In this document: in pieces, positions 1 through 64,000 of the stretch
Numbering within the stretch: the stretch's first letter is position 1
Layout: each line of letters starts with the position of its first letter
Assembly (NCBI GenBank): GCA_030728985.1
Contig: JANQYI010000012.1
Span: 124,001 to 188,000 of the forward strand
From: Burkholderiaceae bacterium
GTDB taxonomy: Bacteria; Pseudomonadota; Gammaproteobacteria; Burkholderiales; Burkholderiaceae_B
Direction: 5' to 3'
Length of the DNA stretch: 64,000 bases
The notes under the pieces: generated by a model
Told to the model about the DNA's origin: nothing
What the model saw: the letters and a program-made list of their open reading frames with translations, nothing else
The model's database searches: none
Made by a program: the position numbers and the translations under genes

Positions 1-400
1 GGGCAAGTTCACCTCTAATTTCTGGAAAGCGCTCACGGATGACCCCGGCAGTTAAAAGCGAACAGTGTTCGCCCATGTCTGACTTTTTAAATGATTCAAG
101 GATATCGATGGTCTCAGCCCGCTGGCCGACGACAATGAGTCCTTGATGACAAATTGGAATGCCGGCGAGTGGGGCGACTTCAGCCCATAGGTCTCTGGAC
201 CGCATAGCACGCCGCCAGGTGTCTCCTGCGCGTTGTCCAGTCACGGTAATAAAGCCGAAGTTGCGCACTGAGGCGCCCGTGCAATGACTATTTTTTTCGA
301 GTACGGCAACACGTAAGCCACGTTTGGCAGCCATCCAGGCGTGAGCTAAACCAACGATCCCGGCTCCCACCACCACGACATCATAATTAGTGGAGTGCAT
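1..400 (-). CDS. FAD-dependent oxidoreductase of the phosphonate-associated DAO family (N-terminal part)
   Basis: Only the N-terminal ~133 residues are in the window; the gene runs off the left edge. The protein opens with a Rossmann dinucleotide motif (VVVVGAGIVGLAHA, about residues 8-21), then LRVAVLEKN and ASVRNFGF, the pattern of glycine/D-amino-acid oxidase-like flavoproteins. It is the last visible gene of the phnCDE run and its ATG lies 14 bases inside the end of the alcohol dehydrogenase gene, so the two are translationally linked. Relatives of this family sit beside phosphonate-degradation genes and oxidise (N-methylated) aminoalkylphosphonates or similar amines; the substrate here is inferred from context only. 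Confidence 0.82.
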   Translation of the reverse strand, partial: MHSTNYDVVVVGAGIVGLAHAWMAAKRGLRVAVLEKNSHCTGASVRNFGFITVTGQRAGDTWRRAMRSRDLWAEVAPLAGIPICHQGLIVVGQRAETIDILESFKKSDMGEHCSLLTAGVIRERFPEIRGELA

Positions 401-1469
401 ACACCGATTCCGAAGTGACAAAGTTTTTGCCGCGTGTTGATTGCAGCGCCACTTTGATGCGCGCCTCAATCGCCTGGTTATCGTCACTCAACAAAATAGG
501 TTGATAGCCGAGACGAATCAGCCATTCTTGAAGTTCCCTTTCATCGTTAATGATGGGTTCCATCGATGCTCTCAAGTAAATACCAAGCTCTTCGGAAGAT
601 TCCCTCGCGATTTTGTAAACGCGGGGTAACCATTTGGCGCAGGCTTCACCATGAGACATGCCGCGCTGTGTGGTTTCTTCATAGGAAAGTGCGTGGACAA
701 GTGCTGTTTCAGTCAGTGCCATGGCTTGACCAGCCCAAAGAGCAGCCTGACTCATTTCAGCTCTTAGTGAGATGTCATGGGGGTGTTCAATTAATCCAGG
801 TAATACCCGGGTAATTTGTTGTGCGGCCGACATTGCAAACGCAAACGCTTTTGGGACACGTCGTCGGTTCCAAATAGACTCGAGTGCATGCGCGAGGGCA
901 TCGACACCGCTATCACGCGTCACCGTCCAAGGTGCGGTAAGACAGAGTTCTGGATCTATCACTGCCCAGTCTGCGGTGGCAGCGCTACCAAAAAATGAAT
1001 GTTTTGTGCCGCGTTGTAAATCCCAAAGAGTCGCAGTCGATGACACCTCGCTGCCGGTTCCTGCTGTTGTCGGCATGAGCAAGAGTGGACAAGCAATAAA
1101 TTCTCCGATGTCGCATACCCGATCCAACACCTGCGTGATAGAAGTGTTGGGCGCAAGAGCGATGCGCATGGATTTAGCTAAGTCCAGCGTGCTGCCCCCT
1201 CCAATGGCGATGAGTGTCGGTAAATCTCTGCCAGCATGACGAGACCAGAATTGATCGCGCAGACGATCCGCGACATCGATTGTCAATAGTCCATCTGGGC
1301 AATACAGGATATCTTTTAAGCGTGTCCCAAACATAGACCTCATCTCATCGATTAGTAATCTATTTGCATTGGAATGCAATAAGATCACGACGGCTCTGTC
1401 ACCGATCAATGATGGCGCAAGGTGACGCGCGCCGATACTAAAAGAGATCTCAGGTTTAGCTTCACTCAT
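387..1469 (-). CDS. Iron-containing alcohol dehydrogenase, phosphonate-associated
   Basis: A 360-residue group III (iron-activated) dehydrogenase. The NAD(P)-binding segment [11 protein letters not shown] (near residue 90), the [13 protein letters not shown] loop (near 133) and the metal-ligand segments around [18 protein letters not shown] and MSHGEA are visible. Its ATG overlaps the phnE stop codon as ATGA, so it is coupled to the transporter. Members of this family encoded next to phn transporters are usually assigned to the oxidation or reduction of phosphonate-derived aldehydes or alcohols; the exact substrate cannot be read from sequence. It is transcribed from the phnCDE promoter or from one further upstream. 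Confidence 0.88.
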
Positions 1470-2281
1470 GTCACGCGACTCCGCAGATAGGCTGAAATGA
1501 CATCAATCAAGGTGACGGTACCTACTAAAATAATGAGTACCGCACATGTTTCTGCGTATTGAAAACCGCGAATCACTTCATACAAAATCACGCCAATTCC
1601 ACCAGCGCCGACCATGCCCACCACTGAGGCTGAACGGACATTAGACTCAAAACGATACAGGCAGAATGAAATCCACATCGGTAGCACTTGGGGAAGGATG
1701 CCAAAGACGATTTCAGCAATTTTTGAGCCACCCGCAGCTCGAATGCCTTCGACGGGTCTGGGATCAATCGCTTCGACGGCTTCTGAAAATAATTTTGTAA
1801 GAGTGCCTGTCGTATGTACAAATAGAGCCAGTACTCCGGCGAAAGGACCTAGACCAACCGCGACAATAAACAGCAAGGCAAATACCATTTCATTGACTGC
1901 TCGAAGTGCATCCATGATGCGGCGCAGGGGTTGGTATATCCAGGGGCGCACAACATTGGAGGCGCATAAAAAACCGAGTGGAATAGAGGCAAGAACAGCA
2001 AGTAATGTGCCCCATAAAGCAATATGAATCGTGACAATCATTTCCTTGAAATAGATACGCCAATCAAGAAAGTTGGGCGGGAAAAAGTCTTTGGCTAGTG
2101 TCACGATGTTGCCGGAGTCTCGAACGAGATCGAGAGGACGAATTTCAGCGCCTTGCCAAGCCCAAGCGAGCAAAAGAAATGCTAAGAACCAGCCTAAGTA
2201 ATAACTTAGGCTGGGTCGTTCAGCACTCGCACGGGCTTTCACCCGTTCGAGTGGGGTTGTTACTAGAAAATCAGTGGTCAT
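1466..2281 (-). CDS. phnE: Phosphonate/phosphate ABC transporter permease PhnE
   Basis: A 271-residue inner-membrane permease of the binding-protein-dependent type. One membrane span near residue 30 is followed by the transmembrane domain from about residue 80 to the end. An EAA-like loop ([21 protein letters not shown] region, near residue 180) would dock PhnC. ATGA overlaps join it to phnD upstream and to the dehydrogenase downstream. It forms the channel through which phosphonates, or phosphate and its esters, captured by PhnD enter the cytoplasm. Only one permease gene is present, so it probably works as a homodimer. Confidence 0.93.
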
Positions 2282-3225
2282 TGAAGTTTTGCAAGCGCTT
2301 GATCAATTTCTTTAACTTTTGCGTCTTTTTCTGCTTGGCTTAGACCAGGTGCAGACATAATTTTTTGACGGTTTTTAAAGAGCTCAAGTTGACGAATTGG
2401 CTTGAGTTGGTCGTTATTGGACGCTCTGAATCCACCATAGTTGTAGATGTTTTTCAGGATCGTCTTTTCTTGAGCGTCAGTCTTGGCATAACCCAAAACA
2501 AAAGTACGTAATTTTTCTTTGATCGCCGGATCTAGATCTTTGCGCCATACAAAAGGGTCGCTTGGAATCAGTGGGCTCGTCCAAATCACACGAAGCTGCT
2601 TAAAGAGCTCAGGTTTAGTGACTTTCAAGCGTCCCATGTCTTCAGTGTTATTTGTGGCGACATCCAGTTGCTTGGCGAGCACGGCTTGAATATTGGCACC
2701 ATGGCTGCCATTGCGAACTGATTTAAAGATTGCACGGGGGTCGACCTTGCGCTCTGAGAAGATGTAATAAGTAGGCACGAGAAATCCAGATGTGGAGTTT
2801 GGATCACCAATGCCAAAATTCACATTCTTTGGATTTTTGAATACATCATCCAATGTCTTATAGGGCGAATCTTTGTGGGTGATCAGCAAAGCCTCATAGC
2901 CAAAACTACCATCGGCATACATTAATTGTGCAAAAATTTCACCGTTGGCACGATCGACAGCTTCCATCGCTGCTTTATTGCCATACCATGCGACCTGGAC
3001 TTTGTTAAAGCGCATTGCTTCAATCACTCCGGCATAATCAGTCGCATAAAAAGATTTGACTTTAAGGCCCGTTTTCTTTTCCATGTCTTTGAAAAAGGGT
3101 TCCCATTTTTCACGTTGTGCGGTTGCGGTATCTGTCGCGATAATGCCAAATGAAATTTCCTGAGCAAGTGCGATGGTGCTGGAGAGCGCCAAACAAGCTG
3201 AGAGTATAAGATTACGGATTTTCAT
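2278..3225 (-). CDS. phnD: Periplasmic phosphonate-binding protein PhnD
   Basis: A 315-residue solute-binding protein with a Sec signal peptide ([21 protein letters not shown], cut before QEISFG). The body has PhnD-type features: a segment naming the two-lobe cleft ([24 protein letters not shown]) and the [14 protein letters not shown] loop that usually holds the phosphonate group. A strong AGGAG lies just before the ATG, and phnC ends 12 bases upstream. It delivers ligand to PhnE/PhnC. The ligand could be 2-aminoethylphosphonate, another alkylphosphonate, or phosphite/phosphate; sequence alone does not decide. Confidence 0.93.
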
Positions 3226-3237
3226 AGTTACTCCTAA

Positions 3238-4095
3238 TTAAGCATCAATAAGTGTTGAGAACTGCTCTACGGGACGAGGGGAGGTTAAGTAGGTATCGGT
3301 GATGATTTCTTCGGCGTCTGCGCCGTATAAGTTTTCAAGGCGTTGCGCAGAGAGATCTGAGGCTAATCCGTCATAGATCAAGCGACCTTTACGCATGCCC
3401 AGCGCACGATGACAATATGTTTGAGCGATCGAAATCTGGTGCAGACTCACGAGGAGTGTCATGCCAAGATCTTTCGTCAGCCCAAATAAAACATCCATGA
3501 CCTTTTTGGCGGACGTTGGATCCAAAGAAGCGACGGGTTCGTCTGCAAGTAATAATTCAGAACCCTTGAGAAGTGCTCGCGCGACAGCGACACGTTGCTG
3601 TTGACCGCCAGATAGCGTTGAGGCACGCTGATACGCTTGAGGTCCAAGTCCGACCTTGTCGAGACATTCCAGTGCAGCGACTCTTTCGGCTTCGGTAAAG
3701 CGCTTCAGCATGATGTCCAACGCTGATTTGTTGGATAAACAACCCATTAGAACGTTTGTGATGACGTCGAGTTGCCCGACCAAATTGAACTGTTGAAACA
3801 CAACACCAATGGTCTTACGAATGTTTCGGATATCAGGCGAGTAATTTTTACCGTTGTAAAAAGACCGACCGTTAACGATGATCGAACCCTGATCAGAATC
3901 GATCTTTTCAAGTCCGCATAGAAGTCGGATTAGCGTTGATTTTCCAGATCCAGATGCACCGAGCAATGCAACAGACTCTCCTTTCTCGATGGAGAAAGTC
4001 ACATTATCGACGGCTAGGAACTTAGCTGAACGGTTCAGGCTATGGCTATTGAAGGTCTTTGAAACATGCCTAATATCCAAAAGAGAGGCACTCAT
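3238..4095 (-). CDS. phnC: Phosphonate ABC transporter ATP-binding protein PhnC
   Basis: A 285-residue ABC ATPase. Walker A GASGSGKST is at about 46-54, the Q-loop at VVFQQFN near 100, signature LSGGQQQR at 161-168 and Walker B LLLADEP at 181-187. It energises PhnE. Its ATG overlaps the plcP stop codon (ATGA), which puts a nutrient importer under the same transcript as a lipid-remodelling enzyme. It is slightly longer than typical PhnC, with an extra C-terminal tail after the D-loop/H-loop region. Confidence 0.93.
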   Translation of the reverse strand: MSASLLDIRHVSKTFNSHSLNRSAKFLAVDNVTFSIEKGESVALLGASGSGKSTLIRLLCGLEKIDSDQGSIIVNGRSFYNGKNYSPDIRNIRKTIGVVFQQFNLVGQLDVITNVLMGCLSNKSALDIMLKRFTEAERVAALECLDKVGLGPQAYQRASTLSGGQQQRVAVARALLKGSELLLADEPVASLDPTSAKKVMDVLFGLTKDLGMTLLVSLHQISIAQTYCHRALGMRKGRLIYDGLASDLSAQRLENLYGADAEEIITDTYLTSPRPVEQFSTLIDA

Positions 4096-4904
4096 ACGAT
4101 GACCTCCTCCTCTTCGATATTCTTAATGACACTGGCTCTATAGGGCCAGTGAATGATCTTTAGTTCGCCTGAGTAGGTTTCGACAATCGCAGAAAGGCTC
4201 TCAACCCAATCACCGTCGTTGCAATACAGAATGCCGTTGATGTAACGAATTTCAGGCTTGTGGATATGTCCGCAAAGGACGCCATCGTAACCACGTCTCT
4301 TGGCCTCGTCTGTCAATATTGTTTCAAATTGAGTGATGAATGAAACGGCGTTTTTTACACGGTGCTTCAGGTATTGCGATAGAGACCAATAAGACATTCC
4401 AAATTTATGACGGAGATGGTTAAAGGTATTGTTGAGCTTTAATATCAGTGTGTAGAGCGAATCACCCAGATAGGCAAGCCACTTTGCATGTTGGATGATT
4501 CCATCAAACAGATCTCCGTGCGTGATCCAAAGCTTTTTGCCATTTAGAAGATCATGTATCGCTTCGTCGACGATGGTGATATCGCCAAATGCCATGCCGG
4601 CGAAAGGGCGAAGCGCCTCATCATGGTTACCCGCGATATAAACGACCCGTGTACCTTTTCTGGACTTTCGCAGTATTTTTTGAATGACGTCATTATGGCT
4701 TTGTCGCCAGTACCAGCCCCGTTTGAGTTGCCAACCATCGATGATGTCACCGACAAGATAAAGGTACTCGGATTCGTTGTATTTAAGGAAGTCAACTAAA
4801 TACTCGGCTTTGCAGCCCGGTGTCCCTAGATGAATATCCGAAATCCATATGGAGCGGTATCGCTCATGGCACTGCTCTGGCGTCGAAAATTCAGCTGGGA
4901 TCAT
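4092..4904 (-). CDS. plcP: PlcP-type phospholipase C-like metallophosphoesterase
   Basis: A 270-residue calcineurin-type phosphoesterase. Metal-site motifs run in order: SDIHLG (22-27), GDIIDGW (52-58), GNHDE (92-96), HGDLFD (129-134) and GHIH (212-215). The stretch GWYWRQSHNDVIQK is the hallmark of PlcP, which cleaves phospholipid headgroups to leave diacylglycerol during phosphate starvation. Generic annotation would call it a UDP-2,3-diacylglucosamine hydrolase (LpxH); the adjacent agt gene 32 bases upstream, the known plcP-agt pairing and the Pho setting argue for PlcP. It is expected at the cytoplasmic face of the inner membrane. The substrate specificity is inferred, not seen. Confidence 0.88.
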   Translation of the reverse strand: MIPAEFSTPEQCHERYRSIWISDIHLGTPGCKAEYLVDFLKYNESEYLYLVGDIIDGWQLKRGWYWRQSHNDVIQKILRKSRKGTRVVYIAGNHDEALRPFAGMAFGDITIVDEAIHDLLNGKKLWITHGDLFDGIIQHAKWLAYLGDSLYTLILKLNNTFNHLRHKFGMSYWSLSQYLKHRVKNAVSFITQFETILTDEAKRRGYDGVLCGHIHKPEIRYINGILYCNDGDWVESLSAIVETYSGELKIIHWPYRASVIKNIEEEEVIV

Positions 4905-4936
4905 ATTTAATATTGTCTCCAGTCATGATGACGGTT

Positions 4937-6169
4937 TTATGTCGGAATAATGAACTTATTGTGACAATTTGATTTTCTTGTATGTCCTTCGATGACTTCT
5001 TTGAAAATAAGCTCTGTACGGCTCACAATTTCTTCCCATGCATGCTGTCCCGCTGTGGCGATCGCGGCTTGGCCATATTCATTAATGCTTGTTTTGTTCA
5101 TGACGGTGTCCATTACACCGCTAATAAATGCTGTTTCGTTCTCGGGTTCAACGGTGAGTCCATTAACGCCGGGTTGTATGAGCTCACCCGCAGCGGCGTG
5201 GCGGTAGGCTACGACAGCGAGTCCGCTTGCCATGGCTTCGATGGTGACATTGCCAAATGTTTCGGTGAGGCTCGGAAATACAAAGATATCTGCGCTTGCA
5301 TAGTGCTGCGCGAGATCTGCGCCACGCTTTATGCCTGTGAAAATGGCATGAGGACACTGTTTTTCGAGGGTGGTGCGGCATGGGCCATCCCCAACAATGA
5401 CGAGCTTTGTAGTGGGCGCAATAGTGCGTGCTGCTTCGTAACTGCGAAGAAGAAGATCAAGATTTTTCTCTACAGCAAGCCTGCCAACCGAGATCAGCAC
5501 AATATCCTCGGGTTGAGCACCCCAAGAGGCGCGCAATGTCTCTGAGCGAAGCATCGGAGAGAAATGGGCGGTATCTACGCCTCTGGGCATGACGCTGAGG
5601 TTTAAAAATCCCTTTATATGCAATGCCTGTTGAAGCTTTGCCGTTGGAACCATCGTGCGGTCAGTTTTGTTGTGAATGCATCGCAGGTACGCCATGATCA
5701 ACGGCTCAAGAAATCCGAGCTTGTACATCGAACTGTAGGCATGAAAGTTCGTTCGAAAATCTGACGTGATGGGAATATTGAGTTCCCGCGCCGCCTGAAC
5801 AGCGGACCAACCGAGAGGACCTTCGGTCGCGACATGGACAAGGTCAGGTCTCTTCGCTATCCATCGTTTAATGAGCTTTTTCTTCGAGAAAAAGCCCATC
5901 CGTAATTCGCTATAAAGAGGTATGGGAAACGATTTGACAAGAAAGTCAGGCTTTGTCGCAGTGTTGTTTTTATGCTGCTGATCTATTAGCTGTTCTGGTC
6001 TCACAACAAAAACATGGTGATTATTTGCTCTGAGGCCACGCACTAGCATCGCAATTGTCTGCGAGACACCGTTTATTTCAGGGGGGTATGTTTCCGTGAC
6101 GACATCGATATGAAGTTTTGGGTTGCTGAGAGGAATACGCGCCTGATCGCTCCGAACTGTCCCAGTCAT
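4937..6169 (-). CDS. agt: Family GT4 diacylglycerol glycosyltransferase (Agt-like)
   Basis: A 410-residue GT-B glycosyltransferase. The acceptor-side glycine-rich loop lies at ETYPPEINGVSQT (26-38), SVGRLAVEKN begins the donor domain (227-236), and the EX7E pair is E303...E311 in SLTETFGNVTIEAMASG. Paired with PlcP, such enzymes add one or more sugars to the diacylglycerol that PlcP releases, giving phosphorus-free glycolipids. I chose the ATG at 6169 over the one at 6214: the upstream ATG lies inside a Pho-box-like site, and a GGAAT ribosome site precedes 6169. The sugar donor (UDP-glucose or UDP-glucuronate) is unknown. First gene of the minus-strand run. Confidence 0.87.
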   Translation of the reverse strand: MTGTVRSDQARIPLSNPKLHIDVVTETYPPEINGVSQTIAMLVRGLRANNHHVFVVRPEQLIDQQHKNNTATKPDFLVKSFPIPLYSELRMGFFSKKKLIKRWIAKRPDLVHVATEGPLGWSAVQAARELNIPITSDFRTNFHAYSSMYKLGFLEPLIMAYLRCIHNKTDRTMVPTAKLQQALHIKGFLNLSVMPRGVDTAHFSPMLRSETLRASWGAQPEDIVLISVGRLAVEKNLDLLLRSYEAARTIAPTTKLVIVGDGPCRTTLEKQCPHAIFTGIKRGADLAQHYASADIFVFPSLTETFGNVTIEAMASGLAVVAYRHAAAGELIQPGVNGLTVEPENETAFISGVMDTVMNKTSINEYGQAAIATAGQHAWEEIVSRTELIFKEVIEGHTRKSNCHNKFIIPT

Positions 6170-6212
6170 CTTTTTATTCCAAAATGAATTGGAGAGACTG
6201 TAGATCGCGCAC

Positions 6213-6230
6213 ATAACGCTTTGATGACAG
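6213..6230 (-). promoter_or_regulatory. Candidate Pho box upstream of agt-plcP-phnCDE
   Basis: Read on the minus strand, CTGTCAT CAAA GCGTTAT fits the 7-4-7 PhoB layout: the first half matches CTGTCAT exactly, the second at 4 of 7 positions. It ends about 45 bases before the chosen agt start. A functional phoB gene lies 7 kb away. Found by eye, not by a scored matrix. Confidence 0.45.
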
Positions 6231-6256
6231 TTCGATCAAATGCCTGCCTGTCATCA
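6222..6256. repeat. Inverted repeat between agt and the divergent Mpo1-like gene
   Basis: TGATGACAG (6222-6230) and CTGTCATCA (6248-6256) are perfect inverted copies separated by 17 bases, centred in the divergent intergenic region. Each arm contains a CTGTCAT PhoB half-site facing its own gene, so it may be a shared operator for both directions. Confidence 0.5.
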
Positions 6257-6346
6257 GAACTTAATATCTGTGTTGCACCCTACGCTTTGAAGCAAAAGTT
6301 ATTGATAACTCTTATATTAAATTTGCCTTATTTAGCGGAGTCTGAC

Positions 6347-6955
6347 ATGCAAGCACTTTTAGGACAGCTTTCTGAACAGCGTTGGGATGATCATCGTCTG
6401 TATCATCACAGTCGAATTAATCAAAGTTTGCACTTGGTGAGCGCGTTAACGTTCATCTTCGCTTACGTGATGCTATTTATCAATCCTGTGATCGCTTCTC
6501 TCGCAGCATGGCTAGTTTCGATGACTACGCGACAGGCAGGACATTTTTTCTTTGAACCGAGGGGCTTTGACTATGTCAATAACATGACGGACGAGCATAA
6601 AGAAAAGATCAAAGTGGGATACAACATTCAACGAAAAATTGTCTTAATGGGCGTTTGGGCATCGATGCCAGTTATTGCCTATTTTTATCCTACGCTACTC
6701 GAGTGGGCTGTTCCGAATGAAAAATATCACGATTTTATTGGTCTGACCGCCATGTGGTGGTTGTATTTAGGCTTAGGTGGAATGTTGTTTCGTATGTTGC
6801 AACTTTGGGTGCAGGATAGCGCGCTCAACGCGTTAGCTTGGGGAGTCAAGATCATGACGGATCCATTTCATGACGTAAAGTTGTATTACAAAGCGCCTTT
6901 CTATTTATTGAAAGGCGAGTTGATTGATCCCATGACACACGTCCATGCCAAATAA
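6347..6955 (+). CDS. Mpo1/DUF962-like small membrane protein
   Basis: A 202-residue protein with several hydrophobic segments (about 31-60, 95-120 and 135-160). The spaced histidines YHHSRINQSLH (19-29) and GHFFFE (65-70) resemble the conserved histidines of the DUF962/Mpo1 family, whose yeast member is an iron-dependent dioxygenase in 2-hydroxy fatty acid alpha-oxidation. I start at the ATG at 6347, which has GCGGAG just upstream; an open frame extends to 6221 but would carry an unlikely leader through the operator. It is divergent from agt and convergent with the aminotransferase. A role in fatty-acyl or lipid modification is inference; family assignment is by motif memory only. Confidence 0.6.
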   Translation: MQALLGQLSEQRWDDHRLYHHSRINQSLHLVSALTFIFAYVMLFINPVIASLAAWLVSMTTRQAGHFFFEPRGFDYVNNMTDEHKEKIKVGYNIQRKIVLMGVWASMPVIAYFYPTLLEWAVPNEKYHDFIGLTAMWWLYLGLGGMLFRMLQLWVQDSALNALAWGVKIMTDPFHDVKLYYKAPFYLLKGELIDPMTHVHAK

Positions 6956-6962
6956 TTAATTT

Positions 6963-8621
6963 TTATTTCAGTCGCGCTTTAAGTAATTCGAGCGCGACTG
7001 AACGCTTAATATTTTTGTTGGTTTGTTCTGCCGATATCCACCACCAGCCTTGCTCTTGCAGTTCTTTTGCCGCATTTACAAATCTTTGACTAAACTCCTC
7101 AAAGTCTGTGTCGCTAAAACCCAAATTAAAAATCAAGCGTCCTGTACCCACCCAGCTCAGCGCGATGCCATGTTTTCTCAAGTAATACTGCAGCATCCAG
7201 TTATAGCGACTCGGTACATCATAGATGACGGTCCATACGGTTGACATGGCCTCCATGCGCAAGGGAATGTTCTCTTCCTTCAAGCGCGCATTCAGTTGTT
7301 TTTTTCTGGCGCTCCAGACTTGATCAAGATTGTCATAAAGTGTGTTGATTTCAGGACGATCGAGTTGTTTGAGAAAACTATTCATGGCGCCCATTACGTA
7401 AGGGTGCGCATTAAAGGTGCCGCGGGAAAAGCAAAGGTCAGCTGGGCTGTTGTCTCTAAAGCGCTTCATTAATTCTGCTTGACCGCACAAAACACCAATG
7501 GGTAGTCCACCCCCTAAAGTTTTTCCATAAGTCGCCATATCGGCGCGAATTCCAAAGTATTCTTGAGCGCCACCTTTCGCGAGACGAAAGCCCATAAATA
7601 CTTCGTCAAAAATCAATACGATGCCGCGCTCCGTGCATACTTCTCGGACTTCTTTCAGCCAGGCGGTGTATGCCTCTCTGTCGTAATGCGCCTGACGAGA
7701 ACCGTCGACCAACATAGAGTCTGTCGGTGCAGCGCGATTGGGGTGCATGGCTTGAATGGGATTGATCAGCACACAGGCGATGTCGCGACGTCGACGCAGC
7801 ACGCGTAACGTATTTTGATGCATGTCTCGTAACGTTAATGTATCTGGCGAAGGCGGCATCGGATTGCCCGGGCCGGGTTGCACGTCATCCCACCAACCGT
7901 GATAAGCGCTGGTAAACCTGACAATTTTGTTGCGTCGTGTGTGATAGCGCGCGACTCGGACGGCCTGCATGACGGCCTCAGTGCCGGACATATGAAAGGT
8001 GACTTCATCCATGCCTGATAGTTCAGTGATGCGTCGCGCATTATCCAATACACAGGGGTGATATCCACCAAGTTGTGGGCCAAGTGCTTGGACTGTCTCG
8101 GATCCTTCACGAATGCAGTTTTTATAAAAATCCTGGCCAAATAAATTCACCCCGTACGAGCCGCTGACATCGATAAATGTTTGTCCATCAAGATCTGTCA
8201 ACCACACACCATGCGTTTCTTTGTAGAAACTTCCCGTCATCAGGTTCTTTTCAATCACCTCGCGGAACTGGAAGGGCACGCGGTATCGGCTAGTAAGCTG
8301 TAGATCGGATAGCATTTTTTTTGCTTGTGCCGTGTCAGCCAGTGAGTTTGGACTCTTCTCTCTGAGTGTCTGACTTAGGGCTAAGAATGCATTTTTTCGT
8401 TTCTCTACGATGTGTGTTGGCGCGCCATCAATGCTCAACCATTGCTTTTCACTGTATGAGTAACCGCGAATGATGCCGGCAATGCGTTTAGCCCACCGCA
8501 GATGCCCGCCGAGCCCAGGTGATTTGGCGAGCGAGAGCTGAAGACGTTGTAACAATGCAGCACCTAACCACAAGACAAGCATTGTCACAATAGTGTATTG
8601 AAGTAGTAGCAGAATTGTCAT
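6963..8621 (-). CDS. Membrane-anchored class III aminotransferase (glutamate-1-semialdehyde aminomutase-like)
   Basis: A 552-residue PLP enzyme. The N-terminus is a hydrophobic anchor (about residues 2-24), followed by a ~100-residue linker domain. The fold-type I aminotransferase domain follows: HMSGTEA (210-216), YHGWWDD (240-246), IFDEVFMGFRLAKGGAQEYFG (from 337) and the PLP lysine K367 in YGKTLGGGLPIG. It is longer than GsaB/HemL (about 430 residues), and HemL itself has no membrane anchor, so it is unlikely to serve heme synthesis. The catalytic core resembles the aminotransferase domains that act on carrier-bound beta-keto acyl chains. Placed back to back with psd, it may transaminate a membrane-bound acyl substrate; that is inference. 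Confidence 0.8.
   Translation of the reverse strand: MTILLLLQYTIVTMLVLWLGAALLQRLQLSLAKSPGLGGHLRWAKRIAGIIRGYSYSEKQWLSIDGAPTHIVEKRKNAFLALSQTLREKSPNSLADTAQAKKMLSDLQLTSRYRVPFQFREVIEKNLMTGSFYKETHGVWLTDLDGQTFIDVSGSYGVNLFGQDFYKNCIREGSETVQALGPQLGGYHPCVLDNARRITELSGMDEVTFHMSGTEAVMQAVRVARYHTRRNKIVRFTSAYHGWWDDVQPGPGNPMPPSPDTLTLRDMHQNTLRVLRRRRDIACVLINPIQAMHPNRAAPTDSMLVDGSRQAHYDREAYTAWLKEVREVCTERGIVLIFDEVFMGFRLAKGGAQEYFGIRADMATYGKTLGGGLPIGVLCGQAELMKRFRDNSPADLCFSRGTFNAHPYVMGAMNSFLKQLDRPEINTLYDNLDQVWSARKKQLNARLKEENIPLRMEAMSTVWTVIYDVPSRYNWMLQYYLRKHGIALSWVGTGRLIFNLGFSDTDFEEFSQRFVNAAKELQEQGWWWISAEQTNKNIKRSVALELLKARLK
6968..7001. terminator. Bidirectional terminator-like hairpin
   Basis: A perfect 11-base stem, TCAGTCGCGCT with AGCGCGACTGA, and a 12-base loop. 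It overlaps the last codons of the minus-strand aminotransferase gene and lies between two convergent genes. AT-rich sequence, but no clean T-run, follows on either side. Confidence 0.5.
8582..8599 (+). promoter_or_regulatory. Weak Pho-box-like site upstream of psd
   Basis: TTGTCAC AATA GTGTATT has 7-4-7 spacing with about 6 and 4 matches to the PhoB half-site. A further TTGTCAT begins exactly 33 bases later (8615). It lies inside the 5' end of the divergent aminotransferase gene. Weak evidence. Confidence 0.2.
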
Positions 8622-8635
8622 GTTTTGATATCCAT
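8618..8635 (-). other. Five-codon leader ORF coupled to the aminotransferase start
   Basis: The best ribosome site here (AAGGAG, 8646-8651) is placed for the ATG at 8635, which encodes only MDIKT before a stop. That stop overlaps the aminotransferase ATG as ATGA. It could be a translational coupler. Alternatively the enzyme starts at an upstream TTG in its own frame. Confidence 0.35.
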
Positions 8636-8673
8636 GCGAAGAGAACTCCTTTTTATACAAGTTGAATGACTAA

Positions 8674-9546
8674 ATGATGAAATTCACAAAACTTATAAGA
8701 AAACTTATATCGAATGAGGATTTAAATTTTTTATTGACCAACAGAATTCCGCGTCATGCTCTGACATTGTGGATGGGATGGTTTAGCAAAATTGAAGTCC
8801 CTTGGATCAAGAGTCTTTCTATTTATGTTTGGCGTATCTTTACGGACCTAGACCTAACCGAAGCAAAAAAGACGTCGTTCAAAAGTTTGCATGACTGTTT
8901 TACGCGAGAGTTGCGCGAGGGTGCTCGAGTGATTGATCAAAATCTAGATTGTTTGACCAGTCCATGCGATGGCATTGTTGGAGAGTGTGGCACCATCACC
9001 GATGGACAGGTCTTTCAAGCAAAAGGATTTCCATATCAAATTTCCGAGTTGATGGGTGACCAAGTCAACCCACGTTGTTTAGAAGGTGGTGTGTATGTGA
9101 CCTTGCGCCTCACTTCTGCCATGTATCATCGATTTCACGCCCCTTATGCAGGGGAAATCGACCGCGTTGTCTATCACTCTGGAGATACGTGGAATGTCAA
9201 TCCGATCGCTTTGCGTCGTATTGAAAAGTTGTTCTGTATGAACGAGCGGGCCATGTTGTCGATGTCGATTTCGCCACATCGACATCGAATTTATCTTGTT
9301 CCTGTCGCTGCTATTTTGGTCGCGAGCCTTCGCATACATGGTCTTAACGTCTTGTTAAACAGTGCCTATCGCGGCCGTCGCGTGATCGACTGTGATTTAG
9401 CATTTAATAAGGGTCAAGAAATTGGTTGGTTCGAGCATGGATCAACCATCATCGTTTTCGCGCCAAAAGGCTTTGTTCTTGCGCCTGGTGTGACCTGTGG
9501 TTCAAAAGTAAAAATGGGTACCGCCTTGATCAAGCTGCCTGGCTGA
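8674..9546 (+). CDS. psd: Phosphatidylserine decarboxylase, Psd
   Basis: A 290-residue pyruvoyl-dependent decarboxylase that turns phosphatidylserine into phosphatidylethanolamine at the inner membrane. FTRELREGARVID (76-88), the catalytic D99 in SPCDG, H155 in YHRFHAP and the self-cleavage site HGST (255-258, serine 257 becoming the pyruvoyl group) are all present. The residue before GST is histidine, where E. coli has leucine. Its start is only about 40 bases from the divergent aminotransferase start. Its location among lipid and Pho genes instead of housekeeping neighbours suggests either a starvation role or a paralogue acting on another headgroup. It overlaps the convergent acyltransferase gene by 17 bases. 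Confidence 0.9.
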   Translation: MMKFTKLIRKLISNEDLNFLLTNRIPRHALTLWMGWFSKIEVPWIKSLSIYVWRIFTDLDLTEAKKTSFKSLHDCFTRELREGARVIDQNLDCLTSPCDGIVGECGTITDGQVFQAKGFPYQISELMGDQVNPRCLEGGVYVTLRLTSAMYHRFHAPYAGEIDRVVYHSGDTWNVNPIALRRIEKLFCMNERAMLSMSISPHRHRIYLVPVAAILVASLRIHGLNVLLNSAYRGRRVIDCDLAFNKGQEIGWFEHGSTIIVFAPKGFVLAPGVTCGSKVKMGTALIKLPG

Positions 9547-10330
9547 ATTCAGGGAGCTCAAACCCTAGTCGTTGCTTGTAGCGCGCATTGATTTCAGATA
9601 CGGTGAGCAGCATAGGGAAGTCTGCGGTATTGAAGTCAGGGTCCCACGCAGGCTGTCCACAGACTTTCACTCCAATTTTTAGATAACCTGCAATCAGCGC
9701 AGGGATATTTGCAGGAAGCTGTGGGTTCACATGTTCTACGGGGTAGGGATGGAGAGGGCTGACTGTCAAGCCACCTTGTTGATCCACGAGTCCTCGCACA
9801 CTTCGCCAGACCTCTGCGGCGGTGACGCCATCGTCGCGTAAGCTCACGCTCGCACAACCCAGCACGTAGCGATAATGATTTTTTCTGACTAAAGCGGACA
9901 AGCCTGACCAAAGCAACATGAGTGTAGGACCGCTGCGATAATCTACATCAATGCAGGCTCGACCAAATTCTACCGTTTGGTGACGAATGGACTGAAGGCC
10001 GGAAAGATCGAATTCTGATTCGGAGTAAAAGCCCCCTGCAAGGATCGCTTGCTCGGGTCTCAGTATTCGGTACGTTCCCACTACTTTTTTGTTTGCCTGA
10101 TCATGAACAAGTAGATGATCGCAATATTGATCAAATCTGTCCTCGTCGAGGCCGGGTGCTTGAGAATTGAAGTGGATTCCAAACTCTTGGCTAAAGACAG
10201 TATGTCGTAAGCGTTGTGCTAATTTAATTTCTTTTTTTGAGGTGGCTAGGCTAACCTTTAAGTGCTGTTTAGATTTTCTCTTTTGTTTGTACGCGCAATA
10301 TTCTGGTTGTTCGGGGACTAGGATCAGCAT
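9530..10330 (-). CDS. OlsB-like N-acyltransferase (GNAT fold)
   Basis: A 266-residue protein of the ornithine N-acyltransferase/hemolysin-like GNAT family. Family features include LRHTVFSQEFG near residue 43, CDHLLVHDQ, VVGTYRIL near 88, and VEFGRACIDVDYRSGP near 124. OlsB acylates the alpha-amino group of ornithine with a 3-hydroxyacyl chain from acyl carrier protein, the first step to phosphorus-free ornithine lipids. No olsA partner is visible nearby, so the second acyl transfer must come from elsewhere or the product differs. A GGAG lies about 10 bases before the ATG. It is divergent from phoX with a Pho-box-like site about 44 bases upstream. Confidence 0.8.
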   Translation of the reverse strand: MLILVPEQPEYCAYKQKRKSKQHLKVSLATSKKEIKLAQRLRHTVFSQEFGIHFNSQAPGLDEDRFDQYCDHLLVHDQANKKVVGTYRILRPEQAILAGGFYSESEFDLSGLQSIRHQTVEFGRACIDVDYRSGPTLMLLWSGLSALVRKNHYRYVLGCASVSLRDDGVTAAEVWRSVRGLVDQQGGLTVSPLHPYPVEHVNPQLPANIPALIAGYLKIGVKVCGQPAWDPDFNTADFPMLLTVSEINARYKQRLGFELPEFSQAA

Positions 10331-10373
10331 TATCTTTGATCTCCGTGGAGTTTAGATATGTTGAAATATATCT

Positions 10374-10391
10374 GTGTCAACTGTGTGACGA
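10374..10391 (-). promoter_or_regulatory. Candidate Pho box for the olsB-like gene
   Basis: On the minus strand TCGTCAC ACAG TTGACAC has 7-4-7 spacing, each half matching CTGTCAC at 5 of 7. It lies 44 bases before the acyltransferase start, in the intergenic region shared with phoX. Confidence 0.4.
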
Positions 10392-10415
10392 TTTAATGAA
10401 TAATTCATGACAACG

Positions 10416-10433
10416 CTGTCACGGTCGCGTCAT
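10416..10433 (+). promoter_or_regulatory. Candidate Pho box for phoX
   Basis: CTGTCAC GGTC GCGTCAT has 7-4-7 spacing; the first half is essentially consensus and the second matches 5 of 7. It ends 62 bases before the phoX start, a usual distance for a PhoB-activated promoter. Confidence 0.5.
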
Positions 10434-10495
10434 GTTTATTGCGTCAACTAATGCTTAATCGTGTCTAATCCGAGACGCGTTCAGCATGGGTTTTA

Positions 10496-12715
10496 ATGAT
10501 GAAAAAGACTCTCTCAAGTGAATGCTTTCAGTCGATTATTCAGCGTACTCTCGCGAGTCCATCCCGTCGAAATGTGCTGAGAGGTGGCGTAGGATTAAGT
10601 TTGCTTGGCTTGATGCCTGGAGCCTTGCAGAGTGCGTTGGCAACACCTCAGGCGAAGCCCTCCGGTTCGCCACTTAGCTTCGATGCAGTCGGTAAAAGTC
10701 TGTTGGATGGCGTGCAATTGCCTGATGGTTACCGTTACACCATTTTGCATGCGACCGGTGACCCTCTGCAGGCAGGACTCTCGGAATATTCAAACGCAGG
10801 AACTGAGACAGACGACTGGTCTGGCCGGATCGGCGATCACCACGATGGCATGGCACTTTTTTACATCGATGCCGAGGGGAGATATTCGGAACAAGCGACT
10901 GATCGTGCAGTGTTGTGCGTTAACCATGAAAGCTCTGCAGACGCTCATTTTTTGCATCCTCGAGGTCAAACCTCTGCAGGTGTGAACGGTAAAAAGTTCA
11001 ATCAGTTTGGCCAATGGGATTTGGGTAAGCGACCTCAACTTGAGGTACTGAAAGAAATGAATCTGCATGGTGTCTCCGTTGTTGAACTTTCGCGCAAAGG
11101 TGATCAATGGGTTTACCGGATGGATTCGCCCCTGAACCGTCGTCTTACACCAGAGTCGCCGATGCTGTTTGGTGCGCCTGCCGCACACCTCAATGATATG
11201 AATGCCTTCATGAAAACTGTATTCGATCCGAGTGGGCGCTCTGGTCGTGGCACACTGAATAATTGTGGTCATGGAATAACGCCTTGGGGCACCTACCTGA
11301 CCTGCGAGGAAAATTGGGCGCGCTATTTTCAAATCAGTGCGAACTCTGCAACGATTGGGCCCAAACAAGTGGCTGCGTTCAAACGCTATGGCGTCGCCTC
11401 GCAACCCTTAAAAGGCGATCTTAAAAAAGGTTTTAGTCAAGGTTGGCATACGGTTTCTGACCAAGATCATCGTTTCTCCCGATGGAATCTGGCGGTATTG
11501 AAGTCCGCACCTGAGGCTGATTTCCGTCAAGAAGCGAATACTTTTGGTTTTAACGTCGAGATGGATCCGGTAGAGCCGACATCGGTATCCGTGAAGCGCA
11601 CAGCCATGGGGCGCTTCGCTCATGAGGCAGCTGTCTGTAGTAAGCCGGTCGCTGGTGAGCCTTTGGCATTCTATATGGGTTGTGACTCGCGCAATGAATA
11701 CATTTACAAGTTTGTGACGGATGCCGTGTGGAATCCAAGCGATATTGGCGGTGGGATCAGGGCTGGGGACAAGTATTTGAATGAAGGGCGCTTGTATGCT
11801 GCTCGTTTTAATCCGGATGGTTCGGGAGATTGGCTTGAACTCAATATTCAAGACCCCAAGATCAGAGGTTTCGATGCCTATCGGTTTGCCAATCAAGCCG
11901 ACGTTTTAGTGCATGCAAGATTTGCCGCCGATGCCTTGGGGGCTACGCCTATGGATCGCCCTGAATGGGCGGCGGTGAACCCTCGTAATGGGGAGGTGTA
12001 TTTCACGCTCACGAATAATAACGCGGTCAATCGTACTCCTGCTCGTATCAATGCGGCGAACCCCCGAGCTTATGTGGATCCGGATGGGAAAAAGAGGTCA
12101 GGTAACCCGCATGGACACATTATTCGATTTCGAGAGCAGGATGGACTTGCTCATTCGCACGACTTTAAGTGGGATATCTTTTTGTTCGGTGCCGAAGAGG
12201 ACGATCCGCGCTCGAATCTTTCGGGCCTCACGGCTAAAAATTCCTTCTCATCGCCGGATGGTCTTTGGTTTAGTCAAGCGACGGGTATTTGTTGGATTCA
12301 GACCGATGATGGCGCGATGACAGACGAAAGCAATTGCATGATGTTGGCTGCGATTCCTGGCGAGTTGGGTGATGGAGGGCCATTGACGGTGAAAAATGCC
12401 ATGCAGGTCGGTGGTGAGATTGCTGAAGGCTCACAGGACACATTTATCGGTGCGACCTTAGGGGAGGCCCGCTTAAAGCGATTTTTGGTGGCGCCTCGAG
12501 GGGCTGAAGTGACGGGTTTGGCCGAATCGGCCGACGGCAAGATTCTTTTTGTTAACATCCAGCATCCCGGTGAAAAAACGCCGCCTTTGGGTTCGGCTCC
12601 GCAGTATTCTCTCGAGAGTGCTTGGCCCGGTAATCAAGGCTACGGGCAGCCAGGGCGCCCTAGATCCGCTACGATCATGATTCAGCGAGAGGACGGAGGG
12701 GTGGTTGGGCTCTAG
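10496..12715 (+). CDS. phoX: PhoX-family alkaline phosphatase
   Basis: A 739-residue secreted phosphatase of the DUF839/PhoX family. The N-terminus carries a twin-arginine signal (PSRRNVLRGGVGLSLLG, about 23-39), so it is exported folded with its metals. Body motifs include the DHHDGMALFYID region, VLCVNHESS, NNCGHGITPWGTYLTCEENW and FAHEAA, which fit the Fe/Ca-binding propeller. PhoX releases phosphate from many organic phosphomonoesters outside the cytoplasm. Two ATGs in tandem (10496 and 10499) are equivalent starts. A Pho-box-like site precedes it and phoU follows about 100 bases downstream, so it belongs to the Pho regulon. Confidence 0.93.
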   Translation: MMKKTLSSECFQSIIQRTLASPSRRNVLRGGVGLSLLGLMPGALQSALATPQAKPSGSPLSFDAVGKSLLDGVQLPDGYRYTILHATGDPLQAGLSEYSNAGTETDDWSGRIGDHHDGMALFYIDAEGRYSEQATDRAVLCVNHESSADAHFLHPRGQTSAGVNGKKFNQFGQWDLGKRPQLEVLKEMNLHGVSVVELSRKGDQWVYRMDSPLNRRLTPESPMLFGAPAAHLNDMNAFMKTVFDPSGRSGRGTLNNCGHGITPWGTYLTCEENWARYFQISANSATIGPKQVAAFKRYGVASQPLKGDLKKGFSQGWHTVSDQDHRFSRWNLAVLKSAPEADFRQEANTFGFNVEMDPVEPTSVSVKRTAMGRFAHEAAVCSKPVAGEPLAFYMGCDSRNEYIYKFVTDAVWNPSDIGGGIRAGDKYLNEGRLYAARFNPDGSGDWLELNIQDPKIRGFDAYRFANQADVLVHARFAADALGATPMDRPEWAAVNPRNGEVYFTLTNNNAVNRTPARINAANPRAYVDPDGKKRSGNPHGHIIRFREQDGLAHSHDFKWDIFLFGAEEDDPRSNLSGLTAKNSFSSPDGLWFSQATGICWIQTDDGAMTDESNCMMLAAIPGELGDGGPLTVKNAMQVGGEIAEGSQDTFIGATLGEARLKRFLVAPRGAEVTGLAESADGKILFVNIQHPGEKTPPLGSAPQYSLESAWPGNQGYGQPGRPRSATIMIQREDGGVVGL

Positions 12716-12723
12716 CGCATGAG

Positions 12724-12741
12724 TCGTCATCAAACTGAAAT
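12724..12741 (+). promoter_or_regulatory. Weak candidate Pho box upstream of phoU
   Basis: TCGTCAT CAAA CTGAAAT has 7-4-7 spacing with 5 of 7 matches in each half. It lies 78 bases before phoU, in the short gap after phoX. Confidence 0.3.
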
Positions 12742-12819
12742 ATTGGATGGTTAATGTTATACATTCATTAATGCTGGTGATTCCTTCGACACGAGCGGCT
12801 TTAGTTAACAGGAAATTTC

Positions 12820-13527
12820 ATGGCTGATAAACATCTCTCGTCGCAATTTGACTCTGATCTCAAGGCGCTTTGCAGCAGTTTGCTGGAAATGGGCGGCATG
12901 GTCGAAACCCAAATTCTGGAGGCCACTCGCGCTTTTTCAGAAATGAATGTCGAACTGTGTAAGACGGTGATTGATCGTGAAAAGTTGATCAACACGAAAG
13001 AAATCGAGATTGATTCAGCGTGTACTGAAATCATTGCCAAAAGACAGCCAACCGCCAGAGATCTCAGGTTGGTGATGGCAGTGTCCAAAGCCATTACCAA
13101 TCTCGAGCGTGCCGGTGACGAGGCTGAAAAGGTCGCCAAACGGACCCGTCGTATTATCCGTAGCGGTGCCGAACACAAAATCAATGTGGCTGAAATCATT
13201 ATTTCTGGTCAACTCGCCCTTAAACAATTGCGTCAGAGTTTGGATGCTTTCGCGCGACTTGACCGCGATGCGGCGGTTGAAATCGTCTTGGATGATCGTC
13301 AGATCGACGAGGAATTCAGGGCCTTCGTCAGAAAGCTCACGTCCTACATGACTGAAGATCCGCAAACCATCGCAACCGGGCTGGATATGTTGACGATCGC
13401 CAAGTCTATTGAGCGCATCGGAGACCATGCGAAAAATATCGCTGAATTCGTGATTTACGTCGTGGGAGGCGATGATATTCGCCACTCACCCAAGAGTGAT
13501 CTTTTGAAGCGCGCCTCCGAGGCATGA
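12820..13527 (+). CDS. phoU: Phosphate signalling protein PhoU
   Basis: A 235-residue all-helical protein with the two PhoU repeats. Each carries its metal-cluster motif: NLERAGDEAEKVA in the first half and SIERIGDHAKNIAE in the second. PhoU links the phosphate transporter to PhoR and keeps the regulon off when phosphate is plentiful. A CAGGAAA ribosome site precedes the ATG. It is followed by phoB with 7 bases between. No pstSCAB genes are next to it, which is unusual because phoU normally ends the pst operon. Confidence 0.95.
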   Translation: MADKHLSSQFDSDLKALCSSLLEMGGMVETQILEATRAFSEMNVELCKTVIDREKLINTKEIEIDSACTEIIAKRQPTARDLRLVMAVSKAITNLERAGDEAEKVAKRTRRIIRSGAEHKINVAEIIISGQLALKQLRQSLDAFARLDRDAAVEIVLDDRQIDEEFRAFVRKLTSYMTEDPQTIATGLDMLTIAKSIERIGDHAKNIAEFVIYVVGGDDIRHSPKSDLLKRASEA

Positions 13528-13534
13528 CCGAGCT

Positions 13535-14272
13535 ATGAGTCATCGTATATTGATCGTTGAAGACGAACTCTCCATTTCAGAGTTGATCGCGATCAACTTG
13601 ACCCATGCGGGTTACGAAGTACATCAAGCTTTTCAAACGGAGGAAGCGACTCTCCTAATGAAAGACAGTCCACCTGACATGATGATTTTGGACTGGATGT
13701 TGCCTGGTAAGTCTGGCGTGCAATATGCAAAAGAATTGCGTGCTAACGAACGCACCGTTGGCATTCCAATTTTGATGTTGACGGCTAAAAGTGAAGAGGC
13801 TGACAAGGTTCAGGGCTTGGACTCAGGTGCAGATGACTATATGACCAAGCCTTTTTCGACCAAGGAATTGGTCGCACGCGTCAACGCGTTGTTGCGTCGG
13901 CACAGTCGCTTACCGACCAATGAAGATTTGATGACTTTAGGCGCTCTGCGCCTGGATCCCGTTACGCATCGCGTGACGGCAGAGTGGCCGCAGTCTCCAC
14001 GTCGGGAGATCATTGTTGGACCCACGGAGTTTCGTTTGCTTCAGTTTTTGATGGGTGCTCCAGAGCGAGTGCATTCGCGCGCACAGTTGTTGGATCAGGT
14101 TTGGGGCAATGAGGTCTTTATCGAGGAACGCACGGTCGATGTCCATATTAGACGTCTGCGAGTTGCCTTGGCTGTGGCCAAATGCGATGTCTATATCGAA
14201 ACGGTGAGAGGTGTTGGGTATCGCGCTACGAGAAACCCTTCGACGCCTTTGTCTGATCTCGATCCAGCATAG
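13535..14272 (+). CDS. phoB: Phosphate regulon response regulator PhoB
   Basis: A 245-residue OmpR-family regulator. The receiver domain has the acidic pocket E9/D10, the phosphoacceptor D53 (ILDWMLPG) and the conserved lysine in MTKPFS. A C-terminal winged helix (VGPTEFRLLQFL ... ERTVDVHIRRLR ... VRGVGYRA) binds Pho boxes. It activates phosphate-starvation genes once phosphorylated by PhoR. It sits between phoU and phoR in the same direction and would act on the sites listed in this window. Confidence 0.95.
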   Translation: MSHRILIVEDELSISELIAINLTHAGYEVHQAFQTEEATLLMKDSPPDMMILDWMLPGKSGVQYAKELRANERTVGIPILMLTAKSEEADKVQGLDSGADDYMTKPFSTKELVARVNALLRRHSRLPTNEDLMTLGALRLDPVTHRVTAEWPQSPRREIIVGPTEFRLLQFLMGAPERVHSRAQLLDQVWGNEVFIEERTVDVHIRRLRVALAVAKCDVYIETVRGVGYRATRNPSTPLSDLDPA

Positions 14273-14299
14273 TTATGCGCGCGATTACGGCTTGAGACT

Positions 14300-15622
14300 A
14301 TGAAGCTTTATCTCGGCAGATTCATCGCATGGCTGGTTCTTGCCTTGACGCTTGGCTGGTTGACGAGTTTATTCGCGGGTACCTTGATCGCGCTTTGTGT
14401 GTCCTTAGCTATTCTCGCCATCCCACTCGCGATGGCCTATCACTATCTGCAAATGCTGCAGGAATTCCCTTTTCTTGACAAAGGCAAAAGCTTGCCCAAA
14501 TCTTTGGGTGCCTGGGGCGATGCTTTCGCCAAGATCGAGCGAATCGTCAAGGAGTCGCGTGCTCAAATCTTGACGCTTGAGTCGCGGCACAACCGTTTTA
14601 TCCAGGGTTTTCAAGCATCTCCCAACGGCGTGGTCATGCTCGATGATGCGTTGCATATTGAGTGGTGTAATTCAAGCGCTGAAAGTTTTTTTGGTATCAA
14701 CTTTCATAAAGATAGCCAGCAAAACATTAGTTTTTTGGTGCGTAATCCGGATTTCGTGAATTATCTTTCCATGCGTCGTTTTGAGCACCCGATCATTATT
14801 CAGAGGATGGGTTTTGCCAACGAGCTGACGATCGCGGTGCAGGTTTTCGCTTTTGGTGATAATCAACTTCTTTTGTTGGCGCAGGACGTCACGGATTTAC
14901 AAAAAACAGAGGCGATGCGACGCGACTTTGTCGCCAATGTGTCGCATGAAATTCGAACACCTTTGACCGTGCTGATCGGATTTCTCGAAACCATGCAGTC
15001 TATCGAGCTTTCTGCCGAGCAACGCAATCGATACCTTGCTTTGATGATGACGCAGTCGTCTAGGATGAAGAGCTTGGTTGAGGATTTGTTGACACTGGCC
15101 AATCTAGAGGTCAATGCAGCATTTGCGCCGAGGCAAGAGTTTGATCTCGTCGCCGAAATGGCCGGTTTGAAAATTGATGCCGAAGCCCTTTCGGCTGGAC
15201 GGCATCGGCTCGTTTTTGAGATGCTGACCGATGCTGCTTTGTATGGGGATCGGCGCGAACTTCACTCCGCTTTTAGTAATTTGATTTCCAATGCCATCCG
15301 CTACACTCCTGAGGGTGGCAAAATCACAGTGAGTTGGGGTCTGAGTCCTAGCCGCCACGGTGTTTTTTCAGTCACCGATACCGGTCCTGGTATTGATGCC
15401 GTTCACCTGCCTCGTCTGACCGAACGTTTTTATCGAGTCGACGGGAGTCGATCAAGAGATACGGGTGGAACAGGGCTAGGTCTCGCGATTGTCAAACACA
15501 TCGCGACCCGCCATAACGCTCAGCTATTGATTACAAGCACACTAGGCAAGGGCAGCACGTTTAAAATTCGGTTTGCGCCCGAGCGTTTGCTTGAGCGCGC
15601 GACGAGTTCGCCTAGTCCTTAA
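14300..15622 (+). CDS. phoR: Phosphate regulon sensor kinase PhoR
   Basis: A 440-residue histidine kinase. Two N-terminal membrane spans (about 8-28 and 28-48) have almost no periplasmic loop. A PAS domain spans about 98-200, the HisKA box FVANVSHEIRTPLTVLIG carries the phosphorylated H216, and the ATPase domain has an N box (HSAFSNLISNAIRYTPEGG), DTGPGID and GGTGLGLAIVKH. The architecture is standard for PhoR. It phosphorylates PhoB when phosphate is scarce. Confidence 0.95.
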   Translation: MKLYLGRFIAWLVLALTLGWLTSLFAGTLIALCVSLAILAIPLAMAYHYLQMLQEFPFLDKGKSLPKSLGAWGDAFAKIERIVKESRAQILTLESRHNRFIQGFQASPNGVVMLDDALHIEWCNSSAESFFGINFHKDSQQNISFLVRNPDFVNYLSMRRFEHPIIIQRMGFANELTIAVQVFAFGDNQLLLLAQDVTDLQKTEAMRRDFVANVSHEIRTPLTVLIGFLETMQSIELSAEQRNRYLALMMTQSSRMKSLVEDLLTLANLEVNAAFAPRQEFDLVAEMAGLKIDAEALSAGRHRLVFEMLTDAALYGDRRELHSAFSNLISNAIRYTPEGGKITVSWGLSPSRHGVFSVTDTGPGIDAVHLPRLTERFYRVDGSRSRDTGGTGLGLAIVKHIATRHNAQLLITSTLGKGSTFKIRFAPERLLERATSSPSP

Positions 15623-15640
15623 TGAATTTTCTTCCATAGA

Positions 15641-15830
15641 CGCTTGCAGCAAGTGGATATCCGCGTCGATATTGAGCCGGACTTATGCGTCAAGGCCGAC
15701 CAAATTGAGTCGTGCCATCATGGACTCGCACGAGGGTTCGATCAAACTTTTGACAGGGCCGGCGGGTGAAACCTTGTTTCAGGTTTCTCTGCCGGCCTAT
15801 GCACATTTAGATCATGAGTCTGATGTTTAG
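15641..15830 (+). pseudogene. Remnant of a sensor histidine kinase C-terminus
   Basis: Two short stretches in different frames look like pieces of a kinase ATPase domain. Frame one (15644-15709) reads LQQVDIRVDIEPDLCVKADQIE, like the segment before an N box. The other frame, ending at the TAG at 15828, reads MDSHEGSIKLLTGPAGETLF then QVSLP, like a kinase C-terminus. The middle is missing. The remnant lies directly after phoR and ends in the dps stop codon. It is most simply the decayed tail of a second kinase gene. Confidence 0.45.
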
Positions 15831-16357
15831 TCTTCTAAAACGCTGCGTAGCATCCAGGCGGTTTTTTCATGCACCTCCAAGCGCTGCGTCAAGAGATCTG
15901 CAGTGGGTTGATCGTTAGCTTCGCCCACGACGGGAAACAGACTGCGTGCGGTTTTCGCCGTTGCCTCTTGGGCTTTGACGAGGTAGCGCACCATTTCAGT
16001 GGCTGAAGGCACACCTTCGACTTGTTTGACGGAGGCGAGCTTTTCAAACTCTTGATAGGTACCCGGAGCGGGGTGGCCCAGCGCGCGGATGCGTTCTGCG
16101 ATCAGGTCTAATGCAGTCCATTGCTCTGTGTATTGCGCCATGAACATCTGGTGCAAGCTATTGAATTGCGGGCCGGTGACGTTCCAGTGAAAGTTGTGTG
16201 TCATCAGATACAAGGCGTAACTATCCGCCAGAAGCTTGGATAGTCCTTTGGCGATTTTGGCGCGCTCATTGGCGCTGATACCAATATCGATCATAAGTGC
16301 GCCAGCACCTTTCGCGTTGCCAGCTTTCTTTTTGGTCGAGATCCGTTTTGTTGCCAT
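15827..16357 (-). CDS. dps: Dps-family DNA-binding ferritin-like protein
   Basis: A 176-residue Dps/ferritin-like protein. A lysine-rich N-terminal tail (MATKRISTKKKAGNAKGAG) is suited to DNA binding, and the ferroxidase segment THNFHWNVTGPQF (near residue 50) plus HQMFMAQYTEQW carry the conserved H, D and E ligands. It stores iron and protects DNA in starvation and oxidative stress. I start at the ATG at 16357, which has AGGAG just upstream, rather than at an upstream in-frame codon. It stands alone, antisense to the kinase remnant. Confidence 0.92.
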   Translation of the reverse strand: MATKRISTKKKAGNAKGAGALMIDIGISANERAKIAKGLSKLLADSYALYLMTHNFHWNVTGPQFNSLHQMFMAQYTEQWTALDLIAERIRALGHPAPGTYQEFEKLASVKQVEGVPSATEMVRYLVKAQEATAKTARSLFPVVGEANDQPTADLLTQRLEVHEKTAWMLRSVLED

Positions 16358-16484
16358 GATTAAAACTCCTTTACTGTCCAAGAGAGACAGCTTAACTATA
16401 GTCCTGTTCAGAGCGGTGTGGCTTTATATTGTTTGATCACAGGCATAGGCGCAGACTAACGCGCATCGATGGGAGTGTCACGCT

Positions 16485-16859
16485 CTAATCAGAGCGAACC
16501 TTGCCTTTCAACCGCTCAAGTAATGTGGCCGACTGCGCTTGCGCTTGCTGTTCGATGCTTCGATAGAGCGCGATGACTTCGAGACCCATTGGCGTGAGAG
16601 CCGTGCCTCCGCCTTGCGCGCCACCGGTCGCCGCGACCACGACGGGTTCTGTAAAGTACTGATTCATCTGATCGACTAATAGCCAGGCGCGTCGATAAGA
16701 CATCCCTATTTTGCGTCCCGCGGCAGAAATGGAGCCAGTTTCGGCGATGGCTTCAAGGATCGCAATTTTACCGGGGCCGATAGCGACTTGATCCCCATAT
16801 TTGACTCGCAGTCGGAACTGGGCCACCACTTTATTCGATGAGGGAGGGTGTGTCGGCAT
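16485..16859 (-). CDS. ModE-like winged-helix regulator
   Basis: A 124-residue protein equal to the DNA-binding half of ModE: GKIAILEAIAETGSISAAGRKIGMSYRRAWLLVDQMN is the LysR-like helix-turn-helix, and GGAQGGGTALTPMG is a typical wing. The molybdate-binding TOBE domains of full ModE are absent, as in many short homologues. It may sense molybdate or another signal through a partner, or control its neighbour. The ATG at 16859 lies 7 bases after the flavocytochrome gene, so the two are probably co-transcribed. A small hairpin overlaps its stop codon. Confidence 0.85.
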   Translation of the reverse strand: MPTHPPSSNKVVAQFRLRVKYGDQVAIGPGKIAILEAIAETGSISAAGRKIGMSYRRAWLLVDQMNQYFTEPVVVAATGGAQGGGTALTPMGLEVIALYRSIEQQAQAQSATLLERLKGKVRSD

Positions 16860-16866
16860 TTGATGT

Positions 16867-18204
16867 TCAACGCATTTCAAAGAGTTCTTGGTGGAAGCGA
16901 CGAGCAGGCAAGCCCTCTTTTAAAAGACCGCATTGAATCGCCTCGCCAAAGTTCGTCGCGCCACAGAACCAGACGGTGTAGGCGAGGAAATCGGGGACGT
17001 TATCGCAGATCGTACGCGCAGTTAAGGCCGGATTTTGACCGCTGATCGCGAGGTGAAGCGGGATGCCTGCTTGGTCTGCCAAGGTTTGAACGCGTTCGAT
17101 CAGCGTATGATCTGATTCGCGCGCGCTGTAAAAGAGCGTGATCGGTTGTCGGGAATGGCGGGGCGCTTGAGCCAGCGCTTCCAGTCGCGATAAAAAAGGT
17201 GTGATGCCAATACCACCCGCAATCCAGATTTGAGGTTCTGGGTGCGCAGCGAAATCAAATCTTCCGTAAGGTCCTTCGACTGTGACGGGGTCGCCTACCT
17301 TGAGCGTGTGACTCAAGCTTCGTGTGTAATCGCCCAGTTGCTTGATATGAAAGGTGAGTGTCGCGTCATCCTTCCAGCTCGAGGACAAGGTAAAGGGGTG
17401 GTGTCCCTCGCGGTTATCAAAGGTGACAAAAGCGAACTGACCTTCCTTGTGTCCTTCCCACGGGGTCGTGAGCAACACCTCGACTTCAGTGACTTTGCCG
17501 TCTTCATGCACGCGAATTTGACTAATCTTTCCAGACGCGCGGTGACTGGCGCCAATTTTCTGAAAGAGAGAAATCAACGCCGCGGGTATGCCGACCAGCA
17601 AGAGCGCTCCGACTAGGAGGCCAATCGGGGAGAGCCAGTTGATTTTTCCAAAGAGAATGAGGGAGTGAAAGGCTAAGATCAAGTAAATGACGGCCAGGAT
17701 GCGATGCGTTTTGAAAAAGTAGCGGTAGGGAAATTTTTTCCAAAGCGCGAGCACGGCCAGGACGAGGAGTGCGTAAAGCGCCCATTCGCCGAGATCTTTG
17801 GCGAGATCTTCGAGAGGCTTGAAAAAATGATGATGCTGAAAAAAACCAAGTGTGTCTGGTGGGGTGACAAAGTCGTTTTTGTCGAAGAGACCGAGTTCGA
17901 TCAGCCATTTGTATTTCTTGCTGAGCCAATGGGCCAGCGCGAATAAGGCGGCCGCGATACCGAGCCATTTGTGCAGTCGATAATGTGTGTCAAGTCCTCC
18001 GACCCAACGCTCCACTGTACGCAGTCGCATGGCGAGAATCACGCCAATAGTCATGGCGAGAAAGGACATGATGCCTGTGTAGTAAAGCACTGATTTGCGC
18101 AACGCCCAAGGCGCGAGCGTGCGCTCGACATCAGTCAGACTGACCCAGTACAGCATGGTGCCAAGTACCATTAGCAGCAGGAAAATCCACTTAATTCTTT
18201 TCAT
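16867..18204 (-). CDS. Ferric-reductase-like transmembrane flavocytochrome
   Basis: About 445 residues. The N-terminal half has six or so membrane spans with histidines placed to bind two hemes (HYRLHKWLG, LAHWLSKKY, KTHRIL, AFHSLIL). An FAD domain (HHPFTLSS) and an NAD(P) domain (AGGIGITPFLSRLEAL, then VWFCGAT) follow. This ferric reductase/NADPH-oxidase-like fold passes electrons from cytoplasmic NAD(P)H across the membrane. The final acceptor, ferric iron or another metal or oxygen, is not evident. Paired with a ModE-like regulator, an oxidoreductase or metal role is plausible. An ATG at 18204 is preferred to a TTG 9 bases upstream. Confidence 0.88.
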   Translation of the reverse strand: MKRIKWIFLLLMVLGTMLYWVSLTDVERTLAPWALRKSVLYYTGIMSFLAMTIGVILAMRLRTVERWVGGLDTHYRLHKWLGIAAALFALAHWLSKKYKWLIELGLFDKNDFVTPPDTLGFFQHHHFFKPLEDLAKDLGEWALYALLVLAVLALWKKFPYRYFFKTHRILAVIYLILAFHSLILFGKINWLSPIGLLVGALLLVGIPAALISLFQKIGASHRASGKISQIRVHEDGKVTEVEVLLTTPWEGHKEGQFAFVTFDNREGHHPFTLSSSWKDDATLTFHIKQLGDYTRSLSHTLKVGDPVTVEGPYGRFDFAAHPEPQIWIAGGIGITPFLSRLEALAQAPRHSRQPITLFYSARESDHTLIERVQTLADQAGIPLHLAISGQNPALTARTICDNVPDFLAYTVWFCGATNFGEAIQCGLLKEGLPARRFHQELFEMR

Positions 18205-18403
18205 ATGCACCAAGGTGAGGGCTCAGGCAGGTGGGCGGGCTGCGAGCACGTATTTTAAATATTAATCGAGAGGTAAAGAATTCGCCTCAATCCTAGTATA
18301 TTAATGGTCTAAGCGAGGTAACGCTCGTGCAGAGCCATCGCGTGTGCGCTTGAGCGTGTTGGGACCCTGCATTTTATGAATGAATGTTGATCTGGAGCTG
18401 TAG

Positions 18404-19291
18404 ATGATGTCGTTGGTTAAACCCATTCGAACCTGGTTATTTGCCCCGGGTATGGATGCACGAAAGTGCGAAAAAGCCTTGCAGTCCGAGGCCGATGCCT
18501 TGATTCTTGATCTTGAGGATGCTGTGGCTTTGTCAGAAAAGCCTAAAGCACGTCTGATGTTGAATCAACTGGTCAAATCCGTATCACCGGAGCGCCAAGT
18601 GTATGTGCGTGTCAACGACCTCATGACGGGCATGACGGCGGAGGACTTGCGTGCTGTCTGTACGGGCGGTATCGCTGGGATTGTACTGCCCAAGGCAGAG
18701 TCGGCTGAAATGGTGCGAATTGCGAGCACCATGATTGACGAGCTTTCTCGCGCAGAAGGTTTGCCTCACGGTCAAATCACGATGTTCGGGATTCTGGAGA
18801 CGGCACGCGGTGTGTTGCGCGCCGAAGAAATCGCGGCTGCAGGTGGACGTTTATCCACGCTGATGTTTGGCGCCGGTGACTTCACCGGTGACTTGGGCAT
18901 ACCGACTTCAAACGTCGGTCCGCATTTGGTCAACGCCAAAATTCAAACTGCCTTGGCGTGTCGCGCGGCCGGGATTCGGCCACCTGTGGACACGGTCTTT
19001 TTTGATGTGACGGATGCCGTTGGCTTTGAGGCGGATTGTCTGCAGGCCAAGGGTTTGGGTTTTCAGGGTAAAGCCGTTATTCACCCTAATCAAATTGCGA
19101 TGGCGAATGCGGTGTTTTCTCCTTCGGCCGACGAGATCGCGAATGCACGATTGGTTGTGGACAGCTTTGCAAAAGCCGAGGCTGAGGGCGTCGGTGCAAT
19201 CCGTGTCGAGGGTAAGTTGATCGACTATGCCATGGTAAAAAATTCCCAGAAGCTTCTGGATCTTGCCCGCGCTTTGAATCTCGCCGATTAA
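18404..19291 (+). CDS. HpcH/HpaI aldolase family, CitE-like acyl-CoA lyase
   Basis: A 295-residue TIM-barrel protein of the CitE/malyl-CoA lyase family. WLFAPGMDARKCEKAL at the start, the metal-site acidic pair LILDLEDAV, the CoA arginine region VRVND, GILETARGVLRAEEI and the C-terminal GFQGKAVIHPNQI are all typical. Such enzymes split malyl-, citramalyl- or related CoA esters. The CoA-transferase gene begins 2 bases downstream, so the pair probably activates and cleaves an organic acid. The exact acid is unknown. Confidence 0.9.
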   Translation: MMSLVKPIRTWLFAPGMDARKCEKALQSEADALILDLEDAVALSEKPKARLMLNQLVKSVSPERQVYVRVNDLMTGMTAEDLRAVCTGGIAGIVLPKAESAEMVRIASTMIDELSRAEGLPHGQITMFGILETARGVLRAEEIAAAGGRLSTLMFGAGDFTGDLGIPTSNVGPHLVNAKIQTALACRAAGIRPPVDTVFFDVTDAVGFEADCLQAKGLGFQGKAVIHPNQIAMANAVFSPSADEIANARLVVDSFAKAEAEGVGAIRVEGKLIDYAMVKNSQKLLDLARALNLAD

Positions 19292-19293
19292 TC

Positions 19294-20565
19294 ATGACGA
19301 TGTCCGACGCTCCACAACCAACAAATAATATCCATACTTCAACGACACAGACTTCTAAGGCAGATGCTGGGGCGAATACTCAGCCACTGCCCCTCGAAGG
19401 CATCAAGGTGCTGGATTGCGCGAGACTCGTGGCAGGCGGCTGTATCGGGACTTTGTTAGGCGATTTTGGCGCCGAGGTTGTCAAGATCGAAGCGCCTGGT
19501 AAGGGAGATCCCCTGCGCGGCTGGGCCGTTGAAAAAAAAGAGTTCTGGTGGAAAGTCTACGCGCGCAATAAAAAAAGTATGACCCTGAACCTTTCTGTTC
19601 AAGAGGGTCGCGACATCTTGCTTGAGATGATTCCGCATTTCGATGTGATGATCGAGGGTTTCGTGCCCGGCAAGCTTGAAAGCTGGGGGCTTTCGCCTGA
19701 GGTCTTGCTCAAGCTCAATCCCGGACTCGTGCTGGTGCGCGCCTCAGGTTGGGGACAGACCGGTCCTTATAGCTCACGCCCGGGCTTTGGAACTTTGATC
19801 GAATCGATGAGCGGTTTTGCGCATATGACGGGCATGCCGGATGGTCCCCCGACATTGCCTCCACTTCCGCTTGCGGATATGACGACTGCGTTATATGGCA
19901 CTTCCGCAACCATGTTTGCGCTGTTTAGCCGCGAACGCCATGGCGGCAAGGGGCAGGTGATCGATTTGTCGATTTATGAGTCGATGATTTCCATCCTCGG
20001 ACCGGCGGCGGCCGAGTATCAGCATTGTGGTGTGATTCAACAGCGCCGCGGTAATCGAGCGCCGACGAATGCGCCTCGCAACACCTATCAGAGCGCGGAT
20101 GGCAAATGGATCGCGATGTCTGCGGCCACACAGTCGATGGCTGAAAAGACCATGCGCGCGATCGGTCGTCCCGAAATGATCGAGGATCCGCGTTTCAAAA
20201 CCAACGAGCAACGGATCATCAACGTCGAGGCACTCGATGATGCTATTCAGGGCGAAATTAGTAAATATAGCCAAACCGACATGTTGGCGCGTTTTCATCA
20301 GGCTGGGGTCACTGCGGCGCCTGTCTATGACATCGAGCAGCTGTTGGCCGACGAGCATGTCCAGAAGCGCGAAGTGATTGTTGAGGTGTCCGACGAGGAG
20401 TTAGGGACCATCAAAATGCACAACATCATTCCCAGATTGTCAGGGACGCCAGGTCAAATTCGCTCGACTGGGCCGACGCTGAATCAGCACGGCGATGAGG
20501 TCTTACGTTCCATTGGTTTTACTGAGGAACGGATTGCAGCGGCCAAGGCCAAAGGGCTGTTTTAG
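19294..20565 (+). CDS. CaiB/BaiF family (class III) CoA-transferase
   Basis: A 423-residue formyl-CoA transferase-like enzyme. LPLEGIKVLDCARLVAGG, FGAEVVKIEAPGKGDPLRGW, the RNKKSMTLNL segment and the catalytic aspartate region LPPLPLADMTTALYG are visible. It moves CoA between carboxylic acids. The first ~25 residues, rich in Thr, Asn and Gln, are an extra polar tail. It is coupled tightly to the CitE-like lyase, which suggests a two-step pathway in which this enzyme makes the thioester and the lyase cleaves it. A hairpin about 50 bases after the stop may end the transcript. Confidence 0.92.
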   Translation: MTMSDAPQPTNNIHTSTTQTSKADAGANTQPLPLEGIKVLDCARLVAGGCIGTLLGDFGAEVVKIEAPGKGDPLRGWAVEKKEFWWKVYARNKKSMTLNLSVQEGRDILLEMIPHFDVMIEGFVPGKLESWGLSPEVLLKLNPGLVLVRASGWGQTGPYSSRPGFGTLIESMSGFAHMTGMPDGPPTLPPLPLADMTTALYGTSATMFALFSRERHGGKGQVIDLSIYESMISILGPAAAEYQHCGVIQQRRGNRAPTNAPRNTYQSADGKWIAMSAATQSMAEKTMRAIGRPEMIEDPRFKTNEQRIINVEALDDAIQGEISKYSQTDMLARFHQAGVTAAPVYDIEQLLADEHVQKREVIVEVSDEELGTIKMHNIIPRLSGTPGQIRSTGPTLNQHGDEVLRSIGFTEERIAAAKAKGLF

Positions 20566-20612
20566 TCTTGCTGTACTGTACTTATAAAAAATTTAGCGTC
20601 ATACGTACTTAG

Positions 20613-20633
20613 GGAGCAATGCGCTCCTTTACT
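20613..20633 (+). terminator. Terminator-like hairpin before gdhA
   Basis: GGAGC and GCTCC pair around a 5-base loop, followed by TTTACTT. It lies 47 bases after the CoA-transferase stop and 20 bases before the gdhA start. The stem is short; it may end the upstream transcript or be part of the gdhA leader. Confidence 0.35.
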
Positions 20634-20652
20634 TACTCATTTGGAGCGCTTA

Positions 20653-21996
20653 ATGAAAGCTCAGAGCCAAGCTGACTTCCTCAAGCAAGTTGAAAGTCGT
20701 GATCCTCACCAACCTGAATATATGCAGGCCGTAAAAGAGGTGATGGGTAGTCTCTGGCCTTTTGTCAAAAAGAATCCAAAATACGCCAAAGACGGTTTGT
20801 TGCAACGGTTGGTCGAGCCCGAGCGGTTGATTCAGTTTCGCGTCTCTTGGGTGGATGATCGGGGTGTCGTTCAGGTTAATCGTGCTTTTCGCGTACAGCA
20901 CAATTCCGCGATTGGCCCCTATAAGGGTGGTATGCGTTTTCACCCGTCCGTCAATATGTCGATTCTGAAGTTCCTCGCGCTCGAGCAGACACTCAAGAAC
21001 TCGTTGACCACGCTGCCCATGGGCGGCGGCAAGGGTGGCTCTGATTTTGACCCCAAAGGCAAGTCAGACATGGAGGTCATGCGTTTTTGCCAGGCCTTGA
21101 TCTCAGAGTTGTATCGTCACCTCGGGTCCGATACTGATGTTCCCGCGGGCGACATGGGCGTGGGTGCGCGTGAAATCGGCTTCATGGCCGGCATGATGAA
21201 GAAACTTTCCAATTCAAGCGCCTCTGTTTTTACCGGAAAAGGCTTAAGCTTTGGTGGAAGCCTGATTCGCACTCAGGCGACAGGCTACGGCATCGTTTAT
21301 TTTGCCCAGGAAGTGCTGGCGCTTCATGGCAAGGGTTTTGAAGGCATGCGTGTCTCGGTTTCGGGCAGCGGCAACGTCGCGCAGTACGCGATTGAAAAAG
21401 CCATGGAGCTTGATGCCAAGGTTGTGACGGCATCCGACTCAACTGGAACGGTGGTGGATGAGGCAGGCTTTAATAAGGCCAAACTTGCTGCTCTGATGTA
21501 CCTGAAAAACGTCGAGCGTGGCAGCCTGAAGGCGTTTGCCACACGCTTTAATTTGAAATTCGAAGCTGGGAAGCGTCCGTGGCATGTCCCTGTGGATATC
21601 GCGCTGCCTTGCGCGACGCAAAATGAGCTTGATCTCAAAGATGCCAAGTTGTTGTTGAAAAATGGCGTGCAGTGTGTGGTCGAAGGCGCAAATATGCCCG
21701 TGACTCTGGATGCCGCGCATGCGTTTTTCTCAGCGGGTGTGTTGTACGCGCCGGGCAAGGCCAGCAATGCGGGTGGTGTGGCGGTTTCGGGTCTTGAAAT
21801 GAGCCAGAACGCGTTGCGGCTGTCCTGGGACCGCGAAGAGGTCGATCGTCGCCTGCACGGGATCATGTGCAATATTCATGAAAATTGTGTTCAGTATGGT
21901 CGCACCACCAATAAACAAATCAATTATCTTGATGGTGCCAACATCGCTGGCTTTGTGAAGGTCGCTGACGCGATGATTGCTCAGGGCGTGTACTAA
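20653..21996 (+). CDS. gdhA: NADP-specific glutamate dehydrogenase
   Basis: A 447-residue hexameric-type glutamate dehydrogenase that makes glutamate from 2-oxoglutarate and ammonium. Substrate-site motifs GPYKGGMRFHP and LPMGGGKGGSDFDPKGKSD (catalytic lysine region) and PAGDMGVGAREIG are present, with the nucleotide loop VSGSGNVAQYA. Length and motifs match the anabolic NADP form. I begin at the ATG at 20653, which has GGAG 6 bases upstream; an upstream TTG (20641) is less likely. No regulator is adjacent. Confidence 0.95.
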   Translation: MKAQSQADFLKQVESRDPHQPEYMQAVKEVMGSLWPFVKKNPKYAKDGLLQRLVEPERLIQFRVSWVDDRGVVQVNRAFRVQHNSAIGPYKGGMRFHPSVNMSILKFLALEQTLKNSLTTLPMGGGKGGSDFDPKGKSDMEVMRFCQALISELYRHLGSDTDVPAGDMGVGAREIGFMAGMMKKLSNSSASVFTGKGLSFGGSLIRTQATGYGIVYFAQEVLALHGKGFEGMRVSVSGSGNVAQYAIEKAMELDAKVVTASDSTGTVVDEAGFNKAKLAALMYLKNVERGSLKAFATRFNLKFEAGKRPWHVPVDIALPCATQNELDLKDAKLLLKNGVQCVVEGANMPVTLDAAHAFFSAGVLYAPGKASNAGGVAVSGLEMSQNALRLSWDREEVDRRLHGIMCNIHENCVQYGRTTNKQINYLDGANIAGFVKVADAMIAQGVY

Positions 21997-22008
21997 TGAT
22001 GTAGGCGA

Positions 22009-23265
22009 TTAGCCTTGCGGCGGCGAGGCTGTGTGCCGGCTCAACCAGAGATTGCGCACGAAGCTGCTGGCCATGAGGGTGAGGGCGATGAGGGTGGCGG
22101 AAAGCCAGCAAATGAAGTGAAAACCTCGCAGAAAAGCGGCATCCGTGCCAAGCCCTTCGGTGAGGGCTTCTAACCGCACTTGTTCCAGCGACCACAGCCA
22201 CAAGAGTGCCGCGCTGACCACGCCAATCGTTCGGGTAAAAACAGTCAACCCACCCGCTACACCTCTTGCCTGAACGGGTAAGGTTCTGACAACCCAGTCT
22301 GAGTAAGATACTTGAAATAAACCGAGACCTGCGCCCTGGATAAAGACGGCGCCAAACAGCAAGGGTAGGACAACCTCGATTGACCATAGGGCACTCATCG
22401 TGAGTCCCGTGGCGCATAACCAGCCCGCGAGCAATGCGGCGCGATTGGTGCCGATGCGTAAAGCAATTCTGGCTGCAAGGGCGGAGCCGATCAGCGTCCC
22501 CGAGGCCCATACGGCCAGAACCGCACCGGTTTCGGTAGGTCCCCAGTGCGCGACGTTTGAGAGGTAGTAGGGGGCGAGCAGCGGGATCGTAAAGCTTCCC
22601 ATCTGCACCATGATGCTGATGATATTGATCCAGATAAAGGGCGGCGATGTTTTGAAAATCTTGATTAGTAAAAATAATGTTGAGGTATTTTTTCGAGTCG
22701 TCGCCGTTGTTGGGTGATGCCGCAGACTGGACTGTATGCGTGGGAGCGCCGCGAGCGCTATCAAGGCCAGTGGCACGCGAAACCAATATACGCCGGGCCA
22801 GCCCATGAGAGCGATACTTAGACCACCTGCGAGGGGAGCGACCAGGCTTGCGATCGAGGTCATACTGCCATAAGCAGAGAGTGCGCGCGTGCGTTCGTGC
22901 TCGGCATATAAGAATGTGACAAGCGCCGGCGCGCAGGACAGGGTCAGCGCCATGCTGATGCCTTGCAGCACCCGGGCTAAGATCAGCCACAGATAGTTGG
23001 GTGCGACCGCGCAAAGTGTGAGTGCCACCACACCCATGATCAGCCCTAGCCTAAAAACGCGCAGATGGCCGATGCGGTCTCCGAGGGCACCAAAACCGAT
23101 CACCAGCACGCCGTAGGTCAGCACATAGCTCAGCGGTATCCAACGTATCGCTTGCGTATCGAGTGCAAAGGCCTGTGTAATGGCTGGGAACGCCACGTTG
23201 ACGGAAAAGTCGAGCGGCGCGATAGAGGCGCCGAGTCCGACAATTAAAAGTGCGAAAATATTCAA
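22009..23265 (-). CDS. MFS transporter, drug/metabolite exporter type
   Basis: A 418-residue membrane protein with about 12 spans. The first loop after helix 2 reads GALGDRIGHLRVFRLG, the MFS motif A, and ISMALTLSCAPALVTFLY-like helices follow. It resembles the multidrug-resistance proton antiporter group. The substrate is unknown. It is divergent from the amidohydrolase gene with only 25 bases between the starts, so the two may share control, possibly with the transporter moving the amidohydrolase substrate or product. Confidence 0.82.
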   Translation of the reverse strand: MNIFALLIVGLGASIAPLDFSVNVAFPAITQAFALDTQAIRWIPLSYVLTYGVLVIGFGALGDRIGHLRVFRLGLIMGVVALTLCAVAPNYLWLILARVLQGISMALTLSCAPALVTFLYAEHERTRALSAYGSMTSIASLVAPLAGGLSIALMGWPGVYWFRVPLALIALAALPRIQSSLRHHPTTATTRKNTSTLFLLIKIFKTSPPFIWINIISIMVQMGSFTIPLLAPYYLSNVAHWGPTETGAVLAVWASGTLIGSALAARIALRIGTNRAALLAGWLCATGLTMSALWSIEVVLPLLFGAVFIQGAGLGLFQVSYSDWVVRTLPVQARGVAGGLTVFTRTIGVVSAALLWLWSLEQVRLEALTEGLGTDAAFLRGFHFICWLSATLIALTLMASSFVRNLWLSRHTASPPQG

Positions 23266-23290
23266 TCCAATCTCTTCTTAAGGCAGATAC

Positions 23291-24562
23291 ATGAGAATAG
23301 CCGATCAACTTCATGAACAAGCGCAGGCGTTATTTGATGCGTTACGAACAGGCAGTCTAGATCATGTCCGTGGTGGCGTCACGCGGGATACATATGGGGA
23401 GGGCGAAGCCTTTGCGCATGTGTTGCTGGCGCAACATGCGACGCAGATTGGTCTCGAGGTGCGGCATGATCATATGCGAAATACCTATATGGTGTTGCCT
23501 GGAGTCGACCGAAGCTTGCCTGCGATCGTGATTGGCTCTCATCTTGACTCTGTGGCGGGGGGAGGTAATTTTGACGGGGCTGCGGGTGTGGTTTCGGGGC
23601 TGATCGCACTGCAAGCACTTATGCAATCGGGGATTAAGCTGCCCTGCGACGTCATGGTAATGGGGGTGCGGGCCGAGGAAAGTATTTGGTTTCAGGTTTC
23701 TTATATCGGTAGTCGCGGCGCGCTGGGTCGTCTGCAAGCCGAGGCTTTACAGGCCAGACGTATCGACACCGGACGCACGTTGGCGGATCATCTCAGGGAA
23801 GCGGGAGGCGATCCAGAGGCGGTGCAGCGGGGTGAAACATTTTTATCGCCCAAGAATGTGCGTGCGTTTATGGAAGTGCATATCGAGCAGGCGCCAAGTC
23901 TGGCGTTAACCGGTTTTCCGATCGCAATCGGCACGGGCGTGCCAGGTAATTTTCGTTACCCGAAGATAAGAATCAAAGGCGAGTATGGTCATGTGGGTTT
24001 GGGACGACGCTTTCGGCATGATGCTTCGCTTGCGGGGGCCGACCTGACGCTTGGTCTCGATGCGATCTGGGCCGAATGGGAGCGTCAGGGCCGCTTGATG
24101 GCTTGTACCGTGGGCGAGTTTCACACAAACTCAGAGCGGCATGGTTTGACGGTCGTGCCCGGCGAGTTCAGTATGAGCCTAGATGTGCGGGCCTACGACC
24201 CGTCTGATCTCGTGGAGTTGGAGGCGGCTTTTCTTGCGCTTGTAAAAAATGTGGAGAAAAAGCGAGGAGTGACAATTGATCTAGGTCCGCGTGCCAGTGC
24301 CGAGGTGGCGCAAGCGGACCCGGTATTGACGCAACAATTGAGAGATTGCGCCCAGGCTTTGTCCTTGCCGTATTGCGATTTACCCAGTCCAGCTTCGCAC
24401 GACTCGGCGGCTTTTTGCGCGGCGGGTATTCCGTTCGGGTTTATCTTTATTCGCAACCCCAATGGCAGCCATCACCCCGACGAGGCGATGGCGACGGAGG
24501 ACTTCATGCTGGCGACAGAAGTTTTGACGCAATGGCTGGTGACCCAGCAAGGCGATGATTGA
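23291..24562 (+). CDS. M20-family Zn-dependent amidohydrolase (N-carbamoyl amino acid / allantoate hydrolase type)
   Basis: A 423-residue metal-dependent hydrolase. The two-zinc site is visible: GSHLDSV (82-88), GNFDGAAGV (92-100), the general-base pair in VRAEES (near 129) and EVHIEQ. This pattern is that of the hydantoinase/carbamoylase branch, which includes N-carbamoyl-L-amino acid hydrolase, beta-ureidopropionase and allantoate amidohydrolase. No other purine or pyrimidine breakdown gene is nearby, so the substrate is open. Confidence 0.88.
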   Translation: MRIADQLHEQAQALFDALRTGSLDHVRGGVTRDTYGEGEAFAHVLLAQHATQIGLEVRHDHMRNTYMVLPGVDRSLPAIVIGSHLDSVAGGGNFDGAAGVVSGLIALQALMQSGIKLPCDVMVMGVRAEESIWFQVSYIGSRGALGRLQAEALQARRIDTGRTLADHLREAGGDPEAVQRGETFLSPKNVRAFMEVHIEQAPSLALTGFPIAIGTGVPGNFRYPKIRIKGEYGHVGLGRRFRHDASLAGADLTLGLDAIWAEWERQGRLMACTVGEFHTNSERHGLTVVPGEFSMSLDVRAYDPSDLVELEAAFLALVKNVEKKRGVTIDLGPRASAEVAQADPVLTQQLRDCAQALSLPYCDLPSPASHDSAAFCAAGIPFGFIFIRNPNGSHHPDEAMATEDFMLATEVLTQWLVTQQGDD

Positions 24563-24571
24563 GTGCCTTGC

Positions 24572-25594
24572 TTAACGTCCTAAACGACCGCCCGAGCGGG
24601 CCAAATAAAACCACTCCTGTCCGGGTTGTGATTTGATATTGGGGAATACGATAAAGCAATCCTGTTGCGCACGTAAAACGGTACCGTCGGCGCGTGTGCC
24701 GATGATTTCGCCTTGTGCGATAGGATCAAAACTTTTCCAGACTTTTGCAAAAGTATCGTTCATGTCAAAACGATCGTAGACATCGTAGAGTCCCAACACT
24801 TGAAAATCTTGGGCGGGCTGAGGTGGTGTTCCCTCGATGAGTCCAAGATAAATCAATGTGTTGAGGATGGCTTGATAGGCGACCTCGCGTCCACCTGGAT
24901 CGTCATGCTGGCTGCACTCGAGCGTGATGGACCAGCCGCCCGTTGAACGCATGTATTCGGTCGTCCCGATGCCATAGCGCGTGTCAACGTCGACTTCTTT
25001 GGCGTTAAAGCGTCCCGCGTTGACTTCTGCTGCGCGTCTGCCGATACCCTTGGCATAGGTGTCAAGCCAACCATAAACGAAACGTGAACAGCCGAGTCGC
25101 TGAACCAGCGCTTCTTCGATGTTGGCATGCGCAAAAGGCTCGAGGGTTTCCGTATTATTTTTCGGACCAAAGAGTGCGAAGGGTTGGGCACCACTTTGAA
25201 AAGAGTGCAGGTCAAGCAGCCCATCATGCTCGGCCAGGAGCGGGCACAGCCAGTTGGCGATATGGTCTTCGTATTGCGCGGGTGTGTCTGTCGGAATCAG
25301 TCGACGATTGAGGTTGCGATCACCATTGCGTCGCTGCAAGCGATAGGCTTTAGGATTTGTGACAGGGACAAAGGTGACTGCGCCGCACTTAAGCTTGAGT
25401 TCGCCTTGTTCGAACTGTTTCACCAGTCTTTCAATGGCAAAGGTGCCGCAGGTCTCGTTGCCATGCACCGCGGCCGTCACGATCAGTCGGGGCCCTTTCA
25501 AAGGACTTTGTAGTCTGATCGCCTCGAAAGGTCGCTCTTGATCGAGGGCAAGTTGTTCGGGAAGGGACGTGAGTAAAGAGGAAGGCAAAGACAT
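24572..25594 (-). CDS. Succinylglutamate desuccinylase/aspartoacylase family protein
   Basis: A 340-residue zinc carboxypeptidase-like deacylase. AAVHGNET (42-48) gives the first two metal ligands, RDLNR-like GDRNLNRR binds the substrate carboxylate, and LLDLHSF supplies the third ligand. Members remove acyl groups from amino acids or related amides. I start at the ATG at 25594, with AGG about 10 bases upstream, rather than 96 bases earlier. It is convergent with the M20 amidohydrolase, and both act on acylated or carbamoylated amino acids. Confidence 0.85.
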   Translation of the reverse strand: MSLPSSLLTSLPEQLALDQERPFEAIRLQSPLKGPRLIVTAAVHGNETCGTFAIERLVKQFEQGELKLKCGAVTFVPVTNPKAYRLQRRNGDRNLNRRLIPTDTPAQYEDHIANWLCPLLAEHDGLLDLHSFQSGAQPFALFGPKNNTETLEPFAHANIEEALVQRLGCSRFVYGWLDTYAKGIGRRAAEVNAGRFNAKEVDVDTRYGIGTTEYMRSTGGWSITLECSQHDDPGGREVAYQAILNTLIYLGLIEGTPPQPAQDFQVLGLYDVYDRFDMNDTFAKVWKSFDPIAQGEIIGTRADGTVLRAQQDCFIVFPNIKSQPGQEWFYLARSGGRLGR

Positions 25595-25732
25595 CGCGAA
25601 ACCTGAGTAAACGGGTTGAGAAAACTGATTTTTAATCTCAGTATGTGACGATTTTAGATGCATAATGATCTTGCATGACGAACATATCAATTATCAGTCA
25701 CAAGCGCGTCAAGGCGCTAAGGAGACAAAACA

Positions 25733-26694
25733 ATGAAAAAACAATTAAATTCGCAATTGCATTAGCGGGCTCATTATTGGCGGTTTCTGCTTTCGCTCAG
25801 AGTTTTCCCAATCGCCCGATCAAATTGGTCGTCCCCTTTCCGCCAGGAGGTGTCACGGATATTGTGGCTAGAACCCTGTCTGTCAAACTGACCGAAGAGC
25901 TTAAGCAGTCCGTGATCGTTGAAAATCGTGCGGGGGCGAGCGGAGCGATCGGCGCCGAGGCTGTAGCGCGCAGCGCGCCTGATGGCTATACCTGGTTAAT
26001 GGGCAATATTAGTACTCTCGCTATCAATCAGTGGACGATGGCCAAGCTGAACTACAACCCTTCCACCAGTTTTGAACCGGTCGCTATGGTGGCTGTTCAG
26101 CCTCTTTTAGTTGTTGTGAATCAAACGGTTCCAGTCAGCACACTGTCTGAGTTGGTTGCTTATGCCAAAAAGAATCCTGGAAAATTGAACTATGGTACCG
26201 CTGGAAGCTCTATACATCTAGCCGTAGAGTATTTTTCAGGTTTAGCAGGTATCAAAATGAATCATATTCCGTACAAGGGAAGTTCTCCCGCTATTACGGA
26301 TTTATTGGGCGGACAGGTCCAAGTGTTGTTCGATCCGTTTTCGAGTATTCATCCTCAAGTCGCTGCGGGCAAGGTCAAGGCGTTAGCGATCAGTACAGCC
26401 GAGCGTTCTGGGATCGTGCCGAAAGTGCCCACTGTCATTGAATCAGGTTTTGCAGGCTTCGATGTTAGCTCCTGGCAAGGAATAGTGATGCCAGCTGGAA
26501 CGCCGAAAGACATCGTCGTAAAAATGAATGCGGTGATCAACAAGGCCTTGAAGTCTAAAGAGGTTGTCGATCGCTTCGCCCAGTTCAGCGCAGTTCCGAC
26601 GCAATGGACTCCGCAACAGTTTGGTCAATACATTAGCCAGGAGCAGCAGCGCTGGAGCAAGGTTGCCAAGGACGCCGGGGTCGTTCCCCAGTAA
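25733..26694 (+). CDS. TctC/Bug-family periplasmic receptor with an apparent frameshift at its start
   Basis: A ~320-residue periplasmic solute receptor of the tripartite tricarboxylate transporter family: a signal peptide (KFAIALAGSLLAVSAFAQ), then FPNRPIKLVVPFPPGGVTD, GYTWLMGNIST, MNHIPYKGSSPAITDLLGGQ and VPTVIESG. Such receptors bind carboxylates or aromatic acids. The ATG at 25733 follows a good AAGGAG, but a run of only six As after it puts it out of frame; seven would give MKKTIKFAIA. As written that ATG stops after 10 codons, and the open frame begins only at an ATG at 25675 without a ribosome site. No TctA/TctB genes are adjacent. Confidence 0.82.
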
Positions 26695-26765
26695 TGCGTA
26701 AATAGTGTTCTAAACGCTTGCACGGGGCAAGCATTCTTCGAGGTCTAGTTAAATAGGAAAGAAAG

Positions 26766-27893
26766 ATGAAATCATTTTCGGTCTCAACAATTTCTCGTGG
26801 CCTTGTGGGCGTTTGCCTTGTTGCATTTGTCCATCATTCGAGCGCGTGTACGGCGGTCAACTTCTCTGCCAAAGATGGATCGGTGATCGCCGGACGAACC
26901 ATGGAATGGGCCTTTGACATGCAATGGACGCTCAAGTCCATGCCTGTCGGGTCGCCAGTGACATTGAGTGCGCCCGCCAAGCTGAAAATGGGCGCGACGG
27001 AGCTCAAATCAAAATACGCCTTTATTGCGGTCATGCCGGCGATACTCAAAGGTGCTGATGCCTTTCTCGAAGGTCAAAACAGTGCCGGTTTGGGAATGAG
27101 TGGTAATTTCTTGCCTGGCTTCACCGAATACCAAACCGTGACGGCAAACGATAAAAACGCCGTCTCGGTCGTGAACTTAGGTAGATTTGCTTTGGGGATG
27201 TTCGATAATGTCAAGGCTTTGCGGGCAGAGCTTCCCAAGTACAAAGTTTGGTACGATCCCTCTGAGGTCAGCGGCTTGCCAACACCTCCCTGGCTGCATT
27301 TTGTGTTTACGGATCGTACCGGTGACAGCATCGTGGTTGAGTTTGTCAAAGGTCAGATGGTGATCAGCGACAATGTGGCGCAAGTCCTGACCAATGCGCC
27401 TACATATGATTGGCATGTGTTGAATCTGAGAAACTATATTTCTCTCACAAAGGAGGGTAAAGCCTCCGTGCCCTATCGCGGTGGGGATGTGACTGCGCTG
27501 GGTCAAGGCGGCGGGTTGCTTGGTTTGCCAGCGGACTATCAGCCGTCATCGCGCTTCGTCCGTGCCGCTTATCTGCGTCATTTGGCCACACAGCCGGCTA
27601 ATGCGAGCGAAGCCAGTCAATTGGCTGTTCATGTTCTGAATAACGTAGATATTCCTGTCGGTGTGGTTTCCAGCACCGAGGGTGGGAAAACGACTTCAGA
27701 TTACACGCAGTGGGTGATAATCAAGGATCTAACCAACAACCGTGTCATGATCGCCAATGATAAAAATCGCGCAAACTACGTGACCTTGGATTTGAATCAA
27801 ATCTTTAGCGCAAAGGAGTCGTCTTCGTCCTTGATCGACGCCTTGCCTTATCAGCCGAATGATGGAACGGCTAAGTTTAAGTCCGCTCGATAA
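26766..27893 (+). CDS. Choloylglycine hydrolase/penicillin V acylase family Ntn hydrolase
   Basis: A 375-residue linear-amide C-N hydrolase. A signal peptide ends at SSA, exposing the catalytic nucleophile C28 (SSACTAVNF), as the Ntn mechanism needs. The conserved AGRTMEW segment (near 42-48), GLGMSGNFLPGF and a central asparagine region (VLTNAPTYDWHVLNLRNY) follow. Gram-negative relatives often cleave acyl-homoserine lactones or penicillin V rather than bile salts. It is predicted to be periplasmic. It lies 71 bases after the TctC gene. Confidence 0.9.
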   Translation: MKSFSVSTISRGLVGVCLVAFVHHSSACTAVNFSAKDGSVIAGRTMEWAFDMQWTLKSMPVGSPVTLSAPAKLKMGATELKSKYAFIAVMPAILKGADAFLEGQNSAGLGMSGNFLPGFTEYQTVTANDKNAVSVVNLGRFALGMFDNVKALRAELPKYKVWYDPSEVSGLPTPPWLHFVFTDRTGDSIVVEFVKGQMVISDNVAQVLTNAPTYDWHVLNLRNYISLTKEGKASVPYRGGDVTALGQGGGLLGLPADYQPSSRFVRAAYLRHLATQPANASEASQLAVHVLNNVDIPVGVVSSTEGGKTTSDYTQWVIIKDLTNNRVMIANDKNRANYVTLDLNQIFSAKESSSSLIDALPYQPNDGTAKFKSAR

Positions 27894-27902
27894 ATAAACG
27901 CG

Positions 27903-27937
27903 AAAAAAAACAGCAGACGTTTGAGGCGTCTGCTGTT
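27903..27937 (-). terminator. Rho-independent terminator of the minus-strand tctC gene
   Basis: A perfect 11-base stem (27909-27919 with 27927-27937) and 7-base loop; on the minus strand it is followed by an eight- to nine-T run (the A-run at 27903-27910). It lies about 30 bases after the stop of the minus-strand receptor gene and probably also slows plus-strand transcription of the hydrolase. Confidence 0.85.
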
Positions 27938-27969
27938 CAAGCCACCCAACAAGTTGAGTGTTTTTTTAT

Positions 27970-28935
27970 TTACTCAGCCTTGATATTCGCATCTTTTACT
28001 GTCTTGCCCCATTTGGCATAGTCAGACTTAATACGATCTGCGGTTTGCTGAGGCGTAAAGTCCATTGGCTCGTAACCCTCGCGCTTGATCGCGGCAATGA
28101 TCGCTGGATCTTTCATGATCTTGCTGAGTGCGGGTGCCAATGTATCCATCACGTTCTTTGGCAGACCTGCAGGACCAACAATGCCAAACCAGATGGTGGC
28201 GTCAAAGCCTGGAAAGCCTGACTCAGCCATGGTCGGAACTTTGGGGAACATCGAGCTTCGCTTGCTAGCCGTATCGGCCAAGGCGACAATCTTGCCAGAC
28301 TGAATTTGCGCGGCCGCAGCACCCAGCGAGGAGAACAAGAAGGGCACGTGTCCACCCAGTAGTTCGGTCATAGCGGGATTACCACCTTTGTAAGGGATGT
28401 GCGAGATATCAAGCTTGGCCGCGCCTTTGAATTGCTCACCCGCCAAGTGACCTACACCACCCACGCCCGAAGTACCATAGCTCCACTTTGCAGGATCTTT
28501 TTTCGCTAGGGCCACGAGCGACTTGATGTCTTTGGCTGGGGAGTTTGGCAAGACTACGACGACGACGCCGCCTTCACCGATCATGGAGATCGGCGTAAAG
28601 TTTTTCAGCGGGTTGTAACCCATTTTTTTCATATTCGGAAGAATCGTCATCGGACCTGAGTCGGTGATGTGAAGCGTATAGCCGTCCGGTGCTGCTTTTG
28701 AGGTGAAATCGGCTGCGACCGAGGCTCCCGCGCCTGGCTTGTACTCAATGATGAACGGTTGTTTGAGCATCTTTGACAGTTGGTCAGTAATAGGCCGGAT
28801 GAGCTTGTCAGCAGCACCGCCAGGCGCGTAGCCTACAACCATGCGAATTGGCTTTTCGGGGTACTGAGCCATCGCCATCGGGCTAAAAACCGACAGGGCC
28901 AAAGCACCCGCCAAGACTGATTTAATTAAACGCAT
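27970..28935 (-). CDS. TctC/Bug-family periplasmic receptor
   Basis: A 321-residue solute receptor with a Sec signal (MRLIKSVLAGALALSVFSPM, cut near AMAQ). YPEKPIRMVVGYAPGGAADKLIRP, GYTLHITDSG, ISHIPYKGGNPAMTELLGG and VPTMAESGFPGF are standard Bug motifs. It is an orphan, with no TctA/TctB gene beside it, as is common in Bordetella and relatives, where receptors may serve distant permeases or signal. It ends in a strong terminator. The quinone oxidoreductase gene lies just upstream in the same direction. Confidence 0.93.
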   Translation of the reverse strand: MRLIKSVLAGALALSVFSPMAMAQYPEKPIRMVVGYAPGGAADKLIRPITDQLSKMLKQPFIIEYKPGAGASVAADFTSKAAPDGYTLHITDSGPMTILPNMKKMGYNPLKNFTPISMIGEGGVVVVVLPNSPAKDIKSLVALAKKDPAKWSYGTSGVGGVGHLAGEQFKGAAKLDISHIPYKGGNPAMTELLGGHVPFLFSSLGAAAAQIQSGKIVALADTASKRSSMFPKVPTMAESGFPGFDATIWFGIVGPAGLPKNVMDTLAPALSKIMKDPAIIAAIKREGYEPMDFTPQQTADRIKSDYAKWGKTVKDANIKAE

Positions 28936-29001
28936 GTGTATCTCCTGGTTGTTATAAAAAAAACCGGCGACGAAAAATATTGTCTCCGGGTGCTGCTTTA
29001 A

Positions 29002-30009
29002 TCACTTTTTAATGAAAAGTTCGTCAGGAATCAAGACAATCGCGCCTTGAGTCGAACGACCCTCAAGGAGGCGATGTGCTTCGCTGGCCTGACTGAGTGG
29101 CAAGACAGTTTCTATATCAAGGCGAATCGAGGCGTCGCCCAACATCTCAAAGGCTTCTTTGCTCATCGCCAGCATTTCGGCGCGATCGGCGACATACGTC
29201 TTCAGGGTTGGACGGCAAACCCACAGCGACTTGCTATGCAGGTCTTGCAATTTAAAACCTTCGACTTGACCGGACGCCGTACCGTAGTTCACCACAAGTC
29301 CGCGGGACTCGAGACATTTCACTGAGCCGTCAAAGGTATCTTTGCCGACGGAGTCGAACACCACGCTCACGCCCTTGCCCTCGGTGATGCGGTGAACTTC
29401 GGTGACGAAATCGTGGGTGCGGTAGTTGATCGCGAAGTCTGCACCAAGTTCGAGTGCGGTGTTGATTTTTGTATCGCTGCCTGCAGTAGCGATCACGATC
29501 AGCCCAAGACGTTTGGCCCACTGCACCAAAATCTGACCGACACCACCCGCCGCGGCATGGATCAAAATACGTGTGCCGGGTGCGAGGGGACGCATTTTTT
29601 TGAGCAAATATTGCGAGGTGAGTGTGCGCACCAGTCCTGCTGCGACACGAACGTCATTCAGTGCTTCGGGAACGGGAATCACACGTTCCGCGGGAAGCAC
29701 CACATGAGTGCAATAGCTTCCCACCCCTGCGTTAGTGTAAGTGGCTTTGTCGCCGACGCTGAGCTCGCGAACATTGCTGCCGATCGCGATGACTCGTCCA
29801 ATCCCACTCACGCCAGGAATGAAGGGTGGGGTTGGGTTGTGCGAATGAGGTTGACCTGCACGCAAGTAGATGTCGACAAAGTTGACCGCCACCGCGGTTT
29901 GCTTGATGACCACTTCGTCCGCAGCGGGAGTGGGCATCTCAATCGGCCGAGCTTTGAGAACCTCAGGACCGCCAATGGCGGTAACAAAGACGGCGAAGGG
30001 TGCTGACAT
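29002..30009 (-). CDS. NADPH:quinone oxidoreductase, zeta-crystallin family
   Basis: A 335-residue medium-chain dehydrogenase/reductase without the structural zinc cysteines. FVDIYLRAGQ (near 47), the nucleotide-binding loop IHAAAGGVGQILVQWAKRLG and VFDSVGKDTF are typical of quinone oxidoreductase (QorA). It reduces quinones or enones with NADPH in the cytoplasm. The ATG at 30009 (MSAPFAVF) has GGAAAT upstream; a longer frame starting at 30078 is unlikely. It may be co-transcribed with the tctC gene 66 bases downstream. Confidence 0.92.
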   Translation of the reverse strand: MSAPFAVFVTAIGGPEVLKARPIEMPTPAADEVVIKQTAVAVNFVDIYLRAGQPHSHNPTPPFIPGVSGIGRVIAIGSNVRELSVGDKATYTNAGVGSYCTHVVLPAERVIPVPEALNDVRVAAGLVRTLTSQYLLKKMRPLAPGTRILIHAAAGGVGQILVQWAKRLGLIVIATAGSDTKINTALELGADFAINYRTHDFVTEVHRITEGKGVSVVFDSVGKDTFDGSVKCLESRGLVVNYGTASGQVEGFKLQDLHSKSLWVCRPTLKTYVADRAEMLAMSKEAFEMLGDASIRLDIETVLPLSQASEAHRLLEGRSTQGAIVLIPDELFIKK

Positions 30010-30245
30010 AAGAATATTTCCAAATTTTGTGTGAAACAGGAATGTTGTACTGTACTGACTCTCCCGGTGTCCCGTCAAAATGTATTGCTACCTAGGTATT
30101 TACCCTGAAGAGGGGGTTGCTGTGGCATTGATGTTTAGCCGTCACGCTACACTCCTTTGGCATTGACAGGGTTTGATCTCGGACTCTTGTCACCCAATTA
30201 GTCGTGATCGACTCATGGCTCTAACTTTCGCTCAAGGATATCCTC

Positions 30246-31217
30246 ATGCGTAAATCTGTATCTTGGCTCGCCGGCGCAATGATTGCCACGGCCGCCCTCT
30301 CGGCTCAAGCCCAAACCAAGTGGGACTTGCCTTCTGCTTATTCACCATCCATCTTTCATGTGGAAAATCTGGTTGAATTTTCCAAAGATGTTGCTCAAGC
30401 TTCTAAGGGCAAGCTGAACATTACGGTTCACGCAAACGCTTCTTTGTACAAAGCGCCTGAAATCAAGCGTGCTGTGCAGGGCAATCAAGCCCAGCTCGGT
30501 GAAATCCTGTTGGTGAACTTCGCGAACGAAGATCCCATTTACGAGCTCGACGGTTTGCCTTTCCTGGTGTCGAGCTATGCCGGTGCGCGCAAGCTTGCTA
30601 ATATTCAGAAACCCTACCTTGAAAAGAAATTAGCCTCACAAGGCATGATGTTGTTGTTTACGGTGCCATGGCCACCCCAGGGTATATTCACTAATCGTGA
30701 TCTAAAATCCGTCTCGGACTTGAAGGGTCTGAAGTGGCGTGCTTATAGCCCTGCAACTTCTAAGATCGCCGAGTTGGTTGGAGCGCAGCCTGTTACGATT
30801 CAAGCTGCTGAGCTTTCACAAGCCATGGCGACAGGCGTGATTGATTCCTACATGTCCTCAAGCGCGACTGGTGTGGACACCAAGACTTATGAATACATCA
30901 AGAAGTTTTTTGATACGCAAGCTTGGATCCCCAAGAATGCGATCTTGATGAACAAGAAAGCGTTTGATGCGCTTGATGCAGATACCAAGAAAGCTGTTCT
31001 CGAAGCGGGTGCTCGTGCTGAAGCGCGTGGTTGGAAGCTTTCCGAAGCCAAAACAAAAGAGTACTTGGCTGCCTGGACTAAAAACGGTGGACAGATCGTA
31101 CCTCCTAGCCCAGAGCTCACCAAGGGTTTGAACAATATCGGTCAAAAGATGATGGCTGACTATCTCAAAAAGGCTGGCAAAGATGGCCAAGCCATTATTG
31201 ATGCTTTGAAAAAGTAA
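30246..31217 (+). CDS. dctP: TRAP transporter periplasmic receptor DctP
   Basis: A 323-residue receptor with a Sec signal (MRKSVSWLAGAMIATAALSA, cut after AQAQ). The DctP core is visible: YKAPEIKRAVQGNQAQLGEI, the carboxylate-binding arginine region GLKWRAYSPATSK (near 165) and ATGVIDSYMSSSATG. It binds a carboxylate, sulfonate or similar acid and hands it to DctQM. It begins a three-gene operon; only 3 bases separate it from dctQ. The substrate is not evident. Confidence 0.94.
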   Translation: MRKSVSWLAGAMIATAALSAQAQTKWDLPSAYSPSIFHVENLVEFSKDVAQASKGKLNITVHANASLYKAPEIKRAVQGNQAQLGEILLVNFANEDPIYELDGLPFLVSSYAGARKLANIQKPYLEKKLASQGMMLLFTVPWPPQGIFTNRDLKSVSDLKGLKWRAYSPATSKIAELVGAQPVTIQAAELSQAMATGVIDSYMSSSATGVDTKTYEYIKKFFDTQAWIPKNAILMNKKAFDALDADTKKAVLEAGARAEARGWKLSEAKTKEYLAAWTKNGGQIVPPSPELTKGLNNIGQKMMADYLKKAGKDGQAIIDALKK

Positions 31218-31220
31218 TCG

Positions 31221-31730
31221 ATGCGACGCTTTCTTGATGGGATGTATTCCGCCGCCGAATTTTTGGCGGCGGTTTCTTTGGTTGGTGTATTGCTGACCGT
31301 GCTCTTGAGCATTTTCTCACGGCTGCTCACTTTTCATATTTCTGGTCTCGATGCCTACGCGGGTTATTTTCTGGCTGCAGTGGGCTTTTTCGCCTTGGCT
31401 TCAACCTTGCGCAATGGTGAACATATCAGAGTCACGATTTTGCTCAATGTGCTTGCCAAGCAAGGCAAGCGCAAACTCGATATTGGCGCTCTTTTTGCTG
31501 GTACTTTGATTGCAGGAACGCTGGCGTATTTTAGTGCCAAGCTCGCGTTCGACTCGTATATGTTTAACGATATCTCGACGAGTAATGATGCGACGCCCTT
31601 GTGGATTCCTCAGCTCACTATGGCTGCAGGAAATATTTTGTTTTTGATCGCATTCTTGGACACGCTTGTGGGCAGAATCCGTGGTGAGAGTATGAGTAGC
31701 AATTCTCAGGAGCCTGCACGCAATGAGTGA
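31221..31730 (+). CDS. dctQ: TRAP transporter small permease DctQ
   Basis: A 169-residue membrane protein with four predicted spans (about 15-38, 44-62, 86-105 and 127-147). The LASTLRNGEHIRVTILL segment between helices 2 and 3 is the usual DctQ signature. It pairs with DctM to form the sodium-driven TRAP permease. Its 3' end overlaps dctM by 8 bases. Confidence 0.92.
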   Translation: MRRFLDGMYSAAEFLAAVSLVGVLLTVLLSIFSRLLTFHISGLDAYAGYFLAAVGFFALASTLRNGEHIRVTILLNVLAKQGKRKLDIGALFAGTLIAGTLAYFSAKLAFDSYMFNDISTSNDATPLWIPQLTMAAGNILFLIAFLDTLVGRIRGESMSSNSQEPARNE

Positions 31731-33024
31731 AATTTTAATAGTCACTTTATTGATCGTCGCTCTTTTCGGCTTTCTGGCTGGAGGGGTTTGGGTTGGTGTG
31801 ACGCTCGCCGGCACTGCTTGGATCGGTATGGAGTTATTTTCCACCCGTCCCGCGGGTGATGCAATGGCGATCACGATCTGGGGGGCTTCCTCGAGCTGGA
31901 CCTTGACCGCGTTGCCTTTATTTTTATGGATGGGTGAGATTTTATTTCGTACTCGTCTGTCACAAGATCTTTTTACGGGTCTTGCGCCTTGGCTCAATAA
32001 GTTACCCGGTCGTTTGCTGCACACTAACGTGATTGGCTGTGCGATTTTTGCTGCAGTGTCGGGATCGTCTGCCGCGACGGTGGCTACGATCGGCAAAATG
32101 ACTTTGCCAGAGCTTAAAAAACGCGGCTATCCGGACAATATGGTGATCGGTACACTTGCCGGTGCCGGAACACTTGGATTGTTGATTCCGCCCTCGATCA
32201 TCATGATTGTGTATGGCGTTGCAGCCGAGGTCTCGATTGCCAAACTCTTTATCGCGGGCATTCTTCCTGGAATCTTTCTGGCCATTTTGTTCATGGGTTA
32301 CATCATGGTATGGGCTTGGCGTAACCCCTCTCAAGTGCCAGTGGCTGATGCTGAGATGTCTTTTCGTCAAAAAGTCTATCAGTCGCGCAACCTGATTCCA
32401 GTCATGGTGTTGATCGCTTGCGTACTAGGTTCTATCTACAGTGGTATAGCAACTGCAACAGAGGCTGCCGCGATCGGTGTGCTCGGTTCTTTGATTATTT
32501 CTACATTTCAGGGCTCGCTGAACTGGAGTTCTTTTAAAGGCTCCATAATCGGTGCGACGCGCTTGTATTGCATGATCGCATTGATTTTGGCAGGTGCGCA
32601 GTTTCTGACTCTCTCCATGGGCTACATCGGTTTGCCACGGGCCTTGGCCGAATGGATTGGGAGTCTAGGCCTGTCACAGTTTTGGCTTGTGATTGTATTG
32701 ATGGTTTTCTTTTTGATCTTGGGTTGTTTTCTAGATGGGATTTCAATGGTTGTCTTGACCATGGGCGTGCTCTTGCCAACCGTTCAGGCCGCAGGGATCG
32801 ATCTAATTTGGTTTGGAATTTTTATCGTATTCGTGGTTGAGATGGCTCAGTTGACGCCGCCTGTAGGATTCAACCTATTTGTGCTTGCAGGCATGACGAA
32901 GCGCGATTTACCTTATATTGCGCGTGTGTCGTCACCTTTGTTTTTCTTGATGGTTTTTGCTGTTTTAGTTCTTTATTTTGTCCCTGAACTCGCGACATTG
33001 CTTCCGCAATACATGAAGCTGTAA
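31723..33024 (+). CDS. dctM: TRAP transporter large permease DctM
   Basis: A 433-residue polytopic permease of 12 or so spans. GSSAATVATIGKMTLPELKKRGY (near residue 117), GTLAGAGTLGLLIPPSIIMIVYG and the C-terminal VEMAQLTPPVGFNLFVLAG are strongly conserved DctM segments. It moves solute delivered by DctP using a sodium gradient. It is the last gene of dctPQM; a 10-base hairpin follows 15 bases after the stop. Confidence 0.95.
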   Translation: MSEILIVTLLIVALFGFLAGGVWVGVTLAGTAWIGMELFSTRPAGDAMAITIWGASSSWTLTALPLFLWMGEILFRTRLSQDLFTGLAPWLNKLPGRLLHTNVIGCAIFAAVSGSSAATVATIGKMTLPELKKRGYPDNMVIGTLAGAGTLGLLIPPSIIMIVYGVAAEVSIAKLFIAGILPGIFLAILFMGYIMVWAWRNPSQVPVADAEMSFRQKVYQSRNLIPVMVLIACVLGSIYSGIATATEAAAIGVLGSLIISTFQGSLNWSSFKGSIIGATRLYCMIALILAGAQFLTLSMGYIGLPRALAEWIGSLGLSQFWLVIVLMVFFLILGCFLDGISMVVLTMGVLLPTVQAAGIDLIWFGIFIVFVVEMAQLTPPVGFNLFVLAGMTKRDLPYIARVSSPLFFLMVFAVLVLYFVPELATLLPQYMKL

Positions 33025-33038
33025 GATGGACTCATATG

Positions 33039-33064
33039 CCGCAGACCTTGGTTGAGGTTTGCGG
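33039..33064 (+). terminator. Terminator-like hairpin after dctM
   Basis: A 10-base stem with one G-T pair (CCGCAGACCT with AGGTTTGCGG) and 6-base loop, 15 bases after the dctM stop. No T-run follows, so it may act with Rho or only protect the 3' end. Confidence 0.4.
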
Positions 33065-33151
33065 TTCAGTCCTCTGAAACTAGAGATTTCGACGAGAGCT
33101 TGCAATGAGTTCACCTAGCCTGATTTAAAATTTTTGCCAGTAAATGATGCA

Positions 33152-33176
33152 GCGTCTGCTACTTTCTGGCAGACGC
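33152..33176. repeat. GC-rich stem-loop
   Basis: GCGTCTGC and GCAGACGC pair perfectly around a 9-base loop. The stem core resembles the terminator stem at 27909-27937. It may be a second terminator for dctPQM or a relic of one belonging to the decayed gene nearby. Confidence 0.35.
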
Positions 33177-33262
33177 AGCCATCCTTGCTTAGTTTAAAAG
33201 GTCTTTGAAAGCCAGCCGTGGGACTTATTTTCCTTGAGTGTGTGCCCCGGATAATTGGTTAA

Positions 33263-33424
33263 AATATATTGAGTATTAAATGTGCGGTTAGACATCAGGC
33301 TGCGGCTGATGCTTTTGCAACGGTAGAGATTCTGTTGCGCTTTTGGTCTGCTGCACGCAAGCAGGCCAAGTCTTGGTCAACATTATGCAAACTCGCCCGT
33401 CTAGCGGCGTGGGTGCCTCAATAA
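33263..33424 (+). pseudogene. Possible remnant of a 3'-5' exonuclease C-terminus
   Basis: One short frame reads VRHQAAADAFATVEILLRFW and ends at TAA (33422). The HxAxxDA...T.E..L pattern resembles the last active-site motif of DnaQ/RNase T-type exonucleases. The frame is closed by a stop (33260-33262) upstream and has no start codon or ribosome site. The match is short and by eye. Confidence 0.3.
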
Positions 33425-33455
33425 TGCGCGAGCGCGCGCTGGGATTTAACGCTTT

Positions 33456-34457
33456 ATGAATGTCCAAGACATCATTGTCGGGTCTGGTCTGCTGATTGGA
33501 TTGATCTTTGGCGCGACCGGGCAATTCTCTGGTTTTTGTTTAAATCGCGCGCTCAAAGAGTATTGGCAATCTGGTGCGATGCAAAAGGCGCAGTCTTTCG
33601 TACTGGCGTTATGTATCGCGATCATTGGCACGCAGTCTTTAGCTCAGTTTGGCGTGATTGATTTGAGCAAATCCATCTACCGTGCCCCCGTGTTTTCTTG
33701 GTTGCTTGTTCCTCTGGGCGGTGTCCTGTTTGGCTATGGCATGATGTTGGCCAATGGTTGCGGTGCGCGCACTTTGGTGCTTTGCGCGCAAGGCAATTTA
33801 CGGTCTTTGGTCGTCTTGTTATGTTTGGGTATTTCAGCGTATGCGACGCTCACCGGGGTGTTGGGACCTTTGCGTCTATCCCTGAGTCAAATGACTGCAG
33901 TGTCTGGCGCCAGCATTGCCGACTTGTCCCTGGTAACGCAAGCTTTATTGTTAGGGGCGCTCTTGCTCTGTCTCGCGGTCTTCAGTTTTTGGAAGCTTGA
34001 GTTGCTTAAGCACAAAAAAGATTTATTTGCGGGCTTTGTGATGGGGCTGTTGATTGTCGCGGGCTGGTTCTCGACCGGTTGGCTGGCTTTCGATGAATTT
34101 GAGCCTGTCAATCTCGTCTCCTTGACGTTTGTCGCCCCGATTGGGGAAACGATTCAATATGCGATGATCGCGACGGGGATGAAGCTGAGTTTTGGCGTGT
34201 CCAGCGTGCTGGGCGTATTGTTGGGTTCGTTTCTAGTGGCTTGTTTGAGCAAACGTTTGCACCTACAAGGTTTTAGCTCTCCCAAAGAAATGTTGCGCTA
34301 TATTGCCGGCGGTGTGTGCATGGGCACAGGAGGTGCATTGGCGCTGGGGTGCTCGATCGGGCAGGGTCTCACCGGCCTTTCTACGCTTGCATTAAGTTCA
34401 GTGATCGCCATGGCGGGCATCTTGTGTGGAGCCCGCCTTGGCTTACGTCACAGCTAA
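33456..34457 (+). CDS. YeeE/YedE family (thiosulfate/sulfur-compound) membrane transporter
   Basis: A 333-residue protein with about nine spans. Conserved cysteine segments QFSGFCLNRAL (near 25), MMLANGCGARTLVL (near 105) and GGALALGCSIGQGLTGLS (near 290) match the YeeE/YedE fold, where cysteines pass thiosulfate or other reactive sulfur across the inner membrane. It is full-length, whereas the pair at 37421-38300 is the split two-gene form. It lies beside the sulfur cluster but faces the MFS gene, so it is a separate transcript. The substrate is inferred. Confidence 0.87.
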   Translation: MNVQDIIVGSGLLIGLIFGATGQFSGFCLNRALKEYWQSGAMQKAQSFVLALCIAIIGTQSLAQFGVIDLSKSIYRAPVFSWLLVPLGGVLFGYGMMLANGCGARTLVLCAQGNLRSLVVLLCLGISAYATLTGVLGPLRLSLSQMTAVSGASIADLSLVTQALLLGALLLCLAVFSFWKLELLKHKKDLFAGFVMGLLIVAGWFSTGWLAFDEFEPVNLVSLTFVAPIGETIQYAMIATGMKLSFGVSSVLGVLLGSFLVACLSKRLHLQGFSSPKEMLRYIAGGVCMGTGGALALGCSIGQGLTGLSTLALSSVIAMAGILCGARLGLRHS

Positions 34458-34467
34458 CCGCGTCAAC

Positions 34468-35670
34468 TTAAAGCGCTTGTAGTTTCTTTTCTTGTTGTTG
34501 CTTGTGACGCAACCAGATCATCGCGACGGCCATCAGTACCACAGGAAAGAGTGAGGCGATGTTCAGGATATCCCATCCCGAGGTCGTGACCAAGGCACCT
34601 GAACTAAAGGAAGTGATCGCCATCGTCGCGAATACAAAGAAGTTGATGATGCCTTGTGCTTTGTCTTTTTCCTCAGGCCTGTAGGCGGTCATCGCCAAGC
34701 TCGTCGCGCCGGTAAACAGAAAGTTCCAGCCTACGCCGAGAATAAAGGAGGAGAGTAGGAACTGGTAGACCTCAACACCTGAAAGTGCGATCAAGATACA
34801 CACAAAATTTAGCACAACGCCCAAAATCATAATGCGGTAGGTGCCGAATTTTTTAATCAGTGAGCCTGTGAAAAAACCAGGCGCGAACATGCCGATCACG
34901 TGCCATTGCAGCACCAGCGCTGCATCTGCAAAAGGCAGGCCACAGACCTTCATTGCGAGAGGCGTCGCAGCCATCAGTAAGTTCATCACGCCATAGCCTA
35001 AGGCTGAGCTGACGGCAGCGACCATAAAAATGGGCTGTTTTAACAATTCATAGGTGCTGCGGCCCGGAGGCAACACTTTTTTGACGGCGACTTCATCTGG
35101 AAAATGAATGAAGTTCATCACGATCAGGCCAATGATGCCTGCGACCGTTAATGTCAGATATGCGCCAAGAAAGGGGGTGTCAAAAGAGTCTTTGGTGAGT
35201 GCGGCCAAGTTGGGTCCGGCGACAGCACCTAAGAGACCTCCCGCGAGTACCCAAGAGATCGCCTTGTCGCGCAAACTCACGTGGGTCAGTTCCGCTGCGG
35301 CAAATCGGTAGAGTTGGCCATTGGCGCTGTAGTAACCAGCGACGAAGGTCCCGAACGTGAGCAGCCAGAAATTTTTTGAATACGCGGCATAGCCACAAAT
35401 CAGTGATGACAACACGGCCACCAACAGACCCAGTTGAAAGGATTTTTGTCGACCGTATTTTTTTTGTGTGCGAGCCACGATGCCGGTGGAAAGCGCGCCT
35501 CCCACGACATATCCCATGATGGGAAGCGTCGCCATCCAAGAGATGTTCGTGAGACTCAAGCCGACGAGGCCATTGATCGCGACAAAGGTAATGTTGTTGG
35601 TCAGAAAGATGCCCTGACACAAAATCAGTAACACCAAGTTCTTATTAAATAACCGCGGCGAATTTTCCAT
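34468..35670 (-). CDS. MFS transporter in the sulfur cluster
   Basis: A 400-residue protein with about 12 spans. A loop carrying RTQKKYGRQKSF follows helix 2, and GVGWNFLFTGATSLAMTAY lies in the second half. It resembles small-solute MFS porters without a clear specificity. It starts 20 bases after the SulP gene in the same direction, so it is probably the last gene of the arsR-yeeE-yeeE-sulP run and may export or import a sulfur compound or anion. The role is inferred from position. Confidence 0.82.
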   Translation of the reverse strand: MENSPRLFNKNLVLLILCQGIFLTNNITFVAINGLVGLSLTNISWMATLPIMGYVVGGALSTGIVARTQKKYGRQKSFQLGLLVAVLSSLICGYAAYSKNFWLLTFGTFVAGYYSANGQLYRFAAAELTHVSLRDKAISWVLAGGLLGAVAGPNLAALTKDSFDTPFLGAYLTLTVAGIIGLIVMNFIHFPDEVAVKKVLPPGRSTYELLKQPIFMVAAVSSALGYGVMNLLMAATPLAMKVCGLPFADAALVLQWHVIGMFAPGFFTGSLIKKFGTYRIMILGVVLNFVCILIALSGVEVYQFLLSSFILGVGWNFLFTGATSLAMTAYRPEEKDKAQGIINFFVFATMAITSFSSGALVTTSGWDILNIASLFPVVLMAVAMIWLRHKQQQEKKLQAL

Positions 35671-35690
35671 GAAGCTGATTAAAGCACAAC

Positions 35691-37409
35691 CTAAGGTTTG
35701 ATAATTTCGGGAGAGAGTTGCTGCACTGCACGATAATTGGTGAGAAAGACTTGGCCGCTGAGGTGCTTGAGAAAGTCAGATTTTTCAAGGCGATCCATGA
35801 CAGGCCCTTTGACTTCGGACAGGTGTAAGCAGATGTCCGACTCACGCAAGCGCTTTTCAATCGCCTCGAGGCTTTCCAGGGCGCTGGCATCGATATCATT
35901 GATCGCGGAGCACTGCAGCACCACATGTTTGAGTTGAGGGTTGCTTGCGACTTCAGCATTGAGTCGATCTTCGATGTTGCGCGCATTGGCAAAGTACAGG
36001 CTTTCATCGATCCGTAAGCATAGGAGTTTGGGGCTTGTCCGTACTTCGTGTCGCAGCACGTTCCGAAAGTGTTCCGTTCCAGGGACGAGCCCGATGGTCG
36101 CGATATGCGGTTGGCTGCTGCGGTACAAGTGAATAGCAAGGGAGAGCGCCACACCCGCAACCAAGCCGATTTCCACGCCAAAGAGCAAGGTTGACAATAA
36201 AGTGATGGTGACTGCGGCAAAATCAGCCTTGGCAAAACGCCACGTGTGCTTAAAGATGCTGAAGTCCACCAGCGAGAGGACCGCGACGATGATTGTTGCG
36301 GCAAGCGTGGCATGGGGGAGGTAAAACAACGCTGGGGTTAGAAACAGCGATGCCAAGGTAATGCCGACCGCCGTATAGAGACCCGCCGCGGGTGTGCGAG
36401 CGCCGCTATCCGCGTTGACGACAGAGCGGGCAAAGCCACCGGTGACGGGAAAGCCTCCGGTCAAGGATGCGGAGACGTTGCAGGCGCCTAGGGCGACCAG
36501 TTCTTGGTTGGGTTCGATGCGCTCGCGTCTTCGCGCAGCCAGTGTCTGACCGACCGAAACAGACTCGACAAAGCCAACGATACTGATTAACAAAGCAGGA
36601 ATAAACAGATCTTTCCAAAGCTCTATATCGAAGAGGGGGGCTGTCAGCGGCGGTAACCCTTGGGGAACAGCGCCCACAATTTTGAGACCCAGACTTGGCC
36701 AATCTAGCTGCCAGGCGAGTAGGGTCGTCACTGCGATCGCCATGACGGGACCTGCTTTGGTGGCAATGTCTGCTGCGAGTGTGTTGAGCCCCAGTTTGAT
36801 CAATAGGGGTTTAAGTTGTTGTCTCACCCAAAACAGAAACACCGTGGCCACTCCGCCAACGACAAGCGTCAACACGTTGGTGTCGGGTATTTGTTGTACG
36901 AGGGACCATATCAAGGAAAAAAAATTATCCCCCGAGGCTTGGACGCCCATCAGTGTTTTGATTTGACTGGCGGCGATTAGCAGGCCGGAGGCTGAAATAA
37001 ATCCGGAGACGACAGAATGGCTGAGAAAATTAGCCAGAAAGCCGAGCCGCAGAAATCCCATCAGTAACAGCATGCCGCCAGAGATGAACGCCAGCGTGAG
37101 TGCAATTTGCCAATAGCTGTGCACGCCAAGCGCGGCTTGCTCACCGACTGCGGCAGCCGTCATCAAGGAGACAACCGCGACAGGACCGACAGCCAAGACG
37201 CGACTCGTACCAAGCAGGGTATACATCACCAGCGGTGCCACACTGGCATATAAGCCGACCTCTGGTGGTAGGCCCGCCAGCATGGCATAGGCCAGGCTTT
37301 GGGGAATGAGCATGATGGTGACAATCAAGGCGGCGACCAGATCGCTGACCATGAGCTCGCGGTTGTAGTACGCACCCCATTGCAGCACTGGCAAAGTCGG
37401 GAGTTTCAT
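35691..37409 (-). CDS. SulP-family anion transporter with STAS domain
   Basis: A 572-residue SLC26/SulP protein. The membrane domain begins LPVLQWGAYYNRELMVSDL and has the sulfate-transporter signature (LAYAMLAGLPPEVGLYASVAPL). The region QTLAARRRERIEPNQELVALGACN is the conserved cytoplasmic segment before helix 8. A C-terminal STAS domain (about 440-560) follows. It carries sulfate or another anion, such as bicarbonate. Position within a sulfide/persulfide detoxification operon favours sulfate or sulfite handling. Confidence 0.92.
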   Translation of the reverse strand: MKLPTLPVLQWGAYYNRELMVSDLVAALIVTIMLIPQSLAYAMLAGLPPEVGLYASVAPLVMYTLLGTSRVLAVGPVAVVSLMTAAAVGEQAALGVHSYWQIALTLAFISGGMLLLMGFLRLGFLANFLSHSVVSGFISASGLLIAASQIKTLMGVQASGDNFFSLIWSLVQQIPDTNVLTLVVGGVATVFLFWVRQQLKPLLIKLGLNTLAADIATKAGPVMAIAVTTLLAWQLDWPSLGLKIVGAVPQGLPPLTAPLFDIELWKDLFIPALLISIVGFVESVSVGQTLAARRRERIEPNQELVALGACNVSASLTGGFPVTGGFARSVVNADSGARTPAAGLYTAVGITLASLFLTPALFYLPHATLAATIIVAVLSLVDFSIFKHTWRFAKADFAAVTITLLSTLLFGVEIGLVAGVALSLAIHLYRSSQPHIATIGLVPGTEHFRNVLRHEVRTSPKLLCLRIDESLYFANARNIEDRLNAEVASNPQLKHVVLQCSAINDIDASALESLEAIEKRLRESDICLHLSEVKGPVMDRLEKSDFLKHLSGQVFLTNYRAVQQLSPEIIKP

Positions 37410-37420
37410 CCGTGAGTCGC

Positions 37421-37849
37421 TTAAAACTTTTTGCTGGATTGCGCGCGCTCTGCGATTTCAAAACCCATCATGCCGACGAGCATTGCGATGACGAATATCA
37501 GCGCTTTTTCGTGACCAGCCGCCATGGAGACCAGGACAGGACCTGGACAAAATCCCGCCAAACCCCAACCGATACCAAACATCAAACTGCCGATGACCAG
37601 ACGTTTGTCGATGTGCGAGGACTTTGGAAGGTGCAAGGCACCGCCAAAAAAATTCGTCGTGCGTTTTTTTGCCAAGGTGAAAGCAAAAATCCCCACTAGA
37701 ATTGCGCCGCCCATGACAAAGGCGAGCGATGGATCCCATTGGCCAAAGAGATCAAGAAAGCCGAGTACTTTGGCGGGATTGGTCATGCCCGAGAGGATCA
37801 GTCCCAAACCAAACAGTAAACCTGCGAGAAATTCGAAAACACGAAGCAT
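37421..37849 (-). CDS. YeeE/YedE-like half-transporter B (PmpB-like)
   Basis: A 142-residue membrane protein with four spans. LILSGMTNPAKVLGFLDLFGQWDPSLAF (near residue 20) and the cysteine motif GWGLAGFCPGPVLVS (near 95) mark the second half of a split YeeE/YedE transporter. It ends 11 bases before sulP. I start at the ATG at 37849, which has AAAGGAG upstream. Together with the next gene it should form a channel for reduced sulfur species. Confidence 0.9.
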   Translation of the reverse strand: MLRVFEFLAGLLFGLGLILSGMTNPAKVLGFLDLFGQWDPSLAFVMGGAILVGIFAFTLAKKRTTNFFGGALHLPKSSHIDKRLVIGSLMFGIGWGLAGFCPGPVLVSMAAGHEKALIFVIAMLVGMMGFEIAERAQSSKKF

Positions 37850-37862
37850 GTCGAGTGCTCCT

Positions 37863-38300
37863 TTAAATGAGGTGACGTACAACATAGACCGTCAGAAAAC
37901 CGGCGGCCATGAAGGAGAGTGTGGCGACTAAGGAGCGTGGAGACATGCGTGAGAGACCGCAAACGCCATGACCAGACGTACAGCCTGAACCGTAACGTGT
38001 ACCGATACCTACTAAAAGTCCCGCAATGATCAGTATCACCAGGTCTGCATCGATTTGGGGTGTTTTGATGAGCTCAGCGGGTGCGAGTAGCTTAAAGATC
38101 CATGGCGAGGCGAACATTCCTGCCAAGAAAGCAAGGCGCCAAAACGTATCGCCTGCTTTGGGCGGGAGTAGTCCACCTAAAATACCGCTGATACCAAGGA
38201 CGCGTCCGTTCATGAGGATAAACAGGGCGGAAGCGACCCCGAGAATAATGCCCCCGGAGAGCGAGCTCCATGGCGTGAAATGGGCCCAATCGATATTCAT
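37863..38300 (-). CDS. YeeE/YedE-like half-transporter A (PmpA-like)
   Basis: A 145-residue membrane protein with four spans. ALFILMNGRVLGISGILGG near the start and GTRYGSGCTSGHGVCGLSR (near 100-118), with two cysteines, are the hallmark of the first half of split YeeE/YedE proteins. Its ATG overlaps the arsR stop (ATGA), so both are made from one transcript. BigR-type operons of other proteobacteria carry the same pair. Confidence 0.92.
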   Translation of the reverse strand: MNIDWAHFTPWSSLSGGIILGVASALFILMNGRVLGISGILGGLLPPKAGDTFWRLAFLAGMFASPWIFKLLAPAELIKTPQIDADLVILIIAGLLVGIGTRYGSGCTSGHGVCGLSRMSPRSLVATLSFMAAGFLTVYVVRHLI

Positions 38301-38632
38301 GTGCTGACTCCTTCTTTGACGCAGAATTGTGAATACAAGACTTCCATGACGGCGAGTGCTTGCGGACTTGAGAATTGGTAGTAAATATTTTTTCCTTCGC
38401 GTCGCGTCTTGACGAGCTGCTCGTTGCGTAGGACGGTGAGTTGCTGAGAGAGGGTGGGTTGAACGATGCTCAGTGAGGTTTCAAGATCGCTGACGCAGCG
38501 TTCGCCTTGTGCGAGTTGACACAAGATCATGAGTCGGTCTGGGTTGGTGAGGACTTTCATGAGTCGGCAGGCATTGGCTGCAGAGGCTTGCATGGTGGCC
38601 AGCTCGAACGGGGTGGTGTCTTCTGAAATCAT
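38297..38632 (-). CDS. bigR: ArsR-family persulfide-sensing repressor (BigR/SqrR-like)
   Basis: A 111-residue winged-helix regulator. The recognition helix region reads QPTLSQQLTVLRNEQLVKTRREGKN. Cysteines C38 and C104, 66 residues apart, match the spacing of the sensing pair in SqrR/BigR, which form a polysulfide bridge on exposure to persulfide and release DNA. C22 and C46 are additional. It is divergent from the persulfide dioxygenase gene across an AT-rich operator-like region and heads the yeeE-yeeE-sulP-MFS run, so it probably controls both sides. Confidence 0.88.
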   Translation of the reverse strand: MISEDTTPFELATMQASAANACRLMKVLTNPDRLMILCQLAQGERCVSDLETSLSIVQPTLSQQLTVLRNEQLVKTRREGKNIYYQFSSPQALAVMEVLYSQFCVKEGVST

Positions 38633-38674
38633 GTTAAGAGTCTCTGTGCAGAGTTGAACTTCACAAATTATAAT

Positions 38675-38701
38675 ATATTTACATACAATTTGTTTAAATA
38701 T
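38675..38701. promoter_or_regulatory. Candidate operator between bigR-like and blh-like genes
   Basis: ATATTTA (38675-38681) and TAAATAT (38695-38701) form an inverted repeat in a very AT-rich stretch between the divergent starts. AT-rich palindromes of this kind are the usual sites of BigR. It would cover promoters in both directions. Confidence 0.45.
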
Positions 38702-38761
38702 ATAATATTTATATGTTATTTGTTTATCCCAATTTTTCGTTTTAGAGGCCTAGGAGTCAGT

Positions 38762-39637
38762 ATGAGCAATACCAATACAAAACCTTTGGTGCATGGTCTT
38801 TTCGATCCCGCAACGTGGACGGTCACCTATGTTGTGTATGAAAAGCCGGGTTCGGCATGCGCCATCATTGACTCCGTGCTGGATTACGACCCAAAATCAG
38901 GTCGCACCAAACACACCTCTGCGGACAAAGTGATTGATTTCGTGCGTGCTAACAACCTCACGGTTGAGTGGATCCTCGAGACCCATGCGCATGCGGATCA
39001 CTTGTCGGCCGCACCTTATTTAAAAGAGAAACTGGGCGGCAAGATCGCTATTGGCGCTCAAATTACGACCGTTCAAAAGGTCTTTGCCGGTGTCTTCAAT
39101 CTCGAGCCAGAGTTCCGTCAGGATGGCTCTCAGTTTGACGCCCTGATCAAAGAAGGCGAGCCTTTTAAGGTCGGCACACTCGTGGGGCATGCTCTGAATG
39201 TGCCGGGTCATACGCCAGCATGTATGGCATATCAGTTTGGTGATGCGTTGTTTGTCGGTGACACCTTATTTATGCCCGATGTGGGAACGGCGCGCTGCGA
39301 CTTTCCTGGCGGCGATGCCAAAACCTTGTACGCCTCGACACGTCGACTATTAAGTTTGCCGCCTGAGACACGGTTGTTCATGTGTCATGACTATCCGCCT
39401 GCAGGCCGTGAGGTGAAGTTTCAAACCACTGTTGCCGATCAGCGGGCGAACAATATTCATGTGCATGATGGCATCAGCGAGGCGCATTTCGTGGAAATGC
39501 GGACTAAGCGCGATGCAACACTTGAAATGCCTGTGCTGATTTTGCCTGCTGTGCAGATCAATATTCGCGCGGGTGAGTTGCCACCCAAGGAATCCAATGG
39601 CGTGTCTTATGTCAAGATTCCTCTCAATGCTTTTTAA
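38762..39637 (+). CDS. blh: Persulfide dioxygenase, ETHE1/Blh-like metallo-beta-lactamase fold
   Basis: A 291-residue MBL-fold protein. Metal motif THAHADHL (74-81), LNVPGHTPA, LFVGDTLFMPDVGTARCDFPGG and MCHDYPP give the mononuclear iron site and glutathione-persulfide pocket of the ETHE1/Blh group. It oxidises glutathione persulfide to sulfite. The ATG at 38762 follows TAGGAG and fits the family start; an open frame extends upstream into the AT-rich operator and is not real. It is divergent from the BigR-like repressor. Confidence 0.93.
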   Translation: MSNTNTKPLVHGLFDPATWTVTYVVYEKPGSACAIIDSVLDYDPKSGRTKHTSADKVIDFVRANNLTVEWILETHAHADHLSAAPYLKEKLGGKIAIGAQITTVQKVFAGVFNLEPEFRQDGSQFDALIKEGEPFKVGTLVGHALNVPGHTPACMAYQFGDALFVGDTLFMPDVGTARCDFPGGDAKTLYASTRRLLSLPPETRLFMCHDYPPAGREVKFQTTVADQRANNIHVHDGISEAHFVEMRTKRDATLEMPVLILPAVQINIRAGELPPKESNGVSYVKIPLNAF

Positions 39638-39655
39638 AAAATAGGGATCGGGTCT

Positions 39656-40498
39656 TTACTGCTGTTTGAACTCAATCGGAACGAGCGCGCTTGAGGGCAT
39701 GGCGACCTGGCCCCGTTTGGCGGGAACAAAACGCCATTGTTTAACCGCCTCGTGCGCCGCTTGATCGAGGCGCTGGAAACCGCTGCTTTTTTCAATGCTG
39801 ATGTCTAAAATAATGCCCTGAGCATCAAGGTTGACCCTTAAAAGTACGGTCCCTTCTTCGCGAAGTCGTTTTGATAAGGCAGGGTAAACAGGGTTCGGTC
39901 GATGTAGATAGTTCGGGTCGACATGCGCAGGCGTGAGCGGCAATACTGGGGCTTCGATGCTCTGTTGCGCAGGCCCCGCAGGTTTTCCAGAGCCCGCAAT
40001 CGCTTCGTTTTTCGCACGGGTTTGGGCAGGAGGAGTTGTGGACTGAACTGCTGGTGTCATGTCAGTCTCGACTGCGGAGCGAGACTCCACGGGAGTTGGT
40101 ATAGAGACAGGCTCTAATTCAGGCTGAGGTGCTGGCTTTGGCTCCGGCATCGGTTCTGGCTTTGGGTCTGGCGCTGGCTTCGCTTCTGGTTCCGGTTCCG
40201 GTTCCAGTTCCGATTTCGGTTCAGGAGATTGTGCCTTCTCGGCGCTTTGCGCTGTCTCGAGCGTCACTGGAATGACGATGCCAGATTGTCCCGCGGTCGT
40301 ATCTGTATCGCCCTCAGGATCCAAACCGCCAAGCCAGCCAAAGTGTGAAAGCAACAATACAATCGCCAACATATGAACGAAAGCGACCATGATCAGTGTT
40401 GTGCCCAAAGGCGAGCGTACGTTGGTTTGAAACGCTAGCGGTTTGGGCGGCGCGGTGAGGGGTGCCGGCATTTCAGGCGTGGGTATAGTCGAGCGCAT
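39656..40498 (-). CDS. TonB-like energy transducer
   Basis: A 280-residue protein. One N-terminal membrane anchor (about 33-56) is followed by a periplasmic Glu/Pro/Lys-rich spacer (about 95-135, with repeated PEP, PKP and PAP units). A C-terminal TonB domain (about 200-280) carries PNPVYPALSKRLREEGTVLLRV and WRFVPAKRG. It passes proton-motive energy to outer-membrane receptors. No exbB, exbD or receptor gene is adjacent. It is convergent with blh. Confidence 0.88.
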   Translation of the reverse strand: MRSTIPTPEMPAPLTAPPKPLAFQTNVRSPLGTTLIMVAFVHMLAIVLLLSHFGWLGGLDPEGDTDTTAGQSGIVIPVTLETAQSAEKAQSPEPKSELEPEPEPEAKPAPDPKPEPMPEPKPAPQPELEPVSIPTPVESRSAVETDMTPAVQSTTPPAQTRAKNEAIAGSGKPAGPAQQSIEAPVLPLTPAHVDPNYLHRPNPVYPALSKRLREEGTVLLRVNLDAQGIILDISIEKSSGFQRLDQAAHEAVKQWRFVPAKRGQVAMPSSALVPIEFKQQ

Positions 40499-40575
40499 AA
40501 AGTAGTTTAGAGGTTTTCAGCTAATATTTGCGTGAGAGTTTTATCAATAATTTTTTGCATAGATAAGGGTACGCA

Positions 40576-41091
40576 ATGAATATGATCTCCTCTAACATAC
40601 GCTCGGCCGTGTCGATCGGCTTTTTCGCCGCAGCGCTGTCGCTCGGTCCGACATCTGACGTGATAGCGACTGAACAAGTGGCCGGAAGTTTAAAGCTATC
40701 AGCACCATGGATCCGAGCCTCCGTGCCAGGTCAAGTCAATGGCGCGGGTTACGTCCAAATTGATAATAAGGGCAAGCAGAGAGATCGCCTGATGTCAGCG
40801 ACCACCGCAGGTGTGAATCGTGTGGAGTTACACACGATCATCACTGAAAATGGTGTGGCAAAAATGCGAGAAGTCACAGGCATCGATGTGCCGGCAAGCG
40901 GCTCCGTCAAGCTGTCACCGGGTGGGTTTCACATTATGTTTTTAGGACTCAGCGAGCCCTTTAAGGCAGGTGCTACAGTACCAGTCACCTTGAAGTTTGA
41001 AAAAGCAGGTGAGGTCAAGGTCAACTTCGAGATCAAACCCCCTACCTACAATCCTGGAGCCGCGTCCGGACATGGCTCACACCGCCACTAA
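40576..41091 (+). CDS. PCuAC-family periplasmic copper(I) chaperone
   Basis: A 171-residue exported protein. A signal peptide (about 1-30) is followed by APWIRASVPGQVNGAGYV, then the copper site with H and M ligands in VELHTIITENGVAKMREV and GGFHIMFLGL, which fits the H-(x10)-M-(x21)-H-x-M rule. The C-terminus ends in a second metal-binding tail (GHGSHRH). It delivers copper to cytochrome oxidase assembly. A LysE gene begins 16 bases downstream. Confidence 0.92.
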   Translation: MNMISSNIRSAVSIGFFAAALSLGPTSDVIATEQVAGSLKLSAPWIRASVPGQVNGAGYVQIDNKGKQRDRLMSATTAGVNRVELHTIITENGVAKMREVTGIDVPASGSVKLSPGGFHIMFLGLSEPFKAGATVPVTLKFEKAGEVKVNFEIKPPTYNPGAASGHGSHRH

Positions 41092-41106
41092 GCATAAAGG
41101 ACTTCG

Positions 41107-41721
41107 ATGCTCGGCGTCACCGACTATCCAGCGTTTGTGGTGGCGTTCATCATATTTTTGTTGATTCCCGGCCCAGGAAACCTGGTTTTAATAACCTCTA
41201 CGACTAAAGGCGGCATTCGGGGCGGCTTTGCCGCAGCGCTGGGTGTCATTTTGGGTGATCAGGTGTTGTCTTGGATGGCCCTCGCGGGTTTGGCGGCTGT
41301 CCTGGCGACCTCGCCTGTCGCCTTCGCAGCCGTGCAATGGCTCGGTGCGATCTATCTTTTTTGGCTCGGCGCCAAAATGCTGTTAGCCAAGCCCGGTGCG
41401 GCCCCCGTGCTTAATATCAAGCCCTATCACTATCTACGACAAGCGCTTGTGATTACTTTGCTCAATCCCAAAGCCATCGTGTTTTACATGGCTTTTTTTC
41501 CATTGTTTGTGGATCCTGTCCAAAACAGAGGGCTGGTCACCTTTGCTTTTTTAGCCGCGACGATTGCCGTGCTGGCATTCTTGTATTGCGTCGTGGCGAT
41601 TTTGTTGACCCATTTTTTAGCTGAGCGATTTCGCACCAATCGCTATATTTCTTTTACTTTGGAAAAATTAGCGGGGCTTTGTTTAGTGGGCTTCGGGCTC
41701 AGGCTCGCGCTGTCACGCTAA
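41107..41721 (+). CDS. LysE/RhtB-family exporter
   Basis: A 204-residue membrane protein with six spans. The family signature IPGPGNLVLITSTTKGG with GFAAALGVILGD lies near residues 19-45. Members export amino acids or related metabolites. It may share a transcript with the copper chaperone, which is only 15 bases upstream, but a functional link is not obvious. Confidence 0.9.
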   Translation: MLGVTDYPAFVVAFIIFLLIPGPGNLVLITSTTKGGIRGGFAAALGVILGDQVLSWMALAGLAAVLATSPVAFAAVQWLGAIYLFWLGAKMLLAKPGAAPVLNIKPYHYLRQALVITLLNPKAIVFYMAFFPLFVDPVQNRGLVTFAFLAATIAVLAFLYCVVAILLTHFLAERFRTNRYISFTLEKLAGLCLVGFGLRLALSR

Positions 41722-41759
41722 GCCCAAGCCCTGGTCCATGATTGGGCAAAGTATCACCC

Positions 41760-42671
41760 TCAGGACTTGTTCTGCTCTACCACCATATGTGAATGCGCAG
41801 CCTTGAGTAAGGGGCAGGCGACTCCTTTTTGAACGCCAGCTTCGATCATGGCACCTAAAATATGTTCGTGTTCGGTTTGATAGCCTTGAGTCAAATCACG
41901 AAGCATGGAGGCCGCAAAGCTCGAGCCTGCTTTAGTGAGCATCGCAAGGGCTTTTTGTTGAGCACTTTCTTTGGTTGGAAAGCCATTGGCCTGCGCGATC
42001 GCACAGCTTTCCGCATAAAAGCTAGTCATGGTCTCCTTGCCCCATGGCGCCTCCGCGATTTTTCCAACATGGCCCCGGCATAGTGTCGTCATGCCTGCGA
42101 GTGTCGCGAGAAAGACCCACTTATCCCACAGTGACTGTTCGATATTTTCGCTATAGGTATTGTCAAAGGCAGCCTTTTCGCACAAAGAGGAAAACTCTCG
42201 CGCGAGAGATTCGTGCGCGGGATCGCGGTGCCCGACGGTGAGGGCATGGAGGTCCGTGAGTTGTTTGACCGCGCCACTAGGGGTGATCGTTGCAGCGATG
42301 TGGGCGACACCTCCCATGACGCGTGTACGGCCAAACTTTTCATCCAGGATCTGGACATGGCGCAGTCCATTGAGGACCGGCAAGATCACGCCTTTTGTGC
42401 TTGCCGCACTCACCGAATCCAGCGCATCGTCTAGATCATAGGCTTTGGGTGCAAGCACAATCAAATCATATTCGGGCTTGAGTTGGTCGCGCGTGACGGA
42501 TTTGGGACGAAGCGTGAAGGTTTCTTTTGGCGTTTCAACGACAAGACCTTCGGTCTGAATTTTTTCATGCCTCTTGTCTCGCAGCAAATAAGTGACATCG
42601 GCACCCGCCTGAATCAGTCTCGCGCCAAAATAACCACCTACGCCGCCAGCACCCAAAATTAGAATTTTCAT
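41760..42671 (-). CDS. panE: 2-dehydropantoate 2-reductase family (PanE/ApbA)
   Basis: A 303-residue NADPH-dependent ketopantoate reductase-like enzyme. The nucleotide loop GAGGVGGYFGARL starts at residue 7, and the catalytic-lysine segment SLWDKWVFLATLAGMTTLCRG is in the C-terminal half. It would reduce ketopantoate to pantoate for CoA synthesis. Many genomes carry several paralogues that act on other 2-keto acids, so PanE activity is likely but not certain. Confidence 0.86.
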   Translation of the reverse strand: MKILILGAGGVGGYFGARLIQAGADVTYLLRDKRHEKIQTEGLVVETPKETFTLRPKSVTRDQLKPEYDLIVLAPKAYDLDDALDSVSAASTKGVILPVLNGLRHVQILDEKFGRTRVMGGVAHIAATITPSGAVKQLTDLHALTVGHRDPAHESLAREFSSLCEKAAFDNTYSENIEQSLWDKWVFLATLAGMTTLCRGHVGKIAEAPWGKETMTSFYAESCAIAQANGFPTKESAQQKALAMLTKAGSSFAASMLRDLTQGYQTEHEHILGAMIEAGVQKGVACPLLKAAHSHMVVEQNKS

Positions 42672-42789
42672 ACTTTCTCCTATAGAGCTCTAATCTTATC
42701 GCTTTGCTGCAAAGCCTGCCACACCATGAGAAATTTTGGGCTATGCTCCTAGCATCTAATTATTTAAATTCAGAACAGATTTCTTTTAA

Positions 42790-44052
42790 ATGGCAGGCGC
42801 CTTTAGCAGCATCTTGAAGTCCTCTCGCGCACCTTTTAAAGTGCGCAGTTTTCGTTATCAGTGGACTGCGGATTTGGCAGCATCTTGGGCCTTTGAGATG
42901 GAGGTTCTGGTGCTCGGCTGGTATGTGTTGGTCGAGTCTGGCTCAGTTCTTTTACTCGTGATCTACGGCGCTTTGCAATTCACGGGCGCACTGATTTCGC
43001 CTTTTCTGGGTATCGCTGGCGATCGCGTCGGTTATCGCACGCTCTTCATGTTGACGCGAGGTCTTTACGCTATTGCGGCGATGGTTATTGCATTGCTTGC
43101 ATTTTTTGATTTGTTGAATCCTCTCACTGTGATCGCGGTTGCGACCGTTGTCGGTTTGATTCGCCCATCTGATTTAATGATGCGCTATGCACTGATTGGC
43201 CAGACTCAACCAAGCGATCAACTGACTTCTGCCTTAGGTATTTCTCGCATGACCTCCGATTCTGCACGTATCGCAGGCGCTTTGGCCGGAGCAAGTATTT
43301 TTGCGCAATTTGGTATGGTGCCCGTATATATCAGCATTACTTTTCTTTATTTAGTGAGTTTTTATTTCTCTATGAGCGTAGCGGGCAAGCCTGTGCATGA
43401 AGGTGTTGTTCATACTTCTCGCCCCTCGCCATTGACTGATTTACATCATGCCTTTTCGTATGTTTGGTCGAAACCCGTGTTGCTGGGAACAATGAGCGTG
43501 GCATTTCTAGTGAACTTTCTGGCGTTTCCTTTTTCGTTGGGATTATTGCCCTATATTGCACGCTCGGTTTACGAAGTAGGGCAAGAGGGGCTTGGAACAC
43601 TTAGCGCCAGTTTCGCCTTTGGAGCGCTGCTCGGCTCGATCGTTTTAGGGAGTAACCGTTTTTCATTAGGCACTGGGCGTGCACTCATCGTTGCCACGGT
43701 GATTTGGTTTTGTTTATTGATGCTCTTTGGTCCAACGACGCATTTCTTGATCGGAGTGCTGATTTTAATTTGCGCCGGTTTCGTACAAAGCATTTGTCTT
43801 GTTCCATTGGCGGCGGTGATGTTGCGCGTCATTGAACCTCAATATAGAGGCCGTGTCATGGGGCTTCGCATTCTGGCGATTTGGGGTTTGCCAGCCGGTT
43901 TGCTCATCGCCGGACCCTTGATTGACACGATTGGCTTTGTCGCAACAACGATTTTATATTCTGGCCTAGGATTAGCCGCCACGATCGGGATTGCGGTCAA
44001 ATGGCGTAATTCGATATGGTGCAAATCCGCGCCCGCCAATCAGCACGGTTAA
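42790..44052 (+). CDS. MFS transporter (enterobactin-exporter-like group)
   Basis: A 420-residue membrane protein with about 12 spans. GIAGDRVGYRTLFMLTRG is motif A of the MFS_3-type group, and a middle loop is followed by a repeat of the fold. The substrate is unknown. A 7-base hairpin (44041-44059) overlaps the stop codon and may aid termination before the convergent DUF1330 gene. Confidence 0.82.
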   Translation: MAGAFSSILKSSRAPFKVRSFRYQWTADLAASWAFEMEVLVLGWYVLVESGSVLLLVIYGALQFTGALISPFLGIAGDRVGYRTLFMLTRGLYAIAAMVIALLAFFDLLNPLTVIAVATVVGLIRPSDLMMRYALIGQTQPSDQLTSALGISRMTSDSARIAGALAGASIFAQFGMVPVYISITFLYLVSFYFSMSVAGKPVHEGVVHTSRPSPLTDLHHAFSYVWSKPVLLGTMSVAFLVNFLAFPFSLGLLPYIARSVYEVGQEGLGTLSASFAFGALLGSIVLGSNRFSLGTGRALIVATVIWFCLLMLFGPTTHFLIGVLILICAGFVQSICLVPLAAVMLRVIEPQYRGRVMGLRILAIWGLPAGLLIAGPLIDTIGFVATTILYSGLGLAATIGIAVKWRNSIWCKSAPANQHG

Positions 44053-44107
44053 CGTGCTGTTGGGGATCGTTCAACAAATGGGGAACCTGAGTCGGCTCCA
44101 AGGTTTT

Positions 44108-44401
44108 TTACAAGCCTTCAACAATACGGATATCTCGTTCGGCCGAACCCGTCCCCAAGGCACGAATGGCCTCTTGGTAGGCGGGACTGTTGTAGGCAGC
44201 CAATGCGGCATCTACGCTTTCAAACTCAATCAGTACCGTGCGTTGTTTGACACCCGCTTCTTTGATGGCGGCCGCCTCATTGCGTGCTAAAAATTTGCCA
44301 CCTGCCGCGGTTAAGGCCGGGCCAGCAAGCTTGGCGTAGGCCGCCAACGCTTCTGGGTTGGAGATAGAACGATAGGCACTGATCCAATATGCTTTTGCCA
44401 T
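44108..44401 (-). CDS. DUF1330 family protein
   Basis: A 97-residue ferredoxin-fold dimer-type protein. MAKAYWISAYRSISNPEALAAYAKLAGPAL near the start and RTVLIEFESVDAALAAYNSPAYQEA near the end match DUF1330. Function is unknown; the fold is shared with small monooxygenase-like and stress proteins. It is a single gene, convergent with the MFS gene. Confidence 0.88.
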   Translation of the reverse strand: MAKAYWISAYRSISNPEALAAYAKLAGPALTAAGGKFLARNEAAAIKEAGVKQRTVLIEFESVDAALAAYNSPAYQEAIRALGTGSAERDIRIVEGL

Positions 44402-44581
44402 GATGACCTCTTTAATGTGTTGGGGGGACTTGATTCAGGTGAGCAGACACTATATCAAGGTCAAGGCTTTGAGGTTGGGTTGTATGGGTCATTTCATTTT
44501 TGCTTTCTGCAAATGATCGTGGTTTATGTTAGGGTTGCTACTAATACGGATGAATAATTAAAAAGTCCGGAGACACTTATT

Positions 44582-44605
44582 ACATACGCGCCAACATACG
44601 CGCCA
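44582..44605. repeat. Perfect 12-base tandem repeat upstream of an MFS gene
   Basis: ACATACGCGCCA occurs twice without a gap, ending 38 bases before the MFS start. It may be a regulator site or a local duplication. Confidence 0.6.
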
Positions 44606-44643
44606 AAAAACGCTCGCAAGATTGACTTAACCCTTTGATTCAA

Positions 44644-45906
44644 ATGAAGATTTTTTACGGTTGGAAGATGGTATTTGCAGCGGCCTCGCTGCAGTTTATC
44701 CAGTCGATGATGCTGCATCAAGCTTTTGGAGCGTATGTCGCTGTTTTGATTCAGGAAAAGCAGTGGAGTAAAACCTCTGTTTCCGGTGCGTCGGCCATGA
44801 TGTCGATGGAAGCCGCCGTGATTGGTCCGCTTTTGGGATGGTTTCTCGACCGTTTCGGCTCCCGGGGGGTCATTAAGGTGGGTGTGATTATGTTTGGCAT
44901 CGGCTTCATGCTGATGAGCCAAATAGATACCTTGCTAGGTTTTTACGGCGCCGTGGTGGTGATCGCGATTGGTTCATCGATGGCCGGCTACTTTCCCTTG
45001 AACGTTGGCGTGATCCAGTGGTTTGAAAAAAAACGTGCGCGGGCGCTGTCTATGGTGGGTCTTGGCTTGGCGCTCGGGGGAATGTTCGTCCCCATCATCG
45101 CCTGGAGTATTGAAAGCATCGGTTGGAGAGAGACGTCGTTCGGTTGCGGCGTCGTGGCGATCGTGGTGGGTTATCCCTTGGCCTGTATTTTTCGACGTCG
45201 TCCCGAGGACTTTGGAGAAACGGTCGATGGCCTGGGTGTCAAACGCACCACGGCCGTCGATGTCGCTGGCATCGAGATCCCGGAAAAGGCTGAGCCAGAG
45301 TTCACGGCCAAGCAAGCGCTGAGAACGCAGGCATTTTGGTTGTTGTCGGCAGGCCACGGTGTCGCCTTGATCATTGTGACCGCCGTCAATACGCATGCGA
45401 TCAATCACATGCGTATTTCTTTGGGATACACCATCGCCCAGGCTGCTTTTTACATCACGTTGATGACGGGTTTTCAGGTGATTGGCGTGTTGCTCGGTGG
45501 TGTGCTGGGAGACAAATTACAAAAAAACCGTGTGGCGGCTGTCTGTATGACCATGCACATGGTGGGCATGTTGATGCTGACCTATGCGATCGGACCGGTC
45601 ATGTTGGCTCTTTTTGCCGTTTTTCATGGCTTGGCTTGGGGCATTCGGGGGCCATTCATGCAAGCCATCCGTGCTGACTATTTCGGCCGAAAATCGATCG
45701 GTATGATTCTTGGACTTTCCGCCATGTTAACGGCCGTGGGGCAGGTGTCCGGACCCTTGTTGGCGGGCATCATGGGGGATGCGACGGGGACCTATGATTT
45801 GGGCTTTACCGTGTTGGCTTTAATTGCTGGCGCTGGGACATTTTTATTTTGGTTTGCCAAGCCACCAGCATTGCCAGGAGTGCCGATTAAAGCCCAGGCG
45901 TCATGA
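44644..45906 (+). CDS. MFS transporter, OFA/monocarboxylate-like
   Basis: A 420-residue permease with 12 spans. It starts MKIFYGWKMVFAAASLQF, typical of the oxalate:formate/monocarboxylate group, with GWFLDRFGSRGVIKVG in the first motif-A loop. It probably moves a small carboxylate. I begin at the ATG at 44644, 9 bases after an in-frame TTG; no strong ribosome site precedes either. It lies upstream of the RND operon but is separated by about 45 bases, so it could be part of that transcript. Confidence 0.85.
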   Translation: MKIFYGWKMVFAAASLQFIQSMMLHQAFGAYVAVLIQEKQWSKTSVSGASAMMSMEAAVIGPLLGWFLDRFGSRGVIKVGVIMFGIGFMLMSQIDTLLGFYGAVVVIAIGSSMAGYFPLNVGVIQWFEKKRARALSMVGLGLALGGMFVPIIAWSIESIGWRETSFGCGVVAIVVGYPLACIFRRRPEDFGETVDGLGVKRTTAVDVAGIEIPEKAEPEFTAKQALRTQAFWLLSAGHGVALIIVTAVNTHAINHMRISLGYTIAQAAFYITLMTGFQVIGVLLGGVLGDKLQKNRVAAVCMTMHMVGMLMLTYAIGPVMLALFAVFHGLAWGIRGPFMQAIRADYFGRKSIGMILGLSAMLTAVGQVSGPLLAGIMGDATGTYDLGFTVLALIAGAGTFLFWFAKPPALPGVPIKAQAS

Positions 45907-45950
45907 GGCAATGACAGCTTTAGTCGGTTGCGCTCTGTTAATCTATCAGT

Positions 45951-47417
45951 ATGATTTATTTAAGAATTTTAGCGGCTCCTTTGATGCTGCTGCTCTCGGC
46001 GTGCGTCACGCTCGGGCCCGATTACGATCGCCAACAAGCTACGCACTGGAACACTGAACCAGAGGGATGGCAGCAAGCTTTGCCGCATGAGGGTGACCCT
46101 GTGGCGCTTGTTGCATGGTGGTCGCAATTTAAAGATCCTGTTTTAGTCGAACTCATCGAACAGTCCCAAAAACAGAGCAATAGCATGGCACAAGCAGCGT
46201 TGCGAATCGCCCAGGCGCGGGCATTGTTGGTGACTGCAGATGGCGCAGTACTGCCGGTCCTCAATGCTTCGGCTGCTCTATCGAGAGGCACGTATCAGCT
46301 TGGTGGGCCTGTGATTGTCGCGACCACCGCTCAGGCGCAGCTTCAAGCAGGATGGGAGATCGATTTGTTTGGCGGTTTGGCGCGAGGCAGTGAAGCCGCA
46401 CGCGCGCGCTTAGCCGCTCAGGTCGCCAATTGGCATGAGGCGCGAATTTCTGTCTCGGCGGATACGGCGAGCCTGTATACCAATTATCGTAGTTGCGAGC
46501 AGCTCGCTCAGATTTCGAGCACCGATGCGCAATCGCGTGCGCAAACTGCGCGATTGACGCAAGAGTTGGCACAAACGGGGTTTCAGTCTCCTGCTAATGC
46601 CGCGCTCGCGCGCGCCAGTGCGGCCGAGGGGCAGGCTCGTAACGTGGCGCAGCGAGCAGAGTGCGACTTATTGATCAAAGCACTGGTCGCGCTCACCGCG
46701 ATACCTGAGCCCGAACTTCGTCAGCGGCTCGCCAAGGGTTCACGTGTGCTTGCGCAACCGACCATGCCTGACGTGCAGCGTGTGCCGGCGCAGGTTTTAT
46801 CGCAGCGTCCCGACGTGGCGGCGGCTGAGCGCGAGCTTGCCGCAGCGAGCGCGGATATCGGTGTGCGAGAAGCCGAGCGTTTCCCGCGGTTATCTCTGCT
46901 CGGCAATATCGGTCCATTGAGTTTCGAGAGTGCTGTGGGGTCGATTAGTGCGACTTCTTGGTCAATCGGTCCTTCTCTCAGCTTGCCTATTTTTGATGGT
47001 GGTCGTCGGGCTGCAAATGTTGAAACTGCCAAAATTGCCTATGAGGTCGCCGCGACGAATTATCGGACACAGGCCCGTCGCGCGGTCAGAGAGGTCGAAG
47101 AGGCTTTGGTGCGACTCGATAGCTTGAATCAACGAGAGCGCGAGGGCTTGAAAGCCGCGAGAGGTTACCGCGAGTCGCTACAAGCGGCGCAGGCGCGCTA
47201 CAAATTTGGTCTGGCGAGCATTCTCGACCTCGAGGAAACAAGGCGACTGTCGGTTAACGCCGATAACATTTTGGCCAACGTTCGGCGCGAGCGAGTCAAT
47301 GCCTATATCGCCTTGTACCGGGCCGTTGGCGGTGGCTGGGATGCCAAGGATCTGGCGGCGGCCGTACGTACTGTGCAACAAAACCCTAGTGATATTTTGA
47401 CAGGCAAGCTCCAATAA
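45951..47417 (+). CDS. RND efflux outer-membrane factor, NodT-like lipoprotein
   Basis: A 488-residue outer-membrane channel. A lipoprotein signal ends at the lipobox LLSAC (cysteine near residue 18), and GPDYDRQ follows, as in the NodT/OprM group. Two long coiled-coil repeats (QAALRIAQARALL and YKFGLASILDLEETRR regions) build the periplasmic tunnel. It completes the pump with the two genes downstream; its stop codon overlaps the start of the adaptor gene by one base. Confidence 0.92.
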   Translation: MIYLRILAAPLMLLLSACVTLGPDYDRQQATHWNTEPEGWQQALPHEGDPVALVAWWSQFKDPVLVELIEQSQKQSNSMAQAALRIAQARALLVTADGAVLPVLNASAALSRGTYQLGGPVIVATTAQAQLQAGWEIDLFGGLARGSEAARARLAAQVANWHEARISVSADTASLYTNYRSCEQLAQISSTDAQSRAQTARLTQELAQTGFQSPANAALARASAAEGQARNVAQRAECDLLIKALVALTAIPEPELRQRLAKGSRVLAQPTMPDVQRVPAQVLSQRPDVAAAERELAAASADIGVREAERFPRLSLLGNIGPLSFESAVGSISATSWSIGPSLSLPIFDGGRRAANVETAKIAYEVAATNYRTQARRAVREVEEALVRLDSLNQREREGLKAARGYRESLQAAQARYKFGLASILDLEETRRLSVNADNILANVRRERVNAYIALYRAVGGGWDAKDLAAAVRTVQQNPSDILTGKLQ

Positions 47418-48535
47418 TGAAATTTCTGATTGATTCAATGCGTCATGGTGTGATGGGCTTGACGATGGTGTTAGCAGGTGCTTCGATGACATGGTTTCCG
47501 TCTGCCTTGTCCGAGACATCTGGAGCGGCGCGTCCCGCGCTGACAGTTTCAGTCACCAAACCCACGTTGGTCGCGCTTCCATCCATGATTCGCGCCAATG
47601 GAAATATCGCTGCCTGGCAAGAGGCCTCCATCGGTGCCCAAGTCGGTGGCTTACGCATCGCCGAGGTTCGTGTCAATGTGGGCGATCATGTCAAGAAAGG
47701 GCAGATCTTGGCAGTATTTGCCAAGGAGACCGTATTAGCCGATCTGGCGGTTCAAAAAGCGCAGGAATCCGAGGCGGTTGCTGCGCTCACGGATGCACAA
47801 GCCAACGCCTCTCGCGCCCAGAGTTTAAAAACTTCCGGTGCCTTGTCTGCGCAGCAGATTAGTCAGTATTTGACGGCTCAACAAACTGCGGCGGCCCGCG
47901 TCGAAGCTGCGCGCGCACAGCTTCAATCTCAACAGCTGCGTCTGAAATTCACTGAGGTCCTCGCGCCGGACGATGGTGTGATCTCTGCTCGCATGGCGAG
48001 TTTGGGCGCAGTAGTGCCCGTCGGTGCGGAGCTCTTCAAGATGCTGCTTCAAAATCGTCTTGAATGGCGTGCTGAGGTCGTTTCTGAGGAACTCAGCCAA
48101 ATCAAATCGGGAATGCCAGTGGATGTGTTTCCTGCGAGTCTAGCCAAGGGGCAGCCCCCTGTAATCGGTAAGGTGCGTGTGATTGGACCGACCGTGGATG
48201 CAAAAGCGCGAACAGCGATTGTCTTTGTCGATTTGCCTATTTCACTCAATGACGACCCCCCTGTGCGAGCGGGGATGTTCGCCACCGGGACGTTCAACCT
48301 AGGCGAGAGTCAAGGCTTAACGCTCCCACAAGAGTCTGTGGTGATGCGCGATGGTTTTAGTGATGTGTTTAGGCTCGGTGCGAATCAGCGTGTGGAGCAA
48401 GTGCGTGTTCAGATTGGTCGCCGTGTTGGCGCGCGCGTTGAGATCTTATCCGGACTGTCAACCTCAGACCTTATCGTCGAGTCGGGCGCAGGCTTTTTGA
48501 CCAACGGCGACTTGGTTTCGGTTGCGCGACCATGA
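47417..48535 (+). CDS. RND efflux periplasmic adaptor (membrane fusion protein)
   Basis: A 372-residue adaptor with an N-terminal signal or anchor. A lipoyl/barrel-sandwich domain (IAAWQEASIGAQVGGLRIAEV and NVGDHVKKGQILAVF) flanks a coiled-coil hairpin (about 105-175, with QKAQESEAVAALTDAQA), and beta-barrel and proximal domains follow. It joins the inner-membrane pump to the NodT-like channel. ATGA overlap with the pump gene shows coupled translation. Confidence 0.93.
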   Translation: MKFLIDSMRHGVMGLTMVLAGASMTWFPSALSETSGAARPALTVSVTKPTLVALPSMIRANGNIAAWQEASIGAQVGGLRIAEVRVNVGDHVKKGQILAVFAKETVLADLAVQKAQESEAVAALTDAQANASRAQSLKTSGALSAQQISQYLTAQQTAAARVEAARAQLQSQQLRLKFTEVLAPDDGVISARMASLGAVVPVGAELFKMLLQNRLEWRAEVVSEELSQIKSGMPVDVFPASLAKGQPPVIGKVRVIGPTVDAKARTAIVFVDLPISLNDDPPVRAGMFATGTFNLGESQGLTLPQESVVMRDGFSDVFRLGANQRVEQVRVQIGRRVGARVEILSGLSTSDLIVESGAGFLTNGDLVSVARP

Positions 48536-51500
48536 ATTTTTCTGCGCTCTCCATACGTCATCCCATTCCCGCAATTTTATTGTTCACCTTGTTGTCGATC
48601 GCCGGCATTTTGTCTTTCAGAGCGATCGGCGTGCAGGATTTTCCGGATATAGAGCTGCCGATGGTGACCGTCGAGGCGAGTTTGCCTGGCGCCGCACCCG
48701 CGACACTGGAGACTGAAGTCGCGCGTAAGCTAGAAAATTCGATCGCGACTTTGCAAGGCATCAAAAATATCTACACCAAGATTCTTGAAGGCGTTGTAGT
48801 CATCAACGTCGAATTCATTCTTGAAAAAAATGCGATGGAGGCGGTCAATGACGTCAGGGACGCGGTCACGCGCGTGCGTGCCGATTTGCCCGCTGATGTC
48901 AGAGACCCTACGATTTTGCGCGCGACCACTGCCGGACGGCCGCTGATGACCTATGCCATCACATCCCCTCGGATGGATCAAGAGGCGCTCTCTTGGTTTA
49001 TCGACAACACGGTTTCGAAACAACTTTTAACCGTCAATGGTGTGGGACGCGTCAAGCGGATGGGAGGTTTAAATCGCGAAGTTCGTGTCGAACTCGATCC
49101 GGCGCGCATGGCGGCGCTTGGCGTCACCGCAGCGGATGTTTCTCGCCGCTTAAAACAGATTCAACAAGAAGCGCCGGGTGGTCGCGGAGATATCGGTGGT
49201 GCCGAACAGGCGGTGCGTACGATTGCGACCGTCGAATCCGCCCAAGACTTAGGAAAGATCGATCTGTTCTTGCAGGATGGTCGGCGTGTGCGTCTTGATC
49301 AAATCGCGACGATTTCCGATACAACAGCCGAGCGCCGCTCGCTTGCGCTCGTGAATGGTCAGCCGGTGGTCGCATTTGAGATGATGCGTAGCAAGGGAGC
49401 CAACGAAGTCACGGTGGCGCGGGATGTGCGGCAAGTGATTGATGGTTTGAGGGCAAAATATCAGGACATTGTGTTTACCGAGCAAATCGACAACGTCGCG
49501 ATGACGGAGGAGAATTTTGACGCATCGATGAAGCTGCTCTACGAGGGCGCGATCTTAGCCGTCTTGGTGGTGTGGTATTTTTTGCGTGACTGGCGCGCGA
49601 CGATTGTTTCGGCTGCAGCCCTGCCGTTGTCGATTTTGCCTGCATTCTTAGGGATTTATTTATTTGGTTTCACGCTCAATATGGTGACGCTGACATCGTT
49701 GGCTCTGGTGGTCGGTATTTTGGTAGACGATGCCATCGTTGAAGTTGAAAATATCGCGCGTCACCTCAAGATGGGTAAAACACCTTTTCAAGCGGCGATG
49801 GATGCCGCCGATGAAATCGGGATGGCTGTGATTGCGACGACCTTCGCGTTGGTGGCGGTCTTTTTGCCCACGGCTTTTATGGATGGGGTTCCCGGTAAAT
49901 TTTTCAAACAATTTGGCTGGACCGCAGTGTTGGCGATCATGGCTTCTTTGGTTGTGGCGAGATTGCTGACCCCCATGATGTCTGCCTACCTGATGAAGCC
50001 TTTGCGGGGCAAAGATGCAGAAACAAAGCCGGATAGTTGGGTCATGCGCCATTATCTCAAGACGATGGCGTGGTGTTTGAGCCATCGCTTGGCGACCATG
50101 ATTTTCGCCTTGGTTTTTTTCGCAGGATCACTCGCGCTGGTTCCTTTATTGCCCAAGGGCTTCGTGCCTCCTGCGGATCGAGGCCAAACCATGGTGAATA
50201 TCGAACGTGCTCCTGGCAGTACGCTCGAAGACACCTTACGCGCTGCCGAACGCACAAAAGAAAAGCTTTCTCAGGTCCCCGAAGTACGCAGTGTGTTTAG
50301 TTCGGTAGGAGGGGGTGTGTCGGGTGATGTCTTTGCGCGTGGCTCGGCAGCGGAAGTTCGAAAGGCGACCTTGACGGTTACGTTGTCGCACCGCTCTGAT
50401 CGTAGTAAGGATCAGCAGGAAGTCGAGGCAGACATCCGTCGAGTCTTGGCACAAGAACCCGGTGTTCGCATTACGGTTGGCGCCCAGGATGTAGGTGTCA
50501 AAATGCAAATCGTGTTGCAAAGCGAAGATCCAATTGCGCTTGGACACGCTGCCCAAGCGGCTGAGCGAGACTTGCGCACGCTCAAGGGCGTAGGCGGTGT
50601 GACTTCATCAATCAGTTTAGTCAGGCCTGAGCTAATCGTTCGGCCTGATTTTGCGCGGGCGGCTGATCTAGGCGTGACGGCTCAGAGTATTGCAGAAACT
50701 TTACGTGTCGCCACCAGTGGTGATTATGAGGTGGGCTTGGCCAAGCTCAATCTGGCTGAAAGGCAGATTCCTATTCGTGTCAAATTACCCGACGTTGCAC
50801 GCACGGATATCGCATCGCTAGAAAGACTCACCGTGCCGGGGCGATATGGTCCCACCATGCTTGGCAATGTCGCCACCTTTACGATGGCCAGCGGGCCGGC
50901 TCAAATCGATCGACTGAATCGTAGCCGTAATGTCATTTTGGATGTGGAACTAGGCGGACGGCCACTAGGCGAGGTGTTTGCCGAGGCGATGGCGCTACCG
51001 AGCATCAATAATTTGCCTCCTGGCGTGACGCTTGCCGAGCTGGGGGACACCAAGGAGATGCAGGCGCTCTTCGCAAGTTTTGGCTTGGCGATGATGATTG
51101 GTCTCTTGTGTATCTATATGATTTTAGTTCTATTATTCCGCGATTTCTTGCAGCCGATTACGATTTTGGGAGCTTTGCCGCTTTCGATTGGGGGCGCGTT
51201 CGTTGGGCTGTTATTGACGGATAAAAGTTTTTCAATGCCGTCTTTGATCGGCCTCTTGATGCTGATGGGTGTTGCTACGAAAAATTCGATTTTGCTCGTC
51301 GAGTACGCCATTACGGCGAGACGTCAAGGCATGATGCGCACGGAGGCGTTGATTGATGCTTGTCATAAGCGCGCAAGGCCGATCGTGATGACGACGATCG
51401 CCATGACGGCGGGCATGATTCCTCTCGCGATTGGCTGGGGCTCCGATCCGAGCTTTCGCTCCCCGATGGCGATTGCCGTGATTGGTGGACTGATGACATC

Positions 51501-51597
51501 CACGATGTTGAGCTTGTTGGTGATTCCCGCGGTCTTTACCTATATTGACGACTTGGATCAGTGGTTGCGACGAACCACTAAGCGACTGTTCGCATAG
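48532..51597 (+). CDS. RND inner-membrane efflux pump (HAE1/multidrug type)
   Basis: A 1021-residue resistance-nodulation-division pump with 12 spans and two large periplasmic domains. IRHPIPAILLFTLLSIAGILSF opens helix 1, VDDAIVEVENIARHLKMG holds the proton-relay aspartate in helix 4, and GVATKNSILLVEYA is in helix 10. It is shorter than AcrB (1049) but complete. It exports drugs, solvents or metabolites through its partners. The substrate is unknown and no regulator is adjacent. The last 20 bases overlap the convergent solute-binding-protein gene. Confidence 0.93.
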   Translation: MNFSALSIRHPIPAILLFTLLSIAGILSFRAIGVQDFPDIELPMVTVEASLPGAAPATLETEVARKLENSIATLQGIKNIYTKILEGVVVINVEFILEKNAMEAVNDVRDAVTRVRADLPADVRDPTILRATTAGRPLMTYAITSPRMDQEALSWFIDNTVSKQLLTVNGVGRVKRMGGLNREVRVELDPARMAALGVTAADVSRRLKQIQQEAPGGRGDIGGAEQAVRTIATVESAQDLGKIDLFLQDGRRVRLDQIATISDTTAERRSLALVNGQPVVAFEMMRSKGANEVTVARDVRQVIDGLRAKYQDIVFTEQIDNVAMTEENFDASMKLLYEGAILAVLVVWYFLRDWRATIVSAAALPLSILPAFLGIYLFGFTLNMVTLTSLALVVGILVDDAIVEVENIARHLKMGKTPFQAAMDAADEIGMAVIATTFALVAVFLPTAFMDGVPGKFFKQFGWTAVLAIMASLVVARLLTPMMSAYLMKPLRGKDAETKPDSWVMRHYLKTMAWCLSHRLATMIFALVFFAGSLALVPLLPKGFVPPADRGQTMVNIERAPGSTLEDTLRAAERTKEKLSQVPEVRSVFSSVGGGVSGDVFARGSAAEVRKATLTVTLSHRSDRSKDQQEVEADIRRVLAQEPGVRITVGAQDVGVKMQIVLQSEDPIALGHAAQAAERDLRTLKGVGGVTSSISLVRPELIVRPDFARAADLGVTAQSIAETLRVATSGDYEVGLAKLNLAERQIPIRVKLPDVARTDIASLERLTVPGRYGPTMLGNVATFTMASGPAQIDRLNRSRNVILDVELGGRPLGEVFAEAMALPSINNLPPGVTLAELGDTKEMQALFASFGLAMMIGLLCIYMILVLLFRDFLQPITILGALPLSIGGAFVGLLLTDKSFSMPSLIGLLMLMGVATKNSILLVEYAITARRQGMMRTEALIDACHKRARPIVMTTIAMTAGMIPLAIGWGSDPSFRSPMAIAVIGGLMTSTMLSLLVIPAVFTYIDDLDQWLRRTTKRLFA

Positions 51598-53161
51598 TGT
51601 AAAAAACGGGACCTTGTGGCTGAAAGTTTTGCCAGTTTTTTCTGATCGCGCTGAGCTTGTAATTGGCTCCTAAGGGGATATATGGAACGTGATCAAGCAC
51701 CTCTATCTGGATTGCCTGACAAATTTTTTGTCTCTCTTCGAGTGTTTGCGCAAAAAACCATTCCATGCGTAAGCTTTCAAGTCTTGGATTCTCTGGCCAT
51801 CCAAACCAACCCTGCTTACCTTTGCCACGAATACCCAAGTTTGCGGCTGGATCGAGATTACTGGTTCCAGTCAGCGCAGTGAACGCGACGTTCCAGCCGC
51901 CCGACTGAGGCGGATCTTGGTTATTTCGACGCTGTAAATATGTACCCCAGTTCATAGACCGTAATTCTGTTTTCAGCCCGAGCTGCTTGAACAAATCTTC
52001 TGTCAACAGTGCGCAGGCGTGATAAGGCGCTGTATCCACAGTGTCAAGTATGACAATCGTTTCACCCTTGTAGCCTGACTCTTTGATCAACTGACGCGCC
52101 CGCTTCATGTCGCGCTTGCCATTGAGCTTTTCCATACCTGCGTCGGAGGCCATCGGAGTGCCGGGGGCAAAAACACCGCAGCGATCATTCCAGTACTCTG
52201 GAAAGTCTGCGCCGTTAACCGCCATCATGTAGTCGGTTTGACTGATGACCGAGAGAATGGCGCGTCGCATTGCCACGTTGTTAAAAGGTGCTTGGAGGTG
52301 ATTAAAACGCATAATAAAGATGGAGGGCAAAGCAGCCTTGATCAGCGTGATGCGCGGATTTTTGCGTAGCATAGGAATAAAGTCGTTATCGACAAGTTCG
52401 ACGCCATCAACCTCATTGTTCTGAAGCGCCGCGACGGCAGTGGCGCGATCAGGAATGATAAGCCATTTGAGTGCGTCGATATGCACGATCTTAGGACCTG
52501 CTGTATTGCTTGCAACGCCCTCGGTGCGGGGTACATAATCCGTCGCTTTTGCATATTCGACTTTTGAACCTGAGATCCATTGTTTGGGTAAAAAACGAAA
52601 CGGTCCGCTCCCAACAACTTCTTTGATGGCGACGTTATCAGGCGTCTGAGCCAAGCGTTCTGGCATGATAGAAGAGGAGGAAGAGGCGAGAACGTAAGGT
52701 AACAGTGAAAAAGATCTGCTCAATGAAATGCGAATCTGTGTATCGTTGACGGCGATGATTTCGCTCATGAGATTGAAAAGCGTCTGTCCCAGTAGATCAC
52801 GCTTGCCAAAGCGCCGGATGCTTGCGACCACATCCTTGGCGCGCACACTTTCGCCGTCGTGAAAGCGAAGCGCCGGACGCAAGTTTAGCGTCCATTGACG
52901 CTTGTCTTCGGACAGAGTATATCCCTCTAGCATCTGCAACTGAGGCTGATACTTGGCATCCAGTCCGAACAGTGTGTCATACACTTGCAATGCGTGACAT
53001 GCTGTGATCACAGCAGTGGTAAATACCGGATCAAGCACTGAGAGATCGGTCGATGGGACCCAGCGAAAAGTCACTGTGGTTGTCTGAGCGGACAATTTGA
53101 ACGGTGATGTCAACAGACCCGCGGCGCTTGTCGTGGAGGTGATGAAAGTGCGGCGATCCAT
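51578..53161 (-). CDS. ABC transporter solute-binding protein, dipeptide/oligopeptide (SBP_bac_5) family, Tat-exported
   Basis: A 527-residue receptor. The N-terminus has a twin-arginine signal (MDRRTFITSTTSAAGLLTSPF), so it is exported folded. FRWVPSTDLSVLDPVFTT, YTLSEDKRQWTLNLRPALRFHDGESV and GSGPFRFLPKQW follow the SBP_bac_5 pattern. Peptides, nickel chelates or other small amides are possible ligands. It has no permease gene beside it; a DppB-type permease begins at 63533. I use the ATG at 53161, since the upstream 13 residues are not part of a signal. It is downstream of the Nudix-MBL gene in the same direction. Confidence 0.87.
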   Translation of the reverse strand: MDRRTFITSTTSAAGLLTSPFKLSAQTTTVTFRWVPSTDLSVLDPVFTTAVITACHALQVYDTLFGLDAKYQPQLQMLEGYTLSEDKRQWTLNLRPALRFHDGESVRAKDVVASIRRFGKRDLLGQTLFNLMSEIIAVNDTQIRISLSRSFSLLPYVLASSSSSIMPERLAQTPDNVAIKEVVGSGPFRFLPKQWISGSKVEYAKATDYVPRTEGVASNTAGPKIVHIDALKWLIIPDRATAVAALQNNEVDGVELVDNDFIPMLRKNPRITLIKAALPSIFIMRFNHLQAPFNNVAMRRAILSVISQTDYMMAVNGADFPEYWNDRCGVFAPGTPMASDAGMEKLNGKRDMKRARQLIKESGYKGETIVILDTVDTAPYHACALLTEDLFKQLGLKTELRSMNWGTYLQRRNNQDPPQSGGWNVAFTALTGTSNLDPAANLGIRGKGKQGWFGWPENPRLESLRMEWFFAQTLEERQKICQAIQIEVLDHVPYIPLGANYKLSAIRKNWQNFQPQGPVFYTMRTVA

Positions 53162-53196
53162 ATGGGCTCTGCTTAAGGTGGAGTCAGGACATCGCG

Positions 53197-54882
53197 TCAA
53201 ACGTGCGAGGCTAAACTCCAGAGATTACCATCTTGATTGGCGCGTGCTTGAGTACGCAATTTTTCCAAATGTGCCAATAGCGATTTTTGCGCAACTGCAT
53301 GCAGTCGTTCTGGCGTGTCGTCATAAGCGAGCTTGACTAACACCTCCAGCGATGCAGGTTTTCCGGCTTTTTTCAAGGCTGCCATCACTTTGTTTTCGCG
53401 CTCTTGTCGATGGATCAAAATACGATCAACGTTTTCGGCAGGTTTATCCATCAAGAAACCATGGCCAGGCGCGAAGTAGTCGATTTTTTCATCGAGTAGC
53501 AAGCGCAGTGAGGCCAGATATTCAATCATGCTGCCATCGGGTGGACTAATCACCACCGTAGACCCTTGCATGATGTGATCGCCCGTGAACATGAGGTTTT
53601 GCGACTCAAGTAAAAAGCAGACTTGGTTGGAGGCGTGTCCGGGGGTGTGAACCACGCGAATGACAGTCCCCGCGATGTTGAGTCGTTCGTGGTGCGTGAC
53701 AATGTGATCGGGCGTAAAGCTTTGATCCTGATTGGGAAAAGGGGGTGGGGGCATGCCATATGTGGCAGCACCAGTACGTTGTTTGAGCAGTGTCGATGCG
53801 GGAGAGTGATCAAGATGCGTGTGGGTGCATAAAATCCAGCGAATCGGACCTGGTGCCGCAGCAATCAGAGCCTCGATATGTTCTTCGAGTAAAGGTCCCG
53901 GATCAATGACAGCCACACCGTGCTCTGCATTGCCGATGAGGTAGCTATTGGTGCCAGGGCCTGTCATCATGCCTGGATTGGCAGCGGTGACACGCAGAAC
54001 GTCTTGCCCGATTGTCACGGGTTGACCAGGCTGGATATAAGAGCAACAGGTGCCTTGATTGTCAGTGTCGAGCTTTTTAATTTCAGCATACGCAAAATCA
54101 CCTGGAATCAGATTATGGGAAACGCCTGCGCGATCCATTCCTGTGACTGGAGCCATTACCTGCCTCGGACGGGGCTTACGGGCGTACTCCAAGAGTTCTT
54201 CGACATATTTAAACGGTGCGAGACTTTCAAGTGTCTTGATCGTCGGAAACATCAGGTTGAGAGCGCCTGAGCGATGCAAGTCGATGGCCTGATCCGGCCG
54301 CACCCAGATTTGACCGACGGTTTCGTGGTTGTCTTCGAGCGCTGTCTGACCCTCTGGAGCCTGAGCAACGAAAAATCGCGTGTCATAGCGCCTTGGACGG
54401 CCAGCCTGCGTAACCCAATGGCTGTAATACGCGATACGATCGGTCGCCGCTTTCACCTGTTCTTTTAACAAAATGTCGATGAAGGAGAGCTTGCTCTGGG
54501 CCATCTCAAGTCTGAGCGCTGCCAATCTGTCGGCCTCGTCTGTGGCGAGTTCAAGGAGTCGGTCATTGCCGCGATAGCCAAGCAACAAGCCGGACTCCTC
54601 GAAGCACTCTCTGATCGCCGCGATCCAGTAGGCAAGCCCGCCTTGCTCAATGCCGAGTGTTTCACTGGCGGACTTGTCATCAAGACCGACACACAGGGAA
54701 GCGATCTCTGGGTGATGATCCGTGCGGTCCAAAGCACCACCCGGAAAAACATGCATCCCCTTTGCGAATTCAACCGCGGTGGTGCGCTCCATCATAAACA
54801 CTTCGATGCCGTCGCTGACGTTTCTAGCCAGAATGACCGTAGCGGCGGGGCGGGGGACGACGGGTGCTACGGATGAAGTCAT
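53197..54882 (-). CDS. Nudix hydrolase fused to a metallo-beta-lactamase domain
   Basis: A 561-residue two-domain protein. The N-terminal Nudix domain (about 10-240) has FPGGALD and the Nudix box end RECFEESGLLL (91-101), with a long insert as in NUDT19-like proteins. The C-terminal metallo-beta-lactamase domain (about 290-500) carries NSYLIG, HTHLDHS, HTPGHASNQ, FTGDHI and PGHG, followed by a small winged-helix-like tail as in LACTB2. Either domain may act on CoA esters, nucleotides or RNA; the substrate is unknown. It follows the nitrile hydratase-like genes by 13 bases. An in-frame GTG at 54912 is an alternative start. Confidence 0.85.
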   Translation of the reverse strand: MTSSVAPVVPRPAATVILARNVSDGIEVFMMERTTAVEFAKGMHVFPGGALDRTDHHPEIASLCVGLDDKSASETLGIEQGGLAYWIAAIRECFEESGLLLGYRGNDRLLELATDEADRLAALRLEMAQSKLSFIDILLKEQVKAATDRIAYYSHWVTQAGRPRRYDTRFFVAQAPEGQTALEDNHETVGQIWVRPDQAIDLHRSGALNLMFPTIKTLESLAPFKYVEELLEYARKPRPRQVMAPVTGMDRAGVSHNLIPGDFAYAEIKKLDTDNQGTCCSYIQPGQPVTIGQDVLRVTAANPGMMTGPGTNSYLIGNAEHGVAVIDPGPLLEEHIEALIAAAPGPIRWILCTHTHLDHSPASTLLKQRTGAATYGMPPPPFPNQDQSFTPDHIVTHHERLNIAGTVIRVVHTPGHASNQVCFLLESQNLMFTGDHIMQGSTVVISPPDGSMIEYLASLRLLLDEKIDYFAPGHGFLMDKPAENVDRILIHRQERENKVMAALKKAGKPASLEVLVKLAYDDTPERLHAVAQKSLLAHLEKLRTQARANQDGNLWSLASHV

Positions 54883-54895
54883 ATCAAGATTAGAG

Positions 54896-55576
54896 TTAAG
54901 TTTGGTTTGCACTCAAGGGCAGTGAAGTGCCAATCATGGAGTCACGCGTGACCAGTTCCGCGAGCTCGGCTTCGCTCAGACTTTCCGTCCCTGCGGGCTG
55001 GTACGGCAAAACCAAAAATCTCAAATCCGCTGTGCTGTCAGAGACGCGGAGCTCGACATCATCAGGAATATGTGTGCCAAACTCGGCGAGTACTTTGCGA
55101 GGCTCAACGACAACGCGTGAGCGATAGTCGATGGACTTGTACCAGGCTGGCGGGATGCCGAGCAACATTCGTGGATAACAAGAGCAAAGGGTGCACACCA
55201 CCACGTTGTGGACGCTGGGCGTATTTTCCAGAACGACGAGATCAAGAGGTGTCGTGATATCCAACTTAAAAGACTCATTAATGGTTTTGAGTGGATCCGC
55301 AAGCAACTTCTTTTTAAATTCGGGATCGACCCAGGCCTTGGCAACGATCTTACCGCCGATCGCAGGTGTCAAGCTGTCCTGATAGTCGATTTGTCGATGC
55401 AGTTCGTCGGCGGTGATGATGCCTTTTTCATCGAGCAATTCTCGAATCGCGGTCTGGAGCAAGACCTCGTAACGGTCGTAGCCGTCGTCGTCATCGGGCG
55501 CGGGCGCGGAGTGTGGGTGCGCATGATCGTGGTCGTGATCATGGTCGTGGTGGTGATGGCCGTTTGACTTACTCAT
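54896..55576 (-). CDS. Cobalt-type nitrile hydratase alpha / thiocyanate hydrolase gamma subunit with His-rich tail
   Basis: A 226-residue catalytic subunit. The metal claw CTLCSC is at 128-133 (C128, C131, S132, C133), the cobalt-type form of the motif, and GIPPAWYKS and VTRDSMIGTS complete the family signature. Residues 7-22 hold ten histidines (HHHHDHDHDHDHAHPH), then an acidic stretch; this tail is not part of the usual fold and could store or load metal. The claw positions equal those I recall for thiocyanate hydrolase gamma. With two half-beta genes directly upstream it fits a three-subunit enzyme. Nitrile, thiocyanate or another nitrile-like substrate cannot be separated by sequence alone. 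Confidence 0.88.
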   Translation of the reverse strand: MSKSNGHHHHDHDHDHDHAHPHSAPAPDDDDGYDRYEVLLQTAIRELLDEKGIITADELHRQIDYQDSLTPAIGGKIVAKAWVDPEFKKKLLADPLKTINESFKLDITTPLDLVVLENTPSVHNVVVCTLCSCYPRMLLGIPPAWYKSIDYRSRVVVEPRKVLAEFGTHIPDDVELRVSDSTADLRFLVLPYQPAGTESLSEAELAELVTRDSMIGTSLPLSANQT

Positions 55577-55896
55577 GCTTGTTTAACTCCAACGATTGGG
55601 TCGATCCAGTGCTCGAAAATATCTGCGACAACGGTGTCATTGGGTCCGCCTGTGTAGTCCGGCCAAACGTCTTTTTGTTTGAAGCGCACGCGATACAGCA
55701 CCCGCATGGGGAGGCCGGGTTTGTGAAAGGCGAGCAGCGAAGGATCGCGAAAACGACCACGTACCTCAGCGATTTCACCTTTGACACCGCGTAGATAAAA
55801 CGGCGTGCGGCAGTGAGCTTCGGGTGGCTGCTTGCGTATGACCACGGGAGTGCCCGCGGGCAATGCCCGTCCGGGAAGGGGGGGGAGTGCGTTCAT
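55573..55896 (-). CDS. Nitrile hydratase beta C-terminal half / thiocyanate hydrolase alpha-like subunit
   Basis: A 107-residue protein equal to the SH3-like C-terminal half of a nitrile hydratase beta chain. HCRTPFYLRGVKGEIAEVRGRF and LYRVRFKQKDVWPDY (about 28-80) match the domain. In ordinary nitrile hydratases this is joined to the helical N-terminal half; here it is a separate gene, with ATGA overlaps to both neighbours. The order B-A-C (beta N half, beta C half, catalytic) is that of thiocyanate hydrolase operons. Confidence 0.88.
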   Translation of the reverse strand: MNALPPLPGRALPAGTPVVIRKQPPEAHCRTPFYLRGVKGEIAEVRGRFRDPSLLAFHKPGLPMRVLYRVRFKQKDVWPDYTGGPNDTVVADIFEHWIDPIVGVKQA

Positions 55897-56219
55897 AACG
55901 TTCCCTTTTGTTTAAGACGCTCGCGAAGAACCTCGATGCGATCTTCGATTTCTTGGGCGGTGAGTAATTGTTGTTCAATCACCAGATCACGCACGGCACG
56001 GATCCATTTGTCGTAATACAGCATGCTTTTGTAGTCCTCTTCGGTATTGGACTCGATCGCACGCCGCATGGCATCCGAGGTAAACACCTGTAGTTTGTGA
56101 CCTGACAAGAGTTTTTGCAAAGCATCCACGCGTTTCTCGTGAAGCGTGCTTGGATGCTCGTCTATACAGACCGGTCCGGCCGGCTGTCCACCTAGATCGT
56201 TTACCTTTCTTTCGGTCAT
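55893..56219 (-). CDS. Nitrile hydratase beta N-terminal half / thiocyanate hydrolase beta-like subunit
   Basis: A 108-residue protein that matches the N-terminal part of nitrile hydratase beta: VNDLGGQPAGPV (6-17) opens it, and YYDKWIRAVRDLVIEQQLLTAQEIEDRI is the helical bundle. The SH3-like half is encoded by the next gene, which overlaps by 4 bases. It heads the operon; I start at the ATG at 56219, with GAGAG upstream, instead of an in-frame codon at 56234. Expected to stabilise and shape the active site between subunits. Confidence 0.86.
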   Translation of the reverse strand: MTERKVNDLGGQPAGPVCIDEHPSTLHEKRVDALQKLLSGHKLQVFTSDAMRRAIESNTEEDYKSMLYYDKWIRAVRDLVIEQQLLTAQEIEDRIEVLRERLKQKGTL

Positions 56220-56382
56220 TCTGGGCTCTCTCATAGTCTTGCTTGGAATAGTGTCTATTTTTACACCTATTTAGTCTGTGCTGTCTTGTCGTTTAGCCTC
56301 TGTAGAACAAAATATTTATGCTAAAAGAGCACAGCATGTCTCCCATTTCAGCATTGTGACTCCCATTTTCGAGGATTTATCT

Positions 56383-57012
56383 GTGAGCGATTATTTTTAC
56401 GAACCTAGCAAAGGCCATGGCCTACCCCACAATCCTTTTAAAGCCATCGTGGCGCCGCGTCCGATTGGCTGGATTTCCAGCATCGACAAGCAAGGTCGCG
56501 TTAATCTTGCTCCCTATAGTTTTTTTAATGCTTTTGCTGAAACGCCGCCGGTGATTGGTTTTTGTACCAGCCATGCTCGCAAAGACAGTGTCAACAATGC
56601 CGATGAGACCGGCGAATTTGTCGCCAATTTTTGCGGTGCTGAACTTGCTCAGGAAATGAATATTACCTCTGCCTCGGTGGAGCCCGGTGTCGATGAAATG
56701 AAACTCGCGGGTCTGGAGGCGGCCGCCTCGACACTCGTCAAGCCACCGCGTATCGCACGGGCGATCGCCGCGCTGGAGTGCAAACTGATTAGCACTACTC
56801 AGCTTACAAATGCCAAAGGGGAATTAATCGATACATGGTTGACGCTCGGTGAAGTCGTGGGTGTGCATATCAATGATGAATTTCTCAAAGACGGCATATT
56901 CGATACTGCCGCGGCGCGACCGCTTGGTCGTTGTGGCTACAAAGGTGATTATGTCGAGGTCAACACCTTGTTTGAGATGATTCGCCCCAAAGAGTACACG
57001 CCCGCCAAATAA
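56383..57012 (+). CDS. Flavin reductase-like FMN-binding split-barrel protein
   Basis: A 209-residue flavoprotein of the DIM6/NTAB type. NPFKAIVAPRPIGWISSID and LAPYSFFNAFAETPPVIGF (about 17-57) form the flavin site; GEFVANFC follows. Such proteins reduce FMN for partner monooxygenases or act as oxidoreductases alone. The GTG at 56383 has GAGG 8 bases upstream; the longer open frame from 56278 lacks family homology in its first 35 residues. It is divergent from the hydratase operon. Confidence 0.87.
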   Translation: MSDYFYEPSKGHGLPHNPFKAIVAPRPIGWISSIDKQGRVNLAPYSFFNAFAETPPVIGFCTSHARKDSVNNADETGEFVANFCGAELAQEMNITSASVEPGVDEMKLAGLEAAASTLVKPPRIARAIAALECKLISTTQLTNAKGELIDTWLTLGEVVGVHINDEFLKDGIFDTAAARPLGRCGYKGDYVEVNTLFEMIRPKEYTPAK

Positions 57013-57035
57013 AGGATAGGGACTCGATGTGCGAG

Positions 57036-57059
57036 GATTAGCCTGGTATCAGGCTAATC
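57036..57059. terminator. Hairpin between convergent genes
   Basis: A perfect 10-base stem (GATTAGCCTG with CAGGCTAATC) and 4-base loop. It overlaps the last codons of the TauE-like gene and follows the flavin reductase stop by 23 bases. No T-run follows on either strand. Confidence 0.45.
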
Positions 57060-57796
57060 GCTCTGAAGGAGGTTGCGGCCCCGAGCAATATCAGACTAAA
57101 AAAGAAATAGCGGCGAAATTTATCTTGAGGAATCTTTTTTCTTAGGAATTGCCCGAAAAACATGCCGATAAATGCCGGTACCAACGCCAATACAGAGGTA
57201 GTTGCGATCTCGACCTCAAACTCGCCGGTGATAAATAGGCCAATCGCCAAGGCAATCGAGGCGACGGTAAAAGACAAGCCCAGTGCTTGAATCAAATCAT
57301 CTCTTTTGAGTTCCAGCGCCGTGAAATACGGTGCAGTCGGAAGTGCCGCGATTCCAGTGGCACCCGATACGATGCCAGTGACAAATCCCATCAGTGGCGA
57401 TAACCATGATTCTGCACGCGCAGCGATGGAGAGTCGTACGGCGGATAAGCCGTAAATGCCATAGGCCATCAAGACAAACCCCAAGCCTGCTGTGACGATG
57501 GCTGTTTGACCGCTGACGATAAAACTCACGCCCAATGGTGTGCCGAAACAAATGCCGATCAATAGTGTTTTAAATCTCTTGAGCAAAGCGATAAAACTTG
57601 GCCCGGAAATCAGTTGCCAAATATTGGTGACGAGTGCGGGTATAACTAACATCGCCGCAGCTTCGACAGGTGTGACAACGAGACCCAGCATTCCGATGGC
57701 GATGGTGGGAAGCCCCATGCCAATCACGCCTTTGACAAGTCCAGCAAGGATGAACGCGAAAGCGATGAGCGACAGGGAGAGTGGGGAATCAGTCAT
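57038..57796 (-). CDS. TauE/SafE-family sulfite/anion permease
   Basis: A 252-residue membrane protein with about eight spans. LAGLVKGVIGMGLPTIAIGMLG near residue 20 and GFVTGIVSGATGIAALPTAPYF in the second half are the two family repeats. TauE/SafE proteins export sulfite, sulfoacetate or other organic anions. It may be part of sulfonate metabolism with the TauD-like gene, whose start is divergent and only about 50 bases away. An in-frame ATG at 57808 is an alternative start. Confidence 0.88.
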   Translation of the reverse strand: MTDSPLSLSLIAFAFILAGLVKGVIGMGLPTIAIGMLGLVVTPVEAAAMLVIPALVTNIWQLISGPSFIALLKRFKTLLIGICFGTPLGVSFIVSGQTAIVTAGLGFVLMAYGIYGLSAVRLSIAARAESWLSPLMGFVTGIVSGATGIAALPTAPYFTALELKRDDLIQALGLSFTVASIALAIGLFITGEFEVEIATTSVLALVPAFIGMFFGQFLRKKIPQDKFRRYFFFSLILLGAATSFRAISLIPG

Positions 57797-57849
57797 TATA
57801 ATGGGCATCAATCTGCGCCAACAATACCACTATTTCATTCAGGAAGCGT

Positions 57850-58905
57850 ATGCAACCCAATGCTTTGCCACCGGCAATTGTTGGCCCCAGCGCATGGCTA
57901 GGTCCCGAAGCTTGCGCCTCTGAACGTTGGATTCATCATCTCGACGATGAAGAATTGAAAGAGCTTGAGCAGGCCGCGCGTCAGGCATTGGGTGCGAGCC
58001 CCGATATCGCCGCGATTCGCAAAGAGCGCTTTGTCTTACCCACCTTGGGCCCAAGGCTTACGCGTATTCACGACGCGTTGATTCATGGTTGCGGTTTCGC
58101 CCTGGTTCGGGCGCTTCCCGTCGAGTCCTGGTCGCGCGAGGTCACTGCAGCCGCCTTTTTTGGATTGGGCTGTCATCTAGGCAACCCGCGTCCCCAGAAT
58201 GCCAAAGGCCATGTGTTGGGTCATGTGATGGATTTGGGACTGGATGCGGACGATCCCAATGTCAGGATTTATCAGACGCATGAACGCCAGACGTTTCATA
58301 CGGACTCCAGCGATATCGTCGGTCTCGTGTGTCTGCAGCAAGCGAAGTCCGGTGGCGATTCGGCACTCGTCTCTTCCAATACAATTTACAACATGATGCG
58401 AAGAGATGCGCCTGCGCTCGCTGCCGCCTTGTTTGATACGTTAGCGACTGATCGGCGAGGGGATGTGGGGCCGGGGCAAAAGCCTTATTTTGAGATCCCG
58501 GTATTTTCTTGGCACGCGAATTTGATGTCGACGATTTATCAACGGCAGTACATTGATTCCGCGCAGCGCTTTGATGATGCGATGCGATTGTCGCCCTTGC
58601 ATGTCGAAGCTCTTGATTGTTTTGATGCGCTGGCCAATGACGCGCGATTGAATTTCTTAATGCGTCTTGAGCCGGGCGATGTGCAGTTTGTGCACAATCA
58701 CACCTTGCTTCATGATCGTACGGCTTTCCAAGACTGGCAGGAGCCTTCACGCAAGCGCCACCTGTTGAGGTTGTGGTTGTCGTCACCTCGGGCGCGTCCT
58801 TTGCCACCGGCTTGGGCGCAGCGCTATGGTTCGGTTGTGCCGGGTGAGCGAGGCGGCGTGATGGTTCCTGCCGCCTCATGGATCGCACCCCTGGAGCCAG
58901 ACTAA
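57850..58905 (+). CDS. TauD/TfdA-like 2-oxoglutarate/Fe(II) dioxygenase
   Basis: A 351-residue non-heme iron dioxygenase. The metal facial triad is H150 and D152 (TFHTDSSD) with the distal histidine in VHNHTLLHDRTAF (near 290); RHLLRLWLS has the 2-oxoglutarate arginine. Related proteins hydroxylate taurine, 2,4-D or gamma-butyrobetaine; others are annotated only as TauD family. It is divergent from the TauE-like gene. The substrate is unknown. Confidence 0.88.
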   Translation: MQPNALPPAIVGPSAWLGPEACASERWIHHLDDEELKELEQAARQALGASPDIAAIRKERFVLPTLGPRLTRIHDALIHGCGFALVRALPVESWSREVTAAAFFGLGCHLGNPRPQNAKGHVLGHVMDLGLDADDPNVRIYQTHERQTFHTDSSDIVGLVCLQQAKSGGDSALVSSNTIYNMMRRDAPALAAALFDTLATDRRGDVGPGQKPYFEIPVFSWHANLMSTIYQRQYIDSAQRFDDAMRLSPLHVEALDCFDALANDARLNFLMRLEPGDVQFVHNHTLLHDRTAFQDWQEPSRKRHLLRLWLSSPRARPLPPAWAQRYGSVVPGERGGVMVPAASWIAPLEPD

Positions 58906-58917
58906 CTCCCGCGTGAC

Positions 58918-59685
58918 TTAGTCTGCGTAGCCGGGCAGCTCGCGGTCAAGAATACGCATCATGGCCTCAAAATAAAGATTGTCTCGCTCGGCGCGTGTAT
59001 GGCGGTCATCGACGGGAGGCTTTTGAACCGCGGCTACGACTTCTTCGGACAGGATCTGAATCGGCTTGCCTGTACTCATCGCCAGCACCTGCGCGCGGCA
59101 GACGCGCTCAAGCTTGTAGAGACGTTTGTAGGCCTGAGCCACGGTGTCGCCGACCACAAGAATGCCGTGATTTTTCATAAACAAGATTTTCTTGTCGCCA
59201 ATGGCTGCCGCCAGTCGCTCGCCCTCGGAGAGAAAATCAGCAGTACCCGTATAGGTATCGTCATACGCGATCAGACCATGGAAAAAAGCAGCTGTCTGGC
59301 TTGAGGGAAGCAGCCGGTTATCTTCAAGCATATTGAGCGTGACTGCCCAGTTTTGATGGGTATGCAACACAACATTCGCACCTGTAATGCGATGAATCGG
59401 AGCATGAATGCATTGTGCCGAAAGCTCGACGATCCCTTCGCCCTCGAGGGTCTCACCCTTTTCGTTAAATACAATCATATCGCTGGCCCGTGCCTCGGAC
59501 CAATGCAAGCCAAAGGGCAAAATTAAATAGCGGTCTTGTTGGCCCGGCACCGTCATTGTAAAGTGGTTGTCGATACCTTCGTGCAAGTCATCTAGAACAG
59601 CGATTCGGTTGGCGGCGGCCAGATGTATTTTTGCTTGCTGAATCGCGTCGACCTGAGTCTTGGTTTTAAAATTGTGCACAGACAT
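58918..59685 (-). CDS. Class II aldolase/adducin domain protein
   Basis: A 255-residue cytoplasmic protein with the zinc-binding fold of fuculose- and ribulose-phosphate aldolases. HTHQNWAVTLN (central) and KNHGILVVGDTVAQAY supply metal histidines. Members with this size are often annotated as aldolase, hydrolase or decarboxylase-like proteins of unknown function. AAAGG lies before the ATG at 59685. An inverted repeat (58898-58925) between it and the TauD-like gene may end both transcripts. Confidence 0.88.
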   Translation of the reverse strand: MSVHNFKTKTQVDAIQQAKIHLAAANRIAVLDDLHEGIDNHFTMTVPGQQDRYLILPFGLHWSEARASDMIVFNEKGETLEGEGIVELSAQCIHAPIHRITGANVVLHTHQNWAVTLNMLEDNRLLPSSQTAAFFHGLIAYDDTYTGTADFLSEGERLAAAIGDKKILFMKNHGILVVGDTVAQAYKRLYKLERVCRAQVLAMSTGKPIQILSEEVVAAVQKPPVDDRHTRAERDNLYFEAMMRILDRELPGYAD

Positions 59686-59793
59686 GACAAACCTTTTAGA
59701 ATGAAAGTAATAAAAGCTTAGGTTGATAAGAGCGAATTCCAACAAGATTACTCTGCTTCATTTGACCCTGCAACATCTTCACAAGGTTTTACC

Positions 59794-61035
59794 GTGTTAC
59801 GCCGAAACTTATTTAAAAATGCACCTCATTGCTTGATCCTTGCTGCGGTGATGTTCTTGGGATGGTTTAGCACAGGCGCTGCGGCGCAGCAAAGCGGCGT
59901 GACTTTTTACGGAATCCTTGACCTCGGCATTCAATATGATCGCGTCCGGCAACAGGCCTTTTCGGGAGGTTTGCCCCAAGGGTCGCTCAATCAGTCTTTT
60001 CTGGGGATGGCTGATGGCGTTCAGTCTGGTTCTCGTTTTGGACTGATGGGCAACGAGGATCTCGGTGGTGGTTTTGGGGTCAATTTTGTCCTAGAAGGCG
60101 GCTTCAATCCCGCGCAAGGGATCTCTTCTCAGGGTGGGCGCCTCTTCGGGCGGCAATCGACGCTGGGGTTGACGCTACGAGAGGTGGGGCGTCTCGATTT
60201 GGGACGTCAGATCAATCTTGCATCCAATTACTTTTTATCCATCGATCCTTTTCAAGAGGGCTTTGGTCAGGCCAATATTGGTTCTTCCTTCGGTTCAGCC
60301 AATACTTCGCGCTACAGCAATATGCTGCTTGTGCAGGTCACGCCTGTCTCAGGGTTGACGGTGGGTGCGGGGTATTCGTTTTCGACTGAGATGTCTGCCA
60401 TTTACGCGAGCGAGCTTGGCTGTATCAACACACTGTCCTGTCAGGTGACATCGGGCGGCTATAACTTTATCTCAAATCGAAATATGCGCGCGATCACACT
60501 TGGGGCGCAGTTCAAGCGAGGTCCTTTGGACTTGGCCTTGACGTATGACAAGCTGTATGGAGACGCTTCGCTCCAAAATAGCAGCGCGAATCCGTCCTTT
60601 TGGGCGCTTGGCGGTGCTTACGATTTCAAAGTGCTCAAACTCTCCTTGGCTGCGGGACAGGCGATCGATGGATTTACGAATGGACAGAGCCAGGGCACCG
60701 GAGCGACCTCTTCGACGGTGCTCATCTCGACTTCCTGGACGCCTGGCGCGGTATTGTTTTTGCCGGGTGCGCGAGCAAACTCGTATTTAGTTGGTGTGAC
60801 GGCTCCCCTGACAGCGGACGTCACACTGTTAGCCTCTTGGCAGATGATGCAACCCCAAGGAATCTTGACCGCTGATCCTCAGTTCAAGACACAACAAATT
60901 TTTAGCGCGGCGTTGACCCAGCAAATTTCTCCGCGTACGAATTTTTATACCTATGCGTCCTATGGCCTAAATTTCGCCATGATCAATACGGCAGAAAGTT
61001 TTGTGTTGGGTGTGGGAATTCGTCACCAGTTTTGA
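59794..61035 (+). CDS. General porin (Gram-negative 16-strand type)
   Basis: A 413-residue outer-membrane protein. A signal peptide ends near AAAQQ, followed by SGVTFYGILDLGIQYD, the opening strand of Burkholderiales porins. FGRQSTLGLTLREVGRLDLGRQ and a C-terminal strand ending in phenylalanine (VLGVGIRHQF) confirm it. It forms a trimeric channel for small solutes. The start codon is GTG at 59794 with AAGG upstream. Confidence 0.92.
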   Translation: MLRRNLFKNAPHCLILAAVMFLGWFSTGAAAQQSGVTFYGILDLGIQYDRVRQQAFSGGLPQGSLNQSFLGMADGVQSGSRFGLMGNEDLGGGFGVNFVLEGGFNPAQGISSQGGRLFGRQSTLGLTLREVGRLDLGRQINLASNYFLSIDPFQEGFGQANIGSSFGSANTSRYSNMLLVQVTPVSGLTVGAGYSFSTEMSAIYASELGCINTLSCQVTSGGYNFISNRNMRAITLGAQFKRGPLDLALTYDKLYGDASLQNSSANPSFWALGGAYDFKVLKLSLAAGQAIDGFTNGQSQGTGATSSTVLISTSWTPGAVLFLPGARANSYLVGVTAPLTADVTLLASWQMMQPQGILTADPQFKTQQIFSAALTQQISPRTNFYTYASYGLNFAMINTAESFVLGVGIRHQF

Positions 61036-61069
61036 GCGCTATGGTGACATGGGACGGTGATGGGTGCGT

Positions 61070-62329
61070 TTAGATTGCGGCTGAACGATAGCGATTTTTT
61101 TCTTTGGTCATGTCGGGTAAAAACCACGCCACAATACCCAAAATCGGTAAAAACGAACAGATCTTGTAGACCACCGCGATACCGTATGCGTCAGCAACGC
61201 CACCCATGATGGCGGCACCGAGTCCACCGAGTCCAAAAGAGAAACCAAAGAACATCCCGGAGACTAGGCCGACGCGTCCGGGCATGACTTCGTGCGCATA
61301 GACAAGTACGGCCGGAAAGGCGGAGGCGGTGAGTAAGCCAATCAGGATGGTCAAGATCCCGGTCCAAAATAGATCTGCATACGGCATCGCCATCGTAAAA
61401 GGCAGTACGCCCAAAATCGAGATCCAGATCATGGGTCTGCGACCAATGCGATCTGTGAGGGCACCGCCGACTAGTGTGCCTACTGCGATCGCCGTCATAA
61501 AGATGAATAATTGGATTTGAGCGGCTTGAATGGACAGATCAAAACGCTCGATCAAATAAAAAGTAAAAAAGGATGTCAGGCTTGCCGTGTAGACATTTTT
61601 TGAAAACAGTAGAACCATCAAGATGGTAATGAGAAAAAGTACTCGAGCGCGTGGAAGGTCTGCCTCTCGCGCAGCGGTGCTGTGTTGAACGGTCTTGACA
61701 GACGGACGAAGATTCGCGCCGTACCACACGCCGACCCGGGTTAAAAATGCCATCGCGATCAAGGCCGCCATCGATACCCATGCAATTGCGCCTTGCCCGT
61801 ATGGCAGCACAATAAAAGCCGCAAGCAATGGGCCGATGGCTTGACCGGCATTGCCGCCGACTTGGAATAACGCTTGCGCAGTTCCGTAACGACCGCCGGA
61901 GGCCATCCGAGCGACGCGTGAGGCTTCGGGATGAAAAATCGCAGAGCCCGTGCCGATGAGCGCCGCCGCAATCAGGACAACGGTGTAGGTATGGGCCACA
62001 GAAAGTATCAATAAACCAATCAGTGTGGAGCCCATACCGAGCGCCAAGGAATAAGGCTGTGGACGTTTGTCTGTGTAAAAGCCAACAGTCGGCTGGAGCA
62101 GCGAGGCTGTGAGTTGAAAGGCGAGAGTGATTAAACCGATTTGTACGAAGTCGAGATCGAACTCAGCCTTCAGTAAAGGGTAGAGCGCAGGAATCAGTGA
62201 TTGAATCAGGTCGTTGAGCAGATGACAAAAACTCAAGGACAACAAAATAGGCATGGTCGCCGCCTGCGGACTCACGGTGTTGGATGCAGAGAGTGGCGCT
62301 TGTGTTCGGGCGGCGACGGGCTTACTCAT
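61070..62329 (-). CDS. MFS transporter, fosmidomycin-resistance (Fsr)-like
   Basis: A 419-residue protein with 12 spans after a polar N-terminus. FCHLLNDLIQSLIPALYPLLK (near 33), LLQPTVGFYTDKRPQPYSLALG (motif A) and HPEASRVARMASGGRYGTAQALFQVGGNAGQAIGPL match the Fsr group. It may export fosmidomycin-like compounds or natural phosphonates or other solutes. It is followed, in the transcription direction, by the porin on the opposite strand. The D-cysteine desulfhydrase-like gene lies 20 bases upstream and is probably co-transcribed. Confidence 0.87.
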   Translation of the reverse strand: MSKPVAARTQAPLSASNTVSPQAATMPILLSLSFCHLLNDLIQSLIPALYPLLKAEFDLDFVQIGLITLAFQLTASLLQPTVGFYTDKRPQPYSLALGMGSTLIGLLILSVAHTYTVVLIAAALIGTGSAIFHPEASRVARMASGGRYGTAQALFQVGGNAGQAIGPLLAAFIVLPYGQGAIAWVSMAALIAMAFLTRVGVWYGANLRPSVKTVQHSTAAREADLPRARVLFLITILMVLLFSKNVYTASLTSFFTFYLIERFDLSIQAAQIQLFIFMTAIAVGTLVGGALTDRIGRRPMIWISILGVLPFTMAMPYADLFWTGILTILIGLLTASAFPAVLVYAHEVMPGRVGLVSGMFFGFSFGLGGLGAAIMGGVADAYGIAVVYKICSFLPILGIVAWFLPDMTKEKNRYRSAAI

Positions 62330-62349
62330 GAGCAAGGTTGTATGATTTT

Positions 62350-63366
62350 TTATACGGCATCCGCCGGATCACCCAAAATCACCGACTCATAGGCATGCAG
62401 GGATGTCGCACCGCCCGTGTGCAGGAAAAGCACATTGTCTGTCGGTTTGAAGTAGCCTTGACGACTGAGACCGATCAGTCCAGCCATGATTTTCCCGGTG
62501 TAGACAGGATCGAGCAAGATCGCTTCTGTGCGTGCGAGCAACTGAACCGCTTCGACCATTGCAGGGTTGGGGACGGAGTACTTGGGACGCCACCAGTCGC
62601 CATAGGAAACTACTGCTTCCGCGGGTACTTGTATACCCGTGCCAAGTAAGTCCATAATGGCTTGCGCCTCTTTGTGGACCAAGGGGTTTTGGTCTTTTGG
62701 ATCGCGACTGACGCCGATGCCCACCAGCGGGATCTTGATGTTGTTACCCAGAAAGCCCGCGACCAGACCACCGTGGGTGCCCGAGCTGCCAGAGCCGACG
62801 ACCAAATGATCCATCGGCTGACCCATCGCAAAAAGCTGCTCTTGAATTTCTTGTGCACATGCAACATAACCCAAGCCGCCGACGGCGTTGGAGCCGCCAC
62901 CCGGGATGATGTAGGGTTTGCGACCTTGCGTACGCGCCTCTTGAGCTGCAGCCTCCATCGCTTGCGCCATGTTGGAGCCGCCAGGCACTACGGTGATGCT
63001 TTCGACGCCCAACAAACGAAACATGAAGTTATTGCCGCTTGCCTGTGGATCGTAGCTTCCTGGTACGCGCTCCTCAATAACAAAGCGGCATTTGAGCCCT
63101 TCTTTGACAGCCGCTGACAAGGTGATACGGCAGTGGTTGGATTGCGGTGCACCGCAGGTGATCAAGGTATCCGCGCCTTTAGCTAGTGCGTCGCCCATCA
63201 GAAACTCAAGCTTGCGCGTCTTATTCCCCCCAGGTGCTAGACCCAACATGTCATCACGCTTGATCCATACCTTGGGTCCGCCCAAGGCTTTGGTGAAGTT
63301 AGGTAAAAACTCGATGGGTGAAGGGCCGACAGTGTATTGACGGCGGGGAAAGCGACTTAAATCCAT
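62350..63366 (-). CDS. D-cysteine desulfhydrase / ACC deaminase family PLP enzyme
   Basis: A 338-residue fold-type II PLP enzyme. The PLP lysine lies at APGGNKTRKLEF (K49), SNHCRITLSAA is the substrate-carboxylate loop and GSGSSGTHGGLVAG binds the phosphate. Members include D-cysteine desulfhydrase, L-cysteate sulfo-lyase and 1-aminocyclopropane-1-carboxylate deaminase. The first two release sulfide or sulfite and would suit the nearby sulfur genes; the choice cannot be made from sequence. It ends 20 bases before the Fsr-like gene. Confidence 0.85.
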   Translation of the reverse strand: MDLSRFPRRQYTVGPSPIEFLPNFTKALGGPKVWIKRDDMLGLAPGGNKTRKLEFLMGDALAKGADTLITCGAPQSNHCRITLSAAVKEGLKCRFVIEERVPGSYDPQASGNNFMFRLLGVESITVVPGGSNMAQAMEAAAQEARTQGRKPYIIPGGGSNAVGGLGYVACAQEIQEQLFAMGQPMDHLVVGSGSSGTHGGLVAGFLGNNIKIPLVGIGVSRDPKDQNPLVHKEAQAIMDLLGTGIQVPAEAVVSYGDWWRPKYSVPNPAMVEAVQLLARTEAILLDPVYTGKIMAGLIGLSRQGYFKPTDNVLFLHTGGATSLHAYESVILGDPADAV

Positions 63367-63532
63367 GCATGACTCCTGATATTTTTCATAATTTCATCGG
63401 ATGGACGAGACACAACTCGAACAATGTACGCCCTCATCCTCGCCTTGCCAAGTCAAAAATAATCTGTTGACGCGAAGTCTTTCAGTCGATAGCATCAAAT
63501 CACATTAAGGCTTTAAAAGGCGTGTGCTTTAG

Positions 63533-64000
63533 ATGTTTGCTTACGCTATCCGCCGTTTGCTGTTGACTTTACCGGTCATGCTGGTCGTCGCGCTTTTCGT
63601 TTACGGCTTACTTGACTTGGCGCCGGGAGACCCGGCGGTATTCCTCGCGGGCGAAGAAGCCTCGCTCGAGGACATCGCTCGCATTCGCGAGACGCTTGGC
63701 TTGGACCAGCCTTTTTATCATCGTTTTACCTTGTGGTTACTCAATGTGCTTCAGGGTGATTTGGGCAACTCCCTTTTTACGGGGGTCCCGGTTTCACAGA
63801 TGATTGTGCAGCGGATGCCGCCCACCTTTACCTTGATGGTCATGACCTTGATCGTCTCTGTGATGATTGCCATTCCGCTCGGTGCTTTAGCGGCATGGCG
63901 TCACAACAGCCGCTATGATCGTGGTGTCATGATCGTGGCTGTTTTAAGTTTTTCATTGCCCACTTTTGTCGTGGGCTACATGCTGGCGTGGGCGATCGGT
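63533..64000 (+). CDS. DppB-like ABC transporter permease (5' part)
   Basis: The first 156 residues of an oligopeptide/dipeptide-type permease; it continues past the right edge. MFAYAIRRLLLTLPVMLVVALFVYGLLDLAPGDPA is the DppB/OppB opening, followed by IRETLGLDQPFYHRFTLWL. Further spans are visible to the edge. It probably starts an operon with a DppC-type permease and ATPases outside the window. The Tat-exported binding protein at 51578-53161 belongs to the matching family but is 10 kb away. Confidence 0.92.
   Translation, partial: MFAYAIRRLLLTLPVMLVVALFVYGLLDLAPGDPAVFLAGEEASLEDIARIRETLGLDQPFYHRFTLWLLNVLQGDLGNSLFTGVPVSQMIVQRMPPTFTLMVMTLIVSVMIAIPLGALAAWRHNSRYDRGVMIVAVLSFSLPTFVVGYMLAWAIG

Follow-up and report, generated by a model that had tools for sequence, protein, structure and literature searches.

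Do the genes lying between agt-plcP and phoX-phoUBR in this Burkholderiaceae genome form a conserved lipid-synthesis unit, and what might such a unit make? Phosphorus-free lipids permit bacterial growth where phosphate is scarce, for example in fresh water and soil. A preliminary description of the locus proposed that four adjacent genes, coding for an Mpo1-like protein, a class III aminotransferase, a phosphatidylserine decarboxylase (PSD) and an OlsB-like N-acyltransferase, could together build an undescribed lipid of this kind under phosphate stress.

Gene layout of the locus

The window analysed here is a stretch of 64 kb from a 2.35 Mb draft genome assembly that is 86.66% complete. The minus strand carries, in this order, adh, phnE, phnD, phnC, plcP and agt, after which come mpo1 (+), AT3 (−), psd (+) and olsB (−), and then phoX, phoU, phoB and phoR (+). 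An open reading frame and Pfam scan bears out both the coordinates and the family names proposed for the four genes, and Pfam and NCBIfam matches confirm the flanks, with agt-plcP on one side and phoX/phoU/phoB/phoR on the other:

4092..4904, minus strand: plcP-like phosphoesterase (PF12850, 37.7 bits; PF00149, 36.8 bits)
4937..6214, minus strand: agt, GT4 glycosyltransferase (PF13692, PF00534, PF13439)
6347..6955, plus strand: Mpo1-like (DUF962-like) multi-helix membrane protein, core gene 1 (PF06127)
6963..8621 from ATG, or to 8660 from TTG, minus strand: AT3, predicted membrane-anchored class III aminotransferase, core gene 2 (PF00202)
8674..9546, plus strand: PSD paralog, core gene 3 (PF02666, TIGR00163)
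9530..10330, minus strand: OlsB-like N-acyltransferase, a neighbour outside the core (PF13444, 117 bits)
10496..15622, plus strand: phoX, phoU, phoB and phoR (PF05787; PF01895; PF00072/PF00486; PF11808 with HisKA/HATPase)

The ATG of AT3 at 8621 is common to two near relatives, and the TTG at 8660 is also open. The plcP-like gene, which we take to be plcP, matched 0 NCBIfam models above cut-off. The weakest of the four family labels are the putative Mpo1 and OlsB assignments, the PF06127 score lying at the cut-off and the OlsB scores far below theirs.

Three of the four genes are conserved as a unit

In a phylum-wide sample of 398 genomes, all three of psd, AT3 and mpo1 were present in 24, a part of the trio in only 2, and none of the three in 372. 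Counted singly, AT3, mpo1 and the psd clade each occur in 25 of these genomes, and each search finds the trio spread over 11 genera. The two partial cases, G227 (AT3 only) and G360 (psd and mpo1 only), are both draft or incomplete. Among 101 relatives, AT3 was found in 27, 24 of them among the 32 genomes of the genus and the other 3 in different families, and in the 20 stretches surrounding these relatives' AT3 genes, psd, AT3, mpo1 and agt stand together wherever the contig is long enough.

A collection of named records yielded at least 591 confirmed relatives, of which the best 80 were used. Gene order was counted where a locus extended at least 1200 bases before AT3 and at least 3500 bases beyond it, which was so for 58 of the 80. 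In all 58 of these Burkholderiales loci psd and mpo1 lie beside AT3, and the order is always psd(−) AT3(+) mpo1(−) agt(+) on alternating strands, with the trio and agt all present in 54 of the 58. Among the best 80 of the at least 591 relatives, named records with the trio belong to Zwartia, Limnohabitans, Variovorax, Curvibacter, Hydrogenophaga and Sulfuricella; a plasmid of Sphingomonas parapaucimobilis also carries the trio, followed by an annotated methyltransferase. A further 20 stretches, drawn from the 24 genomes other than the window's that carry AT3 in the phylum-wide sample, all hold the complete trio; the order is the same in 16, and the other 4 are clusters transcribed in one direction. 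The compared loci are related to each other and hence non-independent in these counts.

Conservation is thus well above chance for three of the four genes originally claimed, and the strict core is the trio of PSD paralog, AT3 and Mpo1-like protein. In many lineages agt is part of the conserved unit; olsB is outside it. The proposed co-occurrence of four families in other genomes therefore stands for psd, AT3 and mpo1 and fails for olsB, since PF13444 is missing in 5 of the 29 module genomes, and the idea of a conserved lipid-enzyme module in a phosphate-stress setting holds for three genes, not for four. A literature search, with most subscription journals outside its reach, found no paper describing the trio. 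The module is thus real, widespread, set among phosphate-stress genes and apparently undescribed.

The PSD paralog is distinct from the housekeeping enzyme

The PSD paralog matches PF02666 with 181 bits and TIGR00163 with 142.5 bits, above the cut-off of 111.75, and gives a profile match of 130 bits to the solved E. coli PSD. TIGR00163 itself bears the name archaetidylserine decarboxylase. HGST, YHR-H and D99, presumably the self-cleavage and catalytic residues, are invariant in 12 of 12 module sequences, so that the paralog keeps the predicted catalytic motifs of PSD. The same genome has a second PSD on contig C16, adjoined by a gene that reads by eye like pssA, and all 21 module genomes tested contain at least two PF02666 genes; because each of them has another PSD, the paralog would be unneeded for ordinary phosphatidylethanolamine. 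Scored with a profile of the module PSDs, module members reach about 375–546 bits and other PSDs at most 156.4. The PSD tree takes in 9 of the 21 PSD stretches from outside the module, the remaining 12 being unmatched at E 0.01 with the module profile, and includes one row with a very long branch. A branch with support 90/89 sets the 20 module rows apart. Sequence relationships thus separate the paralog from the housekeeping PSD.

Likely activities of AT3 and the Mpo1-like protein

AT3 matches PF00202 with 129 bits. Its nearest solved relative is the mycosubtilin synthase MycA (215 bits). The best-scoring glutamate-semialdehyde aminomutase reaches 146 bits, and a weak solved relative, at 77 bits, is a C-6′ aminotransferase. 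The claim that the enzyme is kin to proteins acting on keto-acyl chains rather than to HemL is borne out by this comparison. AT3 aligns along most of the MycA catalytic domain, and the lysine that aligns with MycA, which we take to bind PLP, lies in a YGKT stretch that is invariant in 12 sequences. AT3 differs from the amine-transfer domain of MycA in being a stand-alone protein with a hydrophobic N-terminus. MycA acts on beta-keto, not alpha-keto, groups, and the neighbour families listed for 102 loci include no carrier or ketosynthase gene near AT3. Because the hydrophobic N-terminus is followed by many basic residues, the sequence suggests a cytosolic enzyme tethered at the membrane. Two other identities were set aside: HemL, for which AT3 scores 178 bits against a cut-off of 527 (NCBIfam hemL) and 186 against 398 (PRK00062), and, as less likely, a phospho-lyase, a name absent from the 31 solved matches with E 1e-20 or lower.

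The Mpo1-like protein scores 24.6 bits against PF06127 when read from an upstream TTG and 23.6 bits from the ATG, with a cut-off of 24, and 12 of 12 aligned members match this family, all below E 1. H16, H20, H29, H66 and E70 are invariant across 55 Mpo1-like sequences, and the four invariant histidines are compatible with a putative iron-dependent alpha-oxidation of 2-hydroxy fatty acids. The predicted structure is helical and confident (mean pLDDT 89.5). Neither search for solved structures returned a relative: by sequence there was none at E 10, and by predicted fold there were 95 matches at E 10, the best at E 1.7. Yeast Mpo1, the likeness to which consists in the PF06127 matches of all 12 aligned members, is a 2-hydroxy fatty acid dioxygenase according to the Pfam name; the trio protein differs in that its score sits at the cut-off and its activity is a candidate one. 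As the PF06127 similarity is marginal, the dioxygenase role is uncertain. Lone Mpo1-like genes occur on Bradyrhizobium plasmids.

Neighbouring genes and the position of olsB

Within 5 kb of the core, across 102 loci and with one representative scanned per family, the neighbours include lplT (40 loci), plcP (33), ugd (28), a PmtA-like methyltransferase (13), PPK2 (12) and phoX (11), and more rarely 5′-nucleotidase (10), PhoD (7), Ppx (7) and GDPD (5). In 8 loci lplT overlaps psd by 1–4 bases on the same strand; LplT near the core fits lipid handling and also salvage. The scanned PmtA-like representative scores 156 bits, with a cut-off of 390. The glycosyltransferase varies more than the trio. 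Some lineages replace the agt-like gene by a more distant GT4 (33–36% identity), and in the one-direction clusters (L172, L173, L176 and L177) GT4 forms the C-terminal portion of a roughly 900-residue protein. An initial label of PHP-type domain for the part preceding GT4 was dropped, Pfam being empty over residues 1–480 of the L176 protein. Four of the 20 phylum-wide loci (L170, L171, L174 and L175) have no agt-like match within 20 kb, and no glycosyltransferase is annotated beside the trio on the Sphingomonas plasmid.

The OlsB-like gene of the window scores 150.9 bits against one NCBIfam OlsB model (cut-off 320) and 146.4 bits against another (cut-off 350), below both cut-offs. An olsB gene lies in 8 of the stretches around AT3, partial contigs included (L033, L034, L040, L041, L046, L049, L050 and the window), and olsB lies near the core in only 20 of 102 loci. 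As for the five module genomes without PF13444, the match in a sixth is weak (G135, 31 bits). Since the family is absent from these five, we regard OlsB as a member of the neighbourhood and not of the core, which rules it out as a fourth core gene and overturns its earlier inclusion in the unit. The accompanying statement that no olsA is present is valid for the stretch that had been read; another contig of the genome carries an OlsA-like gene (L031), for which the OlsA model is the best match at 134.6 bits, below its cut-off of 300. OlsF proper directly follows mpo1 in L172 (841 bits, cut-off 620), and a protein similar to OlsF follows it in L177.

Pho-box-like sites and the phosphate setting

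The window contains 8 Pho-box-like sites scoring at least 11/14, compared with 2–7 in ten shuffles, and 4 of the 8 lie in or at gaps of the module:

4928..4945, minus strand: Pho-box-like site, agt end/plcP (11/14; shuffle p = 0.003)
6213..6241, minus strand: two overlapping Pho-box-like matches, agt/mpo1 gap (11/14 each; shuffle p = 0.017 and 0.03)
10416..10433, plus strand: Pho-box-like site, olsB/phoX gap (11/14; shuffle 0/300, and p = 0.02)

Comparison of the mpo1/agt gaps with control divergent gaps shows that sites scoring at least 18/22 are far more frequent in the former (34/68 vs. 8/84; Fisher p = 4 × 10−8). Such sites occur in 5/232 tandem and 0/40 convergent control gaps, in 0/41 AT3/mpo1 gaps and in 0/66 psd/AT3 gaps. 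At a looser cut (shuffle p ≤ 0.05), 29/66 psd/AT3 gaps compare with 23/84 divergent controls (p = 0.04); because the control divergent regions themselves exceed the shuffle expectation (23/84), p-values from shuffling are too favourable. In eight loci of one genus (L160–L166 and L169), the psd/AT3 region scores 18–21 when other bounds are used and 20 coding bases are added on each side, and these sites are missing from the count of 66 gaps because the gene starts there cover them. Start codons can feed Pho-box-like matches. Candidate PhoB boxes are thus enriched between mpo1 and agt, and not clearly between psd and AT3. A phosphate-stress setting is also indicated by the PhoX, PhoD, 5′-nucleotidase, Ppx, PPK2, GDPD and PlcP-like genes within 5 kb.

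A proposed pathway and its alternatives

We favour, at roughly even confidence, the reading that the trio is a phosphate-controlled pathway most likely building a primary-amine-headed, phosphorus-free lipid that would replace phosphatidylethanolamine. The three proteins would act as one inner-membrane pathway switched on with the Pho regulon: the Mpo1-like protein would oxidise a lipid-borne 2-hydroxy acid to the 2-oxo acid, AT3 would convert this to the 2-amino acid, and the PSD paralog would decarboxylate the latter to the amine. PSD-type enzymes decarboxylate alpha-amino acids; from this, and from the naming of Mpo1 for 2-hydroxy acids, we infer the lipid-bound order hydroxy, keto, amino, amine. 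Conversion of a 2-hydroxy acid into the 2-oxo acid differs from the known Mpo1 reaction, and the direction, substrates, step order and product set out here are all putative. In parallel, plcP would strip phospholipids and GT4 would glycosylate the freed diacylglycerol. Lineages with an adjacent PmtA-like methyltransferase might make an N-methylated stand-in for phosphatidylcholine. A bolder form of this proposal, which we consider possible and rather doubtful, has the trio making a new class of phosphorus-free lipid via hydroxy-, keto- and amino acid to amine, a twin of phosphatidylethanolamine, methylated to a twin of phosphatidylcholine in some Alphaproteobacteria, that replaces the BtaAB lipids in lineages without them.

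Three other explanations were weighed against this reading. It is unlikely, in our judgement, that the locus serves phospholipid turnover, with the PSD paralog, AT3 and LplT salvaging or breaking down phosphatidylethanolamine or phosphoethanolamine, so freeing phosphate and nitrogen and making no new lipid. Such a role would suit the frequency of lplT near the core (40/102 loci) and its overlap with psd, as well as the GDPD, PlcP-like and phosphatase genes nearby, and phosphoethanolamine phospho-lyase has the class III aminotransferase fold; however, AT3 is predicted to be anchored and is nearest to MycA, with no phospho-lyase named among its 31 solved matches, a second PSD would make phosphatidylethanolamine rather than remove it, and the Mpo1-like protein is left without a role. 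We give a small probability to an aminated glycolipid, in which GT4 would make a glycosyl- or glucuronosyl-diacylglycerol and AT3 and its partners would aminate that head group. GT4 stands beside the trio in 54/58 loci or forms part of a larger protein in each of the 4 one-direction clusters, ugd is near the core in 28/102 loci, and a C-6′ aminotransferase is among the weak solved relatives of AT3. Agt makes both glucosyl- and glucuronosyl-diacylglycerol, according to the available portions of PMC4796936 and PMC3972451. This explanation is, however, at odds with the four loci without an agt-like match in 20 kb and with the Sphingomonas plasmid, and it offers no obvious substrate for the PSD.

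It is improbable that the locus makes ordinary ornithine lipid, by OlsB together with an OlsA encoded elsewhere, and that the other genes are unrelated members of the Pho regulon. The OlsA-like gene on another contig, despite its score below cut-off, and the genuine OlsF gene immediately following mpo1 in L172 agree with this explanation, which nevertheless leaves the nearly all-or-none co-occurrence and the fixed order of the trio unexplained and must contend with the module genomes that lack PF13444. It may hold for olsB alone. If the trio does encode an amine-lipid pathway, as we favour, so widely distributed an undescribed pathway would imply a membrane lipid that has gone unrecognised. 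The trio also offers candidate functions for two proteins now annotated under wrong names or as 'hypothetical', the PSD paralog and the DUF962-like protein.

Comparison with known lipid-replacement systems

The housekeeping E. coli-type PSD differs from the trio PSD, which falls in a separate clade and stands beside AT3 and the Mpo1-like gene in genomes that keep another PSD. Ornithine-lipid synthesis by OlsB/OlsA and OlsF resembles the present case in that an OlsB-like gene adjoins the trio in the window and OlsF adjoins it in L172, and differs in that the PF13444 family is missing from 5 of 29 module genomes; the trio is not known to take part in the ornithine-lipid pathway.

The BtaA/BtaB system (DGTS) likewise provides an amine-headed phosphorus-free lipid under phosphate stress, as the trio is proposed to do, and the PmtA-like methyltransferase that 13 loci carry close to the trio is reminiscent of BtaB. 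The trio enzymes differ, however, and BtaA (PF11899) was found in 0 of 16 trio genomes tested and not in the window's own genome. BtaA occurs in 31 of the 398 genomes, none of them shared with the trio, where about 2 would be expected; as the chance of no overlap is 0.12, the exclusion is only suggestive, and the candidate role of the trio as a replacement for BtaA was set aside as such. Genus g167 has both kinds, with BtaA in G128 and the trio in G242 and G265.

PlcP-Agt remodelling, described from Agrobacterium and SAR11, pairs a Pho-linked phospholipase-like gene with an adjoining GT4 glycosyltransferase, as seen in trio loci (PMC4796936, PMC3972451, in the portions available). A PSD paralog, AT3 and an Mpo1-like protein are absent from its description in those portions, and neither 'aminotransferase' nor 'decarboxylase' appears anywhere in the main text of PMC4796936. 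By analogy, the trio would work like PlcP-Agt, BtaAB and OlsBA as a Pho-controlled lipid replacement, with core enzymes that differ from those of all three.

Variation in gene neighbourhoods

At eight of the related loci in other genomes, lplT (lysophospholipid transporter) lies on the same strand as psd and overlaps it by 1-4 bases: the two listed below and L055, L056, L057, L058, L060 and L061. The window has no lplT in this psd-overlapping place, and psd there runs into olsB.

L059:5718-7939, overlapping lplT and psd, same strand
L097:5859-7972, overlapping lplT and psd, same strand

The surroundings of mpo1 also vary. In Limnohabitans sp. MMS-10A-178, an inserted PhoD phosphatase gene separates AT3 from mpo1, and at another locus (L169:10250-10842) the mpo1 match is split into two adjoining pieces, possibly reflecting a frameshift or sequencing error. 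Eight Bradyrhizobium plasmid records matched the Mpo1-like search, and in the two whose gene surroundings were examined, the neighbourhood contains no annotated AT3 or psd.

L098:10266-11960, PhoD phosphatase gene (Limnohabitans)
L179:10145-10639, Mpo1-like gene (Bradyrhizobium plasmid)
L180:8001-8639, Mpo1-like gene (Bradyrhizobium plasmid)

Proteins of ~900 residues with a C-terminal GT4 occur at four loci (L172, L173, L176 and L177); the N-terminal half of the L176 protein, the one scanned, matched no Pfam family.

L172:10503-13175, ~900-residue protein, C-terminal GT4
L176:6608-9484, ~900-residue protein, C-terminal GT4

In the window, the phnCDE phosphonate transport genes and the gene for an iron alcohol dehydrogenase resembling PsrA (229.6 bits with TIGR03405, below that model's cut-off of 423.7) are co-directional with plcP (387-4095), and genes for a Dps-like ferritin, a protein with a LysR-type DNA-binding domain and a ferric-reductase-like protein follow phoR (15827-18213).
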